Positions 1 to 64,000 of a stretch of DNA of 64,000 nt are shown piece by piece. Under the pieces are notes generated by a model. The model made no database searches and had not been told where the DNA came from. It worked only from the letters and a program-made list of their open reading frames with translations. The position numbers and the translations under genes are program-made. Every line of letters starts with the position of its first letter. The stretch's first letter is position 1. Source of the stretch: Lamellibrachia columna (lineage: Eukaryota > Annelida > Polychaeta > Sabellida > Siboglinidae); the NCBI GenBank assembly GCA_963662155.1, contig OY759265.1, positions 14,295,761 to 14,359,760 on the forward strand, read 5' to 3'.

Positions 1-3000
1 AAATAACAATTTTACCGTCTGCAATCATAATATCCCTTAAAAGGCTTTATTTTTCAAACACTCCGACTGCCGGGCGTTTCATCGTCTGCAATGCACAATG
101 TACTTTCGCCATGTTTCTTGTTTTGAATCAGAAATGAGGCTGGCGTCTCCTTGCAGAATTCTTAGAAGTAATTCATAGTGCTTTTAGCCGCAAGGTGGCA
201 ACACATTGCTATCACTACTGGCGGCTTTCGCCAGATTCTTTTCCAAAAATGTTTTTATATTCAATTGAGAATCTTTGGAATCAAAAGTAGACAAATAAAA
301 TATTTTTCTGGTAAAAACAGTCATTTTTCTATTATTGTTAGAAAATGGTTGTGGACTTTGAGGAAGATTTAAAAAGTAACATTTGAATGAAAGTACTCGG
401 GCTAGTGAACATTCCTGCGGGCTAGTAGATTTCATAATACACTAGCCCGGCGGGCTAGTAGAATTTGTTTTATTTAGCAGACCTGCGACATTGATTTATT
501 CATCTCCATTTAACCCCTTGCTCTTTGACACTAACTACGTCAAGAGTTTGTGACGTACTGACTGTGTTCCTGTAAGTCTGTGACCAACAGAGATATAGAT
601 TGCCCCACCCAGCACCATAACATGCTCATAGAGTTCCTGTAGCAAAATACTTTTGAGGACAGTTTTCCCAGTGTACAGCAAGAATGACCTCCATTCGTGG
701 CGTTCGCAAAGTTTCCATGATGATTTTTGTTCTTATACGGATCATCTGCCCTGTGCCTCACTATGAAGCACTCAGCACTCAGGTACCTGCAATGGGTCTG
801 ACCCAACCTTAATTAGCGTTTTGTGAAACGTGGGTCAATGACTTCCATCAGTCGCTGCAAATGTGTCAAAGAGCCAATTGTGGAACCAAGAGTAGAATCT
901 GTCACAGGGGCACTCAGGTTGATGTTATGAAAACTGGAATGTAACATCAACATTGCGACTCGCAGTGTTGATGCGCAAAAACCCGGATTGCCTGCATAAA
1001 TAATAGCTGCTCTTACTACATTGTAACTCAGAAATCTCACATTAACATCAGCCTTTTGCCAGTGTCACTGATATTACAATTAATACTACTTTCTCACTAT
1101 CGAAACTATAGTGCAAAACCTTTAGTGTTAATACAATATTATATAAAATACTTACTCGTCATATTTCAAGTTTGTGAATTACTGGTCATGTGGCTTACAC
1201 AGCGGTCGCCCGTTCACCCGAGGCGACTTGAAATACTGTCGGGTGAAAAATTTATTGAGGAAGATTTAAAAAATAACATTTGAATGAAAGTACTCGGGCT
1301 AGTGAATATTCCTGCGGGCTAGTAAATTTCATAATCCACCAGCCCGGCGGGCTAGTAGAATTTGTTTTATTTAGCAGCACTGCGAAATTTATTCATTCAT
1401 CTCCATTTAACCCCTTGCTCTTTGACACTAACCACGTCAAGAGTTTGTGACGTACTGACTATGTTCCTGTAAGTCTGTGGCCGACAGAGATATAGATTGC
1501 CCCACCCAGCACCATGAAATGTTCATAGAGTTCCTGTAGCAAAATACTTTTGAGGACAGTTTTTCCAGTGTTCAGCAAGAATTGCCTCCATTCATGGCCT
1601 TCGTAAAGTTTCCATGATGAATTTCTTCTTATATGGGTCATCTGCCCTGTGCCTCACTATGAAGCACTCAGCAAGGCTACGTGACTTCCTTGACAACTGT
1701 TTTGGGACAAATCTTTTCAGATTCAGCACTCACTGGTTTCCTTTACTTTACTTGACCAGGTGACCTCCTGAACCATGATCCAGGCCAGCAGCAGTCTTAA
1801 ACACTCCCAATGTTCAGTGGGAAAGCCCTTGATCGCCAGCTTAATTGAACTATAGGCGCCACACTACTCTGACATGACGACATGATTCCTGTCGGCTAAC
1901 TGGTGCACAAGTTACATTGGTTCCATCTAAAATTGAGTACTGGTGAATGTCTTATTACTAAGTTGCTTAATTTATTTATTAACACACATTATGTGGTTAT
2001 ATTTATTGAACATTAATATATACGAAACATGTACAATATCGTATGTTTCAAGATGACCCATGACATTCTAATGTGTGAAATACAACTCATATATATCGAG
2101 TTATTAAAACTTAATGCAACATACATCTCATTTTTATCCCGTAGTTTAAAAAATAAAAACAAGTGAAGGTCCGACAAAAATCCCATTATTAGAAAAATAA
2201 AATTCCTGTCATTTAAAACCAAAAAACCCGTTATGATAAAAAACACTGCAACAACTGGACAACAGGTACCTGCAAAGGGTCTGACCCCACCATAATTAGC
2301 GTTTTGTGAAACGTGGGTCAATGACTTACACCAGTCACTGCAAAGCTGGCAAAGAGCCAATGGTGGAACCAAGAGAAGAGTCTGTCACAAGGGCACTCAG
2401 GTTGATGTTATGAAAACTGGAAAGTAACAACAACACTGCGACTCGTAGTGTTGATGCGCAAAAACCCGGCATAAATAATGGCTATTCTTACTGCGTTGTA
2501 ACTCGGAAATCTCACATAAACATGTGCCTTTCGCCAATGTCACTGATATTACAATTAATGCTACTTTCCCACTATTGAAACTATAGTGCAAAACCTTTAG
2601 TGTTAATACAATATTATATAGAATACTTACTCGTATTTCAAGTTTGTGAATTACTGGTCGTGTGGCTTGCACAGCGGTCGCCCGTTCGCCCGAGGCGACT
2701 TGAAATGCTGACGGGCGAAAAACAAATCAGAAATCTCTGGTCCGTTGGGCAAATAAAAATTTTACCGTCTGCAATCATAATATCCCTTAAAAGGCTTTAT
2801 TTTTCAAACACTCCGACTGCCGGGCGTTTCATCGTCTGCAATGCACAATGTACTTTCGCCATGTTTCTTGTTTTGAATCAGAAATGAGGCTGGCGTCTCC
2901 TTGCAGAATTCTTAGAAGTAATTCATAGTGTTTTAGCCGCAAAGTGGCAACACATTGCTATCACTACTGGCGGCTTTCGCCAGATTCTTTTTCAAAAATA

Positions 3001-3568
3001 GTTTTATATTCAATTGAGATTCTTTGGAATCAAAAGCAGACAAATAAAATATTTTTCTGGTAAAAACAGTCGTTTTTGTATTATTGTGAGAACATGGTTG
3101 TGGACTTTGATGGAGGAAGATTTAAAAATAACATTTTAATGAAAGAACTCGAGCTAGTGAACATTCCTGCGGGCTAGTAGATTTCATAATCCACCAGCCC
3201 GGCGGGCTAGTAGTATTTGTTTTATTTAGCAGCACTACGAAATTTATTCATTCATCTCCATTTAACCCCTTGCTCTTTGACACTAACTACGTCAAGAGTT
3301 CGTGACGTACTAACTGTGTTCCTGTAAGTCTGTGGCCAACAAAGATGTAGATTGCCCCACCCAGCACCATGACATGCTCATAGAGTTACTGTAGCAAAAT
3401 ACTTTTGAGGACAGTGTACAGCAAGAATTGCCTCCATTCATGGCATTTGCAAAGTTTCCATGATGAATTTCTTCTTATACGGGTCATCTGCCCTGTGCCT
3501 CACTATGAAGCACTGAGCAAGGCTACGTGACTTCCTTAACAACTGTTTTGGGACAAGTCTTTTCATAT

Positions 3569-3937
3569 TCAGCATTCACTGGTTTCCTTTACTTTATCTG
3601 ACCAGGTGACCTCCTGAACCATGATCCAGGCCAGCAGCAGTCTTAAACACTCCCAATGGTCAGTGGGGAAGGCCTTTATCATGTCAATGGGGAGGTCACA
3701 AAAAGGTTTCTGACCACAGACGTGCTCCGTATTTCTTTGTAGATGGAATGACACATCTGTCCTACATTCTACAAGCTCCACGTCTTTGTGCGCCACCCTA
3801 ACAATCCACGTACCTTTCTGGGCATATTTATCACATCCACAATTCCAAGAATACGGCTTCACGTTTTTTATGGCCTTAACTGGTGCTCTACCTACGACAC
3901 ATTTTAGAGTGACAGTGTATGTTTTCCTCAACTTCAC
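3569..3937 (-). CDS. Unrecognised ORF of host macro-repeat, copy 1
   Basis: This open frame of about 122 codons on the minus strand has no recognised domain. It is cysteine-containing (CGCDKY, HVCGQKPFCDL) with a tryptophan-rich tail (DHWECLRLLLAWIMVQEVTW) that looks protein-like. The frame opens with GTG rather than ATG, so it is more likely an exon or a decayed exon than a complete gene. A near-identical copy exists one macro-unit away. A shortened version at about 1670-1830 loses most of it. Conservation between copies may only reflect recent duplication or homogenisation, so coding status is unproven. Confidence 0.3.
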   Translation of the reverse strand: MKLRKTYTVTLKCVVGRAPVKAIKNVKPYSWNCGCDKYAQKGTWIVRVAHKDVELVECRTDVSFHLQRNTEHVCGQKPFCDLPIDMIKAFPTDHWECLRLLLAWIMVQEVTWSDKVKETSEC

Positions 3938-4267
3938 CAGGCAATCCGTGATACACCAGATTGTTCATGTCTTGAATTGGTTGTGATAAAAGTCCACAAC
4001 AAAGTGGTATAGGGAAATACTTTGGTTGGCTTCACATTCATGATTGCCCACATAACTGTCCACAGAACTGGCCAAAGAGACTGGCTGGTACATTTATGTA
4101 TTGGTATTCCATCTATATTGAAAGACGGATCTAACTCGGTGAGACTCTTATTTCTTGAGGTATAAATGGTTAAGCATCTTAGGTGTATTGTCAGGTTTAA
4201 TCAGGTAAATCAGCATGTTCACCTGAAATCCATTTGATCACAACCGAATTGGTATAATCTGTTCTTG

Positions 4268-4273
4268 GATGAC
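4268..4273 (+). other. Uninterrupted target site (empty-site paralogue)
   Basis: GATGAC occurs here once, in the context TGTTCTTG-GATGAC-ACAGCTTC. The left context matches the sequence just before the Polinton at 8422-8435, and the right context matches the sequence just after it from 26304. This macro-repeat copy therefore shows the locus as it was before insertion. Confidence 0.95.
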
Positions 4274-7200
4274 ACAGCTTCTAACTACTTGACGAGACAG
4301 TCCCTGGCTGCTTGATGACACAGCCCCTGACTGCTTCATGACAGTCTCTTCAGACATGTCTGTTGGATTAGGCAGAACTGTCTCAACATGTCCTGATCTG
4401 ACGCCTGAGCTGCTCGGTAACACTCATGTGACTGTCCACGTCACTGTCCCATCGTGGACATGGACTGTCTCACTGAAGAATCTTATCCTTCTGGATTCTC
4501 ATTGCTGCCTCCAAGTAGTTGTTGAAGTTATTTCCCGACACAGGCATTGTGCCGTGATAGTATGCTGCTGTAATCATACACGGCAGTGACGTGTTCTGAG
4601 AAATGTGGATACTGTTTCACCTTTGCATCTGCACACAGGCCCACATAACGACCTCAAACCTCCTGTGTCCTGTTGCATATCTCCTCTTTCAAGCACTCCA
4701 CTTTAAAATGGGCCTCGGAAACAATCTTGCGATTGAAGTTGAATTTGTCTTTGGTCGTATCCTCTGCGCAAGCACCATACACCTTGTCAGTCTGCGGGGT
4801 AATACTACTTGTCTTGTGCGCAGCTGTTTGCGCAGAGAAATAATGCAGTGCACTCTGGTTCCTCTTCCTGTGGTTCATTGAATTGTAACATTTATTTTAA
4901 TAAATTTATTCTAATAAATTTATTCAAACACTGCATCACATATCATACAGACATACACACAGTGACCTGTCATTGAATTGGGGATACAGCTTTAAGGTTG
5001 ACTTTGTGTGTAACAGAAGTATTGCTGGAAAACATCCTAGGACTCGAAGAGGTCTATGGAACCGCGAACGAGCGCAAAGAAGATGTAGCTGCCATTTGTG
5101 TCAGAACAGACTGAAACAATATAGCAAATCGTGGCTGTAGAAATATCGTCCGCCCGTTTGTTGTCGCCAGTTCGAAGAGGCCTGTCAATTAAAGCAGTTA
5201 GTGCGATGTCTGTCAAGTAAGACATTATGTGTGTGCGTGTCAGCCACGGACAACAATGTCGTCACGACGAAAAGCCTCATTCATGGTGGCAGTGAGGTTC
5301 GACTCTTTCAGGTTAACACCGCTGCATACGTAAACAAACGTGCACGTTTCTGACATGATGCAAAAATGCATAGACACGACCAGTCGTGCAGATCGGTAGG
5401 TGGAGCTGACGATCAGTGGAATTTGTCAACGGCCATTTGACCGAGCTACCTGGTTGTTGAGAAAGTAGTCGCACAACTTACACAATTCAGAGGGCGTCGC
5501 CATCGTGCTGTCGGATTCAGCAACAATGTCAGAACTAACCTTCACATCAATGAAGATGTCGCTGGGCCTTCTAACTTCATGTACATTCCACTTAGTCATA
5601 GCCGGTGTATATGCTTTCAAGTTATCGCGTCAAGCTAAACCCTTGCCCATGTTACACAAACATGAGGAAATTGTGGTAGCAACAAGTCACTAAAACGCTG
5701 GAGTGGCTGAACTGTCAAAGCCTTTGTGGTTCTTGGTTTCCAGTTTATTTAACTTCTCCGCTGTGGTAACCGTTTTGGCCACTTCGAACACTGAAGTCGC
5801 CCTCCCTCAATGCAGCGCATGGTACAAGCCTTCAAAGGCGTTATGTCACCACCATGTTGTAGTAAGCCCCAATCACCAGGTTAAAGGAGTTAAAGGCACC
5901 ACTCTAATCTGACATCACCACTTGGCTGTGATGGTAGTGCAGGCCTTCGAAAGCGTTCCGTCCACACCACTTTGTAATAATCCCCAATCGCCAGCTTAAT
6001 TGAACTAAAGGCGCCACACTACTCTGACATGACGACATGATTCCTGTCGGCTAACTGGTGCACAAGTTACATTGGTTCCATCTGAAATTGAGTACTGGTG
6101 AATGTCTTATTACTAAGTTGCTTAATTTATTTATTAACACACATGATGTGGTTATATTTATTGAACATTAATATGTACGAAACATGTACAATATCGTATG
6201 TTTCAAGATGTCCCATGACATTCAAATGTGTGAAATACAACTCGTATCTATCGAGTTATTAAAACTTCATGCAACATACATCTCATTTTTATCCCATAGT
6301 CTGGAAAATAAAAACAAGTGAAGGCCCGACAAAAATCCCATTAGTAGAAAAATAAAATTTCTGTCATTTAAAACCAAAAAACCCGTTATGATAAAAAAAC
6401 ACTGCAACAACTGGACAACAGGTACCTGGAAAGGGTCTGACCCCACCATAATTAGCGTTTTGTGAAACGTGGGTCAATGACTTACACCAGTCACTGCAAA
6501 GCTGGCAAAGAGCCAGTTGTGGAACCAAGAGAAGAGTCTGTCACAAGGGCACTCAGGTTGATGTTATGAAAACTGGAATGTAACAACAACACTGCGACTC
6601 GTAGTGTTGATGCGCAAAAACCCGACATGCCGGCATAAATAATGGCTATTCTTACTGCGTTGTAACTCGGAAATCTCACATAAACATGTGCCTTTCGCCA
6701 GTGTCACTGATATTACAATTAATGCTACTTTCCCACTATTGAAACTATAGTGCAAAACCTTTAGTGTTAATACAATATTATAGAAAATACTTACTCGTAT
6801 TTCAAGTTTGTGAATTACTGGTCGTATGGCTTGCACAGCGGTCGCCCGTTCGCCCGAGGCGACTTGAAATGCTGACGGGCAAAAACAAATCAGAAATCTC
6901 TGGTCCGTTGGGCAAAAACAAAATTTACCGTCTGCAATCATAATATCCCTTAAAAGGCTTTATTTTTCAAACACTCCGACTGCCGGGTTTCATCGTCTGC
7001 AATGCACAATGTACTTTCGCCATGTTTCTTGTTTTGAATCAGAAATGAGGCTGGCGCCTCCTTGCAGAATTCTAAGAAGTAATTCATAGTGCTTTTAGCC
7101 GCAAGGTGGCAACACATTGCTATCACTACTGGCGGCTTTCGCCAGATTCTTTTTCAAAAATGGTTTTATATTCAATTGAGATTCTTTGGAATCAAAAGCA

Positions 7201-7730
7201 GACAAATAAAATATTTTTCTGGTAAAAACAGTCGTTTTTGTATTATTGTGAGAACATGGTTGTGGACTTTGATGGAGGAAGATTTAAAAATAACATTTTA
7301 ATGAAAGAACTCGAGCTAGTGAACATTCCTGCGGGCTAGTAGATTTCATAATCCACCAGCCCGGCGGGCTAGTAGTATTTGTTTTATTTAGCAGCACTAC
7401 GAAATTCATTCATTCATCTCCATTTAACCCCTTGCTCTTTGACACTAACTACGTCAAGAGTTCGTGACGTACTAACTGTGTTCCTGTAAGTCTGTGGCCA
7501 ACAAAGATGTAGATTGCCCCACCCAGCACCATGACATGCTCATAGAGTTACTGTAGCAAAATACTTTTGAGGACAGTGTACAGCAAGAATTGCCTCCATT
7601 CATGGCATTTGCAAAGTTTCCATGATGAATTTCTTCTTATACGGGTCATCTGCCCTGTGCCTCACTATGAAGCACTGAGCAAGGCTACGTGACTTCCTTA
7701 ACAACTGTTTTGGGACAAGTCTTTTCATAT

Positions 7731-8099
7731 TCAGCATTCACTGGTTTCCTTTACTTTATCTGACCAGGTGACCTCCTGAACCATGATCCAGGCCAGCAGC
7801 AGTCTTAAACACTCCCAATGGTCAGTGGGGAAGGCCTTTATCAGGTCAATGGGGAGGTCACAAAAAGGTTTCTGACCACAGACGTGCTCCGTATTTCTTT
7901 GTAGATGGAATGACACATCTGTCCTACATTCTACAAGCTCCACGTCTTTGTGCGCCACCCTAACAATCCACGTACCTTTCTGGGCATATTTATCACATCC
8001 ACAATTCCAAGAATACGGCTTCACGTTTTTTATGGCCTTAACTGGTGCTCTACCTACGACACATTTTAGAGTGACAGTGTATGTTTTCCTCAACTTCAC
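7731..8099 (-). CDS. Unrecognised ORF of host macro-repeat, copy 2
   Basis: This is the paralogue, 4162 bp to the right, of the ORF at 3569-3937. The two translations differ at one position that I can see (Met versus Leu in the LPID.IKAF stretch). It lies just left of the Polinton insertion point and is not interrupted by it. Function is unknown. Confidence 0.3.
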   Translation of the reverse strand: MKLRKTYTVTLKCVVGRAPVKAIKNVKPYSWNCGCDKYAQKGTWIVRVAHKDVELVECRTDVSFHLQRNTEHVCGQKPFCDLPIDLIKAFPTDHWECLRLLLAWIMVQEVTWSDKVKETSEC

Positions 8100-8429
8100 C
8101 AGGCAATCCGTGATACACCAGATTGTTCATGTCTTGAATTGGTTGTGATAAAAGTCCACAACAAAGTGGTATAGGGAAATACTTTGGTTGGCTTCACATT
8201 CATGATTGCCCACATAACTGTCCACAGAACTGGCCAAATAGACTGGCTGGTACATTTAAGTATTGGTATTCCATCTATATTGAAAGACGGATCTAACTCG
8301 GTGAGCTTCTTATTTCTTGAGGTATAAATGGTTAAGCATCTTAGGTGTATTGTCAGGTTTAATCAGGTAAATCAGCATGTTCACCTGAAATCCAATTGAT
8401 CACAACCGAATTGGTATAATCTGTTCTTG

Positions 8430-8435
8430 GATGAC
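8430..8435 (+). other. Target-site duplication, left (GATGAC)
   Basis: This six-base direct repeat directly abuts the first base of the left TIR (AGTAGTTATC). The matching copy is at 26304-26309. Six-base duplications are the known hallmark of Polinton integrases. Confidence 0.95.
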
Positions 8436-8665
8436 AGTAGTTATCAGAGGTTTTTGGGACCCCTTATCAAGAGCATCAAAAGATCAAAGGAAAACCACCC
8501 TAATATCGCCCACCGCTAATGAGTGCGCGCAGCCAATCAGAAAGCAGCACTAGACCTTGGAGCGCCCCCTGGCGGCGGCGGCGGCGGCTCAGCGTGGCGC
8601 GCATGCGCGTGGCGCGCATGCGCGTGCCGCGCCCCTAGCGACCGGAGGAGGAACGAACAGTGACC
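8436..8665 (+). repeat. Left terminal inverted repeat (230 bp)
   Basis: The repeat starts AGTAGTTATCAGAGG and ends at GAACAGTGACC. The right TIR, read in reverse complement, has the same sequence except that the left copy carries six GGC triplets instead of four. The left copy also carries 30 extra bases made of two copies of the 15-mer GGCGCGCATGCGCGT. These differences exactly explain the length gap (230 against 194 bp). In the family the TIR ends are the protein-primed replication origins and integrase substrates. Confidence 0.95.
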
Positions 8666-8956
8666 TAGTTACGTGTATGTGCCGAAGGGTCGTTGACCCA
8701 GTAAGGAGACGAACGCAATCGTACGGTGCACACGTATTTTATTAAATACAACAAAGCGGCAGCAGCAGTACAAACGAGGCGATCGTATGCGATTGGATAC
8801 AACGAGCCGGGTATGATGAAGATGATGATGATGATGAAGTCGAGGCGACTTGCGAATGGTGACCATCGCGCCAGAGGTCGCGAACTTACGGGTGTCTCCA
8901 CCGCGCCAGAGGTTCGAGGGCGAGCTTACGGGTGGAGCGACCACCGCGCCAGAGGC
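8666..8956. other. Left subterminal non-coding region
   Basis: This region between the left TIR and the protease stop codon has no convincing gene. It holds an ATG/GAT microsatellite at about 8815-8839 and three imperfect copies of a motif built on CACCGCGCCAGAGG and GCTTACGGGTG from about 8861 up to the protease stop. A minus-strand polyadenylation signal also lies here. It probably serves as the 3' untranslated region of the late transcripts. Confidence 0.6.
8738..8743 (-). terminator. Polyadenylation signal AATAAA for late genes
   Basis: The minus strand reads AATAAA here, about 215 bases past the stop of the protease gene, the last gene of the leftward transcription unit. No other canonical signal is nearer on that strand. 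This is the likely common 3' end of the capsid/protease mRNAs. Assignment is by position and motif only. Confidence 0.5.
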
Positions 8957-9436
8957 TCAGTATGATACGTTATAGTACGGTATACCCTTTTTCAGCAGCC
9001 TAATCCAATCGAACACGCGACAATCGTTAGCGACCAGATCGGTGTGGAAAGCGTTGACGAAAGTTCTCATAGGAGCGCCGTTACAACGAAGCATGATATA
9101 AGTGACGCAATATTGTCCGCAAACGTTAGACAGAGGACTCTGGAGTCTCGTGCTGTTATGAGTCCACTCGGAACAGTGTTTGTTCAAGAAGGTGCGGAAC
9201 GCCGCGTGACGAGGCGGCAGACCGTACGAACAGAAGTATTCGCCGCGCCCGTCGGAGGACAGGTACAGTGCTATCCAGTGTTCGCCCGGTTCGTCGGCGT
9301 CGTCGGTGTTGCACACGAAGGCGATCGGCAGAGCGTCAATTGTTGCAGGCAGTCCATCTCGGGGTACGACGCCACCAAAGACGGATGCGGTCTTCGGATC
9401 CATCGCCAGTAGACGGGCGATCTGCAGGGTGTCCAT
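8957..9436 (-). CDS. PRO: Adenain-like cysteine protease (159 aa)
   Basis: This is the Polinton maturation protease, related to adenovirus adenain and Ulp1-type (C48/C5) cysteine proteases, which cleaves capsid precursors during assembly. Visible signature residues are His53 in GEHWIALYL, Gln99 before SPLSNV, and the nucleophile Cys110 in CGQYCVTYI. The family usually has an acidic residue in an FDSYG-like motif after the histidine. Here the motif reads EYFCSYGLPP, with Cys69 (codon TGT) where Asp is expected. Length is normal for the family. The ATG lies one base after the major capsid stop codon (TGA-G-ATG), so the two cistrons are practically fused. Identity is very secure. Activity is uncertain because of the Asp replacement. 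Confidence 0.95.
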   Translation of the reverse strand: MDTLQIARLLAMDPKTASVFGGVVPRDGLPATIDALPIAFVCNTDDADEPGEHWIALYLSSDGRGEYFCSYGLPPRHAAFRTFLNKHCSEWTHNSTRLQSPLSNVCGQYCVTYIMLRCNGAPMRTFVNAFHTDLVANDCRVFDWIRLLKKGIPYYNVSY

Positions 9437-9437
9437 C

Positions 9438-10754
9438 TCAGTAGTCGTAGATGACGTTGCGGTTCTTGTCGATTTCCAGCACGGACTCGAATTCGGCGTA
9501 GGCGACGACGTTCACGGTGGTCTGAAGCGCTGCACGGAAATGAAATTCTAAGCGCAGGTTGCCCTTTTGTACCATATTAAAGCAGGGACCGTCGCACTGG
9601 TCGGGGGTCAGGTCGAAACAGAAGTAGGTGTAGCCGTCTCGGTACTCTTCGCGTGTCAGACAGTTCCCCTCGTCCTGCCACACCTTGCCGGTCGAGGTGA
9701 ACATGCTCGCGTAGCTCCTGGCGAAGAGGTTGTCTGCGAAGTTGGGCTGGAAGGGTTTGGCGGGTATCTGACGACCGTCGACGTACACGGCGACGAAGCT
9801 GATGTCGTTGTTCTTGGCGTGAAACGGGTTTGTGGCGTACGTGCCGTTGTAGGCGTCGTTGTCGATGCAGCACAGTACGAGACGTTTCGGCAGGGAGCCG
9901 AGGAACAGGTTCTCGTGCGTGTGCGACAGAGCACCCGTGGGAATGGAGTACACCTTGGTTTCGACGGGTCGTAACGAATACTTGACCGTGGTCCGAGCGA
10001 GAGCCAAGATGTGAGCCTTCTGCACGGTCGGAGCGATGGTGGCCTTCTTGACGAACAAGGACGCGTTGACGACGGTTATCAAGTACTCGTTCGCTCCAGC
10101 AGCCATCAGCGCAAACTCGGGCTTACTGCGCACCAGGCGTAACTTGACGTCGACGCCGTTGATCAGGAATTTATCCTGCAGAAACATATCCACGTGGAGA
10201 CGACCTATCATGTCGACCACGCGACTGTTGGATATGTACTCTCGACGAGTCACGAACCCGGGGTTAGGATCGGGTCCGGCGGCTAGCTCGGTGGCGTGCA
10301 TGCGACTGGCCTTGTCCTTGTACCACAGCTGATTCGTCATCTGCGTCGACTTGGCGTCGGATCCGTAACTCAACAGCGTCTCTATGAAGGCTCGATACGG
10401 GTACGCGTTGAAGGACGAAGAGGTCACTTGCGTGTTGTTCAGGGAGAGGTCGACATTGCTGAACAGCGCATGCAACCAGTTGTTCACCGGTCCCACGGGT
10501 TCGTCCGCGTCGATAGGGTTACCGTTGGCTCGCGTCACCTTCACCTGCAAGTGTAGCATCGTGTTGGCGAGATCCATGTAATCGTCTCCCGATCCGGGGA
10601 TGAAGAATTCTATCGGTCCTCCAGAGTCCAGAGAGGCCGTGGGTTGATGTTCCACCACGTGACTCTCGACGATGCAGGTCTGAGTGGGGGGTACGGTAAA
10701 GAGATCCAGCTCGGTCTTGACTCCCTCGCACGACTGTCTATGCACGAACGCCAT
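9438..10754 (-). CDS. MCP: Major capsid protein, double jelly-roll (438 aa)
   Basis: This is the predicted hexon-like capsid shell protein of the Polinton virion. The 438-residue length, the N-terminal stretch PTASLDSGGPIEFFIPGSGD, the NTQVTSSSFNAYPYRAFIETLL region and the C-terminal FNMVQKGNLRLEFHF.AAL are family-typical. Database relatives are often labelled F54H12.2-like (from memory). The protein has no membrane segment or signal peptide. Its ATG lies within the end of the basic pX-like ORF, overlapping it by 17 bases in another frame. The protease follows after one base. Position among penton, pX-like and protease genes matches a virion morphogenesis block. Confidence 0.93.
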   Translation of the reverse strand: MAFVHRQSCEGVKTELDLFTVPPTQTCIVESHVVEHQPTASLDSGGPIEFFIPGSGDDYMDLANTMLHLQVKVTRANGNPIDADEPVGPVNNWLHALFSNVDLSLNNTQVTSSSFNAYPYRAFIETLLSYGSDAKSTQMTNQLWYKDKASRMHATELAAGPDPNPGFVTRREYISNSRVVDMIGRLHVDMFLQDKFLINGVDVKLRLVRSKPEFALMAAGANEYLITVVNASLFVKKATIAPTVQKAHILALARTTVKYSLRPVETKVYSIPTGALSHTHENLFLGSLPKRLVLCCIDNDAYNGTYATNPFHAKNNDISFVAVYVDGRQIPAKPFQPNFADNLFARSYASMFTSTGKVWQDEGNCLTREEYRDGYTYFCFDLTPDQCDGPCFNMVQKGNLRLEFHFRAALQTTVNVVAYAEFESVLEIDKNRNVIYDY

Positions 10755-11142
10755 CTTTGTCGTCGGCGTCGAATATGTCGGCAGCGCGTTTCGGGGACGT
10801 CCTTTTCTTGCGGCGGCGCTTGACTGCAGTGAATGTCGCCTTTGCGGCCGTTCGTTTTATACGTTTACCAGGAGGGTCTCGAATACTGCCGATGGCGTCG
10901 GTGACGCGTCTTTTGGCAGCCGTTTTTATGTTCTGACCCGATAAGACGTCGCCGGCTATGCGAACGCCGGTCTTCAACGCTCCCCTGCCCAACGCCACGG
11001 CACCTCTCTTGATGAGCGGCATGGCGCTGCGCAACAGACTGCCGAACAGACTGCCCAGTCCGTGACCTCGCTGGTATTGCGCACCGGCGAAGTAGGGCAG
11101 CGCACCGCCAGCCTGGCGCGCGTAATAATCGTTGTAATTCAT
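10738..11142 (-). CDS. Basic pX/protein VI-like virion protein (134 aa)
   Basis: This small, very basic protein has a glycine-rich, amphipathic N-terminal half (RGHGLGSLFGSLLRSAMPLI, then KRGAVALGRGALKTGVRIAGDVLSG). A Lys/Arg-rich tail follows (KRIKRTAAKATFTAVKRRRKKR). This architecture is conserved in Polintons and adintoviruses and resembles adenovirus core/pX and membrane-active minor proteins, which are protease substrates. The Gly-rich segment near residues 25-30 is the likely cleavage area, but I see no exact adenain consensus. The start codon overlaps the penton stop by one base (TGATG). DNA packaging or endosome-disruption roles are inferred from analogy. Confidence 0.8.
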   Translation of the reverse strand: MNYNDYYARQAGGALPYFAGAQYQRGHGLGSLFGSLLRSAMPLIKRGAVALGRGALKTGVRIAGDVLSGQNIKTAAKRRVTDAIGSIRDPPGKRIKRTAAKATFTAVKRRRKKRTSPKRAADIFDADDKDGVRA

Positions 11143-11972
11143 CAGAACAGTCCGGGCTTGCGTCGACGAAAATGAAGCGTCACCGTCACTCTACCGTATT
11201 CGAATGGCACGCGTCGACCCATGTCGTTCCTTATATCCACCTCTATCGAGTCGAAGTTCGAACGCAACAGCGGTACGTAGTGCACGTTGGTGAAACGAGC
11301 GGACACCGTGTCGCCGTTACGTCCGCTGATCGGAACGGCGCGCAACAGAGGTGCGAGAGTGTCGCCCACATTACGCGGCTCCACGACGTCCGTGTAGATG
11401 TAGAGGGTGTCGAACCCCTGCGTCAGGTTCACCACATCGTCGGCCTCGATGTGGAAGGGGTACGACGAGTCGGGATGGCGGGTGTCGATGGGGAGGACGG
11501 GAGACGACACACCCGACTCCGCCGGGCTGGCTACGGGTCCGCGGAATCCCAACAAGGTCGCCACCGCGCTGTGGTACGGTATGGTGAACATGGTGTTCGC
11601 CGTCATGTGTAACGTCATTTTCTGAGTGACGGTACTATAACTGATCTGAGCCTGTGTCTCATACGTCCGCATATTGGACAGTCCCTTGTTGACGTGATAC
11701 AGCAACGTAAACGGATCGTCGTAATACCCACACGGCAACTTCGAATGTATGGACGAGTCCGTAGCATCGATCGTGTTGAGGAAGAACCAGACGTCGGTAT
11801 CCGTGACGTTGTACCAGGTGTGCGGATACTGGACCTCGGCCAACCCACACTCCCACTCGCCGGTAAGATCGATGCGTTGGGGCAAGGCCGTGACGTAATG
11901 GGTCAAGGTGTTGTCGGGGTGCATCTTCATGGAAGCGTTGCTAGGCAGCGTCATGTAGAAATCAGTCGCCAT
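11142..11972 (-). CDS. mCP: Minor capsid (penton-like) single jelly-roll protein (276 aa)
   Basis: This is the predicted pentameric vertex protein. The opening MATDFYMTLPSNASMKMHPD, followed by TLTHYVTALPQRIDLTGEWE and CGLAEVQYPHTWYNV, is the highly recognisable N-terminus of Polinton minor capsid proteins. Beta-rich sequence continues to the C-terminal YGRVTVTLHFRRR. Length matches the family. The first 11 bases of the gene overlap the end of the small membrane protein ORF. Its stop overlaps the start of the pX-like ORF. No separate TATA box is visible, so it is probably expressed from a shared message. Confidence 0.92.
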   Translation of the reverse strand: MATDFYMTLPSNASMKMHPDNTLTHYVTALPQRIDLTGEWECGLAEVQYPHTWYNVTDTDVWFFLNTIDATDSSIHSKLPCGYYDDPFTLLYHVNKGLSNMRTYETQAQISYSTVTQKMTLHMTANTMFTIPYHSAVATLLGFRGPVASPAESGVSSPVLPIDTRHPDSSYPFHIEADDVVNLTQGFDTLYIYTDVVEPRNVGDTLAPLLRAVPISGRNGDTVSARFTNVHYVPLLRSNFDSIEVDIRNDMGRRVPFEYGRVTVTLHFRRRKPGLF

Positions 11973-12267
11973 TGCGTCTCAACGTGGGATTGGGCAGTAG
12001 GTAACCCAACGAACTACTCAACAGAGCCGTCCACAGATTAGAATCGCCGCGACCTGTCGTCAGGTTGTAAATGCTGATCAGAATGACCGTGTACAGGACG
12101 ACGACCTGACACAGAAACACGATCTCCTCTTTGGGACACGCGGTACCGAAAATATGCCAGGGAGTGCTGTCTGGCTCGTTCGGTGCAGCGTCAGTACAAT
12201 CCGTCTCCTCCTCGTCTATGGTGGTGAGGCAGGTCGGTGGTGGTGATGGTGTCGCGTCGTGTGTCAT
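11962..12267 (-). CDS. Conserved Polinton small membrane protein (101 aa)
   Basis: An acidic, proline-rich N-terminal tail of about 50 residues is followed by a hydrophobic segment (IVFLCQVVVLYTVILISIY). The motif NLTTGRGDSNLWTALLSSSL and GYLLPNP then form a second weakly hydrophobic stretch. The TGRGDSNLW..LLSSSLGYLLPNP block recurs in animal Polintons next to the penton gene. Its function is not known to me; a virion or host-membrane role is a guess. A TATAAA box at the end of the integrase gene lies about 36 bases before the ATG. The ORF may therefore head the capsid transcript. Confidence 0.8.
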   Translation of the reverse strand: MTHDATPSPPPTCLTTIDEEETDCTDAAPNEPDSTPWHIFGTACPKEEIVFLCQVVVLYTVILISIYNLTTGRGDSNLWTALLSSSLGYLLPNPTLRRNGD

Positions 12268-12297
12268 TCCTCGAATGCAGTGTCGTCATGTACGCGG

Positions 12298-13365
12298 CTA
12301 GGCTTTATAGTTGACGAGTCCCTTGGCATCGATCCAGCTGTTGTAGTAGGAGCCATAGCCGAACCATTTCACCAAAGCTTCCTTACGTTTACCAACCGTA
12401 CGGCGTTTCAGTACCGCTTCAACACGGTACACTTTATCAAAGGGTACCGTCACCTTCTGCAGCTCCAGTTCGTAGAAGGTACCCTCCAGCACTTCGCCGA
12501 GATCGTCCCGCAAGCGATACACGGGTGGGTCGGAGGGGTGAACCTCGTGTACCGTGAACAACTCTTCGCTCCAGTTCGTCTCGTAGCCCTTTTCGAACGT
12601 GCGTTTGTACTTGCTGACACGCACGCGATCCGACACGTGCAACTTGGGCACGCCCTTACCGTCGTGACCGTACAGACGTTGCCACACCTCTTCTTGGTTC
12701 TGTGCATTCACCTGTGACGGAGCCATACCGATCATGCGGTGGCGGGCATTGTTATACGATCGCATCAAGTCCGGAAGGACGTCGACGTATCGCCACGTCT
12801 GGTGTTTCGTGAAGTAGCGCCACATGCGCGTCTTCAACGTTCGGTTGAACCGTTCCACGACGGCTGCCTTCGTCTCCGCGTTGTGCGTGTAGAAGTAATG
12901 GATGTCGTAACGCTTCAATAGCGCCTGAACGGATTTGTTCCGAAATTCTCTGCCTTGATCCGTCTGCAAGGTCAGGGGGCAAACGTCGACGAACTTGGAT
13001 TGCAGCGCTTTTACCAACGACGCCGCGGACTTGTTCTTCATGGGAACACACCAGGCCACTTTCGAGAAGACGTCGATCATCGTGAGGAGAAAGGCCATAC
13101 CGTCGTTGACGCGTTTGACCTTCGACATGTCCACGAGATCGGCCTGCCACTGCTGATGCATACCACCCACGATGACTTGTCGTCTCTTGAAATGACGTCT
13201 CGCTGGTTTGTGTAAGGTGTAGGCGTCCTGTGCCGACAACCATGCCTTGACGGTCTTCTGTGGCAGGCGCGTGACGCGTCGCAAGCCATCGACGCCGCCA
13301 TAACTGCCTACCTTCGTGGGATCGAAGTAGACCTCGCTCAAGGAGCGTTCTCCCCTCTGAGCCAT
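12298..13365 (-). CDS. INT: Retroviral-type DD35E integrase with chromodomain (355 aa)
   Basis: This enzyme inserts the element and makes the 6-bp duplication. Counting from the ATG at 13365, the catalytic triad is Asp76 (QADLVDM), Asp136 (LQTDQGREF) and Glu171 (AAVVERFNRTLK), a DD35E spacing. The N-terminal YFDP.KVGSYGG segment is typical of Polinton integrases. A C-terminal chromodomain (about residues 312-347, YRVEAVLKRR to YYNSWID) may guide targeting to modified chromatin. The frame is open upstream to 13566, but that extension has no ATG and is low in family similarity, so I place the start at the first ATG. No canonical HHCC finger is seen. Confidence 0.95.
   Translation of the reverse strand: MAQRGERSLSEVYFDPTKVGSYGGVDGLRRVTRLPQKTVKAWLSAQDAYTLHKPARRHFKRRQVIVGGMHQQWQADLVDMSKVKRVNDGMAFLLTMIDVFSKVAWCVPMKNKSAASLVKALQSKFVDVCPLTLQTDQGREFRNKSVQALLKRYDIHYFYTHNAETKAAVVERFNRTLKTRMWRYFTKHQTWRYVDVLPDLMRSYNNARHRMIGMAPSQVNAQNQEEVWQRLYGHDGKGVPKLHVSDRVRVSKYKRTFEKGYETNWSEELFTVHEVHPSDPPVYRLRDDLGEVLEGTFYELELQKVTVPFDKVYRVEAVLKRRTVGKRKEALVKWFGYGSYYNSWIDAKGLVNYKA
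12303..12310 (-). promoter_or_regulatory. TATA box (CTATAAAG) inside the integrase 3' end
   Basis: CTATAAAG on the minus strand lies within the last codons of the integrase gene. It is about 36 bases before the ATG of the 101-residue membrane protein, the right spacing for transcription to start just before that ATG. It probably drives the membrane protein-penton-pX-MCP-protease block. Confidence 0.6.
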
Positions 13366-13510
13366 CAAAAAAGGTGGAGGATCGATGTGTTGACGGGGGC
13401 GGTGACGTTGACTTCGGATTCCCACTGCTGACGAATGACGAGGAGCACGCCGACGTGTATTAGGACGCACACTATGACACCCACAATGACAGCGGTGGAA
13501 CAACAACGAT

Positions 13511-13645
13511 CTAGCGGAGTAACCATAGTCGGAATAACAGCTGTTGTAGAAGAATGTCGGCTGCAACGTCTCCCAGCACGGTAAGTCCTTCGAACAATAG
13601 CGCAGCGACGATGGATCGGTACGTGTCCTGTGGATCGATGAGCAT
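13511..13645 (-). CDS. Membrane micro-protein, paralogue 2 (44 aa)
   Basis: This short ORF starts at the ATG of MLIDPQDTYRSIVAALLFEG and continues as a hydrophobic helix (LTVLGDVAADILLQQLLF) to the stop. It is a tandem paralogue of the 75-residue neighbour just upstream. The shared pattern is ML.DPQD..YRSIV.A....GL, then a QQ.LF motif. It lacks the neighbour's Pro/Ser-rich tail. The sequences before both ATGs are also similar, including a TATA-like element, so gene and promoter were duplicated together. The product is probably a single-pass membrane protein. Function is unknown. Confidence 0.55.
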   Translation of the reverse strand: MLIDPQDTYRSIVAALLFEGLTVLGDVAADILLQQLLFRLWLLR

Positions 13646-13673
13646 GACTGCTACGGAGACGCGTCGTACCACC

Positions 13674-13680
13674 TTATACG
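13674..13680 (-). promoter_or_regulatory. TATA-like box (TATAAGG) on the stop codon of the 75-aa ORF
   Basis: The stop codon TAA of the 75-residue ORF is embedded in GTATAAGG. The next ATG follows roughly 30 bases later. The downstream sequence GTGGTACGACGCGTCTCCG closely resembles that after the equivalent box at 13938, showing that the promoter was duplicated. Confidence 0.5.
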
Positions 13681-13901
13681 TTCTTCCATCCAACCAATGA
13701 CGACGACGACGAAGCCTTGCGTGATGCGGGGGGAGGGTGGGTGGGTGGACGAGGAATGGTCCATTCGTCGAGCGATGGAGGTTCGAATAACGCCTGTTGC
13801 ATAAAACTTTGGAGTATACCGTGAGCCATCATGTAAAGTCCACTGATAAATATCGCACCGACGATGGAACGGTACACGTGGTCCTGTGGATCGGGCAACA
13901 T
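13674..13901 (-). CDS. Membrane micro-protein, paralogue 1 (75 aa)
   Basis: Starting at the ATG of MLPDPQDHVYRSIVGAIFIS, the protein has one hydrophobic segment (IVGAIFISGLYMMAHGIL). A QQALF motif and a Pro-rich tail end in SSLVGWKNV. The tail (PT.PPP.SRKA.SS...GW.N) resembles the C-terminus of the 263-residue protein upstream (PTPPPESRKALSSLAGWDNL). This points to duplication of the gene junction. An in-frame GTG lies three codons upstream, but the ATG fits the TATA spacing. Likely a small membrane protein; I do not recognise a family outside Polintons. Confidence 0.55.
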   Translation of the reverse strand: MLPDPQDHVYRSIVGAIFISGLYMMAHGILQSFMQQALFEPPSLDEWTIPRPPTHPPPASRKASSSSSLVGWKNV

Positions 13902-13937
13902 GACGAACACTGTGCTACGGACACGCAGCGTACCATC

Positions 13938-13944
13938 CTATAGG
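13938..13944 (-). promoter_or_regulatory. TATA-like box (CTATAGG) on the stop codon of the 263-aa ORF
   Basis: The stop codon TAG of the 263-residue ORF sits inside CTATAGG, about 37 bases before the ATG of the 75-residue membrane protein. Spacing is the same as for other late TATA boxes in this element. Confidence 0.5.
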
Positions 13945-14729
13945 TTGTCCCAACCAGCCAATGACGACAGAGCCTTGCGTGATTCGGGGGGTGGGGTGGG
14001 CATGGTATGTTCCATTCGACGGCTCTGACGGGCGAGGGGTGTCCAACTTAGCGATCTTCGTGCACTACCTGCAGCAGCAGCAGCAGCAGCACGCAGAGGA
14101 GTACGTGACCGACGAGAGGGAGAGATCGACGGCCCCGGACGTATGTAGGCTCTCCTGGAGACGTTGCCGACCAACGTCATGGGTAGGTTGATGGCACGGA
14201 GTTGTCGCGCGAAAGGCTGCCAACCCGTCGGAGCGGTCTTTCTCTTACGCAACAGATCGTTAACGAGATCCACCACGTTACTTCCGACAACCGGCGCGCC
14301 CTCGTGTATCAGTTCGCCGCGAGCGGTCCACTCGACATCTCTCTTGAGATGTTCCATCAAACGGCTGGCCTTGGCCCGCATGGTCTTGGGAACGGTGGCC
14401 AAGACGGTGGCCTCCAGTCCGCTAATAGGAGCGCGGACTGCACCCGCCGACCCCGACTCCGACGCCACCTCCGACTCGTTCACCGTGACCACGCGTAGCG
14501 GTTCCTTGATGCGTTTATCGGCCAAGACGTTGTAACGCTGCAACACCTGATTATACAGGGTCACCTTGGTCCAGTCGTCTAGGTCCGTTCTATCCAGGAT
14601 GGTCTTCATCTCGTCATCGAGGGCTTGCACCTTCCTGCCTAAGGTGTCGGTCGCGAGTGGGGGTGGGGGTGACCGAAGCGTGTCCAACAGTCGCGGGTCC
14701 ACCAAGGCCATCTTGCGTGCGTGCTCCAT
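13938..14729 (-). CDS. Conserved Polinton protein of unknown function (263 aa)
   Basis: The N-terminal KMALVDPRLLDTL and a helical segment with LDDEMKTILDRTDLDDWTKV recur in Polinton and adintovirus late regions. So does the central block AKASRLMEHLKRDVEWTARG, followed by ELIHEGAPVVGSNVVDLVND and PTGWQPFARQL. The protein is cytosolic by composition and has no catalytic motif I can name. A polyalanine run encoded by a GCA/CAG microsatellite (about 14070-14090) precedes a Ser/Arg-rich C-terminal region of likely disorder. The ATG is four bases after the stop of the 123-residue ORF. A virion or assembly role is suggested only by neighbourhood. Confidence 0.75.
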   Translation of the reverse strand: MEHARKMALVDPRLLDTLRSPPPPLATDTLGRKVQALDDEMKTILDRTDLDDWTKVTLYNQVLQRYNVLADKRIKEPLRVVTVNESEVASESGSAGAVRAPISGLEATVLATVPKTMRAKASRLMEHLKRDVEWTARGELIHEGAPVVGSNVVDLVNDLLRKRKTAPTGWQPFARQLRAINLPMTLVGNVSRRAYIRPGPSISPSRRSRTPLRAAAAAAAGSARRSLSWTPLARQSRRMEHTMPTPPPESRKALSSLAGWDNL

Positions 14730-14733
14730 GTAT

Positions 14734-15105
14734 CTACCTTTTGTTCATCAGCACCTCTCGGAGCAAGGGTAGCAAGACCGAACTGGCCAACGGTGCTAGG
14801 AAGGCCGATAGGAAACCGCCGCTCTGTCCCTCACCAACCTGTGGTTGCAGCAGTAGACGTCTTCTCCTGGCAGCTGGCGTTCGTCTATTAGCCAACGCGC
14901 GTAACTTCGTCCTGTATTTATTCAATCGTTGCCTCTGTAAAGGGGACAATGGAATGTTTTTTGTTAGTATGTTGTATGCACACTCGGCTAGTGCACACAG
15001 CAGATCGGCGTCGGCGTTGGCGATGATAGCCCTTTTAATTTTGTTGTTCTTGACTCTGGCCAGAGCCTGTATGCACACGATGTGTATCTTCACCCGGGTA
15101 GACAT
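14734..15105 (-). CDS. Conserved Polinton small basic protein (123 aa)
   Basis: From the ATG at 15105 the protein reads MSTRVKIHIVCIQALARVKN. A conserved helix pair follows: ADLLCALAECAYNILTKNIP, then LSPLQRQRLNKYRTKLRALA. An Arg-rich stretch (AARRRRLLL) and a Gly/hydrophobic C-terminus (GGFLSAFLAPLASSVLLPLL) complete it. The pattern (ECA.N.L..N..L...Q...L...K..LR.L, then RR.LLQ, GGFL) is one of the commonest small ORFs of animal Polintons, and its function is unknown to me. The frame is open to 15348, but that extension is antisense-like read-through of the ATPase region. A TATAAAA box sits about 36 bases before the chosen ATG. Confidence 0.8.
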   Translation of the reverse strand: MSTRVKIHIVCIQALARVKNNKIKRAIIANADADLLCALAECAYNILTKNIPLSPLQRQRLNKYRTKLRALANRRTPAARRRRLLLQPQVGEGQSGGFLSAFLAPLASSVLLPLLREVLMNKR

Positions 15106-15140
15106 GATGCGAATGAAGAGACTATCCACACACTCGGTCG

Positions 15141-15148
15141 TTTTATAC
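15141..15148 (-). promoter_or_regulatory. TATA box (GTATAAAA) before the 123-aa gene
   Basis: GTATAAAACG on the minus strand lies between the ATPase stop codon and the 123-residue ORF, about 36 bases before its ATG. It is the best match to a canonical TATA box among the late-gene boxes and sets the spacing used to judge the others. Confidence 0.7.
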
Positions 15149-15157
15149 CTTCGGCAA

Positions 15158-15769
15158 TTACACGTACTGAACACCGTCGTCTGGAAATATGGCCGTACGC
15201 AGACGCATGTCCTCGGGCGTGTCCTGTTTGAGATCGACCAACAGATAACCGTACGGTACCGCCGTGGCGTCTTTAAACGCCGCTTGCACGAACTTGCCGC
15301 GTCCCGGATACATCTGCCGAGCCAAGGTCGCCATCTGCGATGAGTCACGTGGATTCTTGAACACCACCATGTACTGCGAATTCAGACTGATGGTGCGACT
15401 CTCCTTGTTTTTAGGGAACAGGTTCTGTACGAGATACAGCACGGACGTGTTCCTGTTGTGACTTTTTTTAGTGAACAAGGTCGTGACCCGTTCGTCCGTT
15501 TCTGCCATGAGATCGTCTATGACGATGAGGTTCCTCGTTGTCGGATCGAACATGGCCGCAGTCGGTAACCCTTCCTCGAATCGCACGTGACCCAATTCCG
15601 TCGTTGCGTAAGCCTCTTGCCATTCTCCGTAACACCACGTGATCTGCTGGGGCGGTGGATCGATCATCGCAGCGGCGTGACGCAACATACGCGTCACGAA
15701 AGTACTCTTGCCGCACCCCGTCGGTCCGGCGACGATGCACGTGAAGGGGTGTTTCCATCGCGCATCCAT
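15158..15769 (-). CDS. ATP: A32-like FtsK/HerA packaging ATPase (203 aa)
   Basis: This is the predicted motor that pumps the genome into capsids. It has a Walker A motif, GPTGCGKST (residues 15-23 from the chosen start), and a Walker B motif, LIVIDDLM. A downstream polar motif YLVQNLFPKNKESRTIS is typical of Polinton/virophage ATPases. The frame continues to an ATG at 15799. I prefer the ATG at 15769 (MDARWKHPFTCIVAGPTGCG) because family members start close to WKHPF. The TATA-like GTATAG on the polymerase stop codon would also place the transcript start after 15799. Confidence 0.93.
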   Translation of the reverse strand: MDARWKHPFTCIVAGPTGCGKSTFVTRMLRHAAAMIDPPPQQITWCYGEWQEAYATTELGHVRFEEGLPTAAMFDPTTRNLIVIDDLMAETDERVTTLFTKKSHNRNTSVLYLVQNLFPKNKESRTISLNSQYMVVFKNPRDSSQMATLARQMYPGRGKFVQAAFKDATAVPYGYLLVDLKQDTPEDMRLRTAIFPDDGVQYV

Positions 15770-15810
15770 GATTGCGTGTGCAACGAATGCAGCGTGCATC
15801 GCCTTTTCTA

Positions 15811-15817
15811 CTATACG
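15811..15817 (-). promoter_or_regulatory. TATA-like box (GTATAG) on the POLB stop codon
   Basis: The polymerase ORF ends GTA-TAG-TAG, so its stop codon forms part of a TATA-like element about 42-45 bases before the preferred ATPase start. This matches the arrangement at three other gene junctions in the element. Confidence 0.45.
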
Positions 15818-18800
15818 TCCACCGGACCCGTGGTCACCCCGTCCTCGTGCACCACGCGTTTGGCGTAAAAGAAGGTGAGTGCATCCCGATTCTGCACGTA
15901 CGTCATGACGGTGGAGTTATGCACCCGGAAACCCCGGTTCGAACCGCCTCCGCTCCGACGGTTGGTGAGCACCTCCAGGAACGCGTCCTTGTCTATGGTG
16001 TTGTGCCGTTTGCTCAGCCCTTTGGTGCTGTACTTGTCGGTGGCGCCGAAACAGTAGTACGTCTTGCTACACAACCCCACGAACCCCGCACCGGACCACT
16101 CGACCTTGAACAGACCCGGCGTCCTCTTGTCGAACGCTCTGCGCGCCTTGCAGCACGCCTCGTCGCCGACCCACGGTCTATTGGCGAGACGACAGCGCAC
16201 GTAGTCGTTCCGATGGTCGTCGCAACATTCGGACGGCAGCCATTCCGACCGATGGCGGAAATAATGGTCTCGCAGTGTCGGGGTCACGAGGTCGTCGACG
16301 GACTCGGCAGCCAAGGCTAAATAGGCACTATCCGTATCCATCTCGCAGTACTCGAACAGAGGGCGCTCCACGTACCTGACGATGAAATCGTAATAGAACT
16401 GCAACATGCGCAACTTGGCGTACTGCAGAACGAAGAATCCTACGTGTACGGGTAGGGTGTACTTGACGGTCTTCTTGTTCAGTTCTATCTCGTACGCGTC
16501 GTCGACGACCATGTCGAGTTGACGGAATCGTTTATCGTTGACGAGGAGCGATGCCGCCTTCTCCGTGCAGTAGCTGACGTCACGATGTCGGTCGACGTTG
16601 GTGATGGTCTTTCCGTAGACCGAGTTCCCCAGCAACTTCATGGTGTCCGCGATGATGGTCCTGTCTCGGTGAACGTCGCCCTCGCGTCGGGCCTTGGACA
16701 CTGCATCGCCGAACCGCCGGAAACACGGAACGGGATCGTATTCGACGACCTGGTACACGTGCAGCACCTCGAGACCGTGGTCCAGATACCATCGCAGCAG
16801 TGGCGTTGCGAGCAGTATCTTGTCGCCGCAATAACTACCCACGAGCATGCGACGCGGAGTCTTCATTATGTCGTGCTCTTCGGCGTATCGGCGCATGAAC
16901 GGACCGAGATCCTCCCGTTGCATACCGATGTTCTTGAACACGGGCTGCATCTCGGCAAAGTGCGCGCGCAACGCTTCCGGTACGCGTACGTCGCACTCGA
17001 TCATGCCGAACACGGTTCCGGCACGCACTCCGTTCAGGATCTGTTGTGACGTCATCGTCCATTGCACGTGTCGACGTCGGGGAAATGCTGCATCCACACA
17101 CTTGCGTACGGCCGGTGTTCGTCTCATCTCCTTCCACTCGCATTCCCACAACTCGACGACCGTGACAAAGTGTCGTAGGTAGGCGGTGGTCTTTCGGGTC
17201 TCGGCGAGCAGTTGCGCCATGGGTTTCCCGTTGACGGCGTTCACCTCCTCTCGGTTGCACGAACAACCGTGAAAAAAGCAACCTTGGAACTGATAAGCCG
17301 TCTTCGTCTCGCTGCACCATCCGTCCACCCGATGTTTGCCTATGCGCTTCTCTCGTCCGTTGATCTGATGCCGTATGGACCGTCCCGTGCGTTCGGATTC
17401 CCACGTCAACCATTCTCCGGCCATCTGTCCGTACAGCTGCGCCGATTCGGGGCGGAAGTCCTTCTCCGCTCGTCGTCGCGTGTACCATCCCATAGGCATG
17501 TCCTGCATGAGCGACCACAGGTACAGTGCGTTCGCATCGTATCCGACGATCGCTCGACAGGGACGAGCCGCCTCTCCGTACTCGTTCCGACGTAGCGTGG
17601 TGACCCCTTTCTCGTGATAGCGATGAAAGATGATCGAAGGCCCGCCTACAATGTTCGCTTTGACGAGGTCGTGCAGGTCTTTGTTCTTCTCGTTGAAGAT
17701 GGTAAAGTAGGTCTTCTCTGGCAGGTCGTTGAACAGGTACAGCAGGGTCAGACCGGGTACGCTGATACCTTGCTTGAACATGTCTATTCCCCGTTGTCGA
17801 TAGAACGCGAACTGTCTGTCGATGGCCTGTAGAAAGGGAACCACGTCCCTGTTGTTGTACCAGACGAGAAAGTCGCGCAACGTCGTCATGCCATTGACGC
17901 GCCAGGCCTCCTGACAACTGGCGTAATCCTCGTCTGAAATCCCTTCGTTCTTCAGTCGACTGAAGAAGGCCTCTTTCGGTGGAAGTGCGGTGTCGTCGAG
18001 TCTCTCCAGCCTGTCCATGTACTCGTACGGGAAATGACCTTTCGTCACCTCGCATCCGTACGCTTTCAGATACTTGTCGTAGCTGAACCCGGGGGCTATG
18101 TAGTTGATCATGTCTACGAATTTCAGCTGATCCGTCGAAAGACACATGAAAGTGTTGTTGCGTTTGATTACGAACATTGACCCGATGCCGTCGGTCTCGA
18201 CTTTCCTGTTGCCCTCCTGCTCCCTCTCGTCCGCGGCCTCGTCCTGTTCCACGTCGGTCTTTGAAGTCGTCAGGAAGTACGGTATGAGGAACTGTTTGAT
18301 GGCATTGAGATCATACTTCCCCGAATTGAACCCGACGACGGGTAACTGACGCATCCATCCATACATTTGTCCCATCAGCGTTTTGTACGGATTGGTTGCC
18401 GCTCGCCCTTTCGTCTCGCCGGCCTCCCGTGCAGCTGCGTCCCGTGCAGCCTCCTCCCGTGCGTCCCATTTCGTCACCTCTTCTGCGAGTTGTTCCAGCA
18501 CATGATCGTACGAGTCTTTGATCTTGTCGTACGCGGCCTCACTCATCGCTTGCAGGACAGTCATCATGGTGCTCACCAACTTGTTGACGTCTCCGTCCGT
18601 GACGATGCATGTCACCTGTTCGTGTCCGGGTACGTTGGATGCCACGCTGACGCTCAACGGGACGTGACGCGCAACCCAGTGAACCCGGGCACTGTCCGCC
18701 GGAAGGTGTTCGGTGTCGAACCAACACTCGAAGTCGAAGGTGGCTCGGTACGGATAGTACTGCAACGCTTCGGCCACTCGGATGTTCTCGTCTGCCAGAC

Positions 18801-20337
18801 GTTCGAACACCGATGGAGTCGAATGGTACACGCCACCAGGATAGACTCGGCGCACACCCCCCGTACACGTGCTCTCGTGGTTGCGTAGATGCCATGCGTC
18901 TTTCCACAACGAGTCACCGCACTTCCGACATCTGTACGAGTGACAGTACTTGCGTCTATCCTGGATGTAGGAATAATGCGTCCCGTGCAGATTGAGGTAG
19001 AGTGTGTCCGGGTACTTACATACCGAGCGACGAACGAGTTCTGCGGTCGACTTTCCACCATCCTCCTCCTCCGCCTCATCTCCATCCGGTTTTACGAGAC
19101 GGTACACGCACACGTTCGTTTCGAACGTGGTCTCGACACGATAGAGGTCGTCCATCGTGACCCCGGCAAATGCTGCCATGGGTACGCCGTCTTGGGCGTA
19201 CGTCGCGTACAGCGTCTCCACAGCCGGTTCCAATCGACGCCGTTCACATCCGCGATGCAGGGCCAGACATCGAAAGAGACACAGGTTGTCATTGTACCTT
19301 TTGCTATACTGGGGCTCCGTGTCCAATGCGATGACGGCTTTGTTCCTCTTGATGTACATGGGAAGGTCGGTCATTCCTACACATCCTATCGGGTGATCGA
19401 TGATGCGATTGACGAAAAATGTGACATTGGTCACGAGTTCGCACACCCACGCCGAATCCGGTCTTTGATTGATGGCCCATTGCAAGACGTCGGTTTCGCG
19501 GATGCGTTCGAGGAACTTATCAAAGTCCTTGCTGTTGGTGATGAGACTGGGCTCGTCCAGGTAGCGTCCACAGCAGTTGCACGAGGGATGGTAGTACTTG
19601 TATTGACCCGTGTTCGTGTTCCTCAGAACGAACCCGTAACTGAGGTTAATCTTGAACGCGTTGGTCTGTTCCTGGAACACGTTCCTCAACGACGGCTCTA
19701 GAACGGTCGTGTCCAGCGTCGTTACTCTGTAATCGTACCTGCACTGAAGAGGACCTCTCGTTACACGTGTCCGTATGGTCGACCAGTGCGCTCGTACGAC
19801 ATCTAACAGTTCCGGCGACAGGTTGTCGGCGAAGGGGAGTCGGGCAGGTGGGTCTATAGGGTCGGCATCGGTAACGAGTGGATGGTTGGGTGTGGTGTCT
19901 TCCCTGATTGATATCTTAGGCGATGGTGGCGTCGTGTCGTCGTCGTCGGCGGTACACGCATTTCGTACGTGTCTGGTCAGGTTAACGCGTTTATTGAACG
20001 TCATTCCACATTTCGCACATGTGTACACTGTGGTCTGTTTTCTATTACTGCTACTGCTACGGCTACGGTTACTGCTAAGACGACATACGGACCTCACATG
20101 GTGTTGCAGATCGTCCCATATGTCGAACGTTGCATCACATTTACAGGAATACTTCGTTCGCTTTGCCTGCTCGCTAGGTGGCACCTCCCGTGGCACCTCC
20201 CGTGGCACATCTAGTGGTGGCGCCACCGAATACGTATGTTCGATCACTGCCGGTGTCGCATGGCTCGCTAGGTGGCGTTTGAGCGTTGCATAGGTGTCGA
20301 GCACCTGTCCGCAGTGACGACATTGGTGTCTTTTCAT
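15811..20337 (-). CDS. POLB: Protein-primed family B DNA polymerase (1508 aa)
   Basis: This polymerase replicates the linear element from its TIRs. Three zinc-finger-like units lie in the first 130 residues (CRHCGQ, CKCDATF, CAKCGMTF), with another at 470-491. Exonuclease motifs are FDFEC (Asp535, Glu537), GFNSGKYDLN (671-676) and YNNRD (827-831). Polymerase motifs are A, YDANALY (Asp934); B, KLLGNSVYGK (1234-1243); and C, MDTDSAY (Asp1334, Asp1336). All catalytic residues are present. Between A and B sits the Polinton-typical insert around VDGW...YQFQGCFFHGC (about 1004-1027), possibly nuclease-derived. Residues 349-361 (NDNLCLFRCLALH) with HGTHYSYI (451-458) resemble an OTU-like protease fold. 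A TATA box lies about 57 bases upstream of the ATG. Confidence 0.97.
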   Translation of the reverse strand: MKRHQCRHCGQVLDTYATLKRHLASHATPAVIEHTYSVAPPLDVPREVPREVPPSEQAKRTKYSCKCDATFDIWDDLQHHVRSVCRLSSNRSRSSSSNRKQTTVYTCAKCGMTFNKRVNLTRHVRNACTADDDDTTPPSPKISIREDTTPNHPLVTDADPIDPPARLPFADNLSPELLDVVRAHWSTIRTRVTRGPLQCRYDYRVTTLDTTVLEPSLRNVFQEQTNAFKINLSYGFVLRNTNTGQYKYYHPSCNCCGRYLDEPSLITNSKDFDKFLERIRETDVLQWAINQRPDSAWVCELVTNVTFFVNRIIDHPIGCVGMTDLPMYIKRNKAVIALDTEPQYSKRYNDNLCLFRCLALHRGCERRRLEPAVETLYATYAQDGVPMAAFAGVTMDDLYRVETTFETNVCVYRLVKPDGDEAEEEDGGKSTAELVRRSVCKYPDTLYLNLHGTHYSYIQDRRKYCHSYRCRKCGDSLWKDAWHLRNHESTCTGGVRRVYPGGVYHSTPSVFERLADENIRVAEALQYYPYRATFDFECWFDTEHLPADSARVHWVARHVPLSVSVASNVPGHEQVTCIVTDGDVNKLVSTMMTVLQAMSEAAYDKIKDSYDHVLEQLAEEVTKWDAREEAARDAAAREAGETKGRAATNPYKTLMGQMYGWMRQLPVVGFNSGKYDLNAIKQFLIPYFLTTSKTDVEQDEAADEREQEGNRKVETDGIGSMFVIKRNNTFMCLSTDQLKFVDMINYIAPGFSYDKYLKAYGCEVTKGHFPYEYMDRLERLDDTALPPKEAFFSRLKNEGISDEDYASCQEAWRVNGMTTLRDFLVWYNNRDVVPFLQAIDRQFAFYRQRGIDMFKQGISVPGLTLLYLFNDLPEKTYFTIFNEKNKDLHDLVKANIVGGPSIIFHRYHEKGVTTLRRNEYGEAARPCRAIVGYDANALYLWSLMQDMPMGWYTRRRAEKDFRPESAQLYGQMAGEWLTWESERTGRSIRHQINGREKRIGKHRVDGWCSETKTAYQFQGCFFHGCSCNREEVNAVNGKPMAQLLAETRKTTAYLRHFVTVVELWECEWKEMRRTPAVRKCVDAAFPRRRHVQWTMTSQQILNGVRAGTVFGMIECDVRVPEALRAHFAEMQPVFKNIGMQREDLGPFMRRYAEEHDIMKTPRRMLVGSYCGDKILLATPLLRWYLDHGLEVLHVYQVVEYDPVPCFRRFGDAVSKARREGDVHRDRTIIADTMKLLGNSVYGKTITNVDRHRDVSYCTEKAASLLVNDKRFRQLDMVVDDAYEIELNKKTVKYTLPVHVGFFVLQYAKLRMLQFYYDFIVRYVERPLFEYCEMDTDSAYLALAAESVDDLVTPTLRDHYFRHRSEWLPSECCDDHRNDYVRCRLANRPWVGDEACCKARRAFDKRTPGLFKVEWSGAGFVGLCSKTYYCFGATDKYSTKGLSKRHNTIDKDAFLEVLTNRRSGGGSNRGFRVHNSTVMTYVQNRDALTFFYAKRVVHEDGVTTGPVDV

Positions 20338-20393
20338 GCTGCTCTGCTCTGCTCTACGTGTCTACAACTGAGAGAGTGCGGTTCTTAGTACAG

Positions 20394-20401
20394 CTATATA
20401 G
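20394..20401 (-). promoter_or_regulatory. TATA box of the polymerase gene (CTATATAG)
   Basis: ACTATATAGC on the minus strand lies about 57 bases before the polymerase ATG. A pyrimidine-rich CTCTCTCAGTTG, plausible as the transcription start region, follows about 25-30 bases downstream. It is the only TATA-like element close to this gene. Confidence 0.65.
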
Positions 20402-20910
20402 TACGTGTGGTGGTGGTGGTGGTGATGGTGGTGGTGGTGGTGGTGGTGATGGTGGAGGTTATTGGTGAAGGGTGTATCACCTATGGTGGTATTGGCAACT
20501 GTGTGTCCCGCTATCCATGGCTACGGGTTATATTTCAACTCATGACAACACCACTCACAACACGTTTCGTTCATTGTACGACGTTTTATTGCGTATATAA
20601 AGACATAGCGATATACATAATATATACATATACACGGTTAGACCTATATAATTACTATGATGATGATGTTGATTACTTGTGGGTTTGTGGGAATGTTACA
20701 TCCTCGCCAGTGACCCCTAGCTTACGGTCGGTTATCGACACGCCAGTGGCTAGTACAATGATTATTAACTTGTGGGTTTTTACACCGCGACAGAGGTTCC
20801 GTACAATGATGTAATATATAGGTTGGTATGTATATTTATATATATATATATGTATTACTATATGTCTTGCAAATACAATATGTGCGCGAATACATACATA
20901 CAATACAGGC

Positions 20911-20942
<32 letters not shown>

Positions 20943-20975
20943 CACTACCTACTATTATTCCGTTGCAAACGGTGC
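20402..20975. other. Non-coding region with microsatellites between POLB and the mini-exons
   Basis: This spacer has no supported gene. It contains a GTG/GTT-rich tract at about 20405-20456, TA-rich sequence at about 20608-20640 and 20832-20852, and a GA tract at about 20912-20941. It should hold the upstream promoter of POLB and the 3' ends of the leftward early transcripts. Several ATATAAA/AATACA-like sequences occur on the minus strand, but I cannot single out one polyadenylation site. Confidence 0.5.
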
Positions 20976-21098
20976 TTATTGAAATGCGGGGGTTTCAATC
21001 ATGAAATCAACAATTATCTGTATTAAATTATGTATTGTGCGTCTTCTCTCGTCCCTTGCTAGCACGGGTGCTTCCTCCACCTCTTCCTCCCTCTCCTC
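20976..21098 (-). CDS. Mini-exon cassette 4 (40 codons, terminal)
   Basis: This short open frame begins directly after an acceptor-like TTATGTAG|GAG. It reads EEREEEVEEAPVLARDERRR, then a hydrophobic/amphipathic helix TIHNLIQIIVDFMIETPAFQ, and ends at TAA. It has no ATG near its start, so it makes sense only as the last exon of a spliced message. The acidic start, the PVLARDERRR core and the helical end align with the other three cassettes. The acceptor leaves the frame in phase 0. Expression and upstream partner are inferred. Confidence 0.5.
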   Translation of the reverse strand, partial: EEREEEVEEAPVLARDERRRTIHNLIQIIVDFMIETPAFQ

Positions 21099-21118
21099 CT
21101 ACATAACAAGAAATGCGT

Positions 21119-21259
21119 CTACTGTATTCGTATACTGATATGATGTTTTCTATTATCTTTACTAATTTCAATAATGTGGTCAGCAATGTCGTTCATTAAA
21201 TCATGTAATGGACGTCTCATCTCGTCCCTTGCTGGCACCTCGTCCTCCCTCTCCTGCTC
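21119..21259 (-). CDS. Mini-exon cassette 3 (46 codons, terminal)
   Basis: Preceded by TTTTATGTAG|GAG, it encodes EQEREDEVPARDEMRRPLHD, a helix LMNDIADHIIEISKD, and a basic tail ending in IRIQ and a TAG stop. The block E.E.EDEVPARDE.RR..H.L matches cassette 4 closely, so the two are tandem duplicates. An internal ATG exists but lies beyond the conserved acidic start. Phase at the acceptor is 0. Confidence 0.5.
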   Translation of the reverse strand, partial: EQEREDEVPARDEMRRPLHDLMNDIADHIIEISKDNRKHHISIRIQ

Positions 21260-21279
21260 CTACATAAAACACAATAGAT

Positions 21280-21381
21280 CTACTGTTCATCATATGTTGA
21301 TATAATGTATTCAAGTATCATCACCACTAATTGTCGGCATGCCCGTCTACGCAGTTCAGTCGGTGACACAGGTACGTCATC
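21280..21381 (-). CDS. Mini-exon cassette 2 (33 codons, terminal)
   Basis: Preceded by TTCTGTAG|GAT, it encodes DDVPVSPTELRRRACRQLVV, then MILEYIISTYDEQ and a TAG stop. The layout repeats the other cassettes: acidic residues, a VPV/APV core, an arginine cluster and a hydrophobic helix. It is the most diverged in sequence but keeps the same phase and length class. Confidence 0.45.
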   Translation of the reverse strand, partial: DDVPVSPTELRRRACRQLVVMILEYIISTYDEQ

Positions 21382-21473
21382 CTACAGAACAAATTAAAGG
21401 ATACCAATATATCACTCCATATTACGTCATACACCAACTACTTCTAACTAGGTTATGTTTACTACTGCTACTA

Positions 21474-21581
21474 CTAATAATAATACTCTGTTGACGACGT
21501 CGTATACGCGGAGAACAATACTCCAGATAGCTCCCGAATGCTGGCTGGGAGGACGGGTGCCTCGTCGTCATACTCTTCACT
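21474..21581 (-). CDS. Mini-exon cassette 1 (35 codons, terminal)
   Basis: Preceded by GTTATGTAG|AGT, it encodes SEEYDDEAPVLPASIRELSG, then VLFSAYTTSSTEYYY and a TAG stop. The DDEAPVL core aligns with EEAPVLARDE of cassette 4. The reading frame enters in phase 0. About 95 bases of AT-rich sequence, the size of a small intron remainder, separate it from the acidic ORF upstream. Confidence 0.45.
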   Translation of the reverse strand, partial: SEEYDDEAPVLPASIRELSGVLFSAYTTSSTEYYY

Positions 21582-21677
21582 CTACATAACACCAATGTTA
21601 ATATTACTAATAATACAATTATTACGTTTACTACTAATTACCACCTATTTAAACAACAACATCTACTACTATGCATA

Positions 21678-22478
21678 CTACCTAAGCGGTCGCGTTATTG
21701 CCCGCGGTTGACGGATGGCACATCGCACGTATCGCATTATGTGTTCTTGATACTCGGCGGAGAGTACCGTGCCGGCCAGTGCCCGACACACGTCGACCGT
21801 CACCTCTTCCACCGTGGCAGGGGCGGTTGTCCGCCACAATTTAGTAATCATACGTGCGAGGTGCAGTTGCATTTTGTGGAAACACACCTTGCCCGTCTTG
21901 TCCGCGTCTTCTTCTTCTTCGTCGTCGGCGTCGTCGTCGTCCTCTTCGTGGGCATGCGCCGTCGACGGCTGCGGCTCCGGCTCCGGCTTTGCGTGTGTGA
22001 TCGTACGTTGATCGGGGAGGTCCACCTGTTCGCCGTCGCGGGTCAATACGACGGTTTTATCAGGGAATACATAGAGGGTCGTCAGGGATGCGTCGTCGTC
22101 GTCGTCGTCGTCGTCCTGCTTGCGCTGGACGAGTGGTGGCGACGCGGGACTAAATTCGAAGTCCGCATCGTCGGCTTTCGCGGGCTCGGGGGATGAGGCA
22201 ATCGCATCCTCATCCTCACTGTAGTGATGGGGAGGGGTGTTTATAATGAACGCGTCTTCCACGGACTCAGACTCCGATTCGACGGTCCACGGTGGTAGCA
22301 ACTCCTCTTGGTTTGCCGGTGGCGAGTCGGCATTGGTCAGGGGTGGTGGTGGGTAGAACGAGGTTGTCATCGAGGATGTCTTCAGCCTCTTCGCCGCTTG
22401 TGTCACCTTATCCTCGGTGTCGTGGTACAGCGCCGCCAGGTCGCGTTTATACGCGTTCTGGAGTTGCTCCAGTCCCAT
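21678..22478 (-). CDS. Acidic, low-complexity ORF (266 aa), unknown
   Basis: Residues 1-35 are helical and mixed-charge (MGLEQLQNAYKRDLAALYHD). A long disordered Pro/Ser/acidic region follows, with Asp and Glu runs encoded by GAC/GAA microsatellites. A folded-looking C-terminus from about residue 198 (VCFHKMQLHLARMITKLWRT to YVRCAIRQPRA) completes the protein. It has no family I recognise. The ATG lies exactly after an acceptor-like TTCTGTTCAATAG, so the ORF may be either an independent cistron or a phase-0 3' exon. Strong acidity would suit a transcriptional activator or histone/DNA mimic, but this is speculation. Confidence 0.6.
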   Translation of the reverse strand: MGLEQLQNAYKRDLAALYHDTEDKVTQAAKRLKTSSMTTSFYPPPPLTNADSPPANQEELLPPWTVESESESVEDAFIINTPPHHYSEDEDAIASSPEPAKADDADFEFSPASPPLVQRKQDDDDDDDDASLTTLYVFPDKTVVLTRDGEQVDLPDQRTITHAKPEPEPQPSTAHAHEEDDDDADDEEEEDADKTGKVCFHKMQLHLARMITKLWRTTAPATVEEVTVDVCRALAGTVLSAEYQEHIMRYVRCAIRQPRAITRPLR

Positions 22479-22518
22479 CTATTGAACAGAACGCATCGGT
22501 TACATTACGTGGGTTATA

Positions 22519-23073
22519 TTATTCCGCGTCGCCCTGCATATCGTTATTGTCGTATGTTTCGTACATACTCTTTCTAACCAATTCGGTCACTCGGTTACGC
22601 CATTTCATGGTCCCGCACGTTGCGATGACATCTATAGATAGCCACCGCAAGACGTGCATGACCATGCTGGTCGATGGCACGTAACGATCCTTATCATCGT
22701 TTAGATTCATTATGCGTTCAACCTCGTCACTGGCATATCGCACACTGGCGGCCTCTAGCGCCTTATAGAATATGTTTTCATTGGTCATGGCTTCGGATCT
22801 ATCACGTAGCCTATCTAGACCGCTAACAGTAGCCTCCATATCATCGCTACTGCTAATGCTATAATGTGACGACGCACTGTTCTCCCCCTGGTCGTCATCT
22901 GATATTACAATCATTGGTGGCGGCGAACCGCTGTCCACCGAGGAGGAGAACAGTATTTCCGCGCTGTTAGCCTGTAACCATTGCATTACCTTAGCGCGTC
23001 CATCGCCGTCGATGATGTCATCGCCGCTTCCGGTTGCCACTGCCGTGGCTGCCGCAGCGACGATCGAGCCAGC
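22519..23073 (-). CDS. Acidic ORF/3' exon (about 184 codons), unknown
   Basis: The open frame lacks an ATG at its beginning: the first possible initiator is GTG at 23040, and the frame stays open to a splice acceptor CCGTTGACAG|GCT at 23074. I therefore treat it as an exon starting at 23073 in phase 0. The translation has an Ala/acidic N-terminus, WLQANSAEILFSSSVDSGSP, and a Ser/Asp-rich stretch (VISDDDQGENSASSHYSISS) that resembles SUMO-interacting/CK2-target motifs (IVISDDD). A helical C-terminal half follows (MVMHVLRWLSIDVIATCGTM). No known family. It lies 17 bases past the NADAR/OB stop. Confidence 0.5.
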   Translation of the reverse strand, partial: AGSIVAAAATAVATGSGDDIIDGDGRAKVMQWLQANSAEILFSSSVDSGSPPPMIVISDDDQGENSASSHYSISSSDDMEATVSGLDRLRDRSEAMTNENIFYKALEAASVRYASDEVERIMNLNDDKDRYVPSTSMVMHVLRWLSIDVIATCGTMKWRNRVTELVRKSMYETYDNNDMQGDAE

Positions 23074-23089
23074 CTGTCAACGGAATGGT

Positions 23090-24298
23090 TCACACTGTGA
23101 CTACTTCCATGTTGGCCACCGTGTAATTTACGTACGGTCCTGCCATACGTTTACGAATGGTCACCATGACTCGGGCCCCCCGCAGCATGTCCAGTGCTGC
23201 ATACCGCTCGGCATCTGACGTCATGTTTATGTAATCGTTCCCCGTGTATCCTAGCAACTGGACAGCCTTGTCATTAAATATGGTTCCCCACACTTCGCTG
23301 CCGATGGCGTCTTGTAGGAGGACACGCATGGCGAACCGATACACTACACCCCGCTGCCATCGATGAATGGGACACACATAGCCATTGTTTTCGGGAATGA
23401 CCCGTTTGTTGCACTGCTGACATGATGGATAAACGATATATTTCTCTTGAACGGCGATTTGTACTATGGTTAACGGTCGTCTTATTATATAGGTACCGTT
23501 ACCTACCTGCTTCTCGAGTTGGCTCAGAGTGGTCATCATCTCGGCGTCCTGGTCGCTGGTTGTCTTGGTGACGGTGGTGGCGGCCATTTCTACGTCTCTG
23601 CTGGTGCTGATCGTGAAGGGTTTCGAAGTCGTCTGTGAAGCGGAGAGCGGTTGTATGCCTCGATCACTCCGAGTCGGGCTTATATAGCCCTCTCCCCGAC
23701 TGTGGCGCGCTTTCTTATCGTCGCCCCTTGGTCGAGCGCGTGACGCCGATGCTGATGCTGCATGTCTGGTATCTGCGTCCGACCCTTGGTCGATCGCGTG
23801 ATGCGGCCGCTGGATGTCTGCAATCTGGCTGTACTCTGGCGTCTGATGTAATCGTATGGCCTCGCGTACTAGCATGGTTATATGACCTAGCATGTTCTGA
23901 CCGGCTTGACCACTGTATGTCAGTGCACCCCAGTATCCTTCCCGACTCTTGACCCATTCCTGCAACTGGGAATGCCCAGTGTCCAACAGTCGTTTACGTA
24001 GGGTTGAATCGCGATATTTAACGGTCACTAACCCATACATTATTGCATATCGTTGTCTCATCCATTCTGCGCGTAACATTTCCTTTTCTCGTATGCACTT
24101 GCTGAGCTGTTTCGCCTGTAGACCCGTGCGCGTGGCCCGCATCCTTTGCGCCGTCTGCATGTCGTCATGATGCATGCACTTCTGCCATTGATACGCGCTT
24201 TCGACACTGGTGAATTCTCTATTACAGGCGTGTATCCTGCAGGCGTAGAAATTGGACAGGAACTGTTTACCACCTTTAAACCGTATAGGTTGGTTCAT
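23090..24298 (-). CDS. NADAR (YbiA-like) domain fused to RPA70C-type zinc OB fold (402 aa)
   Basis: Residues 1-150 form a NADAR/YbiA domain, seen in FLSNFYAC, FTSVESAYQWQKC, RQRYAIMYGLVTVKYRD, LLDTG, YWG and QNMLGHITMLVREAIR. NADAR enzymes are N-glycosidases: YbiA acts on riboflavin precursors, and others remove ADP-ribose from guanine in DNA. A polar linker (about 151-260) leads to an OB fold like the C-terminal domain of replication protein A large subunit. It has a zinc site Cys293, Cys296, Cys309, His312 within YPSCQQCNKRV...CPIHRW, and a FAMRVLLQDAIGSEVWGTIF strand region. A strong donor (CAG|GTAGGT) after codon 264 could separate the two halves by splicing. Single-strand DNA binding fits protein-primed replication. 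The fusion and its role are inferred. Confidence 0.88.
   Translation of the reverse strand: MNQPIRFKGGKQFLSNFYACRIHACNREFTSVESAYQWQKCMHHDDMQTAQRMRATRTGLQAKQLSKCIREKEMLRAEWMRQRYAIMYGLVTVKYRDSTLRKRLLDTGHSQLQEWVKSREGYWGALTYSGQAGQNMLGHITMLVREAIRLHQTPEYSQIADIQRPHHAIDQGSDADTRHAASASASRARPRGDDKKARHSRGEGYISPTRSDRGIQPLSASQTTSKPFTISTSRDVEMAATTVTKTTSDQDAEMMTTLSQLEKQVGNGTYIIRRPLTIVQIAVQEKYIVYPSCQQCNKRVIPENNGYVCPIHRWQRGVVYRFAMRVLLQDAIGSEVWGTIFNDKAVQLLGYTGNDYINMTSDAERYAALDMLRGARVMVTIRKRMAGPYVNYTVANMEVVTV
23506..23514 (-). promoter_or_regulatory. Candidate 5' splice site AAGCAG|GTAGGT after NADAR linker
   Basis: CAG|GTAGGT, a strong donor, falls exactly between codon 264 (Gln of LEKQ) and the start of the OB fold, in phase 0. 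Acceptor-like sites with compatible phase lie downstream at about 23074, 22479, 21582, 21382, 21260 and 21099. Coordinates are good to about one base. Confidence 0.5.
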
Positions 24299-24584
24299 GG
24301 TGACTTTATGACGTTAACATGTACAGTTACTGTCTTAACTACGCGTCGTTCTAGCACTGTAGAGTACGTAACCCCCGCTTTTTTCCTTGCGTGATGGATG
24401 CCCGGTGTCGGTAAGCTGACAGTTGCCGGCCGCTTATCTGTTTTCTGATTAGTGTGGTATTGTTCCGAGGCTGACGTAAGTTCTAGCATGCTCTATATAA
24501 GACGTCTGGGTTCGTCGTGTCGTCATAACAACCGCCATTGCCGTCGACACCGTTAGTGGTTCTTCGATTCCACACACACGCACA
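24299..24584. promoter_or_regulatory. Divergent promoter between NADAR and the plus-strand spliced gene
   Basis: This 286-bp intergenic region contains ATF/CREB-type sites TGACGTTA (24309-24316) and TGACGTAA (24472-24479). A plus-strand TATA box (CTATATAA, 24493-24500) lies about 85 bases before the plus-strand ATG. The diverged second element at 38361-38642 keeps both ATF sites, a TATA box and long identical stretches such as the CTTGCGTGATGGATGCCCGG region. ATF sites are typical of adenovirus early promoters, so this looks like an early bidirectional control region. I see no clear TATA for the NADAR direction. Confidence 0.7.
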
Positions 24585-25402
24585 ATGTCTGTATTCGCCT
24601 TGCACGATTGCATGGAGTTCGTCCTCGTCGCGGAACTCCTGCAGTCGATACCTCTATTGCAGGGTATTGTGTGAGTATTTCTTTTATTTATTTATTTATT
24701 TATTTCTATTTTGTTACTTTCATAGCTCTCCATAGCTCATACCTGTTTTAACTTATGCCTTTGCATATTGTGACTCTGATTGTGTCCTTTACTTATTACA
24801 GCATTCCATGTTTCAACTGGGCGTGCGTGCTCATAGAGTTGATGGAGGACGCCCCCCTACGCCGGAGCTGCCAGGCGACCGTCCTGTTTCGGGAGGCGCT
24901 CTACGACGCCGGTCTCCTGTCGGCCTTCGGTGTACATGCCAGCCGTTGGCGCCACGTCATGACTGCCATTGAGTTTCATTACGGCGATGGATTTCGCAAT
25001 ACCTCGACCGCCTCCACAGAGTCGTGGGATGACGACTTGGCCGCCATCGACGCCGCCGTCACCGACGCTCACGCAGCCGACGAGGACTTCGACGACGCCG
25101 GAGAGTGGGACGACGACATAGCCGCCATAGACACCGCCACCGACGCCCACGAGGTCGAGGTGATGGCCTTCCGGGCCCATATGTCCAAATGGGAGCGGGT
25201 GATGCATGAGTTGGTCCTCATCCACGCCCCATCGCCCGCAACCGTTTTCCGTCGCATTCACCTCGGTCCCGTCCATCTCCCATCACTCTTCCGGCGTCGT
25301 CGATCTGTATCGTTACGCATTGCGTTGGCGCGCAAGTTGACCACTCGCGCCATCCGGCGGTCGTTGCTGACGGCATTCAACACCGTTCCAACATGCCCTT
25401 GA
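24585..25402 (+). CDS. Spliced gene of unknown function, two exons (about 228 aa)
   Basis: Exon 1 is 24585-24670 (starts MSVFALHDCMEFVLVAELLQ). The intron is 24671-24801 (GTGAGT...TTATTACAG, 131 bp). Exon 2 is 24802-25402. The splice is in frame (phase 2). The homologue in the second element at 37322-38360 has the same intron position and phase. The protein repeats a tryptophan helix motif: FNWACVLIEL, SRWRHVMTAI and SKWERVMHEL. An Asp/Ala-rich acidic stretch and a very basic C-terminus (FRRRRSVSLRIALARKL) suggest a nuclear protein. No known family. It is the only plus-strand gene of the element and shares an ATF-containing promoter with NADAR. Confidence 0.75.
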
Positions 25403-25468
25403 CTTTATTATAACTACCGTTGTTGGCGGTATTAAACACCGTTCCAACATGAACTTGACTTTATTATA

Positions 25469-25511
<43 letters not shown>

Positions 25512-26109
25512 GCTTTTATATTTGTACTTGTTCTTTTTTCGTTTTATTAAATTTGCATCACCTTATATTCCCGTCTTGTATTGCGTTCTTGCTCCAACTG
25601 CGTGTTGGCACATTATATTATATTATATTATATTTTATGTCCATTTTCGTCCTGCTACATTTTATTTAACGAACGGTCCGATTTCCCTCGTCCAGCGGTT
25701 ATATTGTAGCCATGCATGTCGACTAATTATTCACTTTTACACATTCGTCTTATCTTTATCGGTTTTAATTTTATCACGTATTATGTCCACTACATATAAC
25801 AGGCTATAACATGCCGCGGTCCCACATCAATGTCGTCACTGCAACTTAGTTGCTGTTTATCACTTATTAGCTCAGCTAACTTGCTACATTGTACAGATTA
25901 GCGTCCTTTGATCTCGCGCTATGGCTCACAGCTGGATAAACGCTTCGGCTTACAGTTAACTCCAGTCGTTCGGACGTCCAGTTGTCATTAGCTAACCACT
26001 CGGACTGGTCACTCCATCGAGGTCACGGTCACGTGTTGTCGTGGGTGGTTGTGGGTGGGTGATATTACGTGTATTTTCTTTGTTCCTATGTCCATCATAG
26101 ATGACCACC
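25403..26109. other. Right subterminal non-coding region
   Basis: It begins with a tandem duplication of about 60 bp (GTTCCAACATG...TTGACTTTATTATAAC), followed by a CTA/ACT microsatellite at about 25468-25511. From about 25650 to 26010 it matches, in inverted orientation, about 36740-37110 of the second element. The similarity is high although neither copy has a shared long ORF. ATTAAA at about 25545 may end the plus-strand transcript. The conserved stretch may be a replication, packaging or non-coding RNA element. Confidence 0.5.
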
Positions 26110-26303
26110 GGTCACTGTTCGTTCCTCCTCCGGTCGCTAGGGGCGCGGCACGCTGAGCCGCCGCCGCCAGGGGGCGCTCCAAGGTCTAGTGCTGCTTTCT
26201 GATTGGCTGCGCGCACTCATTAGCGGTGGGCGATATTAGGGTGGTTTTCCTTTGATCTTTTGATGCTCTTGATAAGGGGTCCCAAAAACCTCTGATAACT
26301 ACT
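26110..26303 (-). repeat. Right terminal inverted repeat (194 bp)
   Basis: It ends ...CCTCTGATAACTACT at 26303. Its reverse complement equals the left TIR except for two fewer GGC triplets and absence of the doubled 15-mer. Near identity of the two ends indicates recent replication or insertion. Confidence 0.95.
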
Positions 26304-26309
26304 GATGAC
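26304..26309 (+). other. Target-site duplication, right (GATGAC)
   Basis: This is the second copy of the six-base target, followed by ACAGCTTCTAAC exactly as in the empty site at 4268-4285. Confidence 0.95.
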
Positions 26310-28454
26310 ACAGCTTCTAACTACTTGACGAGACAGTCCCTGGCTGCTTGATGACACAGCCCCTGACTGCTTCATGACAGTCTCTTCAGACATGTCTGTT
26401 GGATTAGGCAGAACTGTCTCAACATGTCCTGATCTGACGCCTGAGCTGCTCGGTAACACTCATGTGACTGTCCACGTCACTGTCCCATCGTGGACATGGA
26501 CTGTCTCACTGAAGAATCTTATCCTTCTAGATTCTCATTGCTGCCTCCAAGTAGTTGTTGATGTTATTTCCCGACACAGGCATTGTGCCGTGATAGTATG
26601 CCTCTGTAATCATACACGGCAGTGACGTGTTCTGAGAAATGTGGATATTGTTTCACCTTTGCATCTGCACACAGGCCCACATAACGACCTCAAACCTCCT
26701 GTGTCCTGTTGCATATCTCCTCTTTCAAGCACTCCACTTTAAAATGGGCCTCGGAAACAATCTTGCGATTGAAGTTGAATTTGTCTTTGGTCGTATCCTC
26801 TGCGCAAGCACCATACACCTTGTCAGTCTGCGGGGTAATACTACTTGTCTTGGGCGCAGCTGTTTGCGCAGAGAAATAATGCAGTGCACTCTGGTTCCTC
26901 TTCCTGTGGTTCATTGAATTGTAACATTTATTTTAATAAATTTATTCTAATAAATGTATTCAAACACTGCATCACATATCATACAGACATACACACAGTG
27001 ACCTGTCATTGAATTGGGGATACAGCTTTAAGGTTGACTTTGTGTGTAACAGAAGTATTGCTGGAAAACATCCTAGGACTCGAAGAGGTCTATGGAACCG
27101 CGAACGAGCGCAAAGAAGATGTAGCTGCCATTTGTGTCAGAACAGACTGAAACAATATAGCAAATCGTGGCTGTAGAAATATCGTCCGCCCGTTTGTTGT
27201 CGCCAGTTCGAAGAGGCCTGTCAATTAAAGCAGTTAGTGCGATGTCTGTCAAGTAAGACATTATGTGTGTGCGTGTCAGCCACGGACAACAATGTCGTCA
27301 CGACGAAAAGCCTCATTCATGGTGGCAGTGAGGTTCGACTCTTTCAGGTTACCACCGCTGCATACGTAAACAAACATGCACGTTTCTGACATGATGCAAA
27401 AATGCATAGACACGACCAGTCGTGCAGATCGGTAGGTGGAGCTGACGATCAGTGGAATTCGTCAACGGCCATTTGACCGAGCTAACTGGTTGTTGAGAAA
27501 GTAGTCGCATAGCTTACACAATTCAGAGGGCGTCGCCAGCGTGCTGTCGGATTCAGCAACAATGTCAGAACTAACCTTCACATCAATGAAGATGTCGCTG
27601 GGCCTTCTAACTTCTTGTACATTCCACTTATTCATAGCCGGTGTATATGCTTTCAAGTTATCGCGTCAAGCTAAACCCTTGCCCATGTTACACAAACATG
27701 AGGAAATTGTGGTAGCAACAAGTCACTAAAACGCTGGAGTGGCTGAACTGTCAAAGCCTTTGTGGTTCTTGGTTTCCAGTTTATTTAACTCCTCCGCTGT
27801 GGTAACCGTTTCGGCCACTTCGAACACTGAAGTCGCCCTCCCTCAATGCAGCGCATGGTACAAGCCTTCAGAGGCGTTATGTCACCACCATGTTGTAGTA
27901 AGCCCCAATCACCAGGTTAAAGGAGTTAAAGGCACCACTCTAATCTGACATCACCACTTGGCTGTGATGGTAGTGCAGGCCTTCGAAAGCGTTCCGTCCA
28001 CACCACTTTGTAATAATCCCCAATCGCCAGCTTAATTGAACTAAAGGCGCCACACTACTCTGACATGACGACATGATTCCTGTCGGCTAACTGGTGCACA
28101 AGTTACATTGGTTCCATCTGAAATTGAGTACTGGTGAATGTCTTATTACTAAGTTGCTTAATTTATTTATTAACACACATGATGTGGTTATATTTATTGA
28201 ACATTAATATATACGAAACATGTACAATATCGTATGTTTCAAGATGACCCATAACATTCAAATGTGTGAAATACAACTCGTATATATCGAGTTATTAAAA
28301 TTTCATGCAACATACATCTCATTTTTATCCCATAGTTTGGAAAATAAAAACAAGTGAAGGTCCGACAAAAATCCCATTAGTAGAAAAATAAAATGTCTGT
28401 CATTTAAAACCAAAAAACCCGTTATGATAAAAAACACTGCAACAACTGGACAAC
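26310..28454. repeat. Right part of the interrupted host macro-repeat
   Basis: Positions 26304-28024 match 4268-5988 at a constant offset of 22,036 bp, completing the unit cut at 8435. From about 28025 a third macro-unit starts and runs into the 0.9-kb array. The same short ORFs as on the left recur with only a few residue changes. No recognisable gene. Confidence 0.85.
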
Positions 28455-31400
28455 AGGTACCTGCAAAGGGTCTGACCCCACCATAATTAGCGTTTTGTGA
28501 AACGTGGGTCAATGACTTACACCAGTCACTGCAAAGCTGGCAAAGAGCCAATTGTGGAACCAAGAGAAGAGTCTGTCACAAGGGCACTCAGGTTGATGTT
28601 ATGAAAACTGGAATGTAACAACAACACTGCGACTCGCAGTGTTGATGCGCAAAAACCCGGATTGCCTGCATAAATAATGGCTACTCTTACTACATTGTAA
28701 CTCAGAAATCTCACATTACCATCAGCCTTTCGCCAGTGTCACTGATATTACAATTAATACTACTTTCTCACTATCGAAACTATAGTGCAAAACCTTTAGT
28801 GTTAATACAATATTATATAAAATACTTACTCGTCATATTTTAAGTTTGTGAATTACTGGTCATGTGGCTTGCACAGCGGTCGCCCGTATACCCAAGGCGA
28901 CTTGAAATGCTGTCGGGTGAAAAATTTATTGAGGAAGATTTAAAAAGTAACATTTGAATGAAAGTACTCGGGCTAGGGAACATTCCTGTAGGCTAGTAGA
29001 TTTCATAATTTACCAGCCCGGCGGGCTAGTAGAATTTGTTTTATTTAGCAGCACTCCGAAATGTATTCATTCATCTCCATTTAAACCCTTGCTCTTTGAC
29101 ACTAACTACGTCAAGAGTTTGTGACGTACTGACTGTGTTCCTGTAAGTCTGTGGCCAACAAAGATATAGATTGCCCCACCCAGCACCATAACATGCTCAT
29201 AGAGTTCCTGTAGCAAAAAACTTTTGAGGACAGTTTTCCCAGTGTACAGCAAGAATGACCTCCATTCATGGCGTTCGCAAAGTTTCCATGATGATTTTTT
29301 TCTTATACGGGTCATCTGCCCTGTGCCTCACTATGAAGCACTCAGGTACCTGCAATGGGTCTGACCCAACCTTAATTAGCGTTTTGTGAAACGTGGGTCA
29401 ATGACTTCCATCAGTCACTGCAAATGTGTCAAAGAGCCAATTGTGGAACCAAGAGTAGAATCTGTCACAGGGGCACTCAGGTTGATGTTATGAAAACTGG
29501 AATGTAATAACAACATTGCGACTCGCAGTGTTGATGCGCAAAAACCCGGATTGCCTGCATAAATAATGGCTACTCTTACTACATTGTAACTCAGAAATCT
29601 CACATTACCATCAGCCTTTCGCCAGTGTCACTGATATTACAATTAATACTACTTTCTCACTATCGAAACTATAGTGCAAAACCTTTAGTGTTAATACAAT
29701 ATTATATAAAATACTTACTCGTCATTATTTAAGTTTGTGAATTACTGGTCATGTGGCTTGCACAGCGGTCGCCCGTTCACCCAAGGCGACTTGAAATGCT
29801 GTCGGGTGAAAAATTTATTGAGGAAGATTTAAAAAGTAACATTTGAATGAAAGTACTCGGGCTAGTGAACATTCCTGCGGGCTAGTAGATTTCATAATTC
29901 ACCAGCCCGGCGGGCTAGTAGAATTTGTTTTATTTAGCAGCACTGCGAAATTTATTCATTCATCTCCATTTAACCCCTTGCTCTTTGACACTAACTACGT
30001 CAAGAGTTTGTGACGTACTGACTGTGTTCCTGTAAGTCTGTGGCCAACAAAGATATAGATTGCCCCACCCAGCACCATAACATGCTCATAGAGTTCCTGT
30101 AGCAAAAAACTTTTGAGGACAGTTTTCCCAGTGTACAGCAAGAATGACCTCCATTCATGGCGTTCGCAAAGTTTCCATGATGATTTTTTTCTTATACGGG
30201 TCATCTGCCCTGTGCCTCACTATGAAGCACTCAGGTACCTGCAATGGGTCTGACCCAACCTTAATTAGCGTTTTGTGAAACGTGGGTCAATGACTTCCAT
30301 CAGTCACTGCAAATGTGTCAAAGAGCCAATTGTGGAACCAAGAGTAGAATCTGTCACAGGGGCACTCAGGTTGATGTTATGAAAACTGGAATGTAACAAC
30401 AACATTGCGACTCGCAGTGTTGATGCGCAAAAACCCGGATTGCCTGCATAAACAATGGCTACTCTTACTACATTGTAACTCAGAAATCTCACATTACCAT
30501 CAGCCTTTCGCCAGTGTCACTGATATTACAATTAATACTACTTTCTCACTATCGAAACTATAGTGCAAAACCTTTAGTGTTAATACAATATCATATAAAA
30601 TACTTACTCGTCATATTTTAAGTTTGAATTACTGGTCATGTGGCTTGCACAGCGGTCGCCCGTTCACCCAAGGCGACTTGAAATGCTGTCTGGTGAAAAA
30701 TTTATTGAGGAAGATTTAAAAAGTAACATTTGAATGAAAGTACTCGGGCTAGTGAACATTCTTGCGGGCTAGTAGATTTCATAATTCCCCAGCCCGGCGG
30801 GCTAGTAGAATTTGTTTTATTTAGCAGCACTGCGAAATTTATTTATTCATCTCCATTTAACCCCTTGCTCTTTGACACTAACTACGTCAAGAGTTTGTGA
30901 CGTACTGACTGTGTTCCTGTAAGTCTGTGGCCAACAAACATATAGATTGCCCCACCCAGCACCATAACATGCTCATAGAGTTCCTGTAGCAAAATACTTT
31001 TGAGGACAGTTTTCCCAGTGTACAGCAAGAATGACCTCCATTCGTGGCGTTCGCAAAGTTTCCATGATGATTTTTTTCTTATACGGGTCATCTGCCCTGT
31101 GCCTCACTATGAAGCACTCAGGTACCTGCAATGGGTCTGACCCAACCTTAATTAGCGTTTTGTGAAACGTGGGTCAATGACTTACACCAGTCACTGCAAA
31201 GCTGGCAAAGAGCCAATTGTGGAACCAAGAGAAGAGTCTGTCACAAGGGCACTCAGGTTGATGTTATGAAAACTGGAATGTAACAACAACACTGCGACTC
31301 GCAGTGTTGATGCGCAAAAACCCGGATTGCCTGCATAAATAATGGCTACTCTTACTACATTGTAACTCAGAAATCTCACTTTAACATCAGCCTTTCGCCA

Positions 31401-34400
31401 GTGTCACGGATATTACAATTAATACTACTTTCTCACTATCGAAACTATAGTGCAAAACCTTTAGTGTTAATACAATATTAAATAAAATACTTACTCGTCA
31501 TATTTTAAGTTTGTGAATTACTGGTCATGTGGCTTGCACAGCGGTCGCCCGTTCACCCAAGGCGACTTGAAATGCTGTCGGGTGAAACATGTATTGAGGA
31601 AGATTTAAAAAGTAACATTTGAATGAAAGTACTCGGGCTAGTGAACATTCCTGCGGGCTAGTAGATTTCATAATTCACCAGCCCGGCGGGCTAATAGAAT
31701 TTGTTTTATTTAGCAGCACTGCGAAATGTATTCATTCATCTCCATTTAACCCCTTGCTCTTTGACACTAACTACGTCAAGAGTTTGTGACGTACTGACTG
31801 TGTTCCTGTAAGTCTGTGGCCAACAAAGATATAGATTGCCCCACCCAGCACCATAACATGCTCATAGAGTTCCTGTAGCAAAATACTTTTGAGGACAGTT
31901 TTCCCAGTGTACAGCAAGAATGACCTCCATTCATGGCGTTCGCAAAGTTTCCATGATGATTTTTTTTTCTTATACGGGTCATCTGCCCTGTGCCTCATTA
32001 TGAAGCACTCAGCACTCAGGTACCTGCAATGGGTCTGACCCCACCATAATTAGCGTTTTGTGAAACGTGGGTCAATGACCTACACCAGTCACTGCAAAGC
32101 TGGCAAAGAGCCAATTGTGGAACCAAGAGAAGAGTCTGTTACAAGGGCACTCAGGTTGATGTTATGAAAACTGGAATGTAACAACAACACTGCGACTCGC
32201 AGTGTTGATGCGCAATAACCCGGATTGCCTGCATAAATAATGGCTACTCTTACCACATTGTAACTCAGAAATCTCACATTAACATCAGCCTTTCGCCAGT
32301 GTCACGGATATTACAATTAATACTACTTTCTCACTATCGAAACTATAGTGCAAAACCTTTAGTGTTAATACAATATTATATAAAATACTTACTCGTCATA
32401 TTTTAAGTTTGTGAATTACTTGTCATATGGCTTGCACAGCGGTCGCCCGTTCACCCAAGGCGACTTGAAATGCTGTCGGGTGAAACATTTATTGAGGAAG
32501 ATTTAAAAAGTAACATTTGAATGAAAGTACTCGGGCTAGTGAACATTCCTGCGGGCTAGTAGATTTCATAATTCACCAGCCCGGCGGGCTAGTAGAATTT
32601 GTTTTATTTAGCAGCACTGCGAAATGTATTCATTCATCTCCATTTAAACACTTGCTCTTTGACACTAACTACGTCAAGAGTTTGTGACGTACTGACTGTG
32701 TTCCTGTAAGTCTGTGGCCAACAAAGATATAGATTGCCCCACCCAGCACCATAACATGCTCATAGAGTTCCTGTAGCAAAATACTTTTGAGGACAGTTTT
32801 CCCAGTGTACAGCAAGAATGACCTCCATTCATGGCGTTCGCAAAGTTTCCATGATGATTTTTTTTCTTATACGGGTCATCTGCCCTGTGCCTCACTATGA
32901 AGCACTCAGGTACCTGCAATGGGTCTGACCCAACCTTAATTAGCGTTTTGTGAAACGTGGGTCAATGACTTCCATCAGTCACTGCAAATGTGTCAAAGAG
33001 CCAATTGTGGAACCAAGAGTAGAATCTGTCACAGGGGCACTCAGGTTGATGTTATGAAAACTGGAATGTAACAACAACATTGCGACTCGCAGTGTTGATG
33101 CGCAAAAACCCGGATTGCCTGCATAAATAATGGCTACTCTTACTACATTGTAACTCAGAAATCTCACATTACCATCAGCCTTTCGCCAGTGTCACTGATA
33201 TTACAATTAATACTACTTTCTCACTATCGAAACTATAGTGCAAAACCTTTAGTGTTAATACAATATCATATAAAATACTTACTCGTCATATTTTAAGTTT
33301 GTGAATTACTGGTCATGTGGCTTGCACAGCGGTCGCCCGTTCACCCAAGGCGACTTGAAATGCTGTCGGGTGAAACATTTATTGAGGAAGATTTAAAAAG
33401 TAACATTTGAATGAAAGTACTCGGGCTAGTGAACATTCCTGCGGGCTAGTAGATTTCATAATTCACCAGCCCGGCGGGCTAATAGAATTTGTTTTATTTA
33501 GCAGCACTGCGAAATGTATTCATTCATCTCCATTTAACCCCTTGCTCTTTGACACTAACTACGTCAAGAGTTTGTGACGTACTGACTGTGTTCCTGTAAG
33601 TCTGTGGCCAACAAAGATATAGATTGCCCCACCCAGCACCATAACATGCTCATAGAGTTCCTGTAGCAAAATACTTTTGATGACAGTTTTCCCAGTGTAC
33701 AGCAAGAATGACCTCCATTCATGGCGTTCGCAAAGTTTCCATGATGAATTTTTTTTCTTATACGGGTCATCTGCCCTGTGCCTCATTATGAAGCACTCAG
33801 CACTCAGGTACCTGCAATGGGTCTGACCCCACCATAATTAGCGTTTTGTGAAACGTGGGTCAATGACTTACACCAGTCACTGCAAAGCTGGCAAAGAGCC
33901 AATTGTGGAACCAAGAGAAGAGTCTGTCACAAGGGCACTCAGGTTGATGTTATGAAAACTGGAATGTAACAACAACACTGCGACTCGCAGTGTTGATGCG
34001 CAAAAACCGGGATTGCCTGCATAAATAATGGCTACTCTTACTACATTGTAACTCAGAAATCTCACATTACCATCAGCCTTTCGCCAGTGTCACTGATATT
34101 ACAATTAATACTACTTTCTCACTATCGAAGCTATAGTGCAAAACCTTTAGTGTTAATACAATATTATATAAAATACTTACTCGTCATATTTTAAGTTTGT
34201 GAATTACTGGTCATGTGGCTTGCACAGTGGTCGCCCGTTCACCCAAGGCGACTTGAAATGCTGTCGGGTGAAACATTTATTGAGGAAGATTTAAAAAGTA
34301 ACATTTGAATGAAAGTACTCGGGCTAGTGAACATTCCTGCGGGCTAGTAGATTTCATAATTCACCAGCCCGGCGGGCTAGTAGAATTTGTTTTATTTAGC

Positions 34401-36502
34401 AGCACTGCGAAATGTATTCATTCATCTCCATTTAAACCCTTGCTCTTTGACACTAACTACGTCAAGAGTTTGTGACGTACTGACTGTGTTCCTGTAAGTC
34501 TGTGGCCAACAAAGATATAGATTGCCCCACCCAGCACCATAACATGCTCATAGAGTTCCTGTAGCAAAATACTTTTGAGGACAGTTTTCCCAGTGTACAG
34601 CAAGAATGACCTCCATTCATGGCGTTCGCAAAGTTTCCATGATGATTTTTTTATTATACGGGTCATCTGCCCTGTGCCTCACTATGAAGCACTCAGGTAC
34701 CTGCAATGGGTCTGACCCAACCTTAATTAGCGTTTTGTGAAACGTGGGTCAATGACTTCCATCAGTCACTGCAAATGTGTCAAAGAGCCAATTGTGGAAC
34801 CAAGAGTAGAATCTGTCACAGGGGCACTCAGGTTGATGTTATGAAAACTGGAATGTAACAACAACATTGCGACTCGCAGTGTTTATGCGCAAAAACCCGG
34901 ATTGCCTGCATAAATAATGGCTACTCTTACTACATTGTAACTCAGAAATCTCACATTACCATCAGCCTTTCGCCAGTGTCACTGATATTACAATTAATAC
35001 TACTTTCTCACTATCGAAACTATAGTGCAAAACCTTTAGTGTTAATACAATATTATATAAAATACTTACTCGTCATATTTTAAGTTTGTGAATTACTGGT
35101 CATGTGGCTTGCACAGCGGTCGCCCGTTCACCCAAGGCGACTTGAAATGCTGTCGGGTGAAAAATTTATTGAGGAAGATTTAAAAAGTAACATTTGAATG
35201 AAAGTACTCGGGCTAGTGAACATTCCTGCGGGCTAGTAGATTTCATAATTCACCAGCCCGGCGGGCTAGTAGAATTTGTTTTATTTAGCAGCACTGCGAA
35301 ATTTATTCATTCATCTCCATTTAACCCCTTGCTCTTTGACACTAACTACGTCAAGAGTTTGTGACGTACTGACTGTGTTCCTGTAAGTCTGGCCAACAAA
35401 GATATAGATTGCCCCACCCAGCACCATAACATGCTCATAGAGTTCCTGTAGCAAAATACTTTTGAGGACAGTTTTCCCAGTGTACAGCAAGAATGACCTC
35501 CATTCATGGCGTTCGCAAAGTTTCCATGATGATTTTTTTTCTTATACGGGTCATCTGCCCTGTGCCTCATTATGAAGCACTCAGCACTCAGGTACCTGCA
35601 ATGGGTCTGACCCCACCATAATTAGCGTTTTGTGAAACGTGGGTCAATGACTTAACCAGTCACTGCAAAGCTGGCAAAGAGCCAATTGTGGAACCAAGAG
35701 AAGAGTCTGTCACAAGGGCACTCAGGTTGATGTTATGAAAACTGGAATGTAACAACAACACTGCGACTCGCAGTGTTGATGCGCAAAAACCCGGATTGCC
35801 TGCATAAATAATGGCTACTCTTACTACATTGTAATTCAGAAATCTCACATTAACATCAGCCTTTCGCCAGTGTCACGGGTATTACAACTAATACTACTTT
35901 CTCACTATCGAAACTATAGTGCAAAACCCTTATTGTTAATACAATATTAAATAAAATACTTACTCGTCATATTTTAAGTTTGTGAATTACTGGTCATGTG
36001 GCTTGCACAGCGGTCGCCCGTTCACCCAAGGCGACTTGAAATGCTGTCGGGTGAAACATTTATTGAGGAAGATTTAAAAAGTAACATTTGAATGAAAGTA
36101 CTCGGGCTAGTGAACATTCCTGCGGGCTAGTAGATTTCATAATTCACCAGCCCGGCGAGCTAGTAGAATTTGTTTTATTTAGCAGCACTGCGAAATGTAT
36201 TCATTCATCTCCATTTAAACCCTTGCTCTTTGACACTAACTACGTCAAGAGTTTGTGACGTACTGACTGTGTTCCTGTAAGTCTGTGGCCAACAAAGATA
36301 TAGATTGCCCCACCCAGCACCATAACATGCTCATAGAGCTCCTGTAGCAAAAAACTTTTGAGGACAGTTTTCCCAGTGTACAGCAAGAATGACCTCCATT
36401 CATGGCGTTCGCAAAGTTTCCATGATGATTTTTTTCTTATACGGATCATCTGCCCTGTGCCTCACTATGAAGCACTCGGGTACCTGCAATGGGTCTGACC
36501 CA
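28455..36502. repeat. Tandem array of about nine 0.89-kb host units
   Basis: The landmark TGATGTTATGAAAACTGG recurs at intervals of about 889, 889, 888, 898, 890, 898, 889 and 894 bases. Two unit types can be told apart. B units carry CTTACACCAGTCACTGCAAA and GAAGAGTCTGTCACA; A units carry CTTCCATCAGTCACTGC and GTAGAATCTGTCACA. Order is B A A B B A B A B, giving a dimer of about 1.78 kb in the right half. The fourth unit has an A-type left part and a B-type right part. Two minus-strand frames of 62-75 codons recur in most units, but I recognise no protein. Each unit also carries a short CTAGCCCGCCGGGCT-like palindrome. Right boundary is the second Polinton end. Confidence 0.9.
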
Positions 36503-36720
36503 AGTAGTAAGTGGAGGTTTCTGAGTACGTAATGCGCCCGCAGTCACGTGACAAACATCAAAGGAAAAACACCCTAATATCGCCCACCGCTTCTGAGTGC
36601 GCGCAGCCAATCAGAGCGCATCAGAGCGCCCCCTGCCGGTTGTAGCCGAGCGTGCGTAACCTAAGCGCCCCCTAGCGACTGGAGGAGGAACGAAAGATAA
36701 CCAGGAATCATCGATAGTGG
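36503..36720 (+). repeat. TIR of the truncated element
   Basis: It shares with the complete element the AGTAGT start, the segment AACACCCTAATATCGCCCAC, GAGTGCGCGCAGCCAATCAG and the final CTAGCGAC.GGAGGAGGAACG. The outermost 70 bases have diverged, and the CGG/GCGCATGCGC block is missing. The preceding six bases (GACCCA) would be the target duplication, but the partner end is lost. Confidence 0.75.
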
Positions 36721-37321
36721 ACATAGGAACAAAGAAATACCAACTGGACACCCGAACGACTGGAGTTAACTGTAAGCCGAAGCGTTTATCCAGCTGTGAG
36801 CCGTAGCGCGAGATCAAAGGACGCCAATCTGTACAATGTAGCAAGGGAGCCGAGCTAATCAGTGAAAAACAGCAACTATGTTGCAGTGACGACATTGATG
36901 TGGGACCGAGGCATGTTATAGCTGGTTATATGGAGTGAACATAAGACGTAATAAAAGTAAAACCGGTAAAGATAAGGCGAAGATGTAATAGTTATTAATT
37001 AGCCGACATGCATGGCTATAATATAACCGCTGGACGACGGAAATCGGACCGTTCGTTAAATAAAATGTAGCAGTCAGCAGGACGAAAACGGACTATGTGT
37101 AAAATATAATATGCCAACACGCAGTTGGAACAAGAACGCAATACAAGACGGGAATATAAGGTGATGCACGAAAAAGCACAAGTACAAATAGAAAAGTAAA
37201 CGGTAGTAGTTATAAGGAAAAAGAAGTTATAAAATGTTCGTGGGTAGAAGTGTTCATTCAGGAAGAGTATTGAATGCCGTCAATAACGAACGCCGAACGC
37301 AACGGGCAGTCATTTTGCGTG
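36721..37321. other. Conserved subterminal region of the truncated element
   Basis: Non-coding, and similar in reverse complement to about 25650-26090 of the complete element, including a stretch at about 36776-36812 (GCCGAAGCGTTTATCCAGCT). From about 37254 it contains the frame-shifted C-terminal codons of the unknown gene. I see no independent gene. Confidence 0.5.
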
Positions 37322-38360
37322 CTAGGCAATGCGGAGGGACACCGATCGACGGCGACGGAACAGTGACGGGTGATGGATGGGTCCTCTGTGAAGGTGACGG
37401 AAAACAGGTGTGGGTGATGGGACATGCACGAGTAACAACTCTTGCATGACGGGCTCCCAATTCGTCATATGAGAGCGGAAAGCGACACGGGAGTCGCAGT
37501 CGTTGTCGGCGTCGTCGGCGGCGTCGTCGGCGGCGTCGTCGGCGGCGTCGTCGTCGGACCACGACTCAGGTGCGGTGGTCGAGGGGGCGCGATAGCCAGT
37601 GGCGTAATGACAGATGTCGGACATGACGTGCCGCCAACGGCTGACATGCTCTGTGAACACTGTCATCAGATCGGTGTCGTACAGTTGCTCCCGAAAGAGT
37701 ACTGTCGCTTGACGGCTCCACAACTCTTGCATGACGGGCTCCCAGGCGGCGTCGTCGTCGGACCACGACTCAGGTGCGGTGGTCGAGGGGGCGCGATTGC
37801 CACTGGCGTAATGACAGATGTCGGACATGACGTGCCGCCAACGACTGACATGCTCTGTGAACGCTGTCATCAGATCGGCGTCGTACAGTTGCTCCCGAAA
37901 GAGTACTGTCGCTTGACAGCCCCGTCGGTGTACGGCGACTTCTAGCAGCTCCACCATTACACGTGCCCAGTTAAAGCGAGGTATGCTGTAAGTAAAGGAC
38001 ACAACCAGAGTGAGAACATGCATAGGCATCTATATAACAGACGTAACCAAGCAACGAGAGATAGGTAATACGAAACCGATCGACTGGCAGACGTTATCGC
38101 TAGGCAAGCCGCTACAAATGGAACTTGGAACGTGGACTCGACGAACACTCAGCGAGACATGTATACACAGGAACGATAGAACAGTATGTAAAGTGAAAAC
38201 AGGTATGAGCTATGTAGAGCTATGAAAGTATAATATTAATAAATAAATAAATAAATAAAAGAAATACTCACACACGAAGCATTAGAGGGAGCAACGAATA
38301 TCCCATAAGACCCATAAGAACCAAAAACTCCGCAAAGTCACGTACTGGAACGACAGGCAT
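37322..38360 (-). CDS. Homologue of the spliced unknown gene, with internal duplication and frameshifted end
   Basis: Exon 1 is 38272-38360 (starts MPVVPVRDFAEFLVLMGLMG), the intron is 37986-38271, and exon 2 is 37322-37985. Intron position and phase 2 match the copy at 24585-25402, confirming that model. Exon 2 contains an in-frame tandem duplication of about 67 codons (CQATVLFREQLYD through APESWSDDDAA, twice). A DDAADDAADDAADDA run encoded by a GCC/GAC repeat follows. A one-base deletion after SVSLRIA brings a premature TAG. The homologous tail continues in another frame down to about 37254. The gene body is otherwise open. Confidence 0.65.
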
Positions 38361-38642
38361 TATGAATAGAAGTGGTGAACGTCGTCGAAGGCAATGGCGG
38401 TTGTGATGACGACACGACGAACGCAGCAGCTATATATACCATGCTAGAAATAAGCCAGACAGCTGACGTAACCCGAGGAACAATACCACACTAATCAGAA
38501 AACATAAGCGGCCGGCAACTGTCAGCTTACCGACGCCGGGCATCCATCACGCAAGGAAAAAGCGGGGGGTTATGTACTCGACAGTGCTAGAACGGCGTGT
38601 AGTTAAGACAGTAACTGTACATTTTAACGTCATAAAGTCACC
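38361..38642. promoter_or_regulatory. Divergent promoter of the truncated element
   Basis: This is homologous to 24299-24584 in reverse orientation. It keeps TGACGTAA (38464-38471), TGACGTTA (38625-38632, minus strand) and a TATA box (TATATATA, about 38431-38438) for the minus-strand gene. Conservation across elements whose coding parts have clearly diverged supports regulatory function. Confidence 0.6.
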
Positions 38643-38946
38643 ATGAATCGTCCGATACACTTCAGAAGCGGTAAAAATTACCTGTCCAATTTCTACGTGT
38701 GCAGGATACATGTGTGGAATAGAGAATTTACCACTGTTGAAAGTGCGTACCAGTGGCGTAAATGCATGCATCATGGTGACATGCAGACCGCAGAAAAAAT
38801 GCTGTCCACGCGCACGGGTCTACAGGCGAAACACCTCAGCAAGAGCATACGAGAAAAGGAGCAGTTACGCGCAGAATGGAATAAACAACGATATTCAGTA
38901 ATGTATGCGTTAGTTGCTGTTAAATATCGCGATCCAACCCTACGTG
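38643..38946 (+). pseudogene. NADAR N-terminal fragment (truncated)
   Basis: The frame opens with an intact ATG and NADAR motifs (YLSNFYVCRI, FTTVESAYQWRKC, AKHLSKSIREK, RYSVMYALVAVKYRD). It then leaves the family at about codon 101, exactly where the element breaks off. It runs on into unrelated host sequence to a stop at 39021-39023. The YWG and GxNxLG segments and the whole OB fold are missing, so an active glycosidase is unlikely. Confidence 0.85.
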
Positions 38947-40192
38947 TTTATGTAACAATGTGTTTATGTAACAATGTAGGCACTCATGACCTTACACGCC
39001 ATTGTTTATCGATTGATAATTAATTACAAGTGACAGTAATTAAACGGTATTATTAATTTGAACATAGTGCACCTCGGTACATTTCATAGCAAACGTAGTG
39101 ATCAATAAATGAAACAGTTACAAATATGACGAACTACTGCAAACACAAATTGGAGCTACAACCGAAACACCTCAAATCAAAGATTGTTGTCAAAATAAAA
39201 TTTCTTCATAGTCGAATTTGGTTCTATTTTCAATAGGAACTCTGGGACTAATCTGATCGTCTAATAAAAATTGGCCGTTTAACCTAAATTTCCGGGTCAT
39301 CGTCAATTTCTATAAATGCCCATTGATGCTGAACGCTTCAGCTGGATATCATAAGATGAATACATATGTTGCGGCAAACTGTACTCAATAACGTCAGGAA
39401 AAGGGACTGTGTCGTTTGTAAAAATTAAAGTGTGAACATGTGTGAGCCCAGTAAAACAGCAATATTTTTTTTACTTCTAAGTACTTTGCACACTGTTAAA
39501 TATAATCACTGTATGCATTGGATTGATTTCTTTCATGAAGTTCAGGTCACAGTTCCACAATCTGAAATACTATAACTGTTACTGTAAAAATTACCATCAC
39601 ATTGTAGTTCAAATGCATATTTGTATATTGATACATGCCAAATAAAGAAATTGCAATGAACTTGGCCAGAAAGCTTACCTGTCACTCCACTGACCACTTG
39701 CAGCGAGAGCCACGATGTCCTCACCGCTTGACCTAGACAACCAGTCCAGTCTATCATGTTTAAGAACAGGGATCGTAAGTCTGAAGGAGGGGATCCCAGC
39801 CCTCCTTCCTTCACCTCGCTGTGGAAGTAAGCGTTGACCGTGTCATGAGGTAGTCTAAGCCAGGCCCTCAGACCCCGTCCGGACTATGTTGTCAAGTCTC
39901 TTGAGTGCTAAAGAAATAAGCCTCTAGTCAGATAACTTAAATATACAACTGTAAAAGTACAACCAAATAATTAGTCAGCTTATAATTATATACCTCGTCA
40001 GGTTGTTTTGTTAACTGTGTGCTTAGAGAACTGATAAATGAAAAACATACGGTACCTTCGCCCCTAGCCTACTAATCGCTCTTACCGAGCTCACCTACTG
40101 CCATGCAATGGGCCGGTGGAAGGCCTTGTACACCTTCCAACCGCATTCTACAACCTCCGCCGTGAAGAGCTTCATGTTGGCCTTTGGTATCA
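38947..40192. other. Host intergenic sequence
   Basis: AT-rich sequence follows the truncated Polinton. I see no convincing gene: the longest frame (39542-39814, minus) has no recognisable features. A short direct repeat (GTTTATGTAACAATGT, twice) lies at about 38947-38980, right at the Polinton break. Confidence 0.4.
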
Positions 40193-41087
40193 TTAAGGAG
40201 TGACATATGCCGGCCGAGCAGACATGGCTGCCCTCCAGTTCAAAATGAGGGCACCAAAGGACACCTGTCCAAATATCTCGGGAGAATTCCAGTTCGACTG
40301 GCACCAGTCGCGGACAGCCGGGGTATTATATTTGTTACATTTGCTCCAATAGACATTGTCGAGGTCAGCGTTGCCTGCTACCAACGACGCTTCGACAACC
40401 CAGCATTGCGTTCCTTTATTCAAAACCCCTTCCGGGATCTGAGGAGATCCTCCTCTCACACGGATAACCGGAGCACCCACAATTAACAAGCCGCGGCTCT
40501 CCAACGTACATAGAAACTTCTCCATCAGGGCATCGTGCCTCATGATTCGGGTACCCCACGTACGAGGGCAGACTTGGAGCACATGTCCAAGTGACTCAGG
40601 ACACCAGCATGCGTCATATTTCGTGTTTGCCCCAAGGTGACCATGGGCAGCACGAATACGTGTCGCCACCGACAATTTGAATAGCGTTGATAAATCCACT
40701 ACCTGACATCAGGGATGTCCCGTCAGACACCCAGTTGTGGGCATAGGGAACGTCTGCAGAAGCCCTCAGGCTCCTGCCATCTACCGCCTCGTGCGAACTG
40801 CTTGCAAGTGCAGCTGCCATCGTCGCTCTGTCCCTTGCGACAACGCCTCCAATCGTAATAGGCGGGGAAAGACACTTAGCCCTTTCCTTACCGAAAGACT
40901 TGGACCTCGCAACCAGTGCCACTGTTGCCTCATCATTTACTTTGGCCAATCTGACCAGTCTTGTGTCGATATGGTATACCTGGGCGTACTCAAACTCAAG
41001 TCTGCTCAAGTCTGAGATTTCATGCTCAGCTGAGTACTCAACAGAGGTTATAAAACGTCTTGAGTACCTACTCAGCTGAGTACTCAA
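40193..41087 (-). pseudogene. R2-clade (RLE-type) non-LTR retrotransposon, C-terminal fragment
   Basis: Two overlapping minus-strand frames (40614-41087 and 40193-40699) carry the C-terminus of an R2-like polyprotein. The segments are VDGRSLRASADVPYAHNWVS and SDGTSLMSGSGFI, then a zinc knuckle (CWCPESLGHVLQVCPRTWGT, RIMRHDAL) and a degenerate restriction-like endonuclease region (VVEASLVAGNADLDNVYWSK). One frameshift separates them near 40650. The reverse transcriptase is missing, so it is a 5'-truncated dead copy. The usual catalytic Asp of the endonuclease appears replaced (VVEA). No rRNA sequence flanks it. Confidence 0.75.
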
Positions 41088-41164
41088 CAGAGGTTATAAA
41101 ACGTCTTGAGTACCTACTCAGCTGAGTACTCAACAGAGGTTATAAAACGTCTTGAGTACCTACT
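41027..41164 (+). repeat. 46-bp minisatellite, three perfect copies
   Basis: Three identical 46-base units run head to tail. Each begins CAGCTGAGTACTCAAC and contains GTTATAAAACGTCTTGAGTA. The arms TGAGTACTCA and TTGAGTAC make each unit partly palindromic. It overlaps the upstream end of the R2-like fragment. The perfect identity indicates very recent expansion. Confidence 0.9.
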
Positions 41165-43079
41165 CAGCTAAGAACGAAACGACACAGTTTTCTTATATGC
41201 ACAAGCTGCAAAATGTAACTCTCTTTTTCAAAAAGATAACAAAGATACTTCCGTATATAAATAGTGGTGGACGAAGAATTTCACCTGCAAGTGTCTCTGC
41301 AGGAAAAAGCTCCAGAGAAAAATCAATGCATCACCAATATCAGACGCTGTCGAAAGTCGGGCACACGGTGAACGATTTAACAGACAGAACGAGACAAATC
41401 AGAAGATAAAACTGTCTAAAAATAAATAGAGTAAAAAGTAACACCGCGCACGATGTATTCAGTATTACTGACACTGACGCCGACTGCATCGTCATCGACT
41501 TGGTCATTGATGCTAGTTTGTTACCGGTTTTTAAATACACACACGTCGCATGGTGCTGGTATTAGTACTTGTGGTACGTTATCTATGACAAATCAACAGA
41601 GACTTTCCTATCCCTATCCTAAGGCTATGCCATGGCATGGGCATGTCTGACTATGTAAACATACATTATTTATTCATCGTCGTTTGACTCACGGCCAAGG
41701 ATTACATGACGGAAAAGAAAGTTGCAACGGTCTAAATGACGTCGATCCCGGTTGCGGACTTATACTCCCTCCAAGGGGTAAGTATTCACCCCGTCTCAGG
41801 TAATCCGATGTCCTGTCGGTCTTCCATGTTAGACATTATCTCTGTCACACTCAACAGTTCATTCTGGTCGGGGAGGGTGTTATCCCTCCACCGATGTCAC
41901 TTTCTGCTACCTTTGGAGATGTGTGACATTGGGAGACAGGGCCGATGGGGAATTCACATTATGTGCAAGGCGTAGTCTCAACACCTTATATTTGTGTAAG
42001 CAGCGCATCACCTTGATACCTTCCAATGTGCGCTCTGGAAAATAACGATATTCATCTTCACACACCCTTCCCTCATCAGTCTGTTCTCTGCCAATGCCAC
42101 ATTTTCCATCAATTCAAATGACCAGCGGACTGTTGGTAATTTTCTGTCCTTATGGACGGGTGTATGCCAATCCCTCCCACCACCCATACTCGGTAACGTT
42201 GTACTCTCGTTACTCATGGGAGCGGGGTCTGGGGTATTTGTCCCGTCATCGCTACTCCCACCATCGACAATCCCCACTTGTTCTTACCAATATATATTGG
42301 TTGATAGGATTAATATATATTATTGATAGGGATAACTATTCACAGAATAGGATAAGTTGATAGGATGTATAATAGTATTGGTAGGGATAACTTTAGAATA
42401 TTAAATATGAAGATCGATGTCCCTGAGCTTTCTGTCTGTAGCCGGGCGATTATATCTAATTATGGATGATAGATAGCCTTAGACACCTATCGGTGTCATG
42501 GCTTTTGTATAATTGTGCGAATGCATTTTGATAGCCTGAAATACCTGTCGGTGTCCGGGTTTAATTAAGGCTGATGTTAGTATAGAAATACAAAAAAATA
42601 GTGTGTATATTTCACACGTCGTTATTATAATTTCTTTGTATATACTTTGTTATTCTCAACTATTTACATGACAGCCGGCATACACATTCCTTGTAGCATA
42701 TCCCGTTCTTTTTATGATGGGGAGGAATGTAGTGCGGAGCACGCATGTAAATAGTCCACCCTATAAATACACCCCACTGACGCAAACAGGCAAACTTAAT
42801 AATGGACCGACGACCACACACCTCTACAGAAGGAAGCGCCATCACAAGTCCAAGGTCTCACCCCGATTGTGCTGCCAGCTAATAGTAAGTACGAAAGCAC
42901 AATAGTACCAATAAGTATTCCAGCTTGGTTCAGCCTCTGCTTTACTCCAGCTGTCATGTCCAGAATGTGGTGATCCCTGGTGGCTCTCACAGACAAATAC
43001 TGCCTTGGAATGCAGCATAGCTTGACCTTCCGATACCCATCAGAAGCCAGATCAAGATGTGCGACGCAGCGGTTCGCTG
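41165..43079. other. Host intergenic sequence
   Basis: No supported gene. A GATAGGATTA/GATAGGGATAAC-type short repeat is scattered at about 42290-42410. A paired motif (ATAGCCT...ACACCTATCGGTGTC and ATAGCCTGAAATACCTGTCGGTGTC) lies at 42470-42560. A plus-strand TATA-like CTATAAATAC at 42761 is followed 38-40 bases later by an ATG that opens only 22 codons. Confidence 0.4.
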
Positions 43080-43304
43080 TTAAAAAAGGTTGCTCAGGTA
43101 CTCACTGAACTTCTGCATCCACGCACAGTCGTTCTGGCCTGTGCCCACTTCCTTGGCTGCTGACGATGCTCTGGAGCTGCTGTTGAAACCAGACTGCTTG
43201 TTGATGTGAGGTTGTAGCAGCAGTTCCTCTGTCTGCAACATGTCCCTCATCTCACGCCTCAACTCCTCAGTAGCACCCAGACGTCTCTCCACGTACACAA
43301 CCAT
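43080..43304 (-). CDS. Small hypothetical protein (74 aa)
   Basis: An ATG-initiated frame reads MVVYVERRLGATEELRREMR, then a helical, charged segment and a Ser-rich middle, ending YLSNLF. About 245 bases upstream on the same strand is a good TATA box (TATATAAAC, about 43547-43555), and an open frame lies between them (43384-43581). This may be a small TATA-driven gene, perhaps with an intron in the leader. No family recognised. Confidence 0.35.
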   Translation of the reverse strand: MVVYVERRLGATEELRREMRDMLQTEELLLQPHINKQSGFNSSSRASSAAKEVGTGQNDCAWMQKFSEYLSNLF

Positions 43305-45844
43305 CGTGGATGTGTATGTTGTGCACAGGGATTATGAATTGGTCCAATATGGCATGGATTCTTGACACTGGGGATGCGTGTAATCACATCAATACCGAGA
43401 CAGTATAGTAGTTGTTTAATACTGCTCTGTGGATGGATCTCGCGATGTCGTAAGCAGTTGGTGTGAATGCTGTCGATGGACCGTCACTATACGCTGAGTC
43501 TTTCGGTGCAATCCGGTTCGACTGGGGTGGGGCGAGTTTATATAGTGTCAACCAGAACATGGTTGGCTGGCGACGCGGCAAAGGCCTACAGCTACAGTGC
43601 TACCGCCCATGGTTACGTTGGTAACCACCACACCACATTTCAGAATGTGCTCTCACCCATTCTGTAAAGTATCTCTTTCAGATTTCACCTACACAACAGC
43701 CTGCTTGTGTGCAGGTGTTACTTGCAATGTTTTGGTGCGAGTTAGTGGCCAGATGCCCACCTGACATATTTCACTGCTCTGTGGAGTGTCTGCTGTCACT
43801 GGCCTCTGGTGAACTGATAACTGTTCATTTTTCTTTTGAACTCCTGGATTGGTTACATATGGATAACATATGGCAGGTGTCTGTTGAGGTTGACAGCTGT
43901 CTGTTCAGGTTGGCAGTTGTCTGTTGGGGTTGGCAGTTGGTGGCCAAACATTTGGTGAAAATGTCAAACAGTTCAGACCAGGGCATTACTGGTACTTTAA
44001 TTTTGAAGTTTTAAAGTTTCGACATTGTCAAATATACTCATTCTCACGTTTCTTCTGGGTGCATTGTGTCCCTTTGGTGGCAGAAGTGGTCATAATAGTA
44101 TCTTCAGAGGTGACAATGGCATCACTGGATTGTGCAGGTAAATCTCGAGCCTGTTGTTCTGCCTCTGGTATGTGTGGGAGTACTGTATGTTCTTCCAGCA
44201 ACTGCATATAAAACAAATCACACTACCTATAATAAATAAATGGTTCCTATTCTGTAGATCTTTTGTGAGAAAACCTATACCATCTATAAATACCACCATT
44301 TATGTAGCCACCATTGATGTATATTCACATGACACAGGCTGTAGTATAAATTTTTCCAAAATAGTTCCTACAAGAATTTATAATGAGTCGGTGACCACCC
44401 CAGATAGCAGTGCCAGCAATTGAATGGTACAGCACAGGTGACACCACACCATTTTTGTGCGGGCTATAACTTGAACAGATCTATAATAACTTGAACAGAT
44501 CTATAATTATCTTCGTTATGCCCCTTACATTGGCTTTCTCCTTGTTGGGGTAATGCTGTTGATATCATGATGGTCTAAGCACATAAGGACAATCTGGATG
44601 AAGTTTGTTTTGGTCATCACATGGAATAGAACATGATCACGACCTCTGTTTTTTGTGTCAAAGTGGGGTAGTGCTGTCCCATTTGCCTGAGCAGATACCT
44701 GTAATGTGACTTTCTATTTTTTTTCGAACCGAATGAAAATGTATGTTATATAGCACAGCAGTTAATGAACATCACTCAGTAATATTCTTACATTCATGTC
44801 ATGAAATTAACAGGGTACATGCCCGGATTTCTTCTTTATTATGTTTCTCTAACACCAGCCACAATGTTAGCAAGGCTGGTGTGTAGACAGATGCCACAAT
44901 ACCAAACGTATGGACGTCCTGGTCCAAATATGTCCTGTTCTGTAGTAGACATTCGTCTGAGCCCTTAGACACATACTGAGCTGGCTCCCCAACAAATAAC
45001 CCCTCAGCTTTGTCATCAATACACATGAACTCACCTTTAAGCGTTGTTGCCATTTCTTTCATCATGGTCAATTGATGTGCACAAAAAGAGGCAGATGTTG
45101 TTCTGCAGTGTGTCTGACTTTAAATCACCCTTTGTAATTCATTGCTGCACAAGTGATTTGACGTCTAGAATTTCATCCAAAACACTCTTTCTGTTCTTTC
45201 TTTTCATTGCTTTCTATCGGCAGCCCCTTCTCTCCATCTTTCATCCTCCCCGATCTTCTCATATTCCTTCTCACGCAGTCCTCTCCTATCTCCCAAAGGC
45301 TAGCGAATGATTTATTCTCAGACGAACAGTGTCTTGATGTTAAGTTGCTTTATGCACCACGCCTTGACTGCCAGTACTTCTCAGGTTGTGGCCCTTCTCC
45401 AGTCTGTGAGTGTCTTGCCTCTCCACTTACTCTCAGTGAGGCCGTTTAAATTGGTCCACTTTTTCCACGCATCGGCCAATGCAGCGGCAATCTCAGCCCA
45501 CTGTGCCGTCTCTCATTTCTGCGTAACTATGCTAGAACGGAGAATTACGCTTTTTTTATTTAATTGATTTCACTGAATTTTGCCTGACAACTTTATTTTA
45601 TTTACAACTGTATCAAATTGAGTTCCACTTTGCTTAATAGTTTTGAATTAACAAAAAAAAAACAGAGAAGCAAGTCACCCTGTGATGAGGCCAAATACAA
45701 TGTATATATCAGTGCAACTTTATTACATGTGAATGGCGACTTTCCTGTTGCTTATTTAAGTGTTCATTATTCATGTTTAAAGTTCATGTTTACTGCAAAT
45801 AAACGTCACACAGCGTGTCAATGTTTGGAGGCATATTGTCTTGT
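43305..45844. other. Host intergenic sequence
   Basis: No gene beyond the possible leader of the 74-residue ORF. A 20-base direct duplication (ATAACTTGAACAGATCTATA, twice) lies at about 44466-44505. A GTTGACAGCTGTCTGTT-type tandem motif lies at about 43878-43938. The many short frames show no recognisable features. Confidence 0.4.
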
Positions 45845-46545
45845 TGTTGTAATATGCGAATGTCCCATCTGTCGTTCGACATCTTCACCTTATCAGGATG
45901 AAAATTAGCTATAACAATCACATGGGGGGTTGTACACCTTGCTTGTTTACGAACTTGGTGCTGAACATGACGCCATTTTTCACGCTTTCTATCACCTCAT
46001 AATTTACGTGATCTTCTTGTGATCTGCTTAAATCGAATACACATATCCGCTCTCCAGTATAAGTGAACTTAATGTCTGCGGATTTACCATTTTCAAATCG
46101 CACACAGTCCCCTTCTGTCAGCAGGTATTTTGTCAGGAAATTTTTGTCACTGTTGCCGGTTTCATCGATGTACCACACCACATTTCTTGGGTCTGTTGGT
46201 TTAGTCAAGTCTTCAATTAATTTCAGTTGCCACACTCCACAAAACATCAGTGTATGTTACTTTCATTTCGTTAATGTTTCTTGTCGTTTTAATTTCGTTG
46301 GCAATTGTCTCAATTTGTTTCGCGTACTTCATATAACACAGTATATGTGCCCCTGCAGCAATGTTTGCCAATGTTATTCCGTCTGCCCTCATTTCAATTG
46401 ACATTCTTAACGTGTCGCTTGTTGCTGAACTGCATCCTTTTTCTCCCACTGAACCTTCATAGTTCCTATTTCCACGGCGATGACTCCATCTTTAATGCAT
46501 TAGTCGTCATTCTGCAGTTCGCTTCCATGTGCCTGTTCTATGTGT
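45845..46545 (-). pseudogene. Endogenous CRESS-DNA virus Rep (circovirus-like) remnant
   Basis: Read leftward, the region shows the helicase half of a rolling-circle Rep protein in at least three frames. One frame (46213-46449) has the pre-helicase region (YAKQIETIANEIK, RNINEMK). The next (45918-46247) has WYIDETGNSDKNFLTKYL, a degraded Walker A with Asp and Asn in place of the usual Gly and Ser/Thr, and a Walker B-like CVFDLSRSQ. A third frame beyond a frameshift near 45925 carries the PHVIVIANF and NDRWDIR motifs. Traces of the nuclease domain may lie before 46450, but HUH motifs are not clear. Frameshifts and the broken Walker A make it non-functional. No capsid gene seen nearby. Confidence 0.8.
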
Positions 46546-47739
46546 GCACGCGGGCCTAGCATCTTCTTCACCGCGTTAAATCTCATCTTTTTTATTACCG
46601 AAAATGCACATTTCTAAAAAAAATTATATTTTGTTACAGTTGTTTATTAAGGCAGAAAGTTGTTTACCCTGGCAGAAAGTTGTTTACCCTGGCAGAAAAG
46701 TACTTATAAATGAAAGGACATTAATTTTATTCTTGATAACTTTCAACCAAACTTTCAAATTGTGCAACTGTGGCGTGACACATCTTGATCCATCCGTGGT
46801 GACGTCATGCACTGGAAGTGGTGTCTCCGTTGTCTTGCCCAAATATTCCACCCCAGAGTCCGGGTCGACTGTGCCACTCAAGGACGCTGTAACAAAAAAG
46901 TACCATTTCAGTTCATTTATATTTGTTATATTAAATCAAAAAGGGGAGAGTTGAAGTTTAAGCTGATGTTTACTGGTGCATGCCATTACTAAATATTACA
47001 ACATGTACCTTTAATTGTGCTGAAGTTAAAGAGATATTTTTGCTGGTGGTTTGTTAATTGTATTACAAGATAATTGTATTAATACACAATACAACACCAA
47101 TCAAGATAATAATAATAACAATTGAAAATACTACTGTAACATACACATAATCTCAGTACTGCATTATTGCCGTATATCTCTCAGTAATAGATGATTTGTA
47201 CGTTTTTTAGCGTATAATTATTTTGACACTCTTAGGCATGCACATAACTATTCCATAGTTTGACGCCAACTGTAATTATACACATAGCCTTCAGTGTGGT
47301 ATGAACATACATTTGCTTAAATGTATCTCTTTGTCTTGTAACATGACAACATTCGTCTCGCGAATTAAACAGTTTTGTACATTGTGATAGCCGTCTTATA
47401 ATCAATGTAAAAAACATCATAACATTAAGGTTAATAAACAAGTTGTTATTATGGTATTGAGCTTATGCTCCATATATAATTAACATAACTCTTTTTTGTA
47501 AAATGGGCTATAAATTATAGCGATACGTGTCAACAACTACTTGCATCGTCACGTACAGTGTGCGCATTGCATCCACAAGACAAGTCTATGGATTCCGCAT
47601 GGTGTATTATAAAGCTACCAACATGTCGTATGGGTCGAGTACCCTGCTGATTGCTACTGCCAACTGACTGGGGGAGAACACGTTCTCGGTGTGTACAACA
47701 GTCAAACCATGTTAGTTTACACTTGTCAGATTAGAATAA
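46546..47739. other. Host intergenic sequence
   Basis: No gene seen. A 20-base tandem motif (GGCAGAAAGTTGTTTACCCT) occurs about two and a half times at 46652-46700. The frames on either strand here lack recognisable features. Confidence 0.4.
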
Positions 47740-49026
47740 TCATGTGTGGAAATCCACCCCAGTTATTCTGTCAGAAATAGTGGCGACATTGTGTTGAGGT
47801 ATCAGTTTGGATTGTTCATAATTTGAATGTAATGTCAGGATTTCTGTGTATACAGATAATATTTGTGCAGCAAACTTCGATGCCAAGTCAGTAACGCTCA
47901 ACGCCCACAACTTCCTAGGACTGTCACTAGCTTCATAATCCATACAATTGGTACTGGTTTCGCTGGGTTCATATGTCAGTAGACTAGAGTCTTGTCTGGT
48001 GCATGAGAACATCCTTACCATCCTGCATATACTGTTAATACGCCTCCTCGACAACACATACATTAGGACAATTCCCAATAAACCCATCATGTTCTGTGGT
48101 ACATGACCGACTTTCCATGAAACGTTTAGAGACGTAATGACCTGAACCGCAGCTCACTTTCTCCTCGGTTGGCATAGCCATGCGGTGTCCACATTTACTC
48201 CTATTTGGAATGAAAATAGGTTTATTATACTATAGGTTTTGTTCTGTCAATCATCAAATTTCCTACCAAAAGCACCAGCAGCATCAATGTTGTATGACCT
48301 CGAGGTGCAACAATTTTCGGTGGGTCCGTTGGCCAGGTACTGCAAAGTTATCTGATACTCCAAGGGAAGAGAATGTGAGACGGCCTACTGGCTGGTGCAC
48401 TTCCTGGCACACAATGCTCAATGTCGGAAAATGTTCCTGTTTGACCATCCCGTGTCGGACATTGTGGATTCATTCAAACATACTTGACTGATCATGTCCT
48501 GAAGCATGTTCCGCCCACCAAAGACCAGCTTCTCCTCTATGACAGACACAGCTCACACGTGTCCGCGCCGTCGGTAGAGTGGCCGCAGAAGTATAATAAT
48601 CAAAACAAAGTACGTATGGAATCATAATAATTAATAAAAACTAATAATTTTCATCATATGAACCCTCAAATTTTACGCCGTGTCCTGACATCCAAGTTCC
48701 GATACCCTCAACTTTGACGCCAAGTCAGTTATGTCCAAAACCCATAACCAAGCCAAACCAAGTCTCATCAATATCACTCAGAAGACTGATAATGAATCTG
48801 TTGCAGACTTTGATGCCAATTCCTTATTGTCCCACACCCACAACATCCCAGCACTGTCACTAGCTTCGTAGTCCATATACTTGGCACCTTTTTTGCTGGT
48901 TTCTGTCACTACACAAGAGTCTTGTTCTTGGGTGAATACTTCCCCCACTTGCTGCTGGGACAGATGGAGACGCTGCAAGTTCAAATCTTTATTTCCAACT
49001 GAAAATGGTAACATATGCACATACAC
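47740..49026 (-). other. Three homologous exon-like segments (MDYEASDS repeat)
   Basis: Two minus-strand frames share a module. At about 47860-48000 it reads QDSSLLTYEPSETST, then MDYEASDSPRKLWAL and VTDLASK. At about 48800-48925 it reads QDSCVVTETSKKG, then MDYEASDSAGMLWVWDNKEL and ASK. A third, shorter and decayed copy (LWVLDITDLASK) lies at about 48710-48760. The order and spacing suggest tandemly duplicated exons of a host gene or of a decayed element. I do not recognise the domain, and the splice sites are not certain. Confidence 0.4.
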
Positions 49027-51769
49027 ATTTTAAAGGAACTGAGATGTCCAGTGTAGCATTATCTTGTTAATAAATATCGGAATAATTTATTTTTAATTTT
49101 ACATTTTCTCTGTAGCAATTTAACTAAGGAATTGGTACTTTTCAAGAAAATACATTTTATATTGTTTTTCATATTGTTGACACAAAATAATGCATCTTAG
49201 TGTTTGTTCAGCAACATTTGATTCCCGCCCCACTTGCAATTTCCAACGAAACATTGGGTCCAACCGACAGTCCAACATTGTCTTCACTACTCTCATGTTC
49301 AGCCTGGCGTATCTTGCTAATGCTTTGCAACTGTACGCAACCACCGCTTCACAGTTTTTAGCATTCCACTGGCACCTTTCTAAATCTGAATCTTCTCAAT
49401 TCCCCTGTGGCAGGACGACTTCACCCCTACAGTTCACCCCATTCATCCGAGGTACAAGACGGTGGTGTCTCGGAACACTTACTTTGACTGTTCTAGTATA
49501 AATGTTTCAACTGACATTTATAACGTTCCCAGTACCTTATCAGATTTCAAAATAACTTGCATTGCCTTTTTGACAAGTGTGGCCATCTATCTGAGAATTT
49601 GTTTATGTTTGGAATTCAGCACTGTCCTTGTGTTGGAGACCCACACCTTCCAACTTGTCGACCAAACTCATCGCCAGGTAAAATATGCTAGTACTCTTCT
49701 ACATGTTGATAATTTTGCACGAAAGTGATTGCAAATTAACTACTACTTATGGAAATTAACTACTACTTAACCATCTAACAACTATAATGAAAACATATCG
49801 CTGTCCGCTGTTACCTTACCTGTGAATTAACAACAGGGCCTGCAGTTGACAACTGCAAGTGAATCCTCATTGAACACGTTTGAGTTCCTGGTCTGCAGTC
49901 TTCGCTACTTTGCCATCATCCCATCCATCTACCCGCTTGAAACTGTCAGTGTCAACGGCTACTTGAGCCGTCTATATTGTCTAAACGATACTCTTAGACT
50001 AGCTGTGTCAACGCGCAGTTGACACGACACAAACACTGACATTACTTTCAACATCTTGAAGCAAGCTTTGTGCTAGGTCGATTTCGAGATCGCTCTGCTG
50101 TCCATCAGCCATGCTATGTTTTATGTTGCCACTAAGTAGATTTATTAAACTGAACAATGGTTACTGAATAATCGATTAAACATAAATTTTATATTATAAT
50201 AATAGTCCCTGAAGTAGTCAATGTCAACACTATAACGTTTGGGCCTGCGTGCATTGCACATGTCCACATTCTCAACACGTCATTTTGTGTTCAAGCATAT
50301 AATTTAAACAATGCACTGTGACAGTTATGTAGCCATACTCAAAACTGGCAATTAATCACACCGTAGTCGGTGAATTTTCCCTTTCTGCACCCTTTCCATA
50401 ATTGACACTGCCAGTTGGCAGACACTACCATCTTTTATCGTAATCTTGTGGTATACTTTTTATGGAAATCCGCATCCAAGTTGTATGTTTCCTTTACCAT
50501 GACGCTCTATTTGATGTCAGACCACAGTGCAACATTGCATTGGTGGCCATGCTAACGTTTTATCTGACTATAAGAAAATTGGAACATCAACAATTGAAAA
50601 TCACTCACAGCAACTGCCATACCTCCAACTCTTTTTAAACGTACGATGCCCGTTAATGTTCACAAAAATATCCATGTATTCATGGATATATTCTCTCAAA
50701 CAAATGCATTTTCACAGCCAATAACTTCTACAAACAAACCTGTGAACATGCCTGCTCAATTGCACTTTTGTCACAGCATATACATATATAAATATCACAT
50801 ATCACAATTTATTGTGCCCTACGTTCATGTGAAACAATATATTTAATAGGAAGGTCAACTGTGGTCTAACCTCTCTACCTACTGGCAAGATGTGATGACC
50901 AGCTGCTACCTCGGTCAGCTGGGTCTCTGCTTGGTTGTTGTCACTGGACCATGACGAAGTAGTCGAGCTGGTTGTACCAGTTTTCGAATTCTGGTCTCTC
51001 TGTGGTACACACACCTTTGCCAGCATTTCATGCAATATGTATTGGCAGGTCATCAACACTGGAAAAGAGCCACCACATTTAAAATAATAAAATATAAAGA
51101 AATCAAAATCTCATGATCACCATTATTTTTATCAACAGAAAGTGTGTAGACATTAACCTGTTTAGGGTTAACCATGGATGAACAGTGGAGATATAATGTT
51201 GAACAAACTCAAATAAATCCAAAATATCAGCTTAAACAATTTGTGTTTTCAACGCCTGTATAGAAGAATAATCGGAAAATGAATTGAATAGCGTATCACC
51301 TATTCTGATGCCTGCGTTACAATCTCTCAAGTTCAGTCAAAGTTGTTTAATAAAGATGTTAAAGGGATACAGGGAGAGTATGCTGCCTTGCCGATCGAGT
51401 AACACAACAGATTCACTGCGATATCCTGCACCAAGTTTTCAAGTAGTCCTTGGTGAAAATACACTATCCCTCTCCAGAAAGGACACAATGTTGAATGTGC
51501 AGACCAAATCCAGCAAGTTATTTGTCATAGAGCACTCACCGGCCTATCCTTGGAAGGACAGCGGATACCACAATCAGCGTCTGGTTATCATATGCAGCGG
51601 GCATTCATTCGGCAAGGTTCACATATTCATCGACAACGCTGTCCCATGGCTATACCAACCTGTCCCTGTCCTCAAGCAAATAGTTGGCCAAACTATTCGT
51701 GCCGATATGGAGAACCTCAGCATGAGGGTTGATCCTGATCCGACCAGCTGTGGACACTTCATCATCTGA
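49027..51769. other. Host intergenic sequence with weak ORFs
   Basis: AT-rich sequence. The longest frame (51284-51769, plus, 161 codons) starts with TTG. It contains a pattern such as VGQTIRADMENLSMRVDPDP that I cannot assign. A minus-strand frame at 50802-51059 is Ser/Thr-rich. Neither is convincing as a gene. Confidence 0.3.
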
Positions 51770-51775
51770 GATCTA

Positions 51776-54765
51776 TTTTTGACTTGACCTTGGAATGTAT
51801 TTTCAGTATGTGAAGAAATAACATTTTAAAACTGCTGTGAGAGATTCTATGTTTAATTTATTTTATAACACATTCCAAGGGTGCAGCAACAATCACGTAA
51901 TTTCATGATCGGTGATGAGCACAAATCGATGCAAGTGTCTGTGCTGGTGCACTGTAGAAATGGTAATAATTTCATGACAGGTAATGTGTACAAATCCAGT
52001 AGAAATATTCGTAATTTCATGAGCCGTAATGTGTGTACCAATCCATGAAAGCTTCTGTGCTGATGCACTGTAGAAATGTTCATAATTTCATGAAAGGTAA
52101 TGTCCAGAAATCTATGTAACAATATGGAGTAATAATCCACCATGCTCAAATGCCAGTTGAAACCACTATTCTGTTTTTCTGCGATCGCTGCTTTCCTTAG
52201 CATAAGGTTTCTGCCATGTCAATTCCAGGTTTTCCTGCTTGTGGAGTCATTCTGTTTGGACCATACATTCTATAGCATCATTCTTGGAATCTTTCCTTGC
52301 TTGTTCTGCACGCTTACATTTTAATCTACGGCCAGTCACATGCATCCATTGACGTGTTTTGTTAACACTGAACATTACTTTGGATTGTGTGGCTTGGTTT
52401 GACATTTGGAGCGCGGTGGATGACTTGATGAGCAACAGCAAAGTTTCTTTCGCTACTGATGTTGGTCGCACTACAAGACCTGGCCTGATGCCGTAAGGCC
52501 TCGCTTGGGTCCCAGAAGCGGCCCCCAGGAAGCTGATCCTTGAATTGTCGCTCAATGATGATCAGACAAGCCTGACAGCAGGCCTGCAGCAAAGTGACTG
52601 TTTTGCCATTGAAGGATGTTGGCTTTACAAGACAGTCAATGACAGCATCATTCTTGATGGGCACATCACCAAAGACTGATGGTGGGTTGGGTCCGAGCAG
52701 TTGGTCAGTATCCTGTGCCCATGACTGAAGCTTCTCTTGGGCCTTAGCATAATACTTATTCAGCTCAAAGATGTTTCTGTCTTGGCCAACCAAACGCATC
52801 CAGGGCCCAGTCACAGGCCAATGTTCAGAAAATAGATATGGAACCGACTGCCTTTCATTCGATGGTATACTACAGATCTGTTTACTGTTTCCCCAGTTAT
52901 TGTTCCACATTTGGTTTTCAAATATTGCGCTAATGGTTGACGACAATCAAACTGCGGGTCATGAAACAGCTTAGCTGTGCAACGTATGGTAGCCTTGGTG
53001 TTGGTTCCTCCGCGATGTTTGAAAGGATAATTACCTTTCTTGATTACATCATTTATGTTGTTGGTGGCCTCAAATGACATGACAACTTTTTTTCGCATTC
53101 AATTGCCGTTCTGTCAAGTGGGTGCATTGAGCAACGAAGACTATTAAGCTCTTTCTCAAAACTCTCTCCCAGTTTTCGATCAACTGCACCGTTGATTTTA
53201 AATGAACACTGGAAGATATTTGGGGAACTGATTTTTCAACAGAACTAAGGCAGTCAGTGATTGTGTAGTGATATTCATCTGCAGCGCCACCCCCCTGCTG
53301 TCTGAGGCCTATCAATAGGGTTTTGCTTTCTGTGACAATTTCTGTTTCTACAAGGTGACCAACTGATTTTGGCATATTTCAAGGCATCCTGATTTAAAGT
53401 AGCTTCATTCTGCCAATATCTAACTTCTTCATTTAAATTAGACAGTTCTTTGGCCATTTCGAGCATATTTTTTATACCGTTTTGTATTCTAAATGGGACG
53501 TTTTATGTTTGATCTTTCAATCCGTTTTAGTTTTGCCCTCCTGAACACGTCGTGCAGGTTTTTGTTTCGCTTTTTTAGTTTGGGCAATGTTTTTGATTCT
53601 GCTTTAAGCGCACGGTACTTACTACCCCATGTCACCACTGATTCCTGTTTGCCATTTAGCTTTAAGGGCATGGTACTTACTACACCATGTCACCACTGAT
53701 TCCTGTTTGCGATTTAGCATCTGATTTATCCGTTTTCTGGTACACAGTTTCATTTCGTTCCTCAATTTTCGATTGCTTCTCACACGTTCTTCAATTTGTT
53801 TTTGGGCAATAACTAGCCTGTTGTTAAGCTTCCTGTTTTCCTCTTTCAACATGGAACAGGCTGAACATATTGAAAACAAGTTCAACCTGCCTGTGAGGAC
53901 CTTGTTTTATAACATCTATCTTGTCCATAAGTCTCTTGTTTTCCAACATAAGATTTTCTACTGTAATTGTCTCAACCTGATCAACAAACTTTTCAGATGT
54001 TGGCACCTTTGTTCCGTCTATCTGTTTATTCAGTCTCTTTCGTTCAAGCTGAAGTGGCAATTTCCACTGTCTTGCCATGTACTAAATAATTCCAGCAGGG
54101 CTCCTCCTAGCTCTGTCATGGTGCTCACTAACTCCACCAAAATATCTGCAAATGCACATGTAATTCCAAGAATTTGGATATGCTCCATAAATTGATACAA
54201 CTGCCAGCTTGACATATATCCATGAAATATTGCATGTACATTTGTTCCACTTAATTTGATTGAAGATCTCGTAGGCAACACCATTGGTCAGGTTTTCAGA
54301 TGTAACATTCATAAGTGTTGATACAAACTCATCCGTAGTTGTGAATTTAACCACTTGCAAATCACATGCGGGTGTAGAACTTACAAAAGCAGTTGTGCTA
54401 AGGCTAGGTTTAGAACTAACATTTGTACTAATGGTGTACACAATGAAACTACCACTGCTTAAATTAAATGTGGAATTGTGTCTGAATAAGTATTTGTCTG
54501 TGAATATGTAAGAAGTTTGTGTGATACTGCGATGCGGTTACAATTATTAAATTATTTTCAAATATAGTAAAATTACTTTCTTTCCAAAACATTTTACAAC
54601 AATATATATGTAATGATGTCAACAGTCATAAAAACTTAATCACAGCTATATTTAAAATATATTGATGATAAATCTTGCTCAACAAAATTCAACCACGAAA
54701 TGACAATTACTTTCAAAAGTATTTCAACAGTATAAAATTCAATTAAGTAATTATATACAACAATA
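51776..54765 (-). mobile_element. Transposon-like unit with decayed coiled-coil ORF (full-length form)
   Basis: The left end (from about 51790) and the right end (about 54310-54765) of this unit both recur at 59300-59700 and 59890-60352. Those copies lack the coding middle. The left end contains a minisatellite based on GTGCACTGTAGAAATGTTC and AATTTCATGA. No clear terminal inverted repeat or target duplication is visible, so the class is unknown. The presence of a coding and a deleted copy is typical of an autonomous/non-autonomous pair. Confidence 0.5.
52247..54441 (-). pseudogene. Decayed coiled-coil ORF of the transposon-like unit
   Basis: Several minus-strand frames follow in order: 54082-54441, 54078-53824, 53885-53622, 53671-53489, 53466-53275, 53375-53070, 53098-52811, and 52946-52362 then 52555-52247. 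Together they suggest one broken gene of some 700 codons. The N-terminal part has coiled-coil segments (ENLMLENKRLMDKI; EENRKLNNRLVIAQKQI). The C-terminal part has PGGRFWDPSEALRHQARSCS and TNISSERNFAVAHQVIH, then SVNKTRQWM in another frame. Similar blocks occur in repetitive invertebrate ORFs, but I cannot name the family. A tandem duplication of about 60 bp with CATGTCACCACTGATTCCTG lies at 53615-53715. Confidence 0.45.
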
Positions 54766-56712
54766 TCAGAAGATAACTTATGTCTACCGATTGCGATGCG
54801 TCGAAGGGTCTTTAAATATACGTTCACGCGAAGCCACTGACCGTAGCTTCCGAACGACAACACATAAATTAGCGCGCGGGTCATGTTGTTTTCTCAAAAA
54901 CAGCAGCTGTGCACTGCAATAATATGCACATCATTTTAAAGCTAAGTAATTATTGTACTGTGCTTTTTTATTCCTATAAAATTCTTCTTTTTATTATATG
55001 TACTTTTTAACAAGTATTCGCAAAACAAAACTTACCCTTCGTACAGTCACAAAAGCGTCGGAATGAAAACATTCCCGCGCCTATAATGTAAAGAAGACAT
55101 TCATTGGTCGATATGAAGGTAAACAAACTCGGCCATGTCATTTGCATACTGAGTATTTTGGCTTTTCCCGCGACCATGTGACGCGAGCATCACGCCTTCG
55201 TACCAAATATGGGATACAAAACGACGCTATTTTTGTCGACAACAAAAGTGACGCCATCTAGCGGAACTTGATATACCTAACACAGTCACTAGTTCCGTGG
55301 CAACTTAGGGATAAGTATATAGCCCGCACTTGTTAGCACAAATACGGGGGTCAGTGTTATACCTATAGTCCACTATGGGCGTAACAAATCGTTAATATAC
55401 GAGGCAAGCCAGTAGAAGATAGTCCAACTTACATTACATTACTCACCACCAAAGCGTCGCGTTGCTGTTTCTGATTTCTTTATTTTTGATCTGGTCTCAT
55501 GCAAGGGCGCTCTTTTACAGGTACCCTCACGACAGGGCCGTCGCCGTGGAGGAATTAAATATTCCGGCACTGTTGTCGGTATAACAACTATGACAGTTCT
55601 TGAACTCATTGTTTATTGCATGATGACAAGCGATAGAATGACCAGAGGTCGCTTTGGAAGTCACGTGATACAATGAAGCGACCATTCCCATGACGTGTGA
55701 CATAGGTATAATTCATGAGTCTACCAATGAAAAACGACAACTGAAACGAAAGCTGATGTCATCATTTGAATTCCAGATGTATCTGTGTTGCTACATTGTT
55801 TCAACTGTGTGTAAAGATCATTTTGTGAATTTGATATGGAATGTTACAAGTGATCAGTAAAAAACGAGAGGAATGTTACAAGTGATCAGTTAAAAACACG
55901 AGGTCGGTCAATGCGATGGCCTTTTGTAACTTTATGGAAATTTCCATTAGTTCTCCAAAACAGTGGCCACGTTACTGCGCATGTGCAAAGAGAAGTGGCA
56001 CCGGGCACCACATTCTTTTGCTATTGGGCTATGCCATACACATTCACTGCATTTTTTTTCTATGGGGGCTGTTTTATAAAATACTATGCCTTAGAAGATG
56101 CTGCTTCCTGAAGCTCGTGGTTGTGCATGCGCAACCAGAAGTGGTTCAAAATTGGTACATACTTAGCGAAAAGAAATACATATATTGGTAAGCGCAACGA
56201 AATACATGTAGAAGCGGTACATATGTAGCGCGTATGCGTTTCTGCATGGTTTTATACCCGGTTAAATCCAACAAAATTAAAGACAAGGTCAAATAGGCCG
56301 ACACTTACATAAACAGCCACTAACATTTATTTTACAAATTTTAGTAATTTCACACGCTAATATACACTACTGCAAGAATTAAGGAAGTCACGTTACCGAG
56401 CACGTGAAACTGGAAGTGAATTTACTAAATTTAGGTCTAATGGTAGCAATTTCGTCTAATAATAAAATCTTTATTTTCGCACATTAAAAATAGCAATTAT
56501 ACATTCTTTAAAATACAGTAATGTCCGTAATAATACAGTTGACATCATCATCGTCTAAAATATTGCATGTCTTAAAATCATTTATGATGTCTAACACATC
56601 AAATTTGATATTGTTACGTTAGACAAACCAGCCTGCCACACACGGCCAATATCCTACACAGACACATCATTATCCGATAACAATGCTATAACATCACTGT
56701 GTGTAAGCGGAG
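54766..56712. other. Host intergenic sequence
   Basis: No gene seen. A GC-richer segment at about 55030-55330 could be a promoter region. A 25-30 base tandem duplication around GAGGAATGTTACAAGTGATC lies at about 55865-55895. The plus-strand frames at 55911-56191 lack recognisable motifs. Confidence 0.35.
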
Positions 56713-58459
56713 CTAGCCCCCACAACTTCCTAAGCACTTTTTGCCATGCAGTGCAAATAGTGCCCACACTCTTACTCTGAAAATCCCATAGTGGGGCTCC
56801 ATAATAGGAGCAGCAATATTGTTTAAATAAATAGCATTTATATCCTTTTTAATATGACCAAAATCGGCCATGAACATATACCCTCTCCAGAATTTGGCAG
56901 TGGCATCGGCAACTAAACTATCCTTATTAACAACGGATATATGATGGACCAGATGTACAGCATCTTGGGTCCTATACAACTCGGTGTCATTAAAAAACAC
57001 AGTTCTGTTGTCGGGTTTACAATTACGACTTCTAAAAATCAAATTTCTACTCTTAGTACCGTTAAAATTTACACAGTATTCGTGTGCATATTTTCCGCAT
57101 ATATCGATTAAAACCTTGAGTCCAGATGTTGTGGGTGTTAGCAAAGTGAGATCATCTGCGTATCCGAATCAACCCATATATAATGGTTGCCCATATGGCA
57201 TTCTACGCCACTCTTTTCTAACTGTTCAAACAATCCATCCATGTATATGGAGAAGAGAATAGGAGAAATGATTGCTCCCTGTTTGACTCCGTTACATGCG
57301 GTAAACTGGGATGACATACTAGAGCCCCATCTTGACGCTTTTGTTTAGTATACATATACAGCAGCAATCTTGATACCAGGGGTGATACGTTTTAGAAGTA
57401 CTCTCTTACAATAATTTATCCTGTTGAATGCTTTGCTGGCATCAAACATGATTGCATACACATTACTGCCATTTGCATTATAATAACTGATTGTCTCCAT
57501 CATAACATATGTGCAGTGAGTAGTGGACATGTTGTGTTTAAAACCAAATTGCAAATGCAATGTTGCAACAGCATTTTGTTCCTTAGATAGTATAACAACA
57601 TCAAACAGTTTGGCAACAATGCTGCCAAGAGTAATTAATAGCTCTAAAATTGTTGCAAGAGCATTTTGTTCCGTGTCTCTTACCTTTTGGTATGTGAACC
57701 ATAGTTCCCACTAACATTGAGTCGGGGCTAAAACAATGAACCAACATACTGTTAAAAATTAATGCTAACAGCACAAAGAGTATTTTCGGACCATGTATGA
57801 TATGATTACAATTGAGACCCTCTTCACCATCCCACTTACCCAGCTTTAGTCGCTGGACACCTGCTAAACGCAGCATTTTCTTTAATCTGCTTGTTAATCT
57901 CCGTATTTATAACATTCGTCTCATCAACATCATATGACACAGTGTTGTTGAGGTGATTATATTTGTCAGATAAAAAGTTGTGCTATTTGTTCATCACCTA
58001 CCACACCATCGATACTTGAAGGCAAGAATTTATTTCTGCCCTTTGTCCTGCACATCTCAGACCACAAGTCCCGGTTTCTATTTTCGCTAATGGCTTCAGC
58101 CATCTTAGTACGTATTCTATCATCCTTTCTCATAATATGTCTAACAGCCCTATGATACCGAGCTCTTGTTATACGTCTCATTACTGTAATGTCACCCTGG
58201 TGAGGCTTTCCCACAGCTCGCCACTGTTGGTGCCAGAATATAGCCTCCTGCTCAGGTGTCCAACTTCTTTAGGCCACCCAGGAAGTTTCATTCTACCACC
58301 ACCTGAATTAAGGTTGTTTTTAGGACAGGTGGTAGGTATACATTCTGACGATTCTATACACATATTTAGTATGTCATTGTATACTCTAGATAATTCGTTA
58401 TCGTGTTTTTGACACATTACTTTCTTCAACAGCAAAGCCTCTTTGTCGTATTGTAACAT
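56713..58459 (-). pseudogene. Non-LTR retrotransposon (LINE) reverse transcriptase remnant
   Basis: Successive minus-strand frames carry reverse transcriptase blocks in the right order. The first is a pre-RT region (58181-58459, KLPGWPKEVGHL; 57966-58214, RITRARYHRAVR). Next come HIIHGPKILFVLLALIFNSM with MVHIPKGKR (57601-57876) and LQFGFKHNMSTTHCTY with IMFDASKAFNRINY (57345-57560). The YADDL catalytic box is just upstream of LTPTTSGLKVLIDICGKYA (about 57140-57175), followed by the thumb region. Stops and frameshifts separate them. The arrangement resembles CR1/Jockey-group elements, but I cannot fix the clade. Endonuclease domain and 3' tail are not seen. Confidence 0.75.
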
Positions 58460-59296
58460 GGAGAGTTTATACTTAAGATCACTACTGTAGGTATATCAAA
58501 AACAAATTCAAATCGATCAGATGATCATTTAATTGGTTCCACAGGATACAGTGTCCTAAGAAGTTTATAACACTTTGGGAATTTTTTTGATATCTTCATT
58601 ATTTACGAAGTTATTCCACATTTTGATCTAAAAAAATTAACATTGATGTCTATTCAATTTGGTTCCATTTCTTGTGACCCGAATGCTGAGGACTGCATTT
58701 TAGTGATATGAAAATAGCAATAGTTTTTGATGTATTGAACATATTGACGTGAAATAAAAAGTTATGTGACCCATAAACAAATGTTCATAATATTTGACCT
58801 TGACATGACCTAATTAGTTGACCTACATTTGATTTGACATAAATGGGCTTACTAAACTGTTAGAGGTTGGAAATTGTCAATGTATCAACTTCAGTGTTAT
58901 GTAACCTGGTAAATACATATTTTATTTACCTAATTAATTGACCTACCTTTCACACTTGACCTATTTATAGGGAGTAAAAGCATGATATGGCAGAAATTCA
59001 TTTGTAAATGGATCTATTAAACTTGTGATGATGAAAATGTTCAATATATCTATCACAGTAGCATGTAACCTGGTGGATCCCTATTTTTATGACCTAATTA
59101 AATGATCTACATGTCACATTTGACCTATTTACAGTATTAATGTTGCCATTGTTAAATAAGTTTGCAAATTTGTTGGGGTTAAAATGAATCACTACATCAG
59201 CTTAAATATTATGTGACACTCCTTGCTAATGTTGTAATTAATAGGGAAATGGGAATGATAATTGTCAAATAATTACTTTAATGCTGTGACCTTTTA
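58460..59296. other. Host intergenic sequence rich in TGACCT motifs
   Basis: No gene. A degenerate pattern of TGACCTA, ATTAATTGACCTAC and ATTTGACCTATTTA recurs about every 60-130 bases between 58790 and 59130, interleaved with ATGTAACCTGGT. It looks like an old, diverged tandem repeat. Confidence 0.4.
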
Positions 59297-60352
59297 ATTA
59301 TCTATTTTTGACATGTGTTTTGAGTATGTGAAGAAATAACATTTTAAAACTGCTGTGAGAGATTCCATGTTTAATTTTATAACATATTCCAAGAGTGCAG
59401 CAACACTCATAGTTTCATAAAAAGGCAATGTCCAAAAGTCTCTCTATGAAGGTGCACTGTAGAAATATTCGTAATTTTATGAGCGGTAATGAGCACAATT
59501 TTCTGCAAGCATCTATGCTGGTGCACTGTAGAAATTTTCATAATTTCATGAAAAGTAATGTGTACATATCCAGTAGAAATGTTCGTAATTTCATGAGCCG
59601 TACTGTGTACAAATCCATGCAAGCGTCTGCTGGTGCACTGTAATAATGATCGTAACTTCTTGAGCCATAATGTGTACAAATCCATGCAAGCATCTCTCAT
59701 ACGACGCATGAAACTGTGCCCAAATATAGCCAACTTCAGCTTGGGAGCCTCCATACTGAAAATAAAATAAATATAATAGTAGATTTCTGCATATTCATCC
59801 AATTTATTCCCAGTAGAACTTTACCACACTGTTCTTAGTGCACACAACATCGACATTACTTCACTGTTGCGATTCACGACAGAAACCACGTGTTGATACA
59901 AACTCATCCCTAGTTGTGAATGTAATCCCTTGCAAATCACATGCCGGTGTAGAACTTACAGAAACAATTGTACTAAGGCTAGGTTTATAACTAACAGTTG
60001 TACCAAGGTTAGACATGGTGTACAGAATAAAACTACCAGCTTAAATTAAATGTGGAATTGTGTCAGAACAAGTACTTGTCTGTGAATATGCAAGAAGTTT
60101 GTGTGATACTGCGATGCGGTTACAATTATTAATTAAATTATTTTCAAATAAAGTTCAATTACTTACTTTCCAAAACATTTTGCAACAATGTCAATGTAAT
60201 TATGTTAACAATCATAAAAATTTAATCACAGCTATATTTGAAATATATTGATGGTAAATCTTGCTAAAAACAATTCAACCACAAAATGACAATTACTTCC
60301 AAAAGTATTTCAACAGTATAAAATTCAATTAAATAATTATATAGAACAATAG
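59297..60352 (-). mobile_element. Internally deleted copy of the transposon-like unit
   Basis: 59300-59700 matches about 51790-52120, including GTGAAGAAATAACATTTTAA and the GTGCACTGTAGAAAT minisatellite. 59890-60352 matches about 54310-54765. The coding middle (about 2.1 kb) is absent, and about 190 bases of unrelated sequence lie at the junction. It cannot encode a protein. Confidence 0.5.
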
Positions 60353-60808
60353 GGCCATTCGACTGGCCATTTTTGTGAAGTAAATTTCCACTTGCGCAAT
60401 AACCTAGTTTATGGGAAAAAAATCTTAACGCAGCGTGGCCACTAGAATGATTTCGTGCTTCACAGGTCAAGGATGGCGGTGCGACCAGAATATCATGTTT
60501 ATCAAACGTGTTTAGGTCTATTTATGTTCATAGATACCGATAGTGATGACAGCGAGGGAAATCAGGATGAATTACAAAACTCTGCAGCTGTGTTTTTGCT
60601 TTGTGGAAACGGCAGTTAGTGTCACTTCTTGTATTATCCTATTTATCGCCCATGTCAGGGGGGCATATGATATAAACAAATCAGACGAGTGCATTGATTG
60701 GGGTATGGGAGTGGGGGGTAACGGTTTACATGGTTTAGAAGTGGCGGTATGGAAACACAGAAAGGGGTTGCAGTAATGGAGGGTGAGGGGGATGACAGAC
60801 TTGCCTTT
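60353..60808. other. Host intergenic sequence
   Basis: No supported gene. A plus-strand frame at 60543-60776 (77 codons) has one hydrophobic segment (LQLCFCFVETAVSVTSCIIL) but no recognisable family. Confidence 0.3.
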
Positions 60809-61320
60809 GCACGGTGCTCCATCTGCTAAGTGAGAATCGAGTGATGCCCGGCTTTTGCGGTATGGATGCTATGGATTATCCCTGGTTTGACTGACCTGTT
60901 CTGGTTCAAATATATAAAATTCCTAGTTTTAACATATAACACTTGATTTTTTTCAATTTTAATGCAGAAATGCTATTGGGAGAGCGATTACCACGATTTC
61001 GCTTGTGTGCTTTACCTTAATTACAATAAACCAATGCTATGCTATGGGTGCATACACCAAAAATCATCCACAGTAAGCCAATGCTCCATTGTATATCGCA
61101 CAACTGCTGGTGGTCTAATTTGCGAGCGTGTTATTGTTGATGCATGATTATTTCTATAATTATTATATCTGCCGTTAAAGCTATCGTATAATTAGAACAT
61201 ATTTACCCTAAAATGTTGCACTTGAACCAACAATACGTCAGGCGAGCCTGGCATAAACCATCGCAGCCGCGCCAAATCCGGGCATCACTCGATTGTCACA
61301 TAACAGATGGAGCACCGTGC
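60809..61320. mobile_element. MITE-like element with about 46-bp TIRs
   Basis: The sequence from 60809 (GCACGGTGCTCCATCTGCTA) reappears in inverted orientation ending at 61320, with about five mismatches over 46 bases including AATCGAGTGATGCCCGG. The 512-bp interior has no gene. TTT flanks both ends and may be part of the target duplication. Such short elements are mobilised in trans. The superfamily is not evident. Confidence 0.6.
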
Positions 61321-62770
61321 TTTTGGGGCTTAATGTTCTGGGGAGTTTCTAAGACTACCCCCCCCCCCTTGAGTATCGTCTGGTGATACAATAAGTAAAT
61401 GTGTATAAAGATGTATATTAACTTAGTTTCATAGAGTTTAACATATTTTGTCACAATTAGACATTTGCCAATATCATGACGATTTTGTATGAACACTTTA
61501 TTAATGCAAAACGCTCAAAACAGCAACAGAAAAACATTGCAATAACTAGCAATATCACCAGCAAACACTGAAATTTAGAGTCAGAGATCAGAGGCTCTAC
61601 TACAAAGAAGGCAGTTCACCAACTGATGCCTTTTCTTCTGACATAATCTCTCATTTGGAGTAACTAACTACAAAGTTAGCATATATATATATATATATAG
61701 TACGGAACAAATAACAAAAATCATCACAACTGTCTTTAGCTTATTTGTCTGAACCCTCAACTTAATTACGATGTGATCATGTTCATTAAAATGATACTAT
61801 AAAATCAAAGCCACACCACTGTGACAATTAAAATGATTTTGCAGCTACAAAACAAGACCAATAAAACATACACAGTATTTGTCAGTAAATGCAAGTAATC
61901 GGGTCATACTGATAATTCTAGGCGCCCAACCCAGCCATGATGTGAACCTCCTGTCTATATGAAATCAGTACATCAGTTTTTTTTAGGATATTCAAGAATT
62001 CTCTCAGGAGATCGTCCCTTGCTTTTGCTCGTCTGTCCCTATTAACTTCTTGTTGTCGGTTATCCTCAATTCTCTGCTCTTCCATTTCTCAAAGCAGTTG
62101 TAGGGATTCCTCAGAAGAATTTGTGGACTGCCTGGCCCGCTTCTGCCGTTTTCTTTTAGCGTTCTTAATCTCTTACAAAACCAGTGAAGATTCTCCGTCT
62201 GACTCAGATGAAGTAATTGACCTTTCCCCTACTAGTTTCTCACTAGGCTTCAGTGCTGTTGTATCAGACTTTTCACTCCTGGGCACGGACCACAGTCTGA
62301 ATCCATCCGCCATTACATACATAAAGAGTCCCAAGGAAAAAATTCATTGTGCAGATAGGGTTTATTTGTGAGAGCAGAAATTGTGTGTATGAGTGAGTGG
62401 AAGTGATGTTTTTGTGCACAGTAGCATCTAAGCTTTGAAATGATGCCATTTGTCAGTAGGTATACCAGTTGCGTAATGACACAGTGGCTGTTAGGCAGGA
62501 TGTACTCATATTTGGGAAACCGGGGAATTTCATGGCAGAAATGCACGGGCCTCATGCTTTGAAGCAATTTGTGCGAAAAGGAGGTATGTCATTTTCACGA
62601 ATTTCGCACACCAGGTGTCTTAGTGGGTCTGTCATTTTCTGTGAATTTAAAAAAAAAATTGTAGGATAAATGTTCAATGTAGACGCAAGAACGTTATAAT
62701 GGTCGTCTATGGGAAAAGTGACTGTGGTCCGTGCCCAATATGAAATTTAGACTGGCTTGTTACCAAGGCA
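61321..62770. other. Host intergenic sequence
   Basis: No supported gene. A C(10) run lies at about 61360, and a TA microsatellite at about 61681-61700. The plus-strand frame 62123-62371 has an acidic SDSDE-like segment but no known domain and may be a broken exon. Confidence 0.35.
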
Positions 62771-63176
62771 ATGCATCATGGTAAAACAAGCATGGATGAC
62801 ATTTTTGTGAGAAAGTATAGGCGGAAAATCGAGTATAAAACTGTCTTGTCAAGCAATAGCAGTTGCATGTTATGGACAGGATGTTGTAAAAAATCATATA
62901 GGCTAACGCAGTATGGTGTCATATGTGTGAAATTTCCCGCTTCTGGTGGTAATGCTGGGAAATGGAAGACTTCTTGTACATAGATTAATGTACATGCTAC
63001 ATCATGATTTAAAAAAAATTCCTAAACATCTAAGTTGTAGCCATATTTGCAATGTCAGCTTGTGTGTTAATCCACAGCATATAACACTGGAGCCACTGTT
63101 TGTAAACAACAATAGAAGACAGTGTGTGAGAGAGCTGCATTGTTTTGGTCACGGTCATTACCCTCAGTGTATTTAG
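62771..63176 (+). pseudogene. His-Me finger (zinc-loop) homing-type endonuclease, frameshifted
   Basis: Two overlapping plus-strand frames (62771-62983 and 62946-63176) carry the zinc-binding loop of eukaryotic His-Me/I-PpoI-like endonucleases. The first frame has the CMLWTGCCKKSYRLTQYGVI segment. The second has VHRLMYMLHHDL, SHICNVSLCVNPQHITLEPL, NNNRRQC and CFGHGHYPQC, with the Cys/His pattern of the family. One frameshift at about 62950-62970 separates them. Rest of the short domain looks conserved, so it broke recently or the shift reflects a sequencing error. Such genes occur scattered in invertebrate genomes as selfish or domesticated nucleases. Confidence 0.7.
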
Positions 63177-63581
63177 AAATTGAGCAGTTGAACAGGTGAT
63201 AGACAAATCAATCAATTAATTAAGCCAGTCTTATCATTACTCACAAGTTTGTGTGTTTTTGCATGCTCAGCTGCTTGCCTGTCTGTCTGTGTGTCCATTC
63301 TTTGTTGTGGTCGCAGGGCTATGGGGTAATCCTGTCTTGAACTCCCCTCACATCCATGTGGAGGGAGTGTGTGGCATGTAATCCTCCTGGTGCCAAACGT
63401 GTGACAGAGTTTATCATTAAGAAATGTCATACAGGACATATGGCATGTCACATGTGACAAATGTATGTGTGATCATCAGTAGATCTGTCACGCAGGAAGT
63501 AAGGGTGGTCACTGGAAGAGTGAGTTACTGGCTTCTTCCGTTTTCTTTTCACAGCAGTTGTAGCTGTGCATTTTTTTTTTT
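63177..63581. other. Host intergenic sequence
   Basis: No gene. ACATGGCATG/TCACATGTGACA-type short palindromic repeats lie at about 63420-63465. A T(13) run at about 63572 precedes the next ORF's 3' end. Confidence 0.35.
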
Positions 63582-64000
63582 TTATGTTTCATCCAGCTGC
63601 CCCTTACGGTACTGTTTCTTTTGGGCATCCTTTTTCGTGTCACTGGTTGCTTGTCTGTGCATCTTAGATGCACGTGCAGCACTGAAGCGTTTCCACATGT
63701 TGTACCTTAGCCGTCTTCGCACAGAACTCTTAGATCTGTATATCCTGTTGTATGTTGTTACAAGTTGCATCTGTCTAACAGCTTTGGCCACTCTTCCTCC
63801 TTTACTAATCGGAGCTTTGCTTGTCTCCAATTTCCGCAGTAGAGAGTCCCCCGCTCCATAATTCAGCCTGTCAATGGCTGCACAGGCACATCCCTTGACG
63901 TTGCGACTGAAGTTCACATTTTTTGGTAGAGAAGCACTCAACCCCCTGTTCAGGCCCTCATTTCGGTTTGTGTTAAGACACAGTTTTGTTAATGCTAGTG
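63582..64000 (-). CDS. C-terminal part of a transposon-like ORF, runs off the window
   Basis: The minus-strand frame is open across the window edge, so the gene starts beyond 64000. The end contains NTNRNEGLNRGLSASLPKNV, NFSRNVKGCACAAIDRLNYG and AGDSLLRKLE, followed by a very basic tail with RRRLRYNMWKRFSAARASKM and ATSDTKKDAQKKQ. The EG.NR.LS.SLPKN..FSRN...G block is one I associate with large repetitive transposase-like ORFs of invertebrates, but I cannot name the superfamily. The intact frame hints at a young copy. Confidence 0.55.
   Translation of the reverse strand, partial: LALTKLCLNTNRNEGLNRGLSASLPKNVNFSRNVKGCACAAIDRLNYGAGDSLLRKLETSKAPISKGGRVAKAVRQMQLVTTYNRIYRSKSSVRRRLRYNMWKRFSAARASKMHRQATSDTKKDAQKKQYRKGQLDET

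Follow-up and report, generated by a model that had tools for sequence, protein, structure and literature searches.

Here we describe a family of Polinton-like elements of the tubeworm Lamellibrachia columna in which a gene for a YbiA-type NADAR protein adjoins a gene for an RPA70C-like zinc-OB protein, and in one sublineage of which both are read in a single open frame. Judging from the copies compared, the fusion appears to be a young trait of that sublineage, and the conserved pair of NADAR and RPA70C-like genes in an animal Polinton-like family is a more solid novelty than the fusion itself. The explanation that we favour, and consider rather probable, is that two ancestrally separate genes are now joined, that they yield a fusion as well as a free OB protein, and that the NADAR part cleans ADP-ribose off the DNA of the element.

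The window, by which we mean the whole stretch of 64,000 nucleotides under analysis, comes from an assembly of 880 Mb. On its minus strand it carries a single open frame of 402 codons that runs from an ATG at 24298 to a stop at 23090. As the first-pass annotation had proposed, this frame brings together a NADAR and an RPA70C-type domain, both above the Pfam cut-offs: NADAR (PF08719) at residues 11-149 (E 5.7e-17, 62.9 bits against a cut-off of 35.1) and Rep_fac-A_C (PF08646) at residues 282-367 (E 5.5e-13, 49.4 bits against 28.5). Profile searches of the PDB retrieved 8bau and YbiA (2b3w) for the NADAR part and, for the OB part, the RPA70 chains 6i52, 4gnx (unnamed protein), 1l1o, 9mj5 and 8rk2; a weak match of the OB part to adiponectin (E 0.0004) is put down to chance. 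Residues 3-155 also match the phage family phrog_1017, with a better E value (6.4e-31) than that of Pfam NADAR.

According to the accessible part of PMC11543638, the catalytic glutamate and lysine of NADAR proteins, together with the glutamate of the YbiA type, are E43, K50 and E125 in Phytophthora nicotianae. The counterparts in the window are E33, K40 and E114, the last of them mapped to E125 through the alignment to YbiA and the spacing, and not through an alignment to the P. nicotianae protein. These three residues line up also with YbiA and 8bau, are invariant among 23 aligned sequences, and are kept in 35, 34 and 35, respectively, of the 35 NADAR clusters taken as complete. In the OB part, the four zinc ligands picked out by the first-pass annotation (C293, C296, C309 and H312, in the numbering of the joined frame) are all present; in 23 aligned proteins three of them never vary and C309 is conserved to at least 90%, which points to the zinc-binding insert of the OB fold. 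A structure model of the joined protein is poor (pLDDT 48.7) and was read for secondary structure only; residues 32-150 are predicted to be mostly helical, but with a pLDDT of only 38-70 there.

The frame belongs to an element of about 17.9 kb, for which the Polinton-like setting recognised earlier is supported: its edges are perfect terminal inverted repeats of 148 nt, and it encodes an rve integrase with a chromodomain, a packaging-ATPase-like ORF and a PolB-like ORF (Table 1). ATGA abuts both ends of the element, so that the direct repeat there is only 4 bp; the target-site duplication of Polintons/Mavericks measures 5-6 bp. The polymerase motifs of the 1508-aa ORF, which we take to be PolB-like, were judged by eye, and up to E 1 Pfam gave no polymerase for this ORF. 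Two further ORFs (9438-10754 and 11142-11972), in which a jelly-roll capsid protein was looked for, are without a Pfam or PHROG match. A 159-aa ORF at 8957-9436 (minus strand) matches Peptidase_C5, the adenovirus endoprotease, below the cut-off (E 0.047) and is plausibly the Polinton protease. The NADAR and RPA70C-like genes adjoin the right end of the element, on the minus strand, and two more ORFs, of 266 and 173 aa, lie between the OB gene and the polymerase (21678-23040, minus strand).

Table 1. Features of the window that bear on the NADAR and OB genes and on the elements around them.
Feature	Position	Strand	Remark
Left terminal inverted repeat	8435..8582	+	148 nt, 100%
Integrase (rve) with chromodomain	12298..13566	-	Pfam PF00665, E 9.5e-13
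Packaging-ATPase-like ORF	15158..15799	-	Adeno_IVa2, 21.3 bits, just above the cut-off of 21
PolB-like ORF, 1508 aa	15811..20337	-	Same element as the 402-codon frame
RPA70C-like OB gene, own ATG (GAAATGGCC), 165 aa	23090..23587	-	Pfam PF08646
Linker, residues 155-237	23588..23836	-	Aligned to six copies with separate genes; frames read in 40 copies
TATATAA, putative TATA box of the OB gene	23680..23686	-	99 nt before the OB ATG at 23587
NADAR domain, residues 1-154; catalytic-type E33, K40, E114	23837..24298	-	Pfam PF08719
TATATAG, putative NADAR promoter	24493..24499	-	201 nt before the NADAR ATG
Right terminal inverted repeat	26157..26304	-	148 nt, 100%
Truncated NADAR (residues 1-101) of a second, broken element	38643..38945	+	Opposite orientation

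The right end of a second, broken element occupies 36553-38945 in the opposite orientation; it breaks off within NADAR, at codon 101, and is followed by other DNA. Its NADAR start, to which the first-pass annotation had appealed for the stability of the gene, is indeed preserved (74% identical over residues 1-101), but since the copy breaks off at that point it says nothing on the fusion. Between the two elements lies satellite-like DNA, a head-to-tail repeat of about 887-898 nt whose nine copies (28448-36282) are 97-100% identical over a 300-nt stretch; its relatives at the left of the window (278-7491) comprise more copies, at 73-97%. Furthermore, a short tandem repeat with a unit of about 50 nt, containing CTCAGCTGAGTACTCAACAGAGG, is found at 41000-41170.

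The same genome offers many copies for comparison. A search with the whole protein gave at least 104 matches among those listed (103 of 1883 candidates were scored), a number far beyond chance. A search with the OB part only is blind to what lies upstream; here 150 of 1095 candidates were scored, and the 150 matches fall, by our count, into 106 close copies (96-100% identical) and 44 distant ones (77-84%). Open frames of 404 codons or more are listed for 96 of the 106 close copies. One of these carries a TGA within its OB part, which leaves 95 with an uninterrupted joined frame; the ten remaining close copies list 207-395 codons. By contrast, the OB open frames of all 44 distant copies span only 179-280 codons. 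DNA was read for 98 of the close copies, as 100 fused stretches in which L034 equals L070 and L030 equals L053 (each taken twice), and for 40 of the distant ones. The eight remaining close copies, the window included, all have an open frame of 407 codons, one with a TGA inside. With so many uninterrupted copies, an accident of assembly or of a single copy is ruled out as the origin of the joined frame. The mean pairwise divergence among 41 fused copies is 1.5%; they are therefore young, and intact frames are in part to be expected.

In all 40 distant copies read, NADAR lies upstream of OB and is ended by a stop codon, and none is fused. The NADAR stop precedes the OB gene's own ATG by 87-228 nt in 39 of them, and TATA[AT]A stands 82-96 nt before this ATG in each of the 39 separate copies in which it could be placed, the exception being L141, which was also excluded from the 38-copy spacer comparison given below. 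In four of the 40 (L120, L121, L122 and L129) NADAR is matched in two frames and looks broken, and the stop was read from the C-terminal NADAR piece. When the window is aligned with six of these copies, the sequence surrounding the TATA box proves homologous between the fused and separate layouts. Outside this genome, a scan with the OB alignment matched a single genome contig, L001 (JAESPD010000129.1), a piece of Polinton-like DNA that was binned with a bacterial symbiont of Lamellibrachia anaximandri but most probably stems from the tubeworm host. Its layout is that of the separate copies, with a C-terminal NADAR piece and a stop at 540, TATATAA at 808 and an ATG at 875 in another frame; it is also decayed, the remainder of NADAR being absent and the OB match (999-1325) out of frame with the ATG. 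The same contig holds a relative of the 173-aa ORF mentioned above (50% identity over 157 aa), an ORF with no accepted Pfam match.

The counterpart of the linker in the separate-gene copies thus consists of the NADAR tail, a stop codon, a TATA box and the OB leader, and on this alignment what looks like a linker would be the OB gene's putative promoter and leader, read through in translation. TATATAA occurs just three times on the minus strand of the element, the one in the linker included, and of 5000 sequences drawn from a first-order Markov model of the linker 0.42% contain it. Of 41 fused copies, that of the window among them, 40 retain the motif, the exception having also a stop in NADAR, and all 41 retain the OB ATG; among 97 fused stretches, the internal TATATAA has undergone one substitution. 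Neither AATAAA nor ATTAAA is found in the linker. Moreover, the equivalent MA[AST] is the start of 31 of the 74 OB-only database clusters. Two clusters, P0005 and P0136, appear, through N-terminal back-reading, to take the TATA stretch in a different frame from P0002 and P0003, which fits a constraint on the DNA, not on the protein, in the separate-gene copies.

In the protein databases, a search with the whole protein returned six proteins: a single cluster that combines the two domains (P0001, 140 members), four clusters with the OB part only, and P0006, a gene model of Lamellibrachia satsuma that holds the C-terminal NADAR half. The latter looks like running from NADAR into the start of the OB gene; in our reading it is a database gene model that continues into the sequence of another gene. 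The search with NADAR alone gave 137 proteins (120 listed) and that with OB alone 75; by its length limits the NADAR search was unable to list 402-aa proteins, whereas the whole-protein search was able to and listed only P0001. Altogether, the 197 clusters retrieved comprise at least 121 with NADAR alone, 74 with OB alone, one with both (P0001) and one without a class (P0196). Among those listed, the NADAR-alone clusters include 37 complete ones with 445 member sequences, and many others are fragments. Twenty contig sizes are common to the NADAR and OB tables, against 0.004 expected by jittering; from these shared sizes, it is probable that one contig often carries separate NADAR and OB frames. 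Midpoint rooting of a tree of 40 NADAR sequences places the fused pair at a tip, beside the standalone P0008 and P0010 (support 0.825 and 0.965).

These data modify the earlier interpretation in several respects. That NADAR is a stable gene of this lineage is borne out, both by the 37 complete standalone clusters and by the window's two NADAR copies, which over 101 codons show a dN of 0.138 against a dS of 0.476. No such support is found for the fusion itself as a stable unit: a stop and a TATA box separate the two parts in 39 of the 40 distant copies, and the fused NADARs are a tip of the tree. The claim narrows, as far as the compared sequences indicate, from a stable fusion to two stable genes that lie side by side and appear to have become joined recently. 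Nor does the argument from the CARP-type guanine-ADP-ribosylating proteins of molluscs carry over, as the only relatives with a named host come from tubeworms (annelids) of the genus Lamellibrachia. No relative was found in viral contigs scanned with the whole protein, the OB alignment and the NADAR alignment.

Whether the joined frame is maintained by selection was approached through the variation among copies. In 97 fused stretches (95 distinct copies, the rearranged L054, L058 and L059 being left out) the linker shows 51 distinct substitutions, no indels and no stops, against 69 substitutions and 20 indels, 17 of them frame-shifting, in the homologous spacer of 38 separate copies, a contrast in indels that depends on the deeper comparisons among the latter. 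Indeed, the spacer of nine very close separate copies, with 14 substitutions, is likewise without indels. Two of the three rearranged fused copies carry a 1-nt deletion in the linker, alike in both and probably a single event. The fused copies' own leader has 66 substitutions and 16 indels, 14 of them frame-shifting, five of which lie outside two indel-rich spots in a list read by eye.

The ratio pN/pS is 0.48 in NADAR, 0.50 in the linker and 0.15 in the OB part, while the N-terminal extension of the OB gene, at 1.37, shows no constraint. When the observed changes were placed at random within base and CpG context, the nonsynonymous deficit of the linker in the joined frame had P = 0.052 (0.93 and 0.78 in the other frames), that of NADAR P = 0.023, and that of the OB part was reached in 0 of 5000 permutations. 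If the linker is split at the TATA box, the part before the box has no deficit (P = 0.47) and the part after it a weak one (P = 0.045); the linker's lack of stops has P = 0.07. Distinct substitutions per nucleotide amount to 0.205 in the linker, as compared with 0.152 in NADAR and 0.096 in OB. Altogether, these counts are only suggestive of selection keeping the joined linker.

The favoured explanation starts from what the sequences show. In the more distant copies a YbiA-type NADAR gene adjoins an RPA70C-like zinc-OB gene as a separate unit, with a putative TATA box before OB, and in the sublineage of the window no stop closes the NADAR frame, which runs through the OB TATA box and leader into OB. 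With the intervening stop lost, long transcripts from the putative NADAR promoter (TATATAG, 24499) should encode a NADAR-linker-OB fusion, and the kept internal TATA box and ATG would allow the free OB protein still to be made. By what is known of the two families, the OB protein would coat the single-stranded DNA that arises in protein-primed replication and NADAR would strip ADP-ribose off the guanines of the element DNA; in the fused sublineage, NADAR would be tethered to single-stranded DNA.

Against this, the joined frame could be incidental, with a separate NADAR made from short transcripts, an OB protein that owes its expression to the internal promoter, and a fusion product that either does not exist or arises without any function, a possibility to be taken seriously even if we find it somewhat doubtful. 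It would agree with the two-gene layout of the distant copies, with the retention of the internal TATA box and ATG in the fused ones and with their youth, as well as with a linker that is more densely polymorphic than either domain and whose nonsynonymous deficit is not significant at 0.05 and is absent upstream of the TATA box. Nevertheless, a linker free of AATAAA and ATTAAA offers no evident end for a NADAR transcript before the OB frame, no stop codon ends translation between the two parts, and the linker of the 97 fused stretches has none of the frame-shifting indels that the 38 spacers have gathered.

Doubtful, too, is that NADAR acts on something other than the DNA of the element, on ADP-ribosylated RNA or reactive riboflavin intermediates, say, and that its neighbour is unrelated to its role. 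The accessible parts of PMC11125620 and PMC11543638 tie NADARs to riboflavin intermediates and to nematode trans-splicing, an RNA-processing role is hypothesised for retrotransposon NADARs in that of PMC12477816, and the host genome yielded no DarT. However, the bacterial, phage and oomycete NADARs tested hydrolyse guanine-ADP-ribose in DNA, again on the accessible text of PMC11125620 and PMC11543638, and in the copies read here the neighbour is a domain of the type that binds single-stranded DNA.

A further-reaching version of the favoured explanation, which we regard as unlikely, is that the sublineage has gained a new two-domain enzyme beside the free OB protein, selected for cleaning guanine ADP-ribosylation off replicating single strands. 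If it were true, a mobile element would have gained its two-domain enzyme through the translation of a promoter sequence; guanine ADP-ribosylation would then, should the cleaning reading hold, be damage or a host attack there. Finally, a functional NADAR-RPA70C fusion of long standing and characteristic of such elements, as originally proposed, is highly improbable, for although the frame is uninterrupted in 95 of the 106 close copies, P0001 has 140 members and P0006 runs from NADAR to an apparent OB start, none of the 40 distant copies is fused, all 44 distant OB frames are short, the fused NADARs branch as a tip within the standalone ones, and P0006 is in our reading a gene model that continues into yet another gene.

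Returning to the explanation of two ancestrally separate genes now joined, a conserved NADAR with catalytic-type residues beside a gene of the single-stranded-DNA-binding type, in an amplified animal Polinton-like family, suggests that these elements meet ADP-ribosylated DNA. Moreover, about a hundred joined and dozens of separate copies in one genome constitute a natural experiment on two genes becoming one, in which a route of gene joining, the loss of a stop codon and the translation of a promoter, is open to study.

Guanine ADP-ribosylation of DNA is described, in the accessible part of PMC11125620, for bacterial toxin systems and for animal toxins of the pierisin type, while what NADARs do in animals is left open there. 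With the YbiA type of the NADAR superfamily (Escherichia coli YbiA, the Phytophthora nicotianae protein and the DarT1-associated members), the protein of the window shares PF08719, E33/K40, E114 and the conserved N135 and G138. Unlike them, it sits in a Polinton-like element beside a gene of the single-stranded-DNA-binding type, is joined to an OB domain in the sublineage of the window, and has no DarT partner that could be found: DarT, one kind of ADP-ribosyltransferase that modifies DNA, had no match in the 17 ORFs of the window scanned with Pfam or in the host genome (PF14487), and a DarT-NADAR toxin-antitoxin system is rejected on these searches.

With DNA-binding domain C of RPA70 (PF08646), the OB part shares, by its sequence, an OB domain with an inserted zinc site. 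It differs in standing alone, with 165 aa and none of the other domains of RPA70, and in a zinc site of the form C-x2-C...C-x2-H, where that of RPA70 consists of four cysteines. In RPA70, a C-terminal trimerisation helix of domain C binds RPA32; here, little of the frame is left beyond the OB match.

As for the Polintons/Mavericks (adintovirus-like), the element of the window has in common with them the terminal inverted repeats, the integrase with chromodomain, the packaging-ATPase-like ORF and the large PolB-like ORF, and adds to these the NADAR and RPA70C-like genes beside its right end. In the literature searched, which mostly excludes subscription papers, no Polinton turned up that has NADAR next to an RPA70C-like gene, nor did a paper that pairs NADAR with a Polinton or an adintovirus with an annelid. 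The accessible text of PMC11071308 contains no NADAR, RPA or SSB term, and the "replication protein a" in that of PMC12220804 is a mere overlap of words.

NADAR domains are reported, in the accessible parts of the respective papers, from the Pol of an Ectocarpus Gypsy element and from ORF1 of a Crassostrea gigas Tx1 LINE (PMC12477816), and from RNA viruses (PMC11287256). The retrotransposons are likewise mobile elements that took up a YbiA-type NADAR, but they are RNA-based, and the accessible text mentions no single-stranded-DNA-binding gene in them (PMC12477816), whereas the element of the window replicates as DNA. In the case of Bam35, B35SSB is likewise a single-stranded-DNA-binding protein encoded by a protein-primed element; according to the part of the source available, its relatives form an atypical group among the SSBs that bacterial viruses encode (PMC8276246), while the tubeworm element encodes an RPA70C-like zinc-OB domain.
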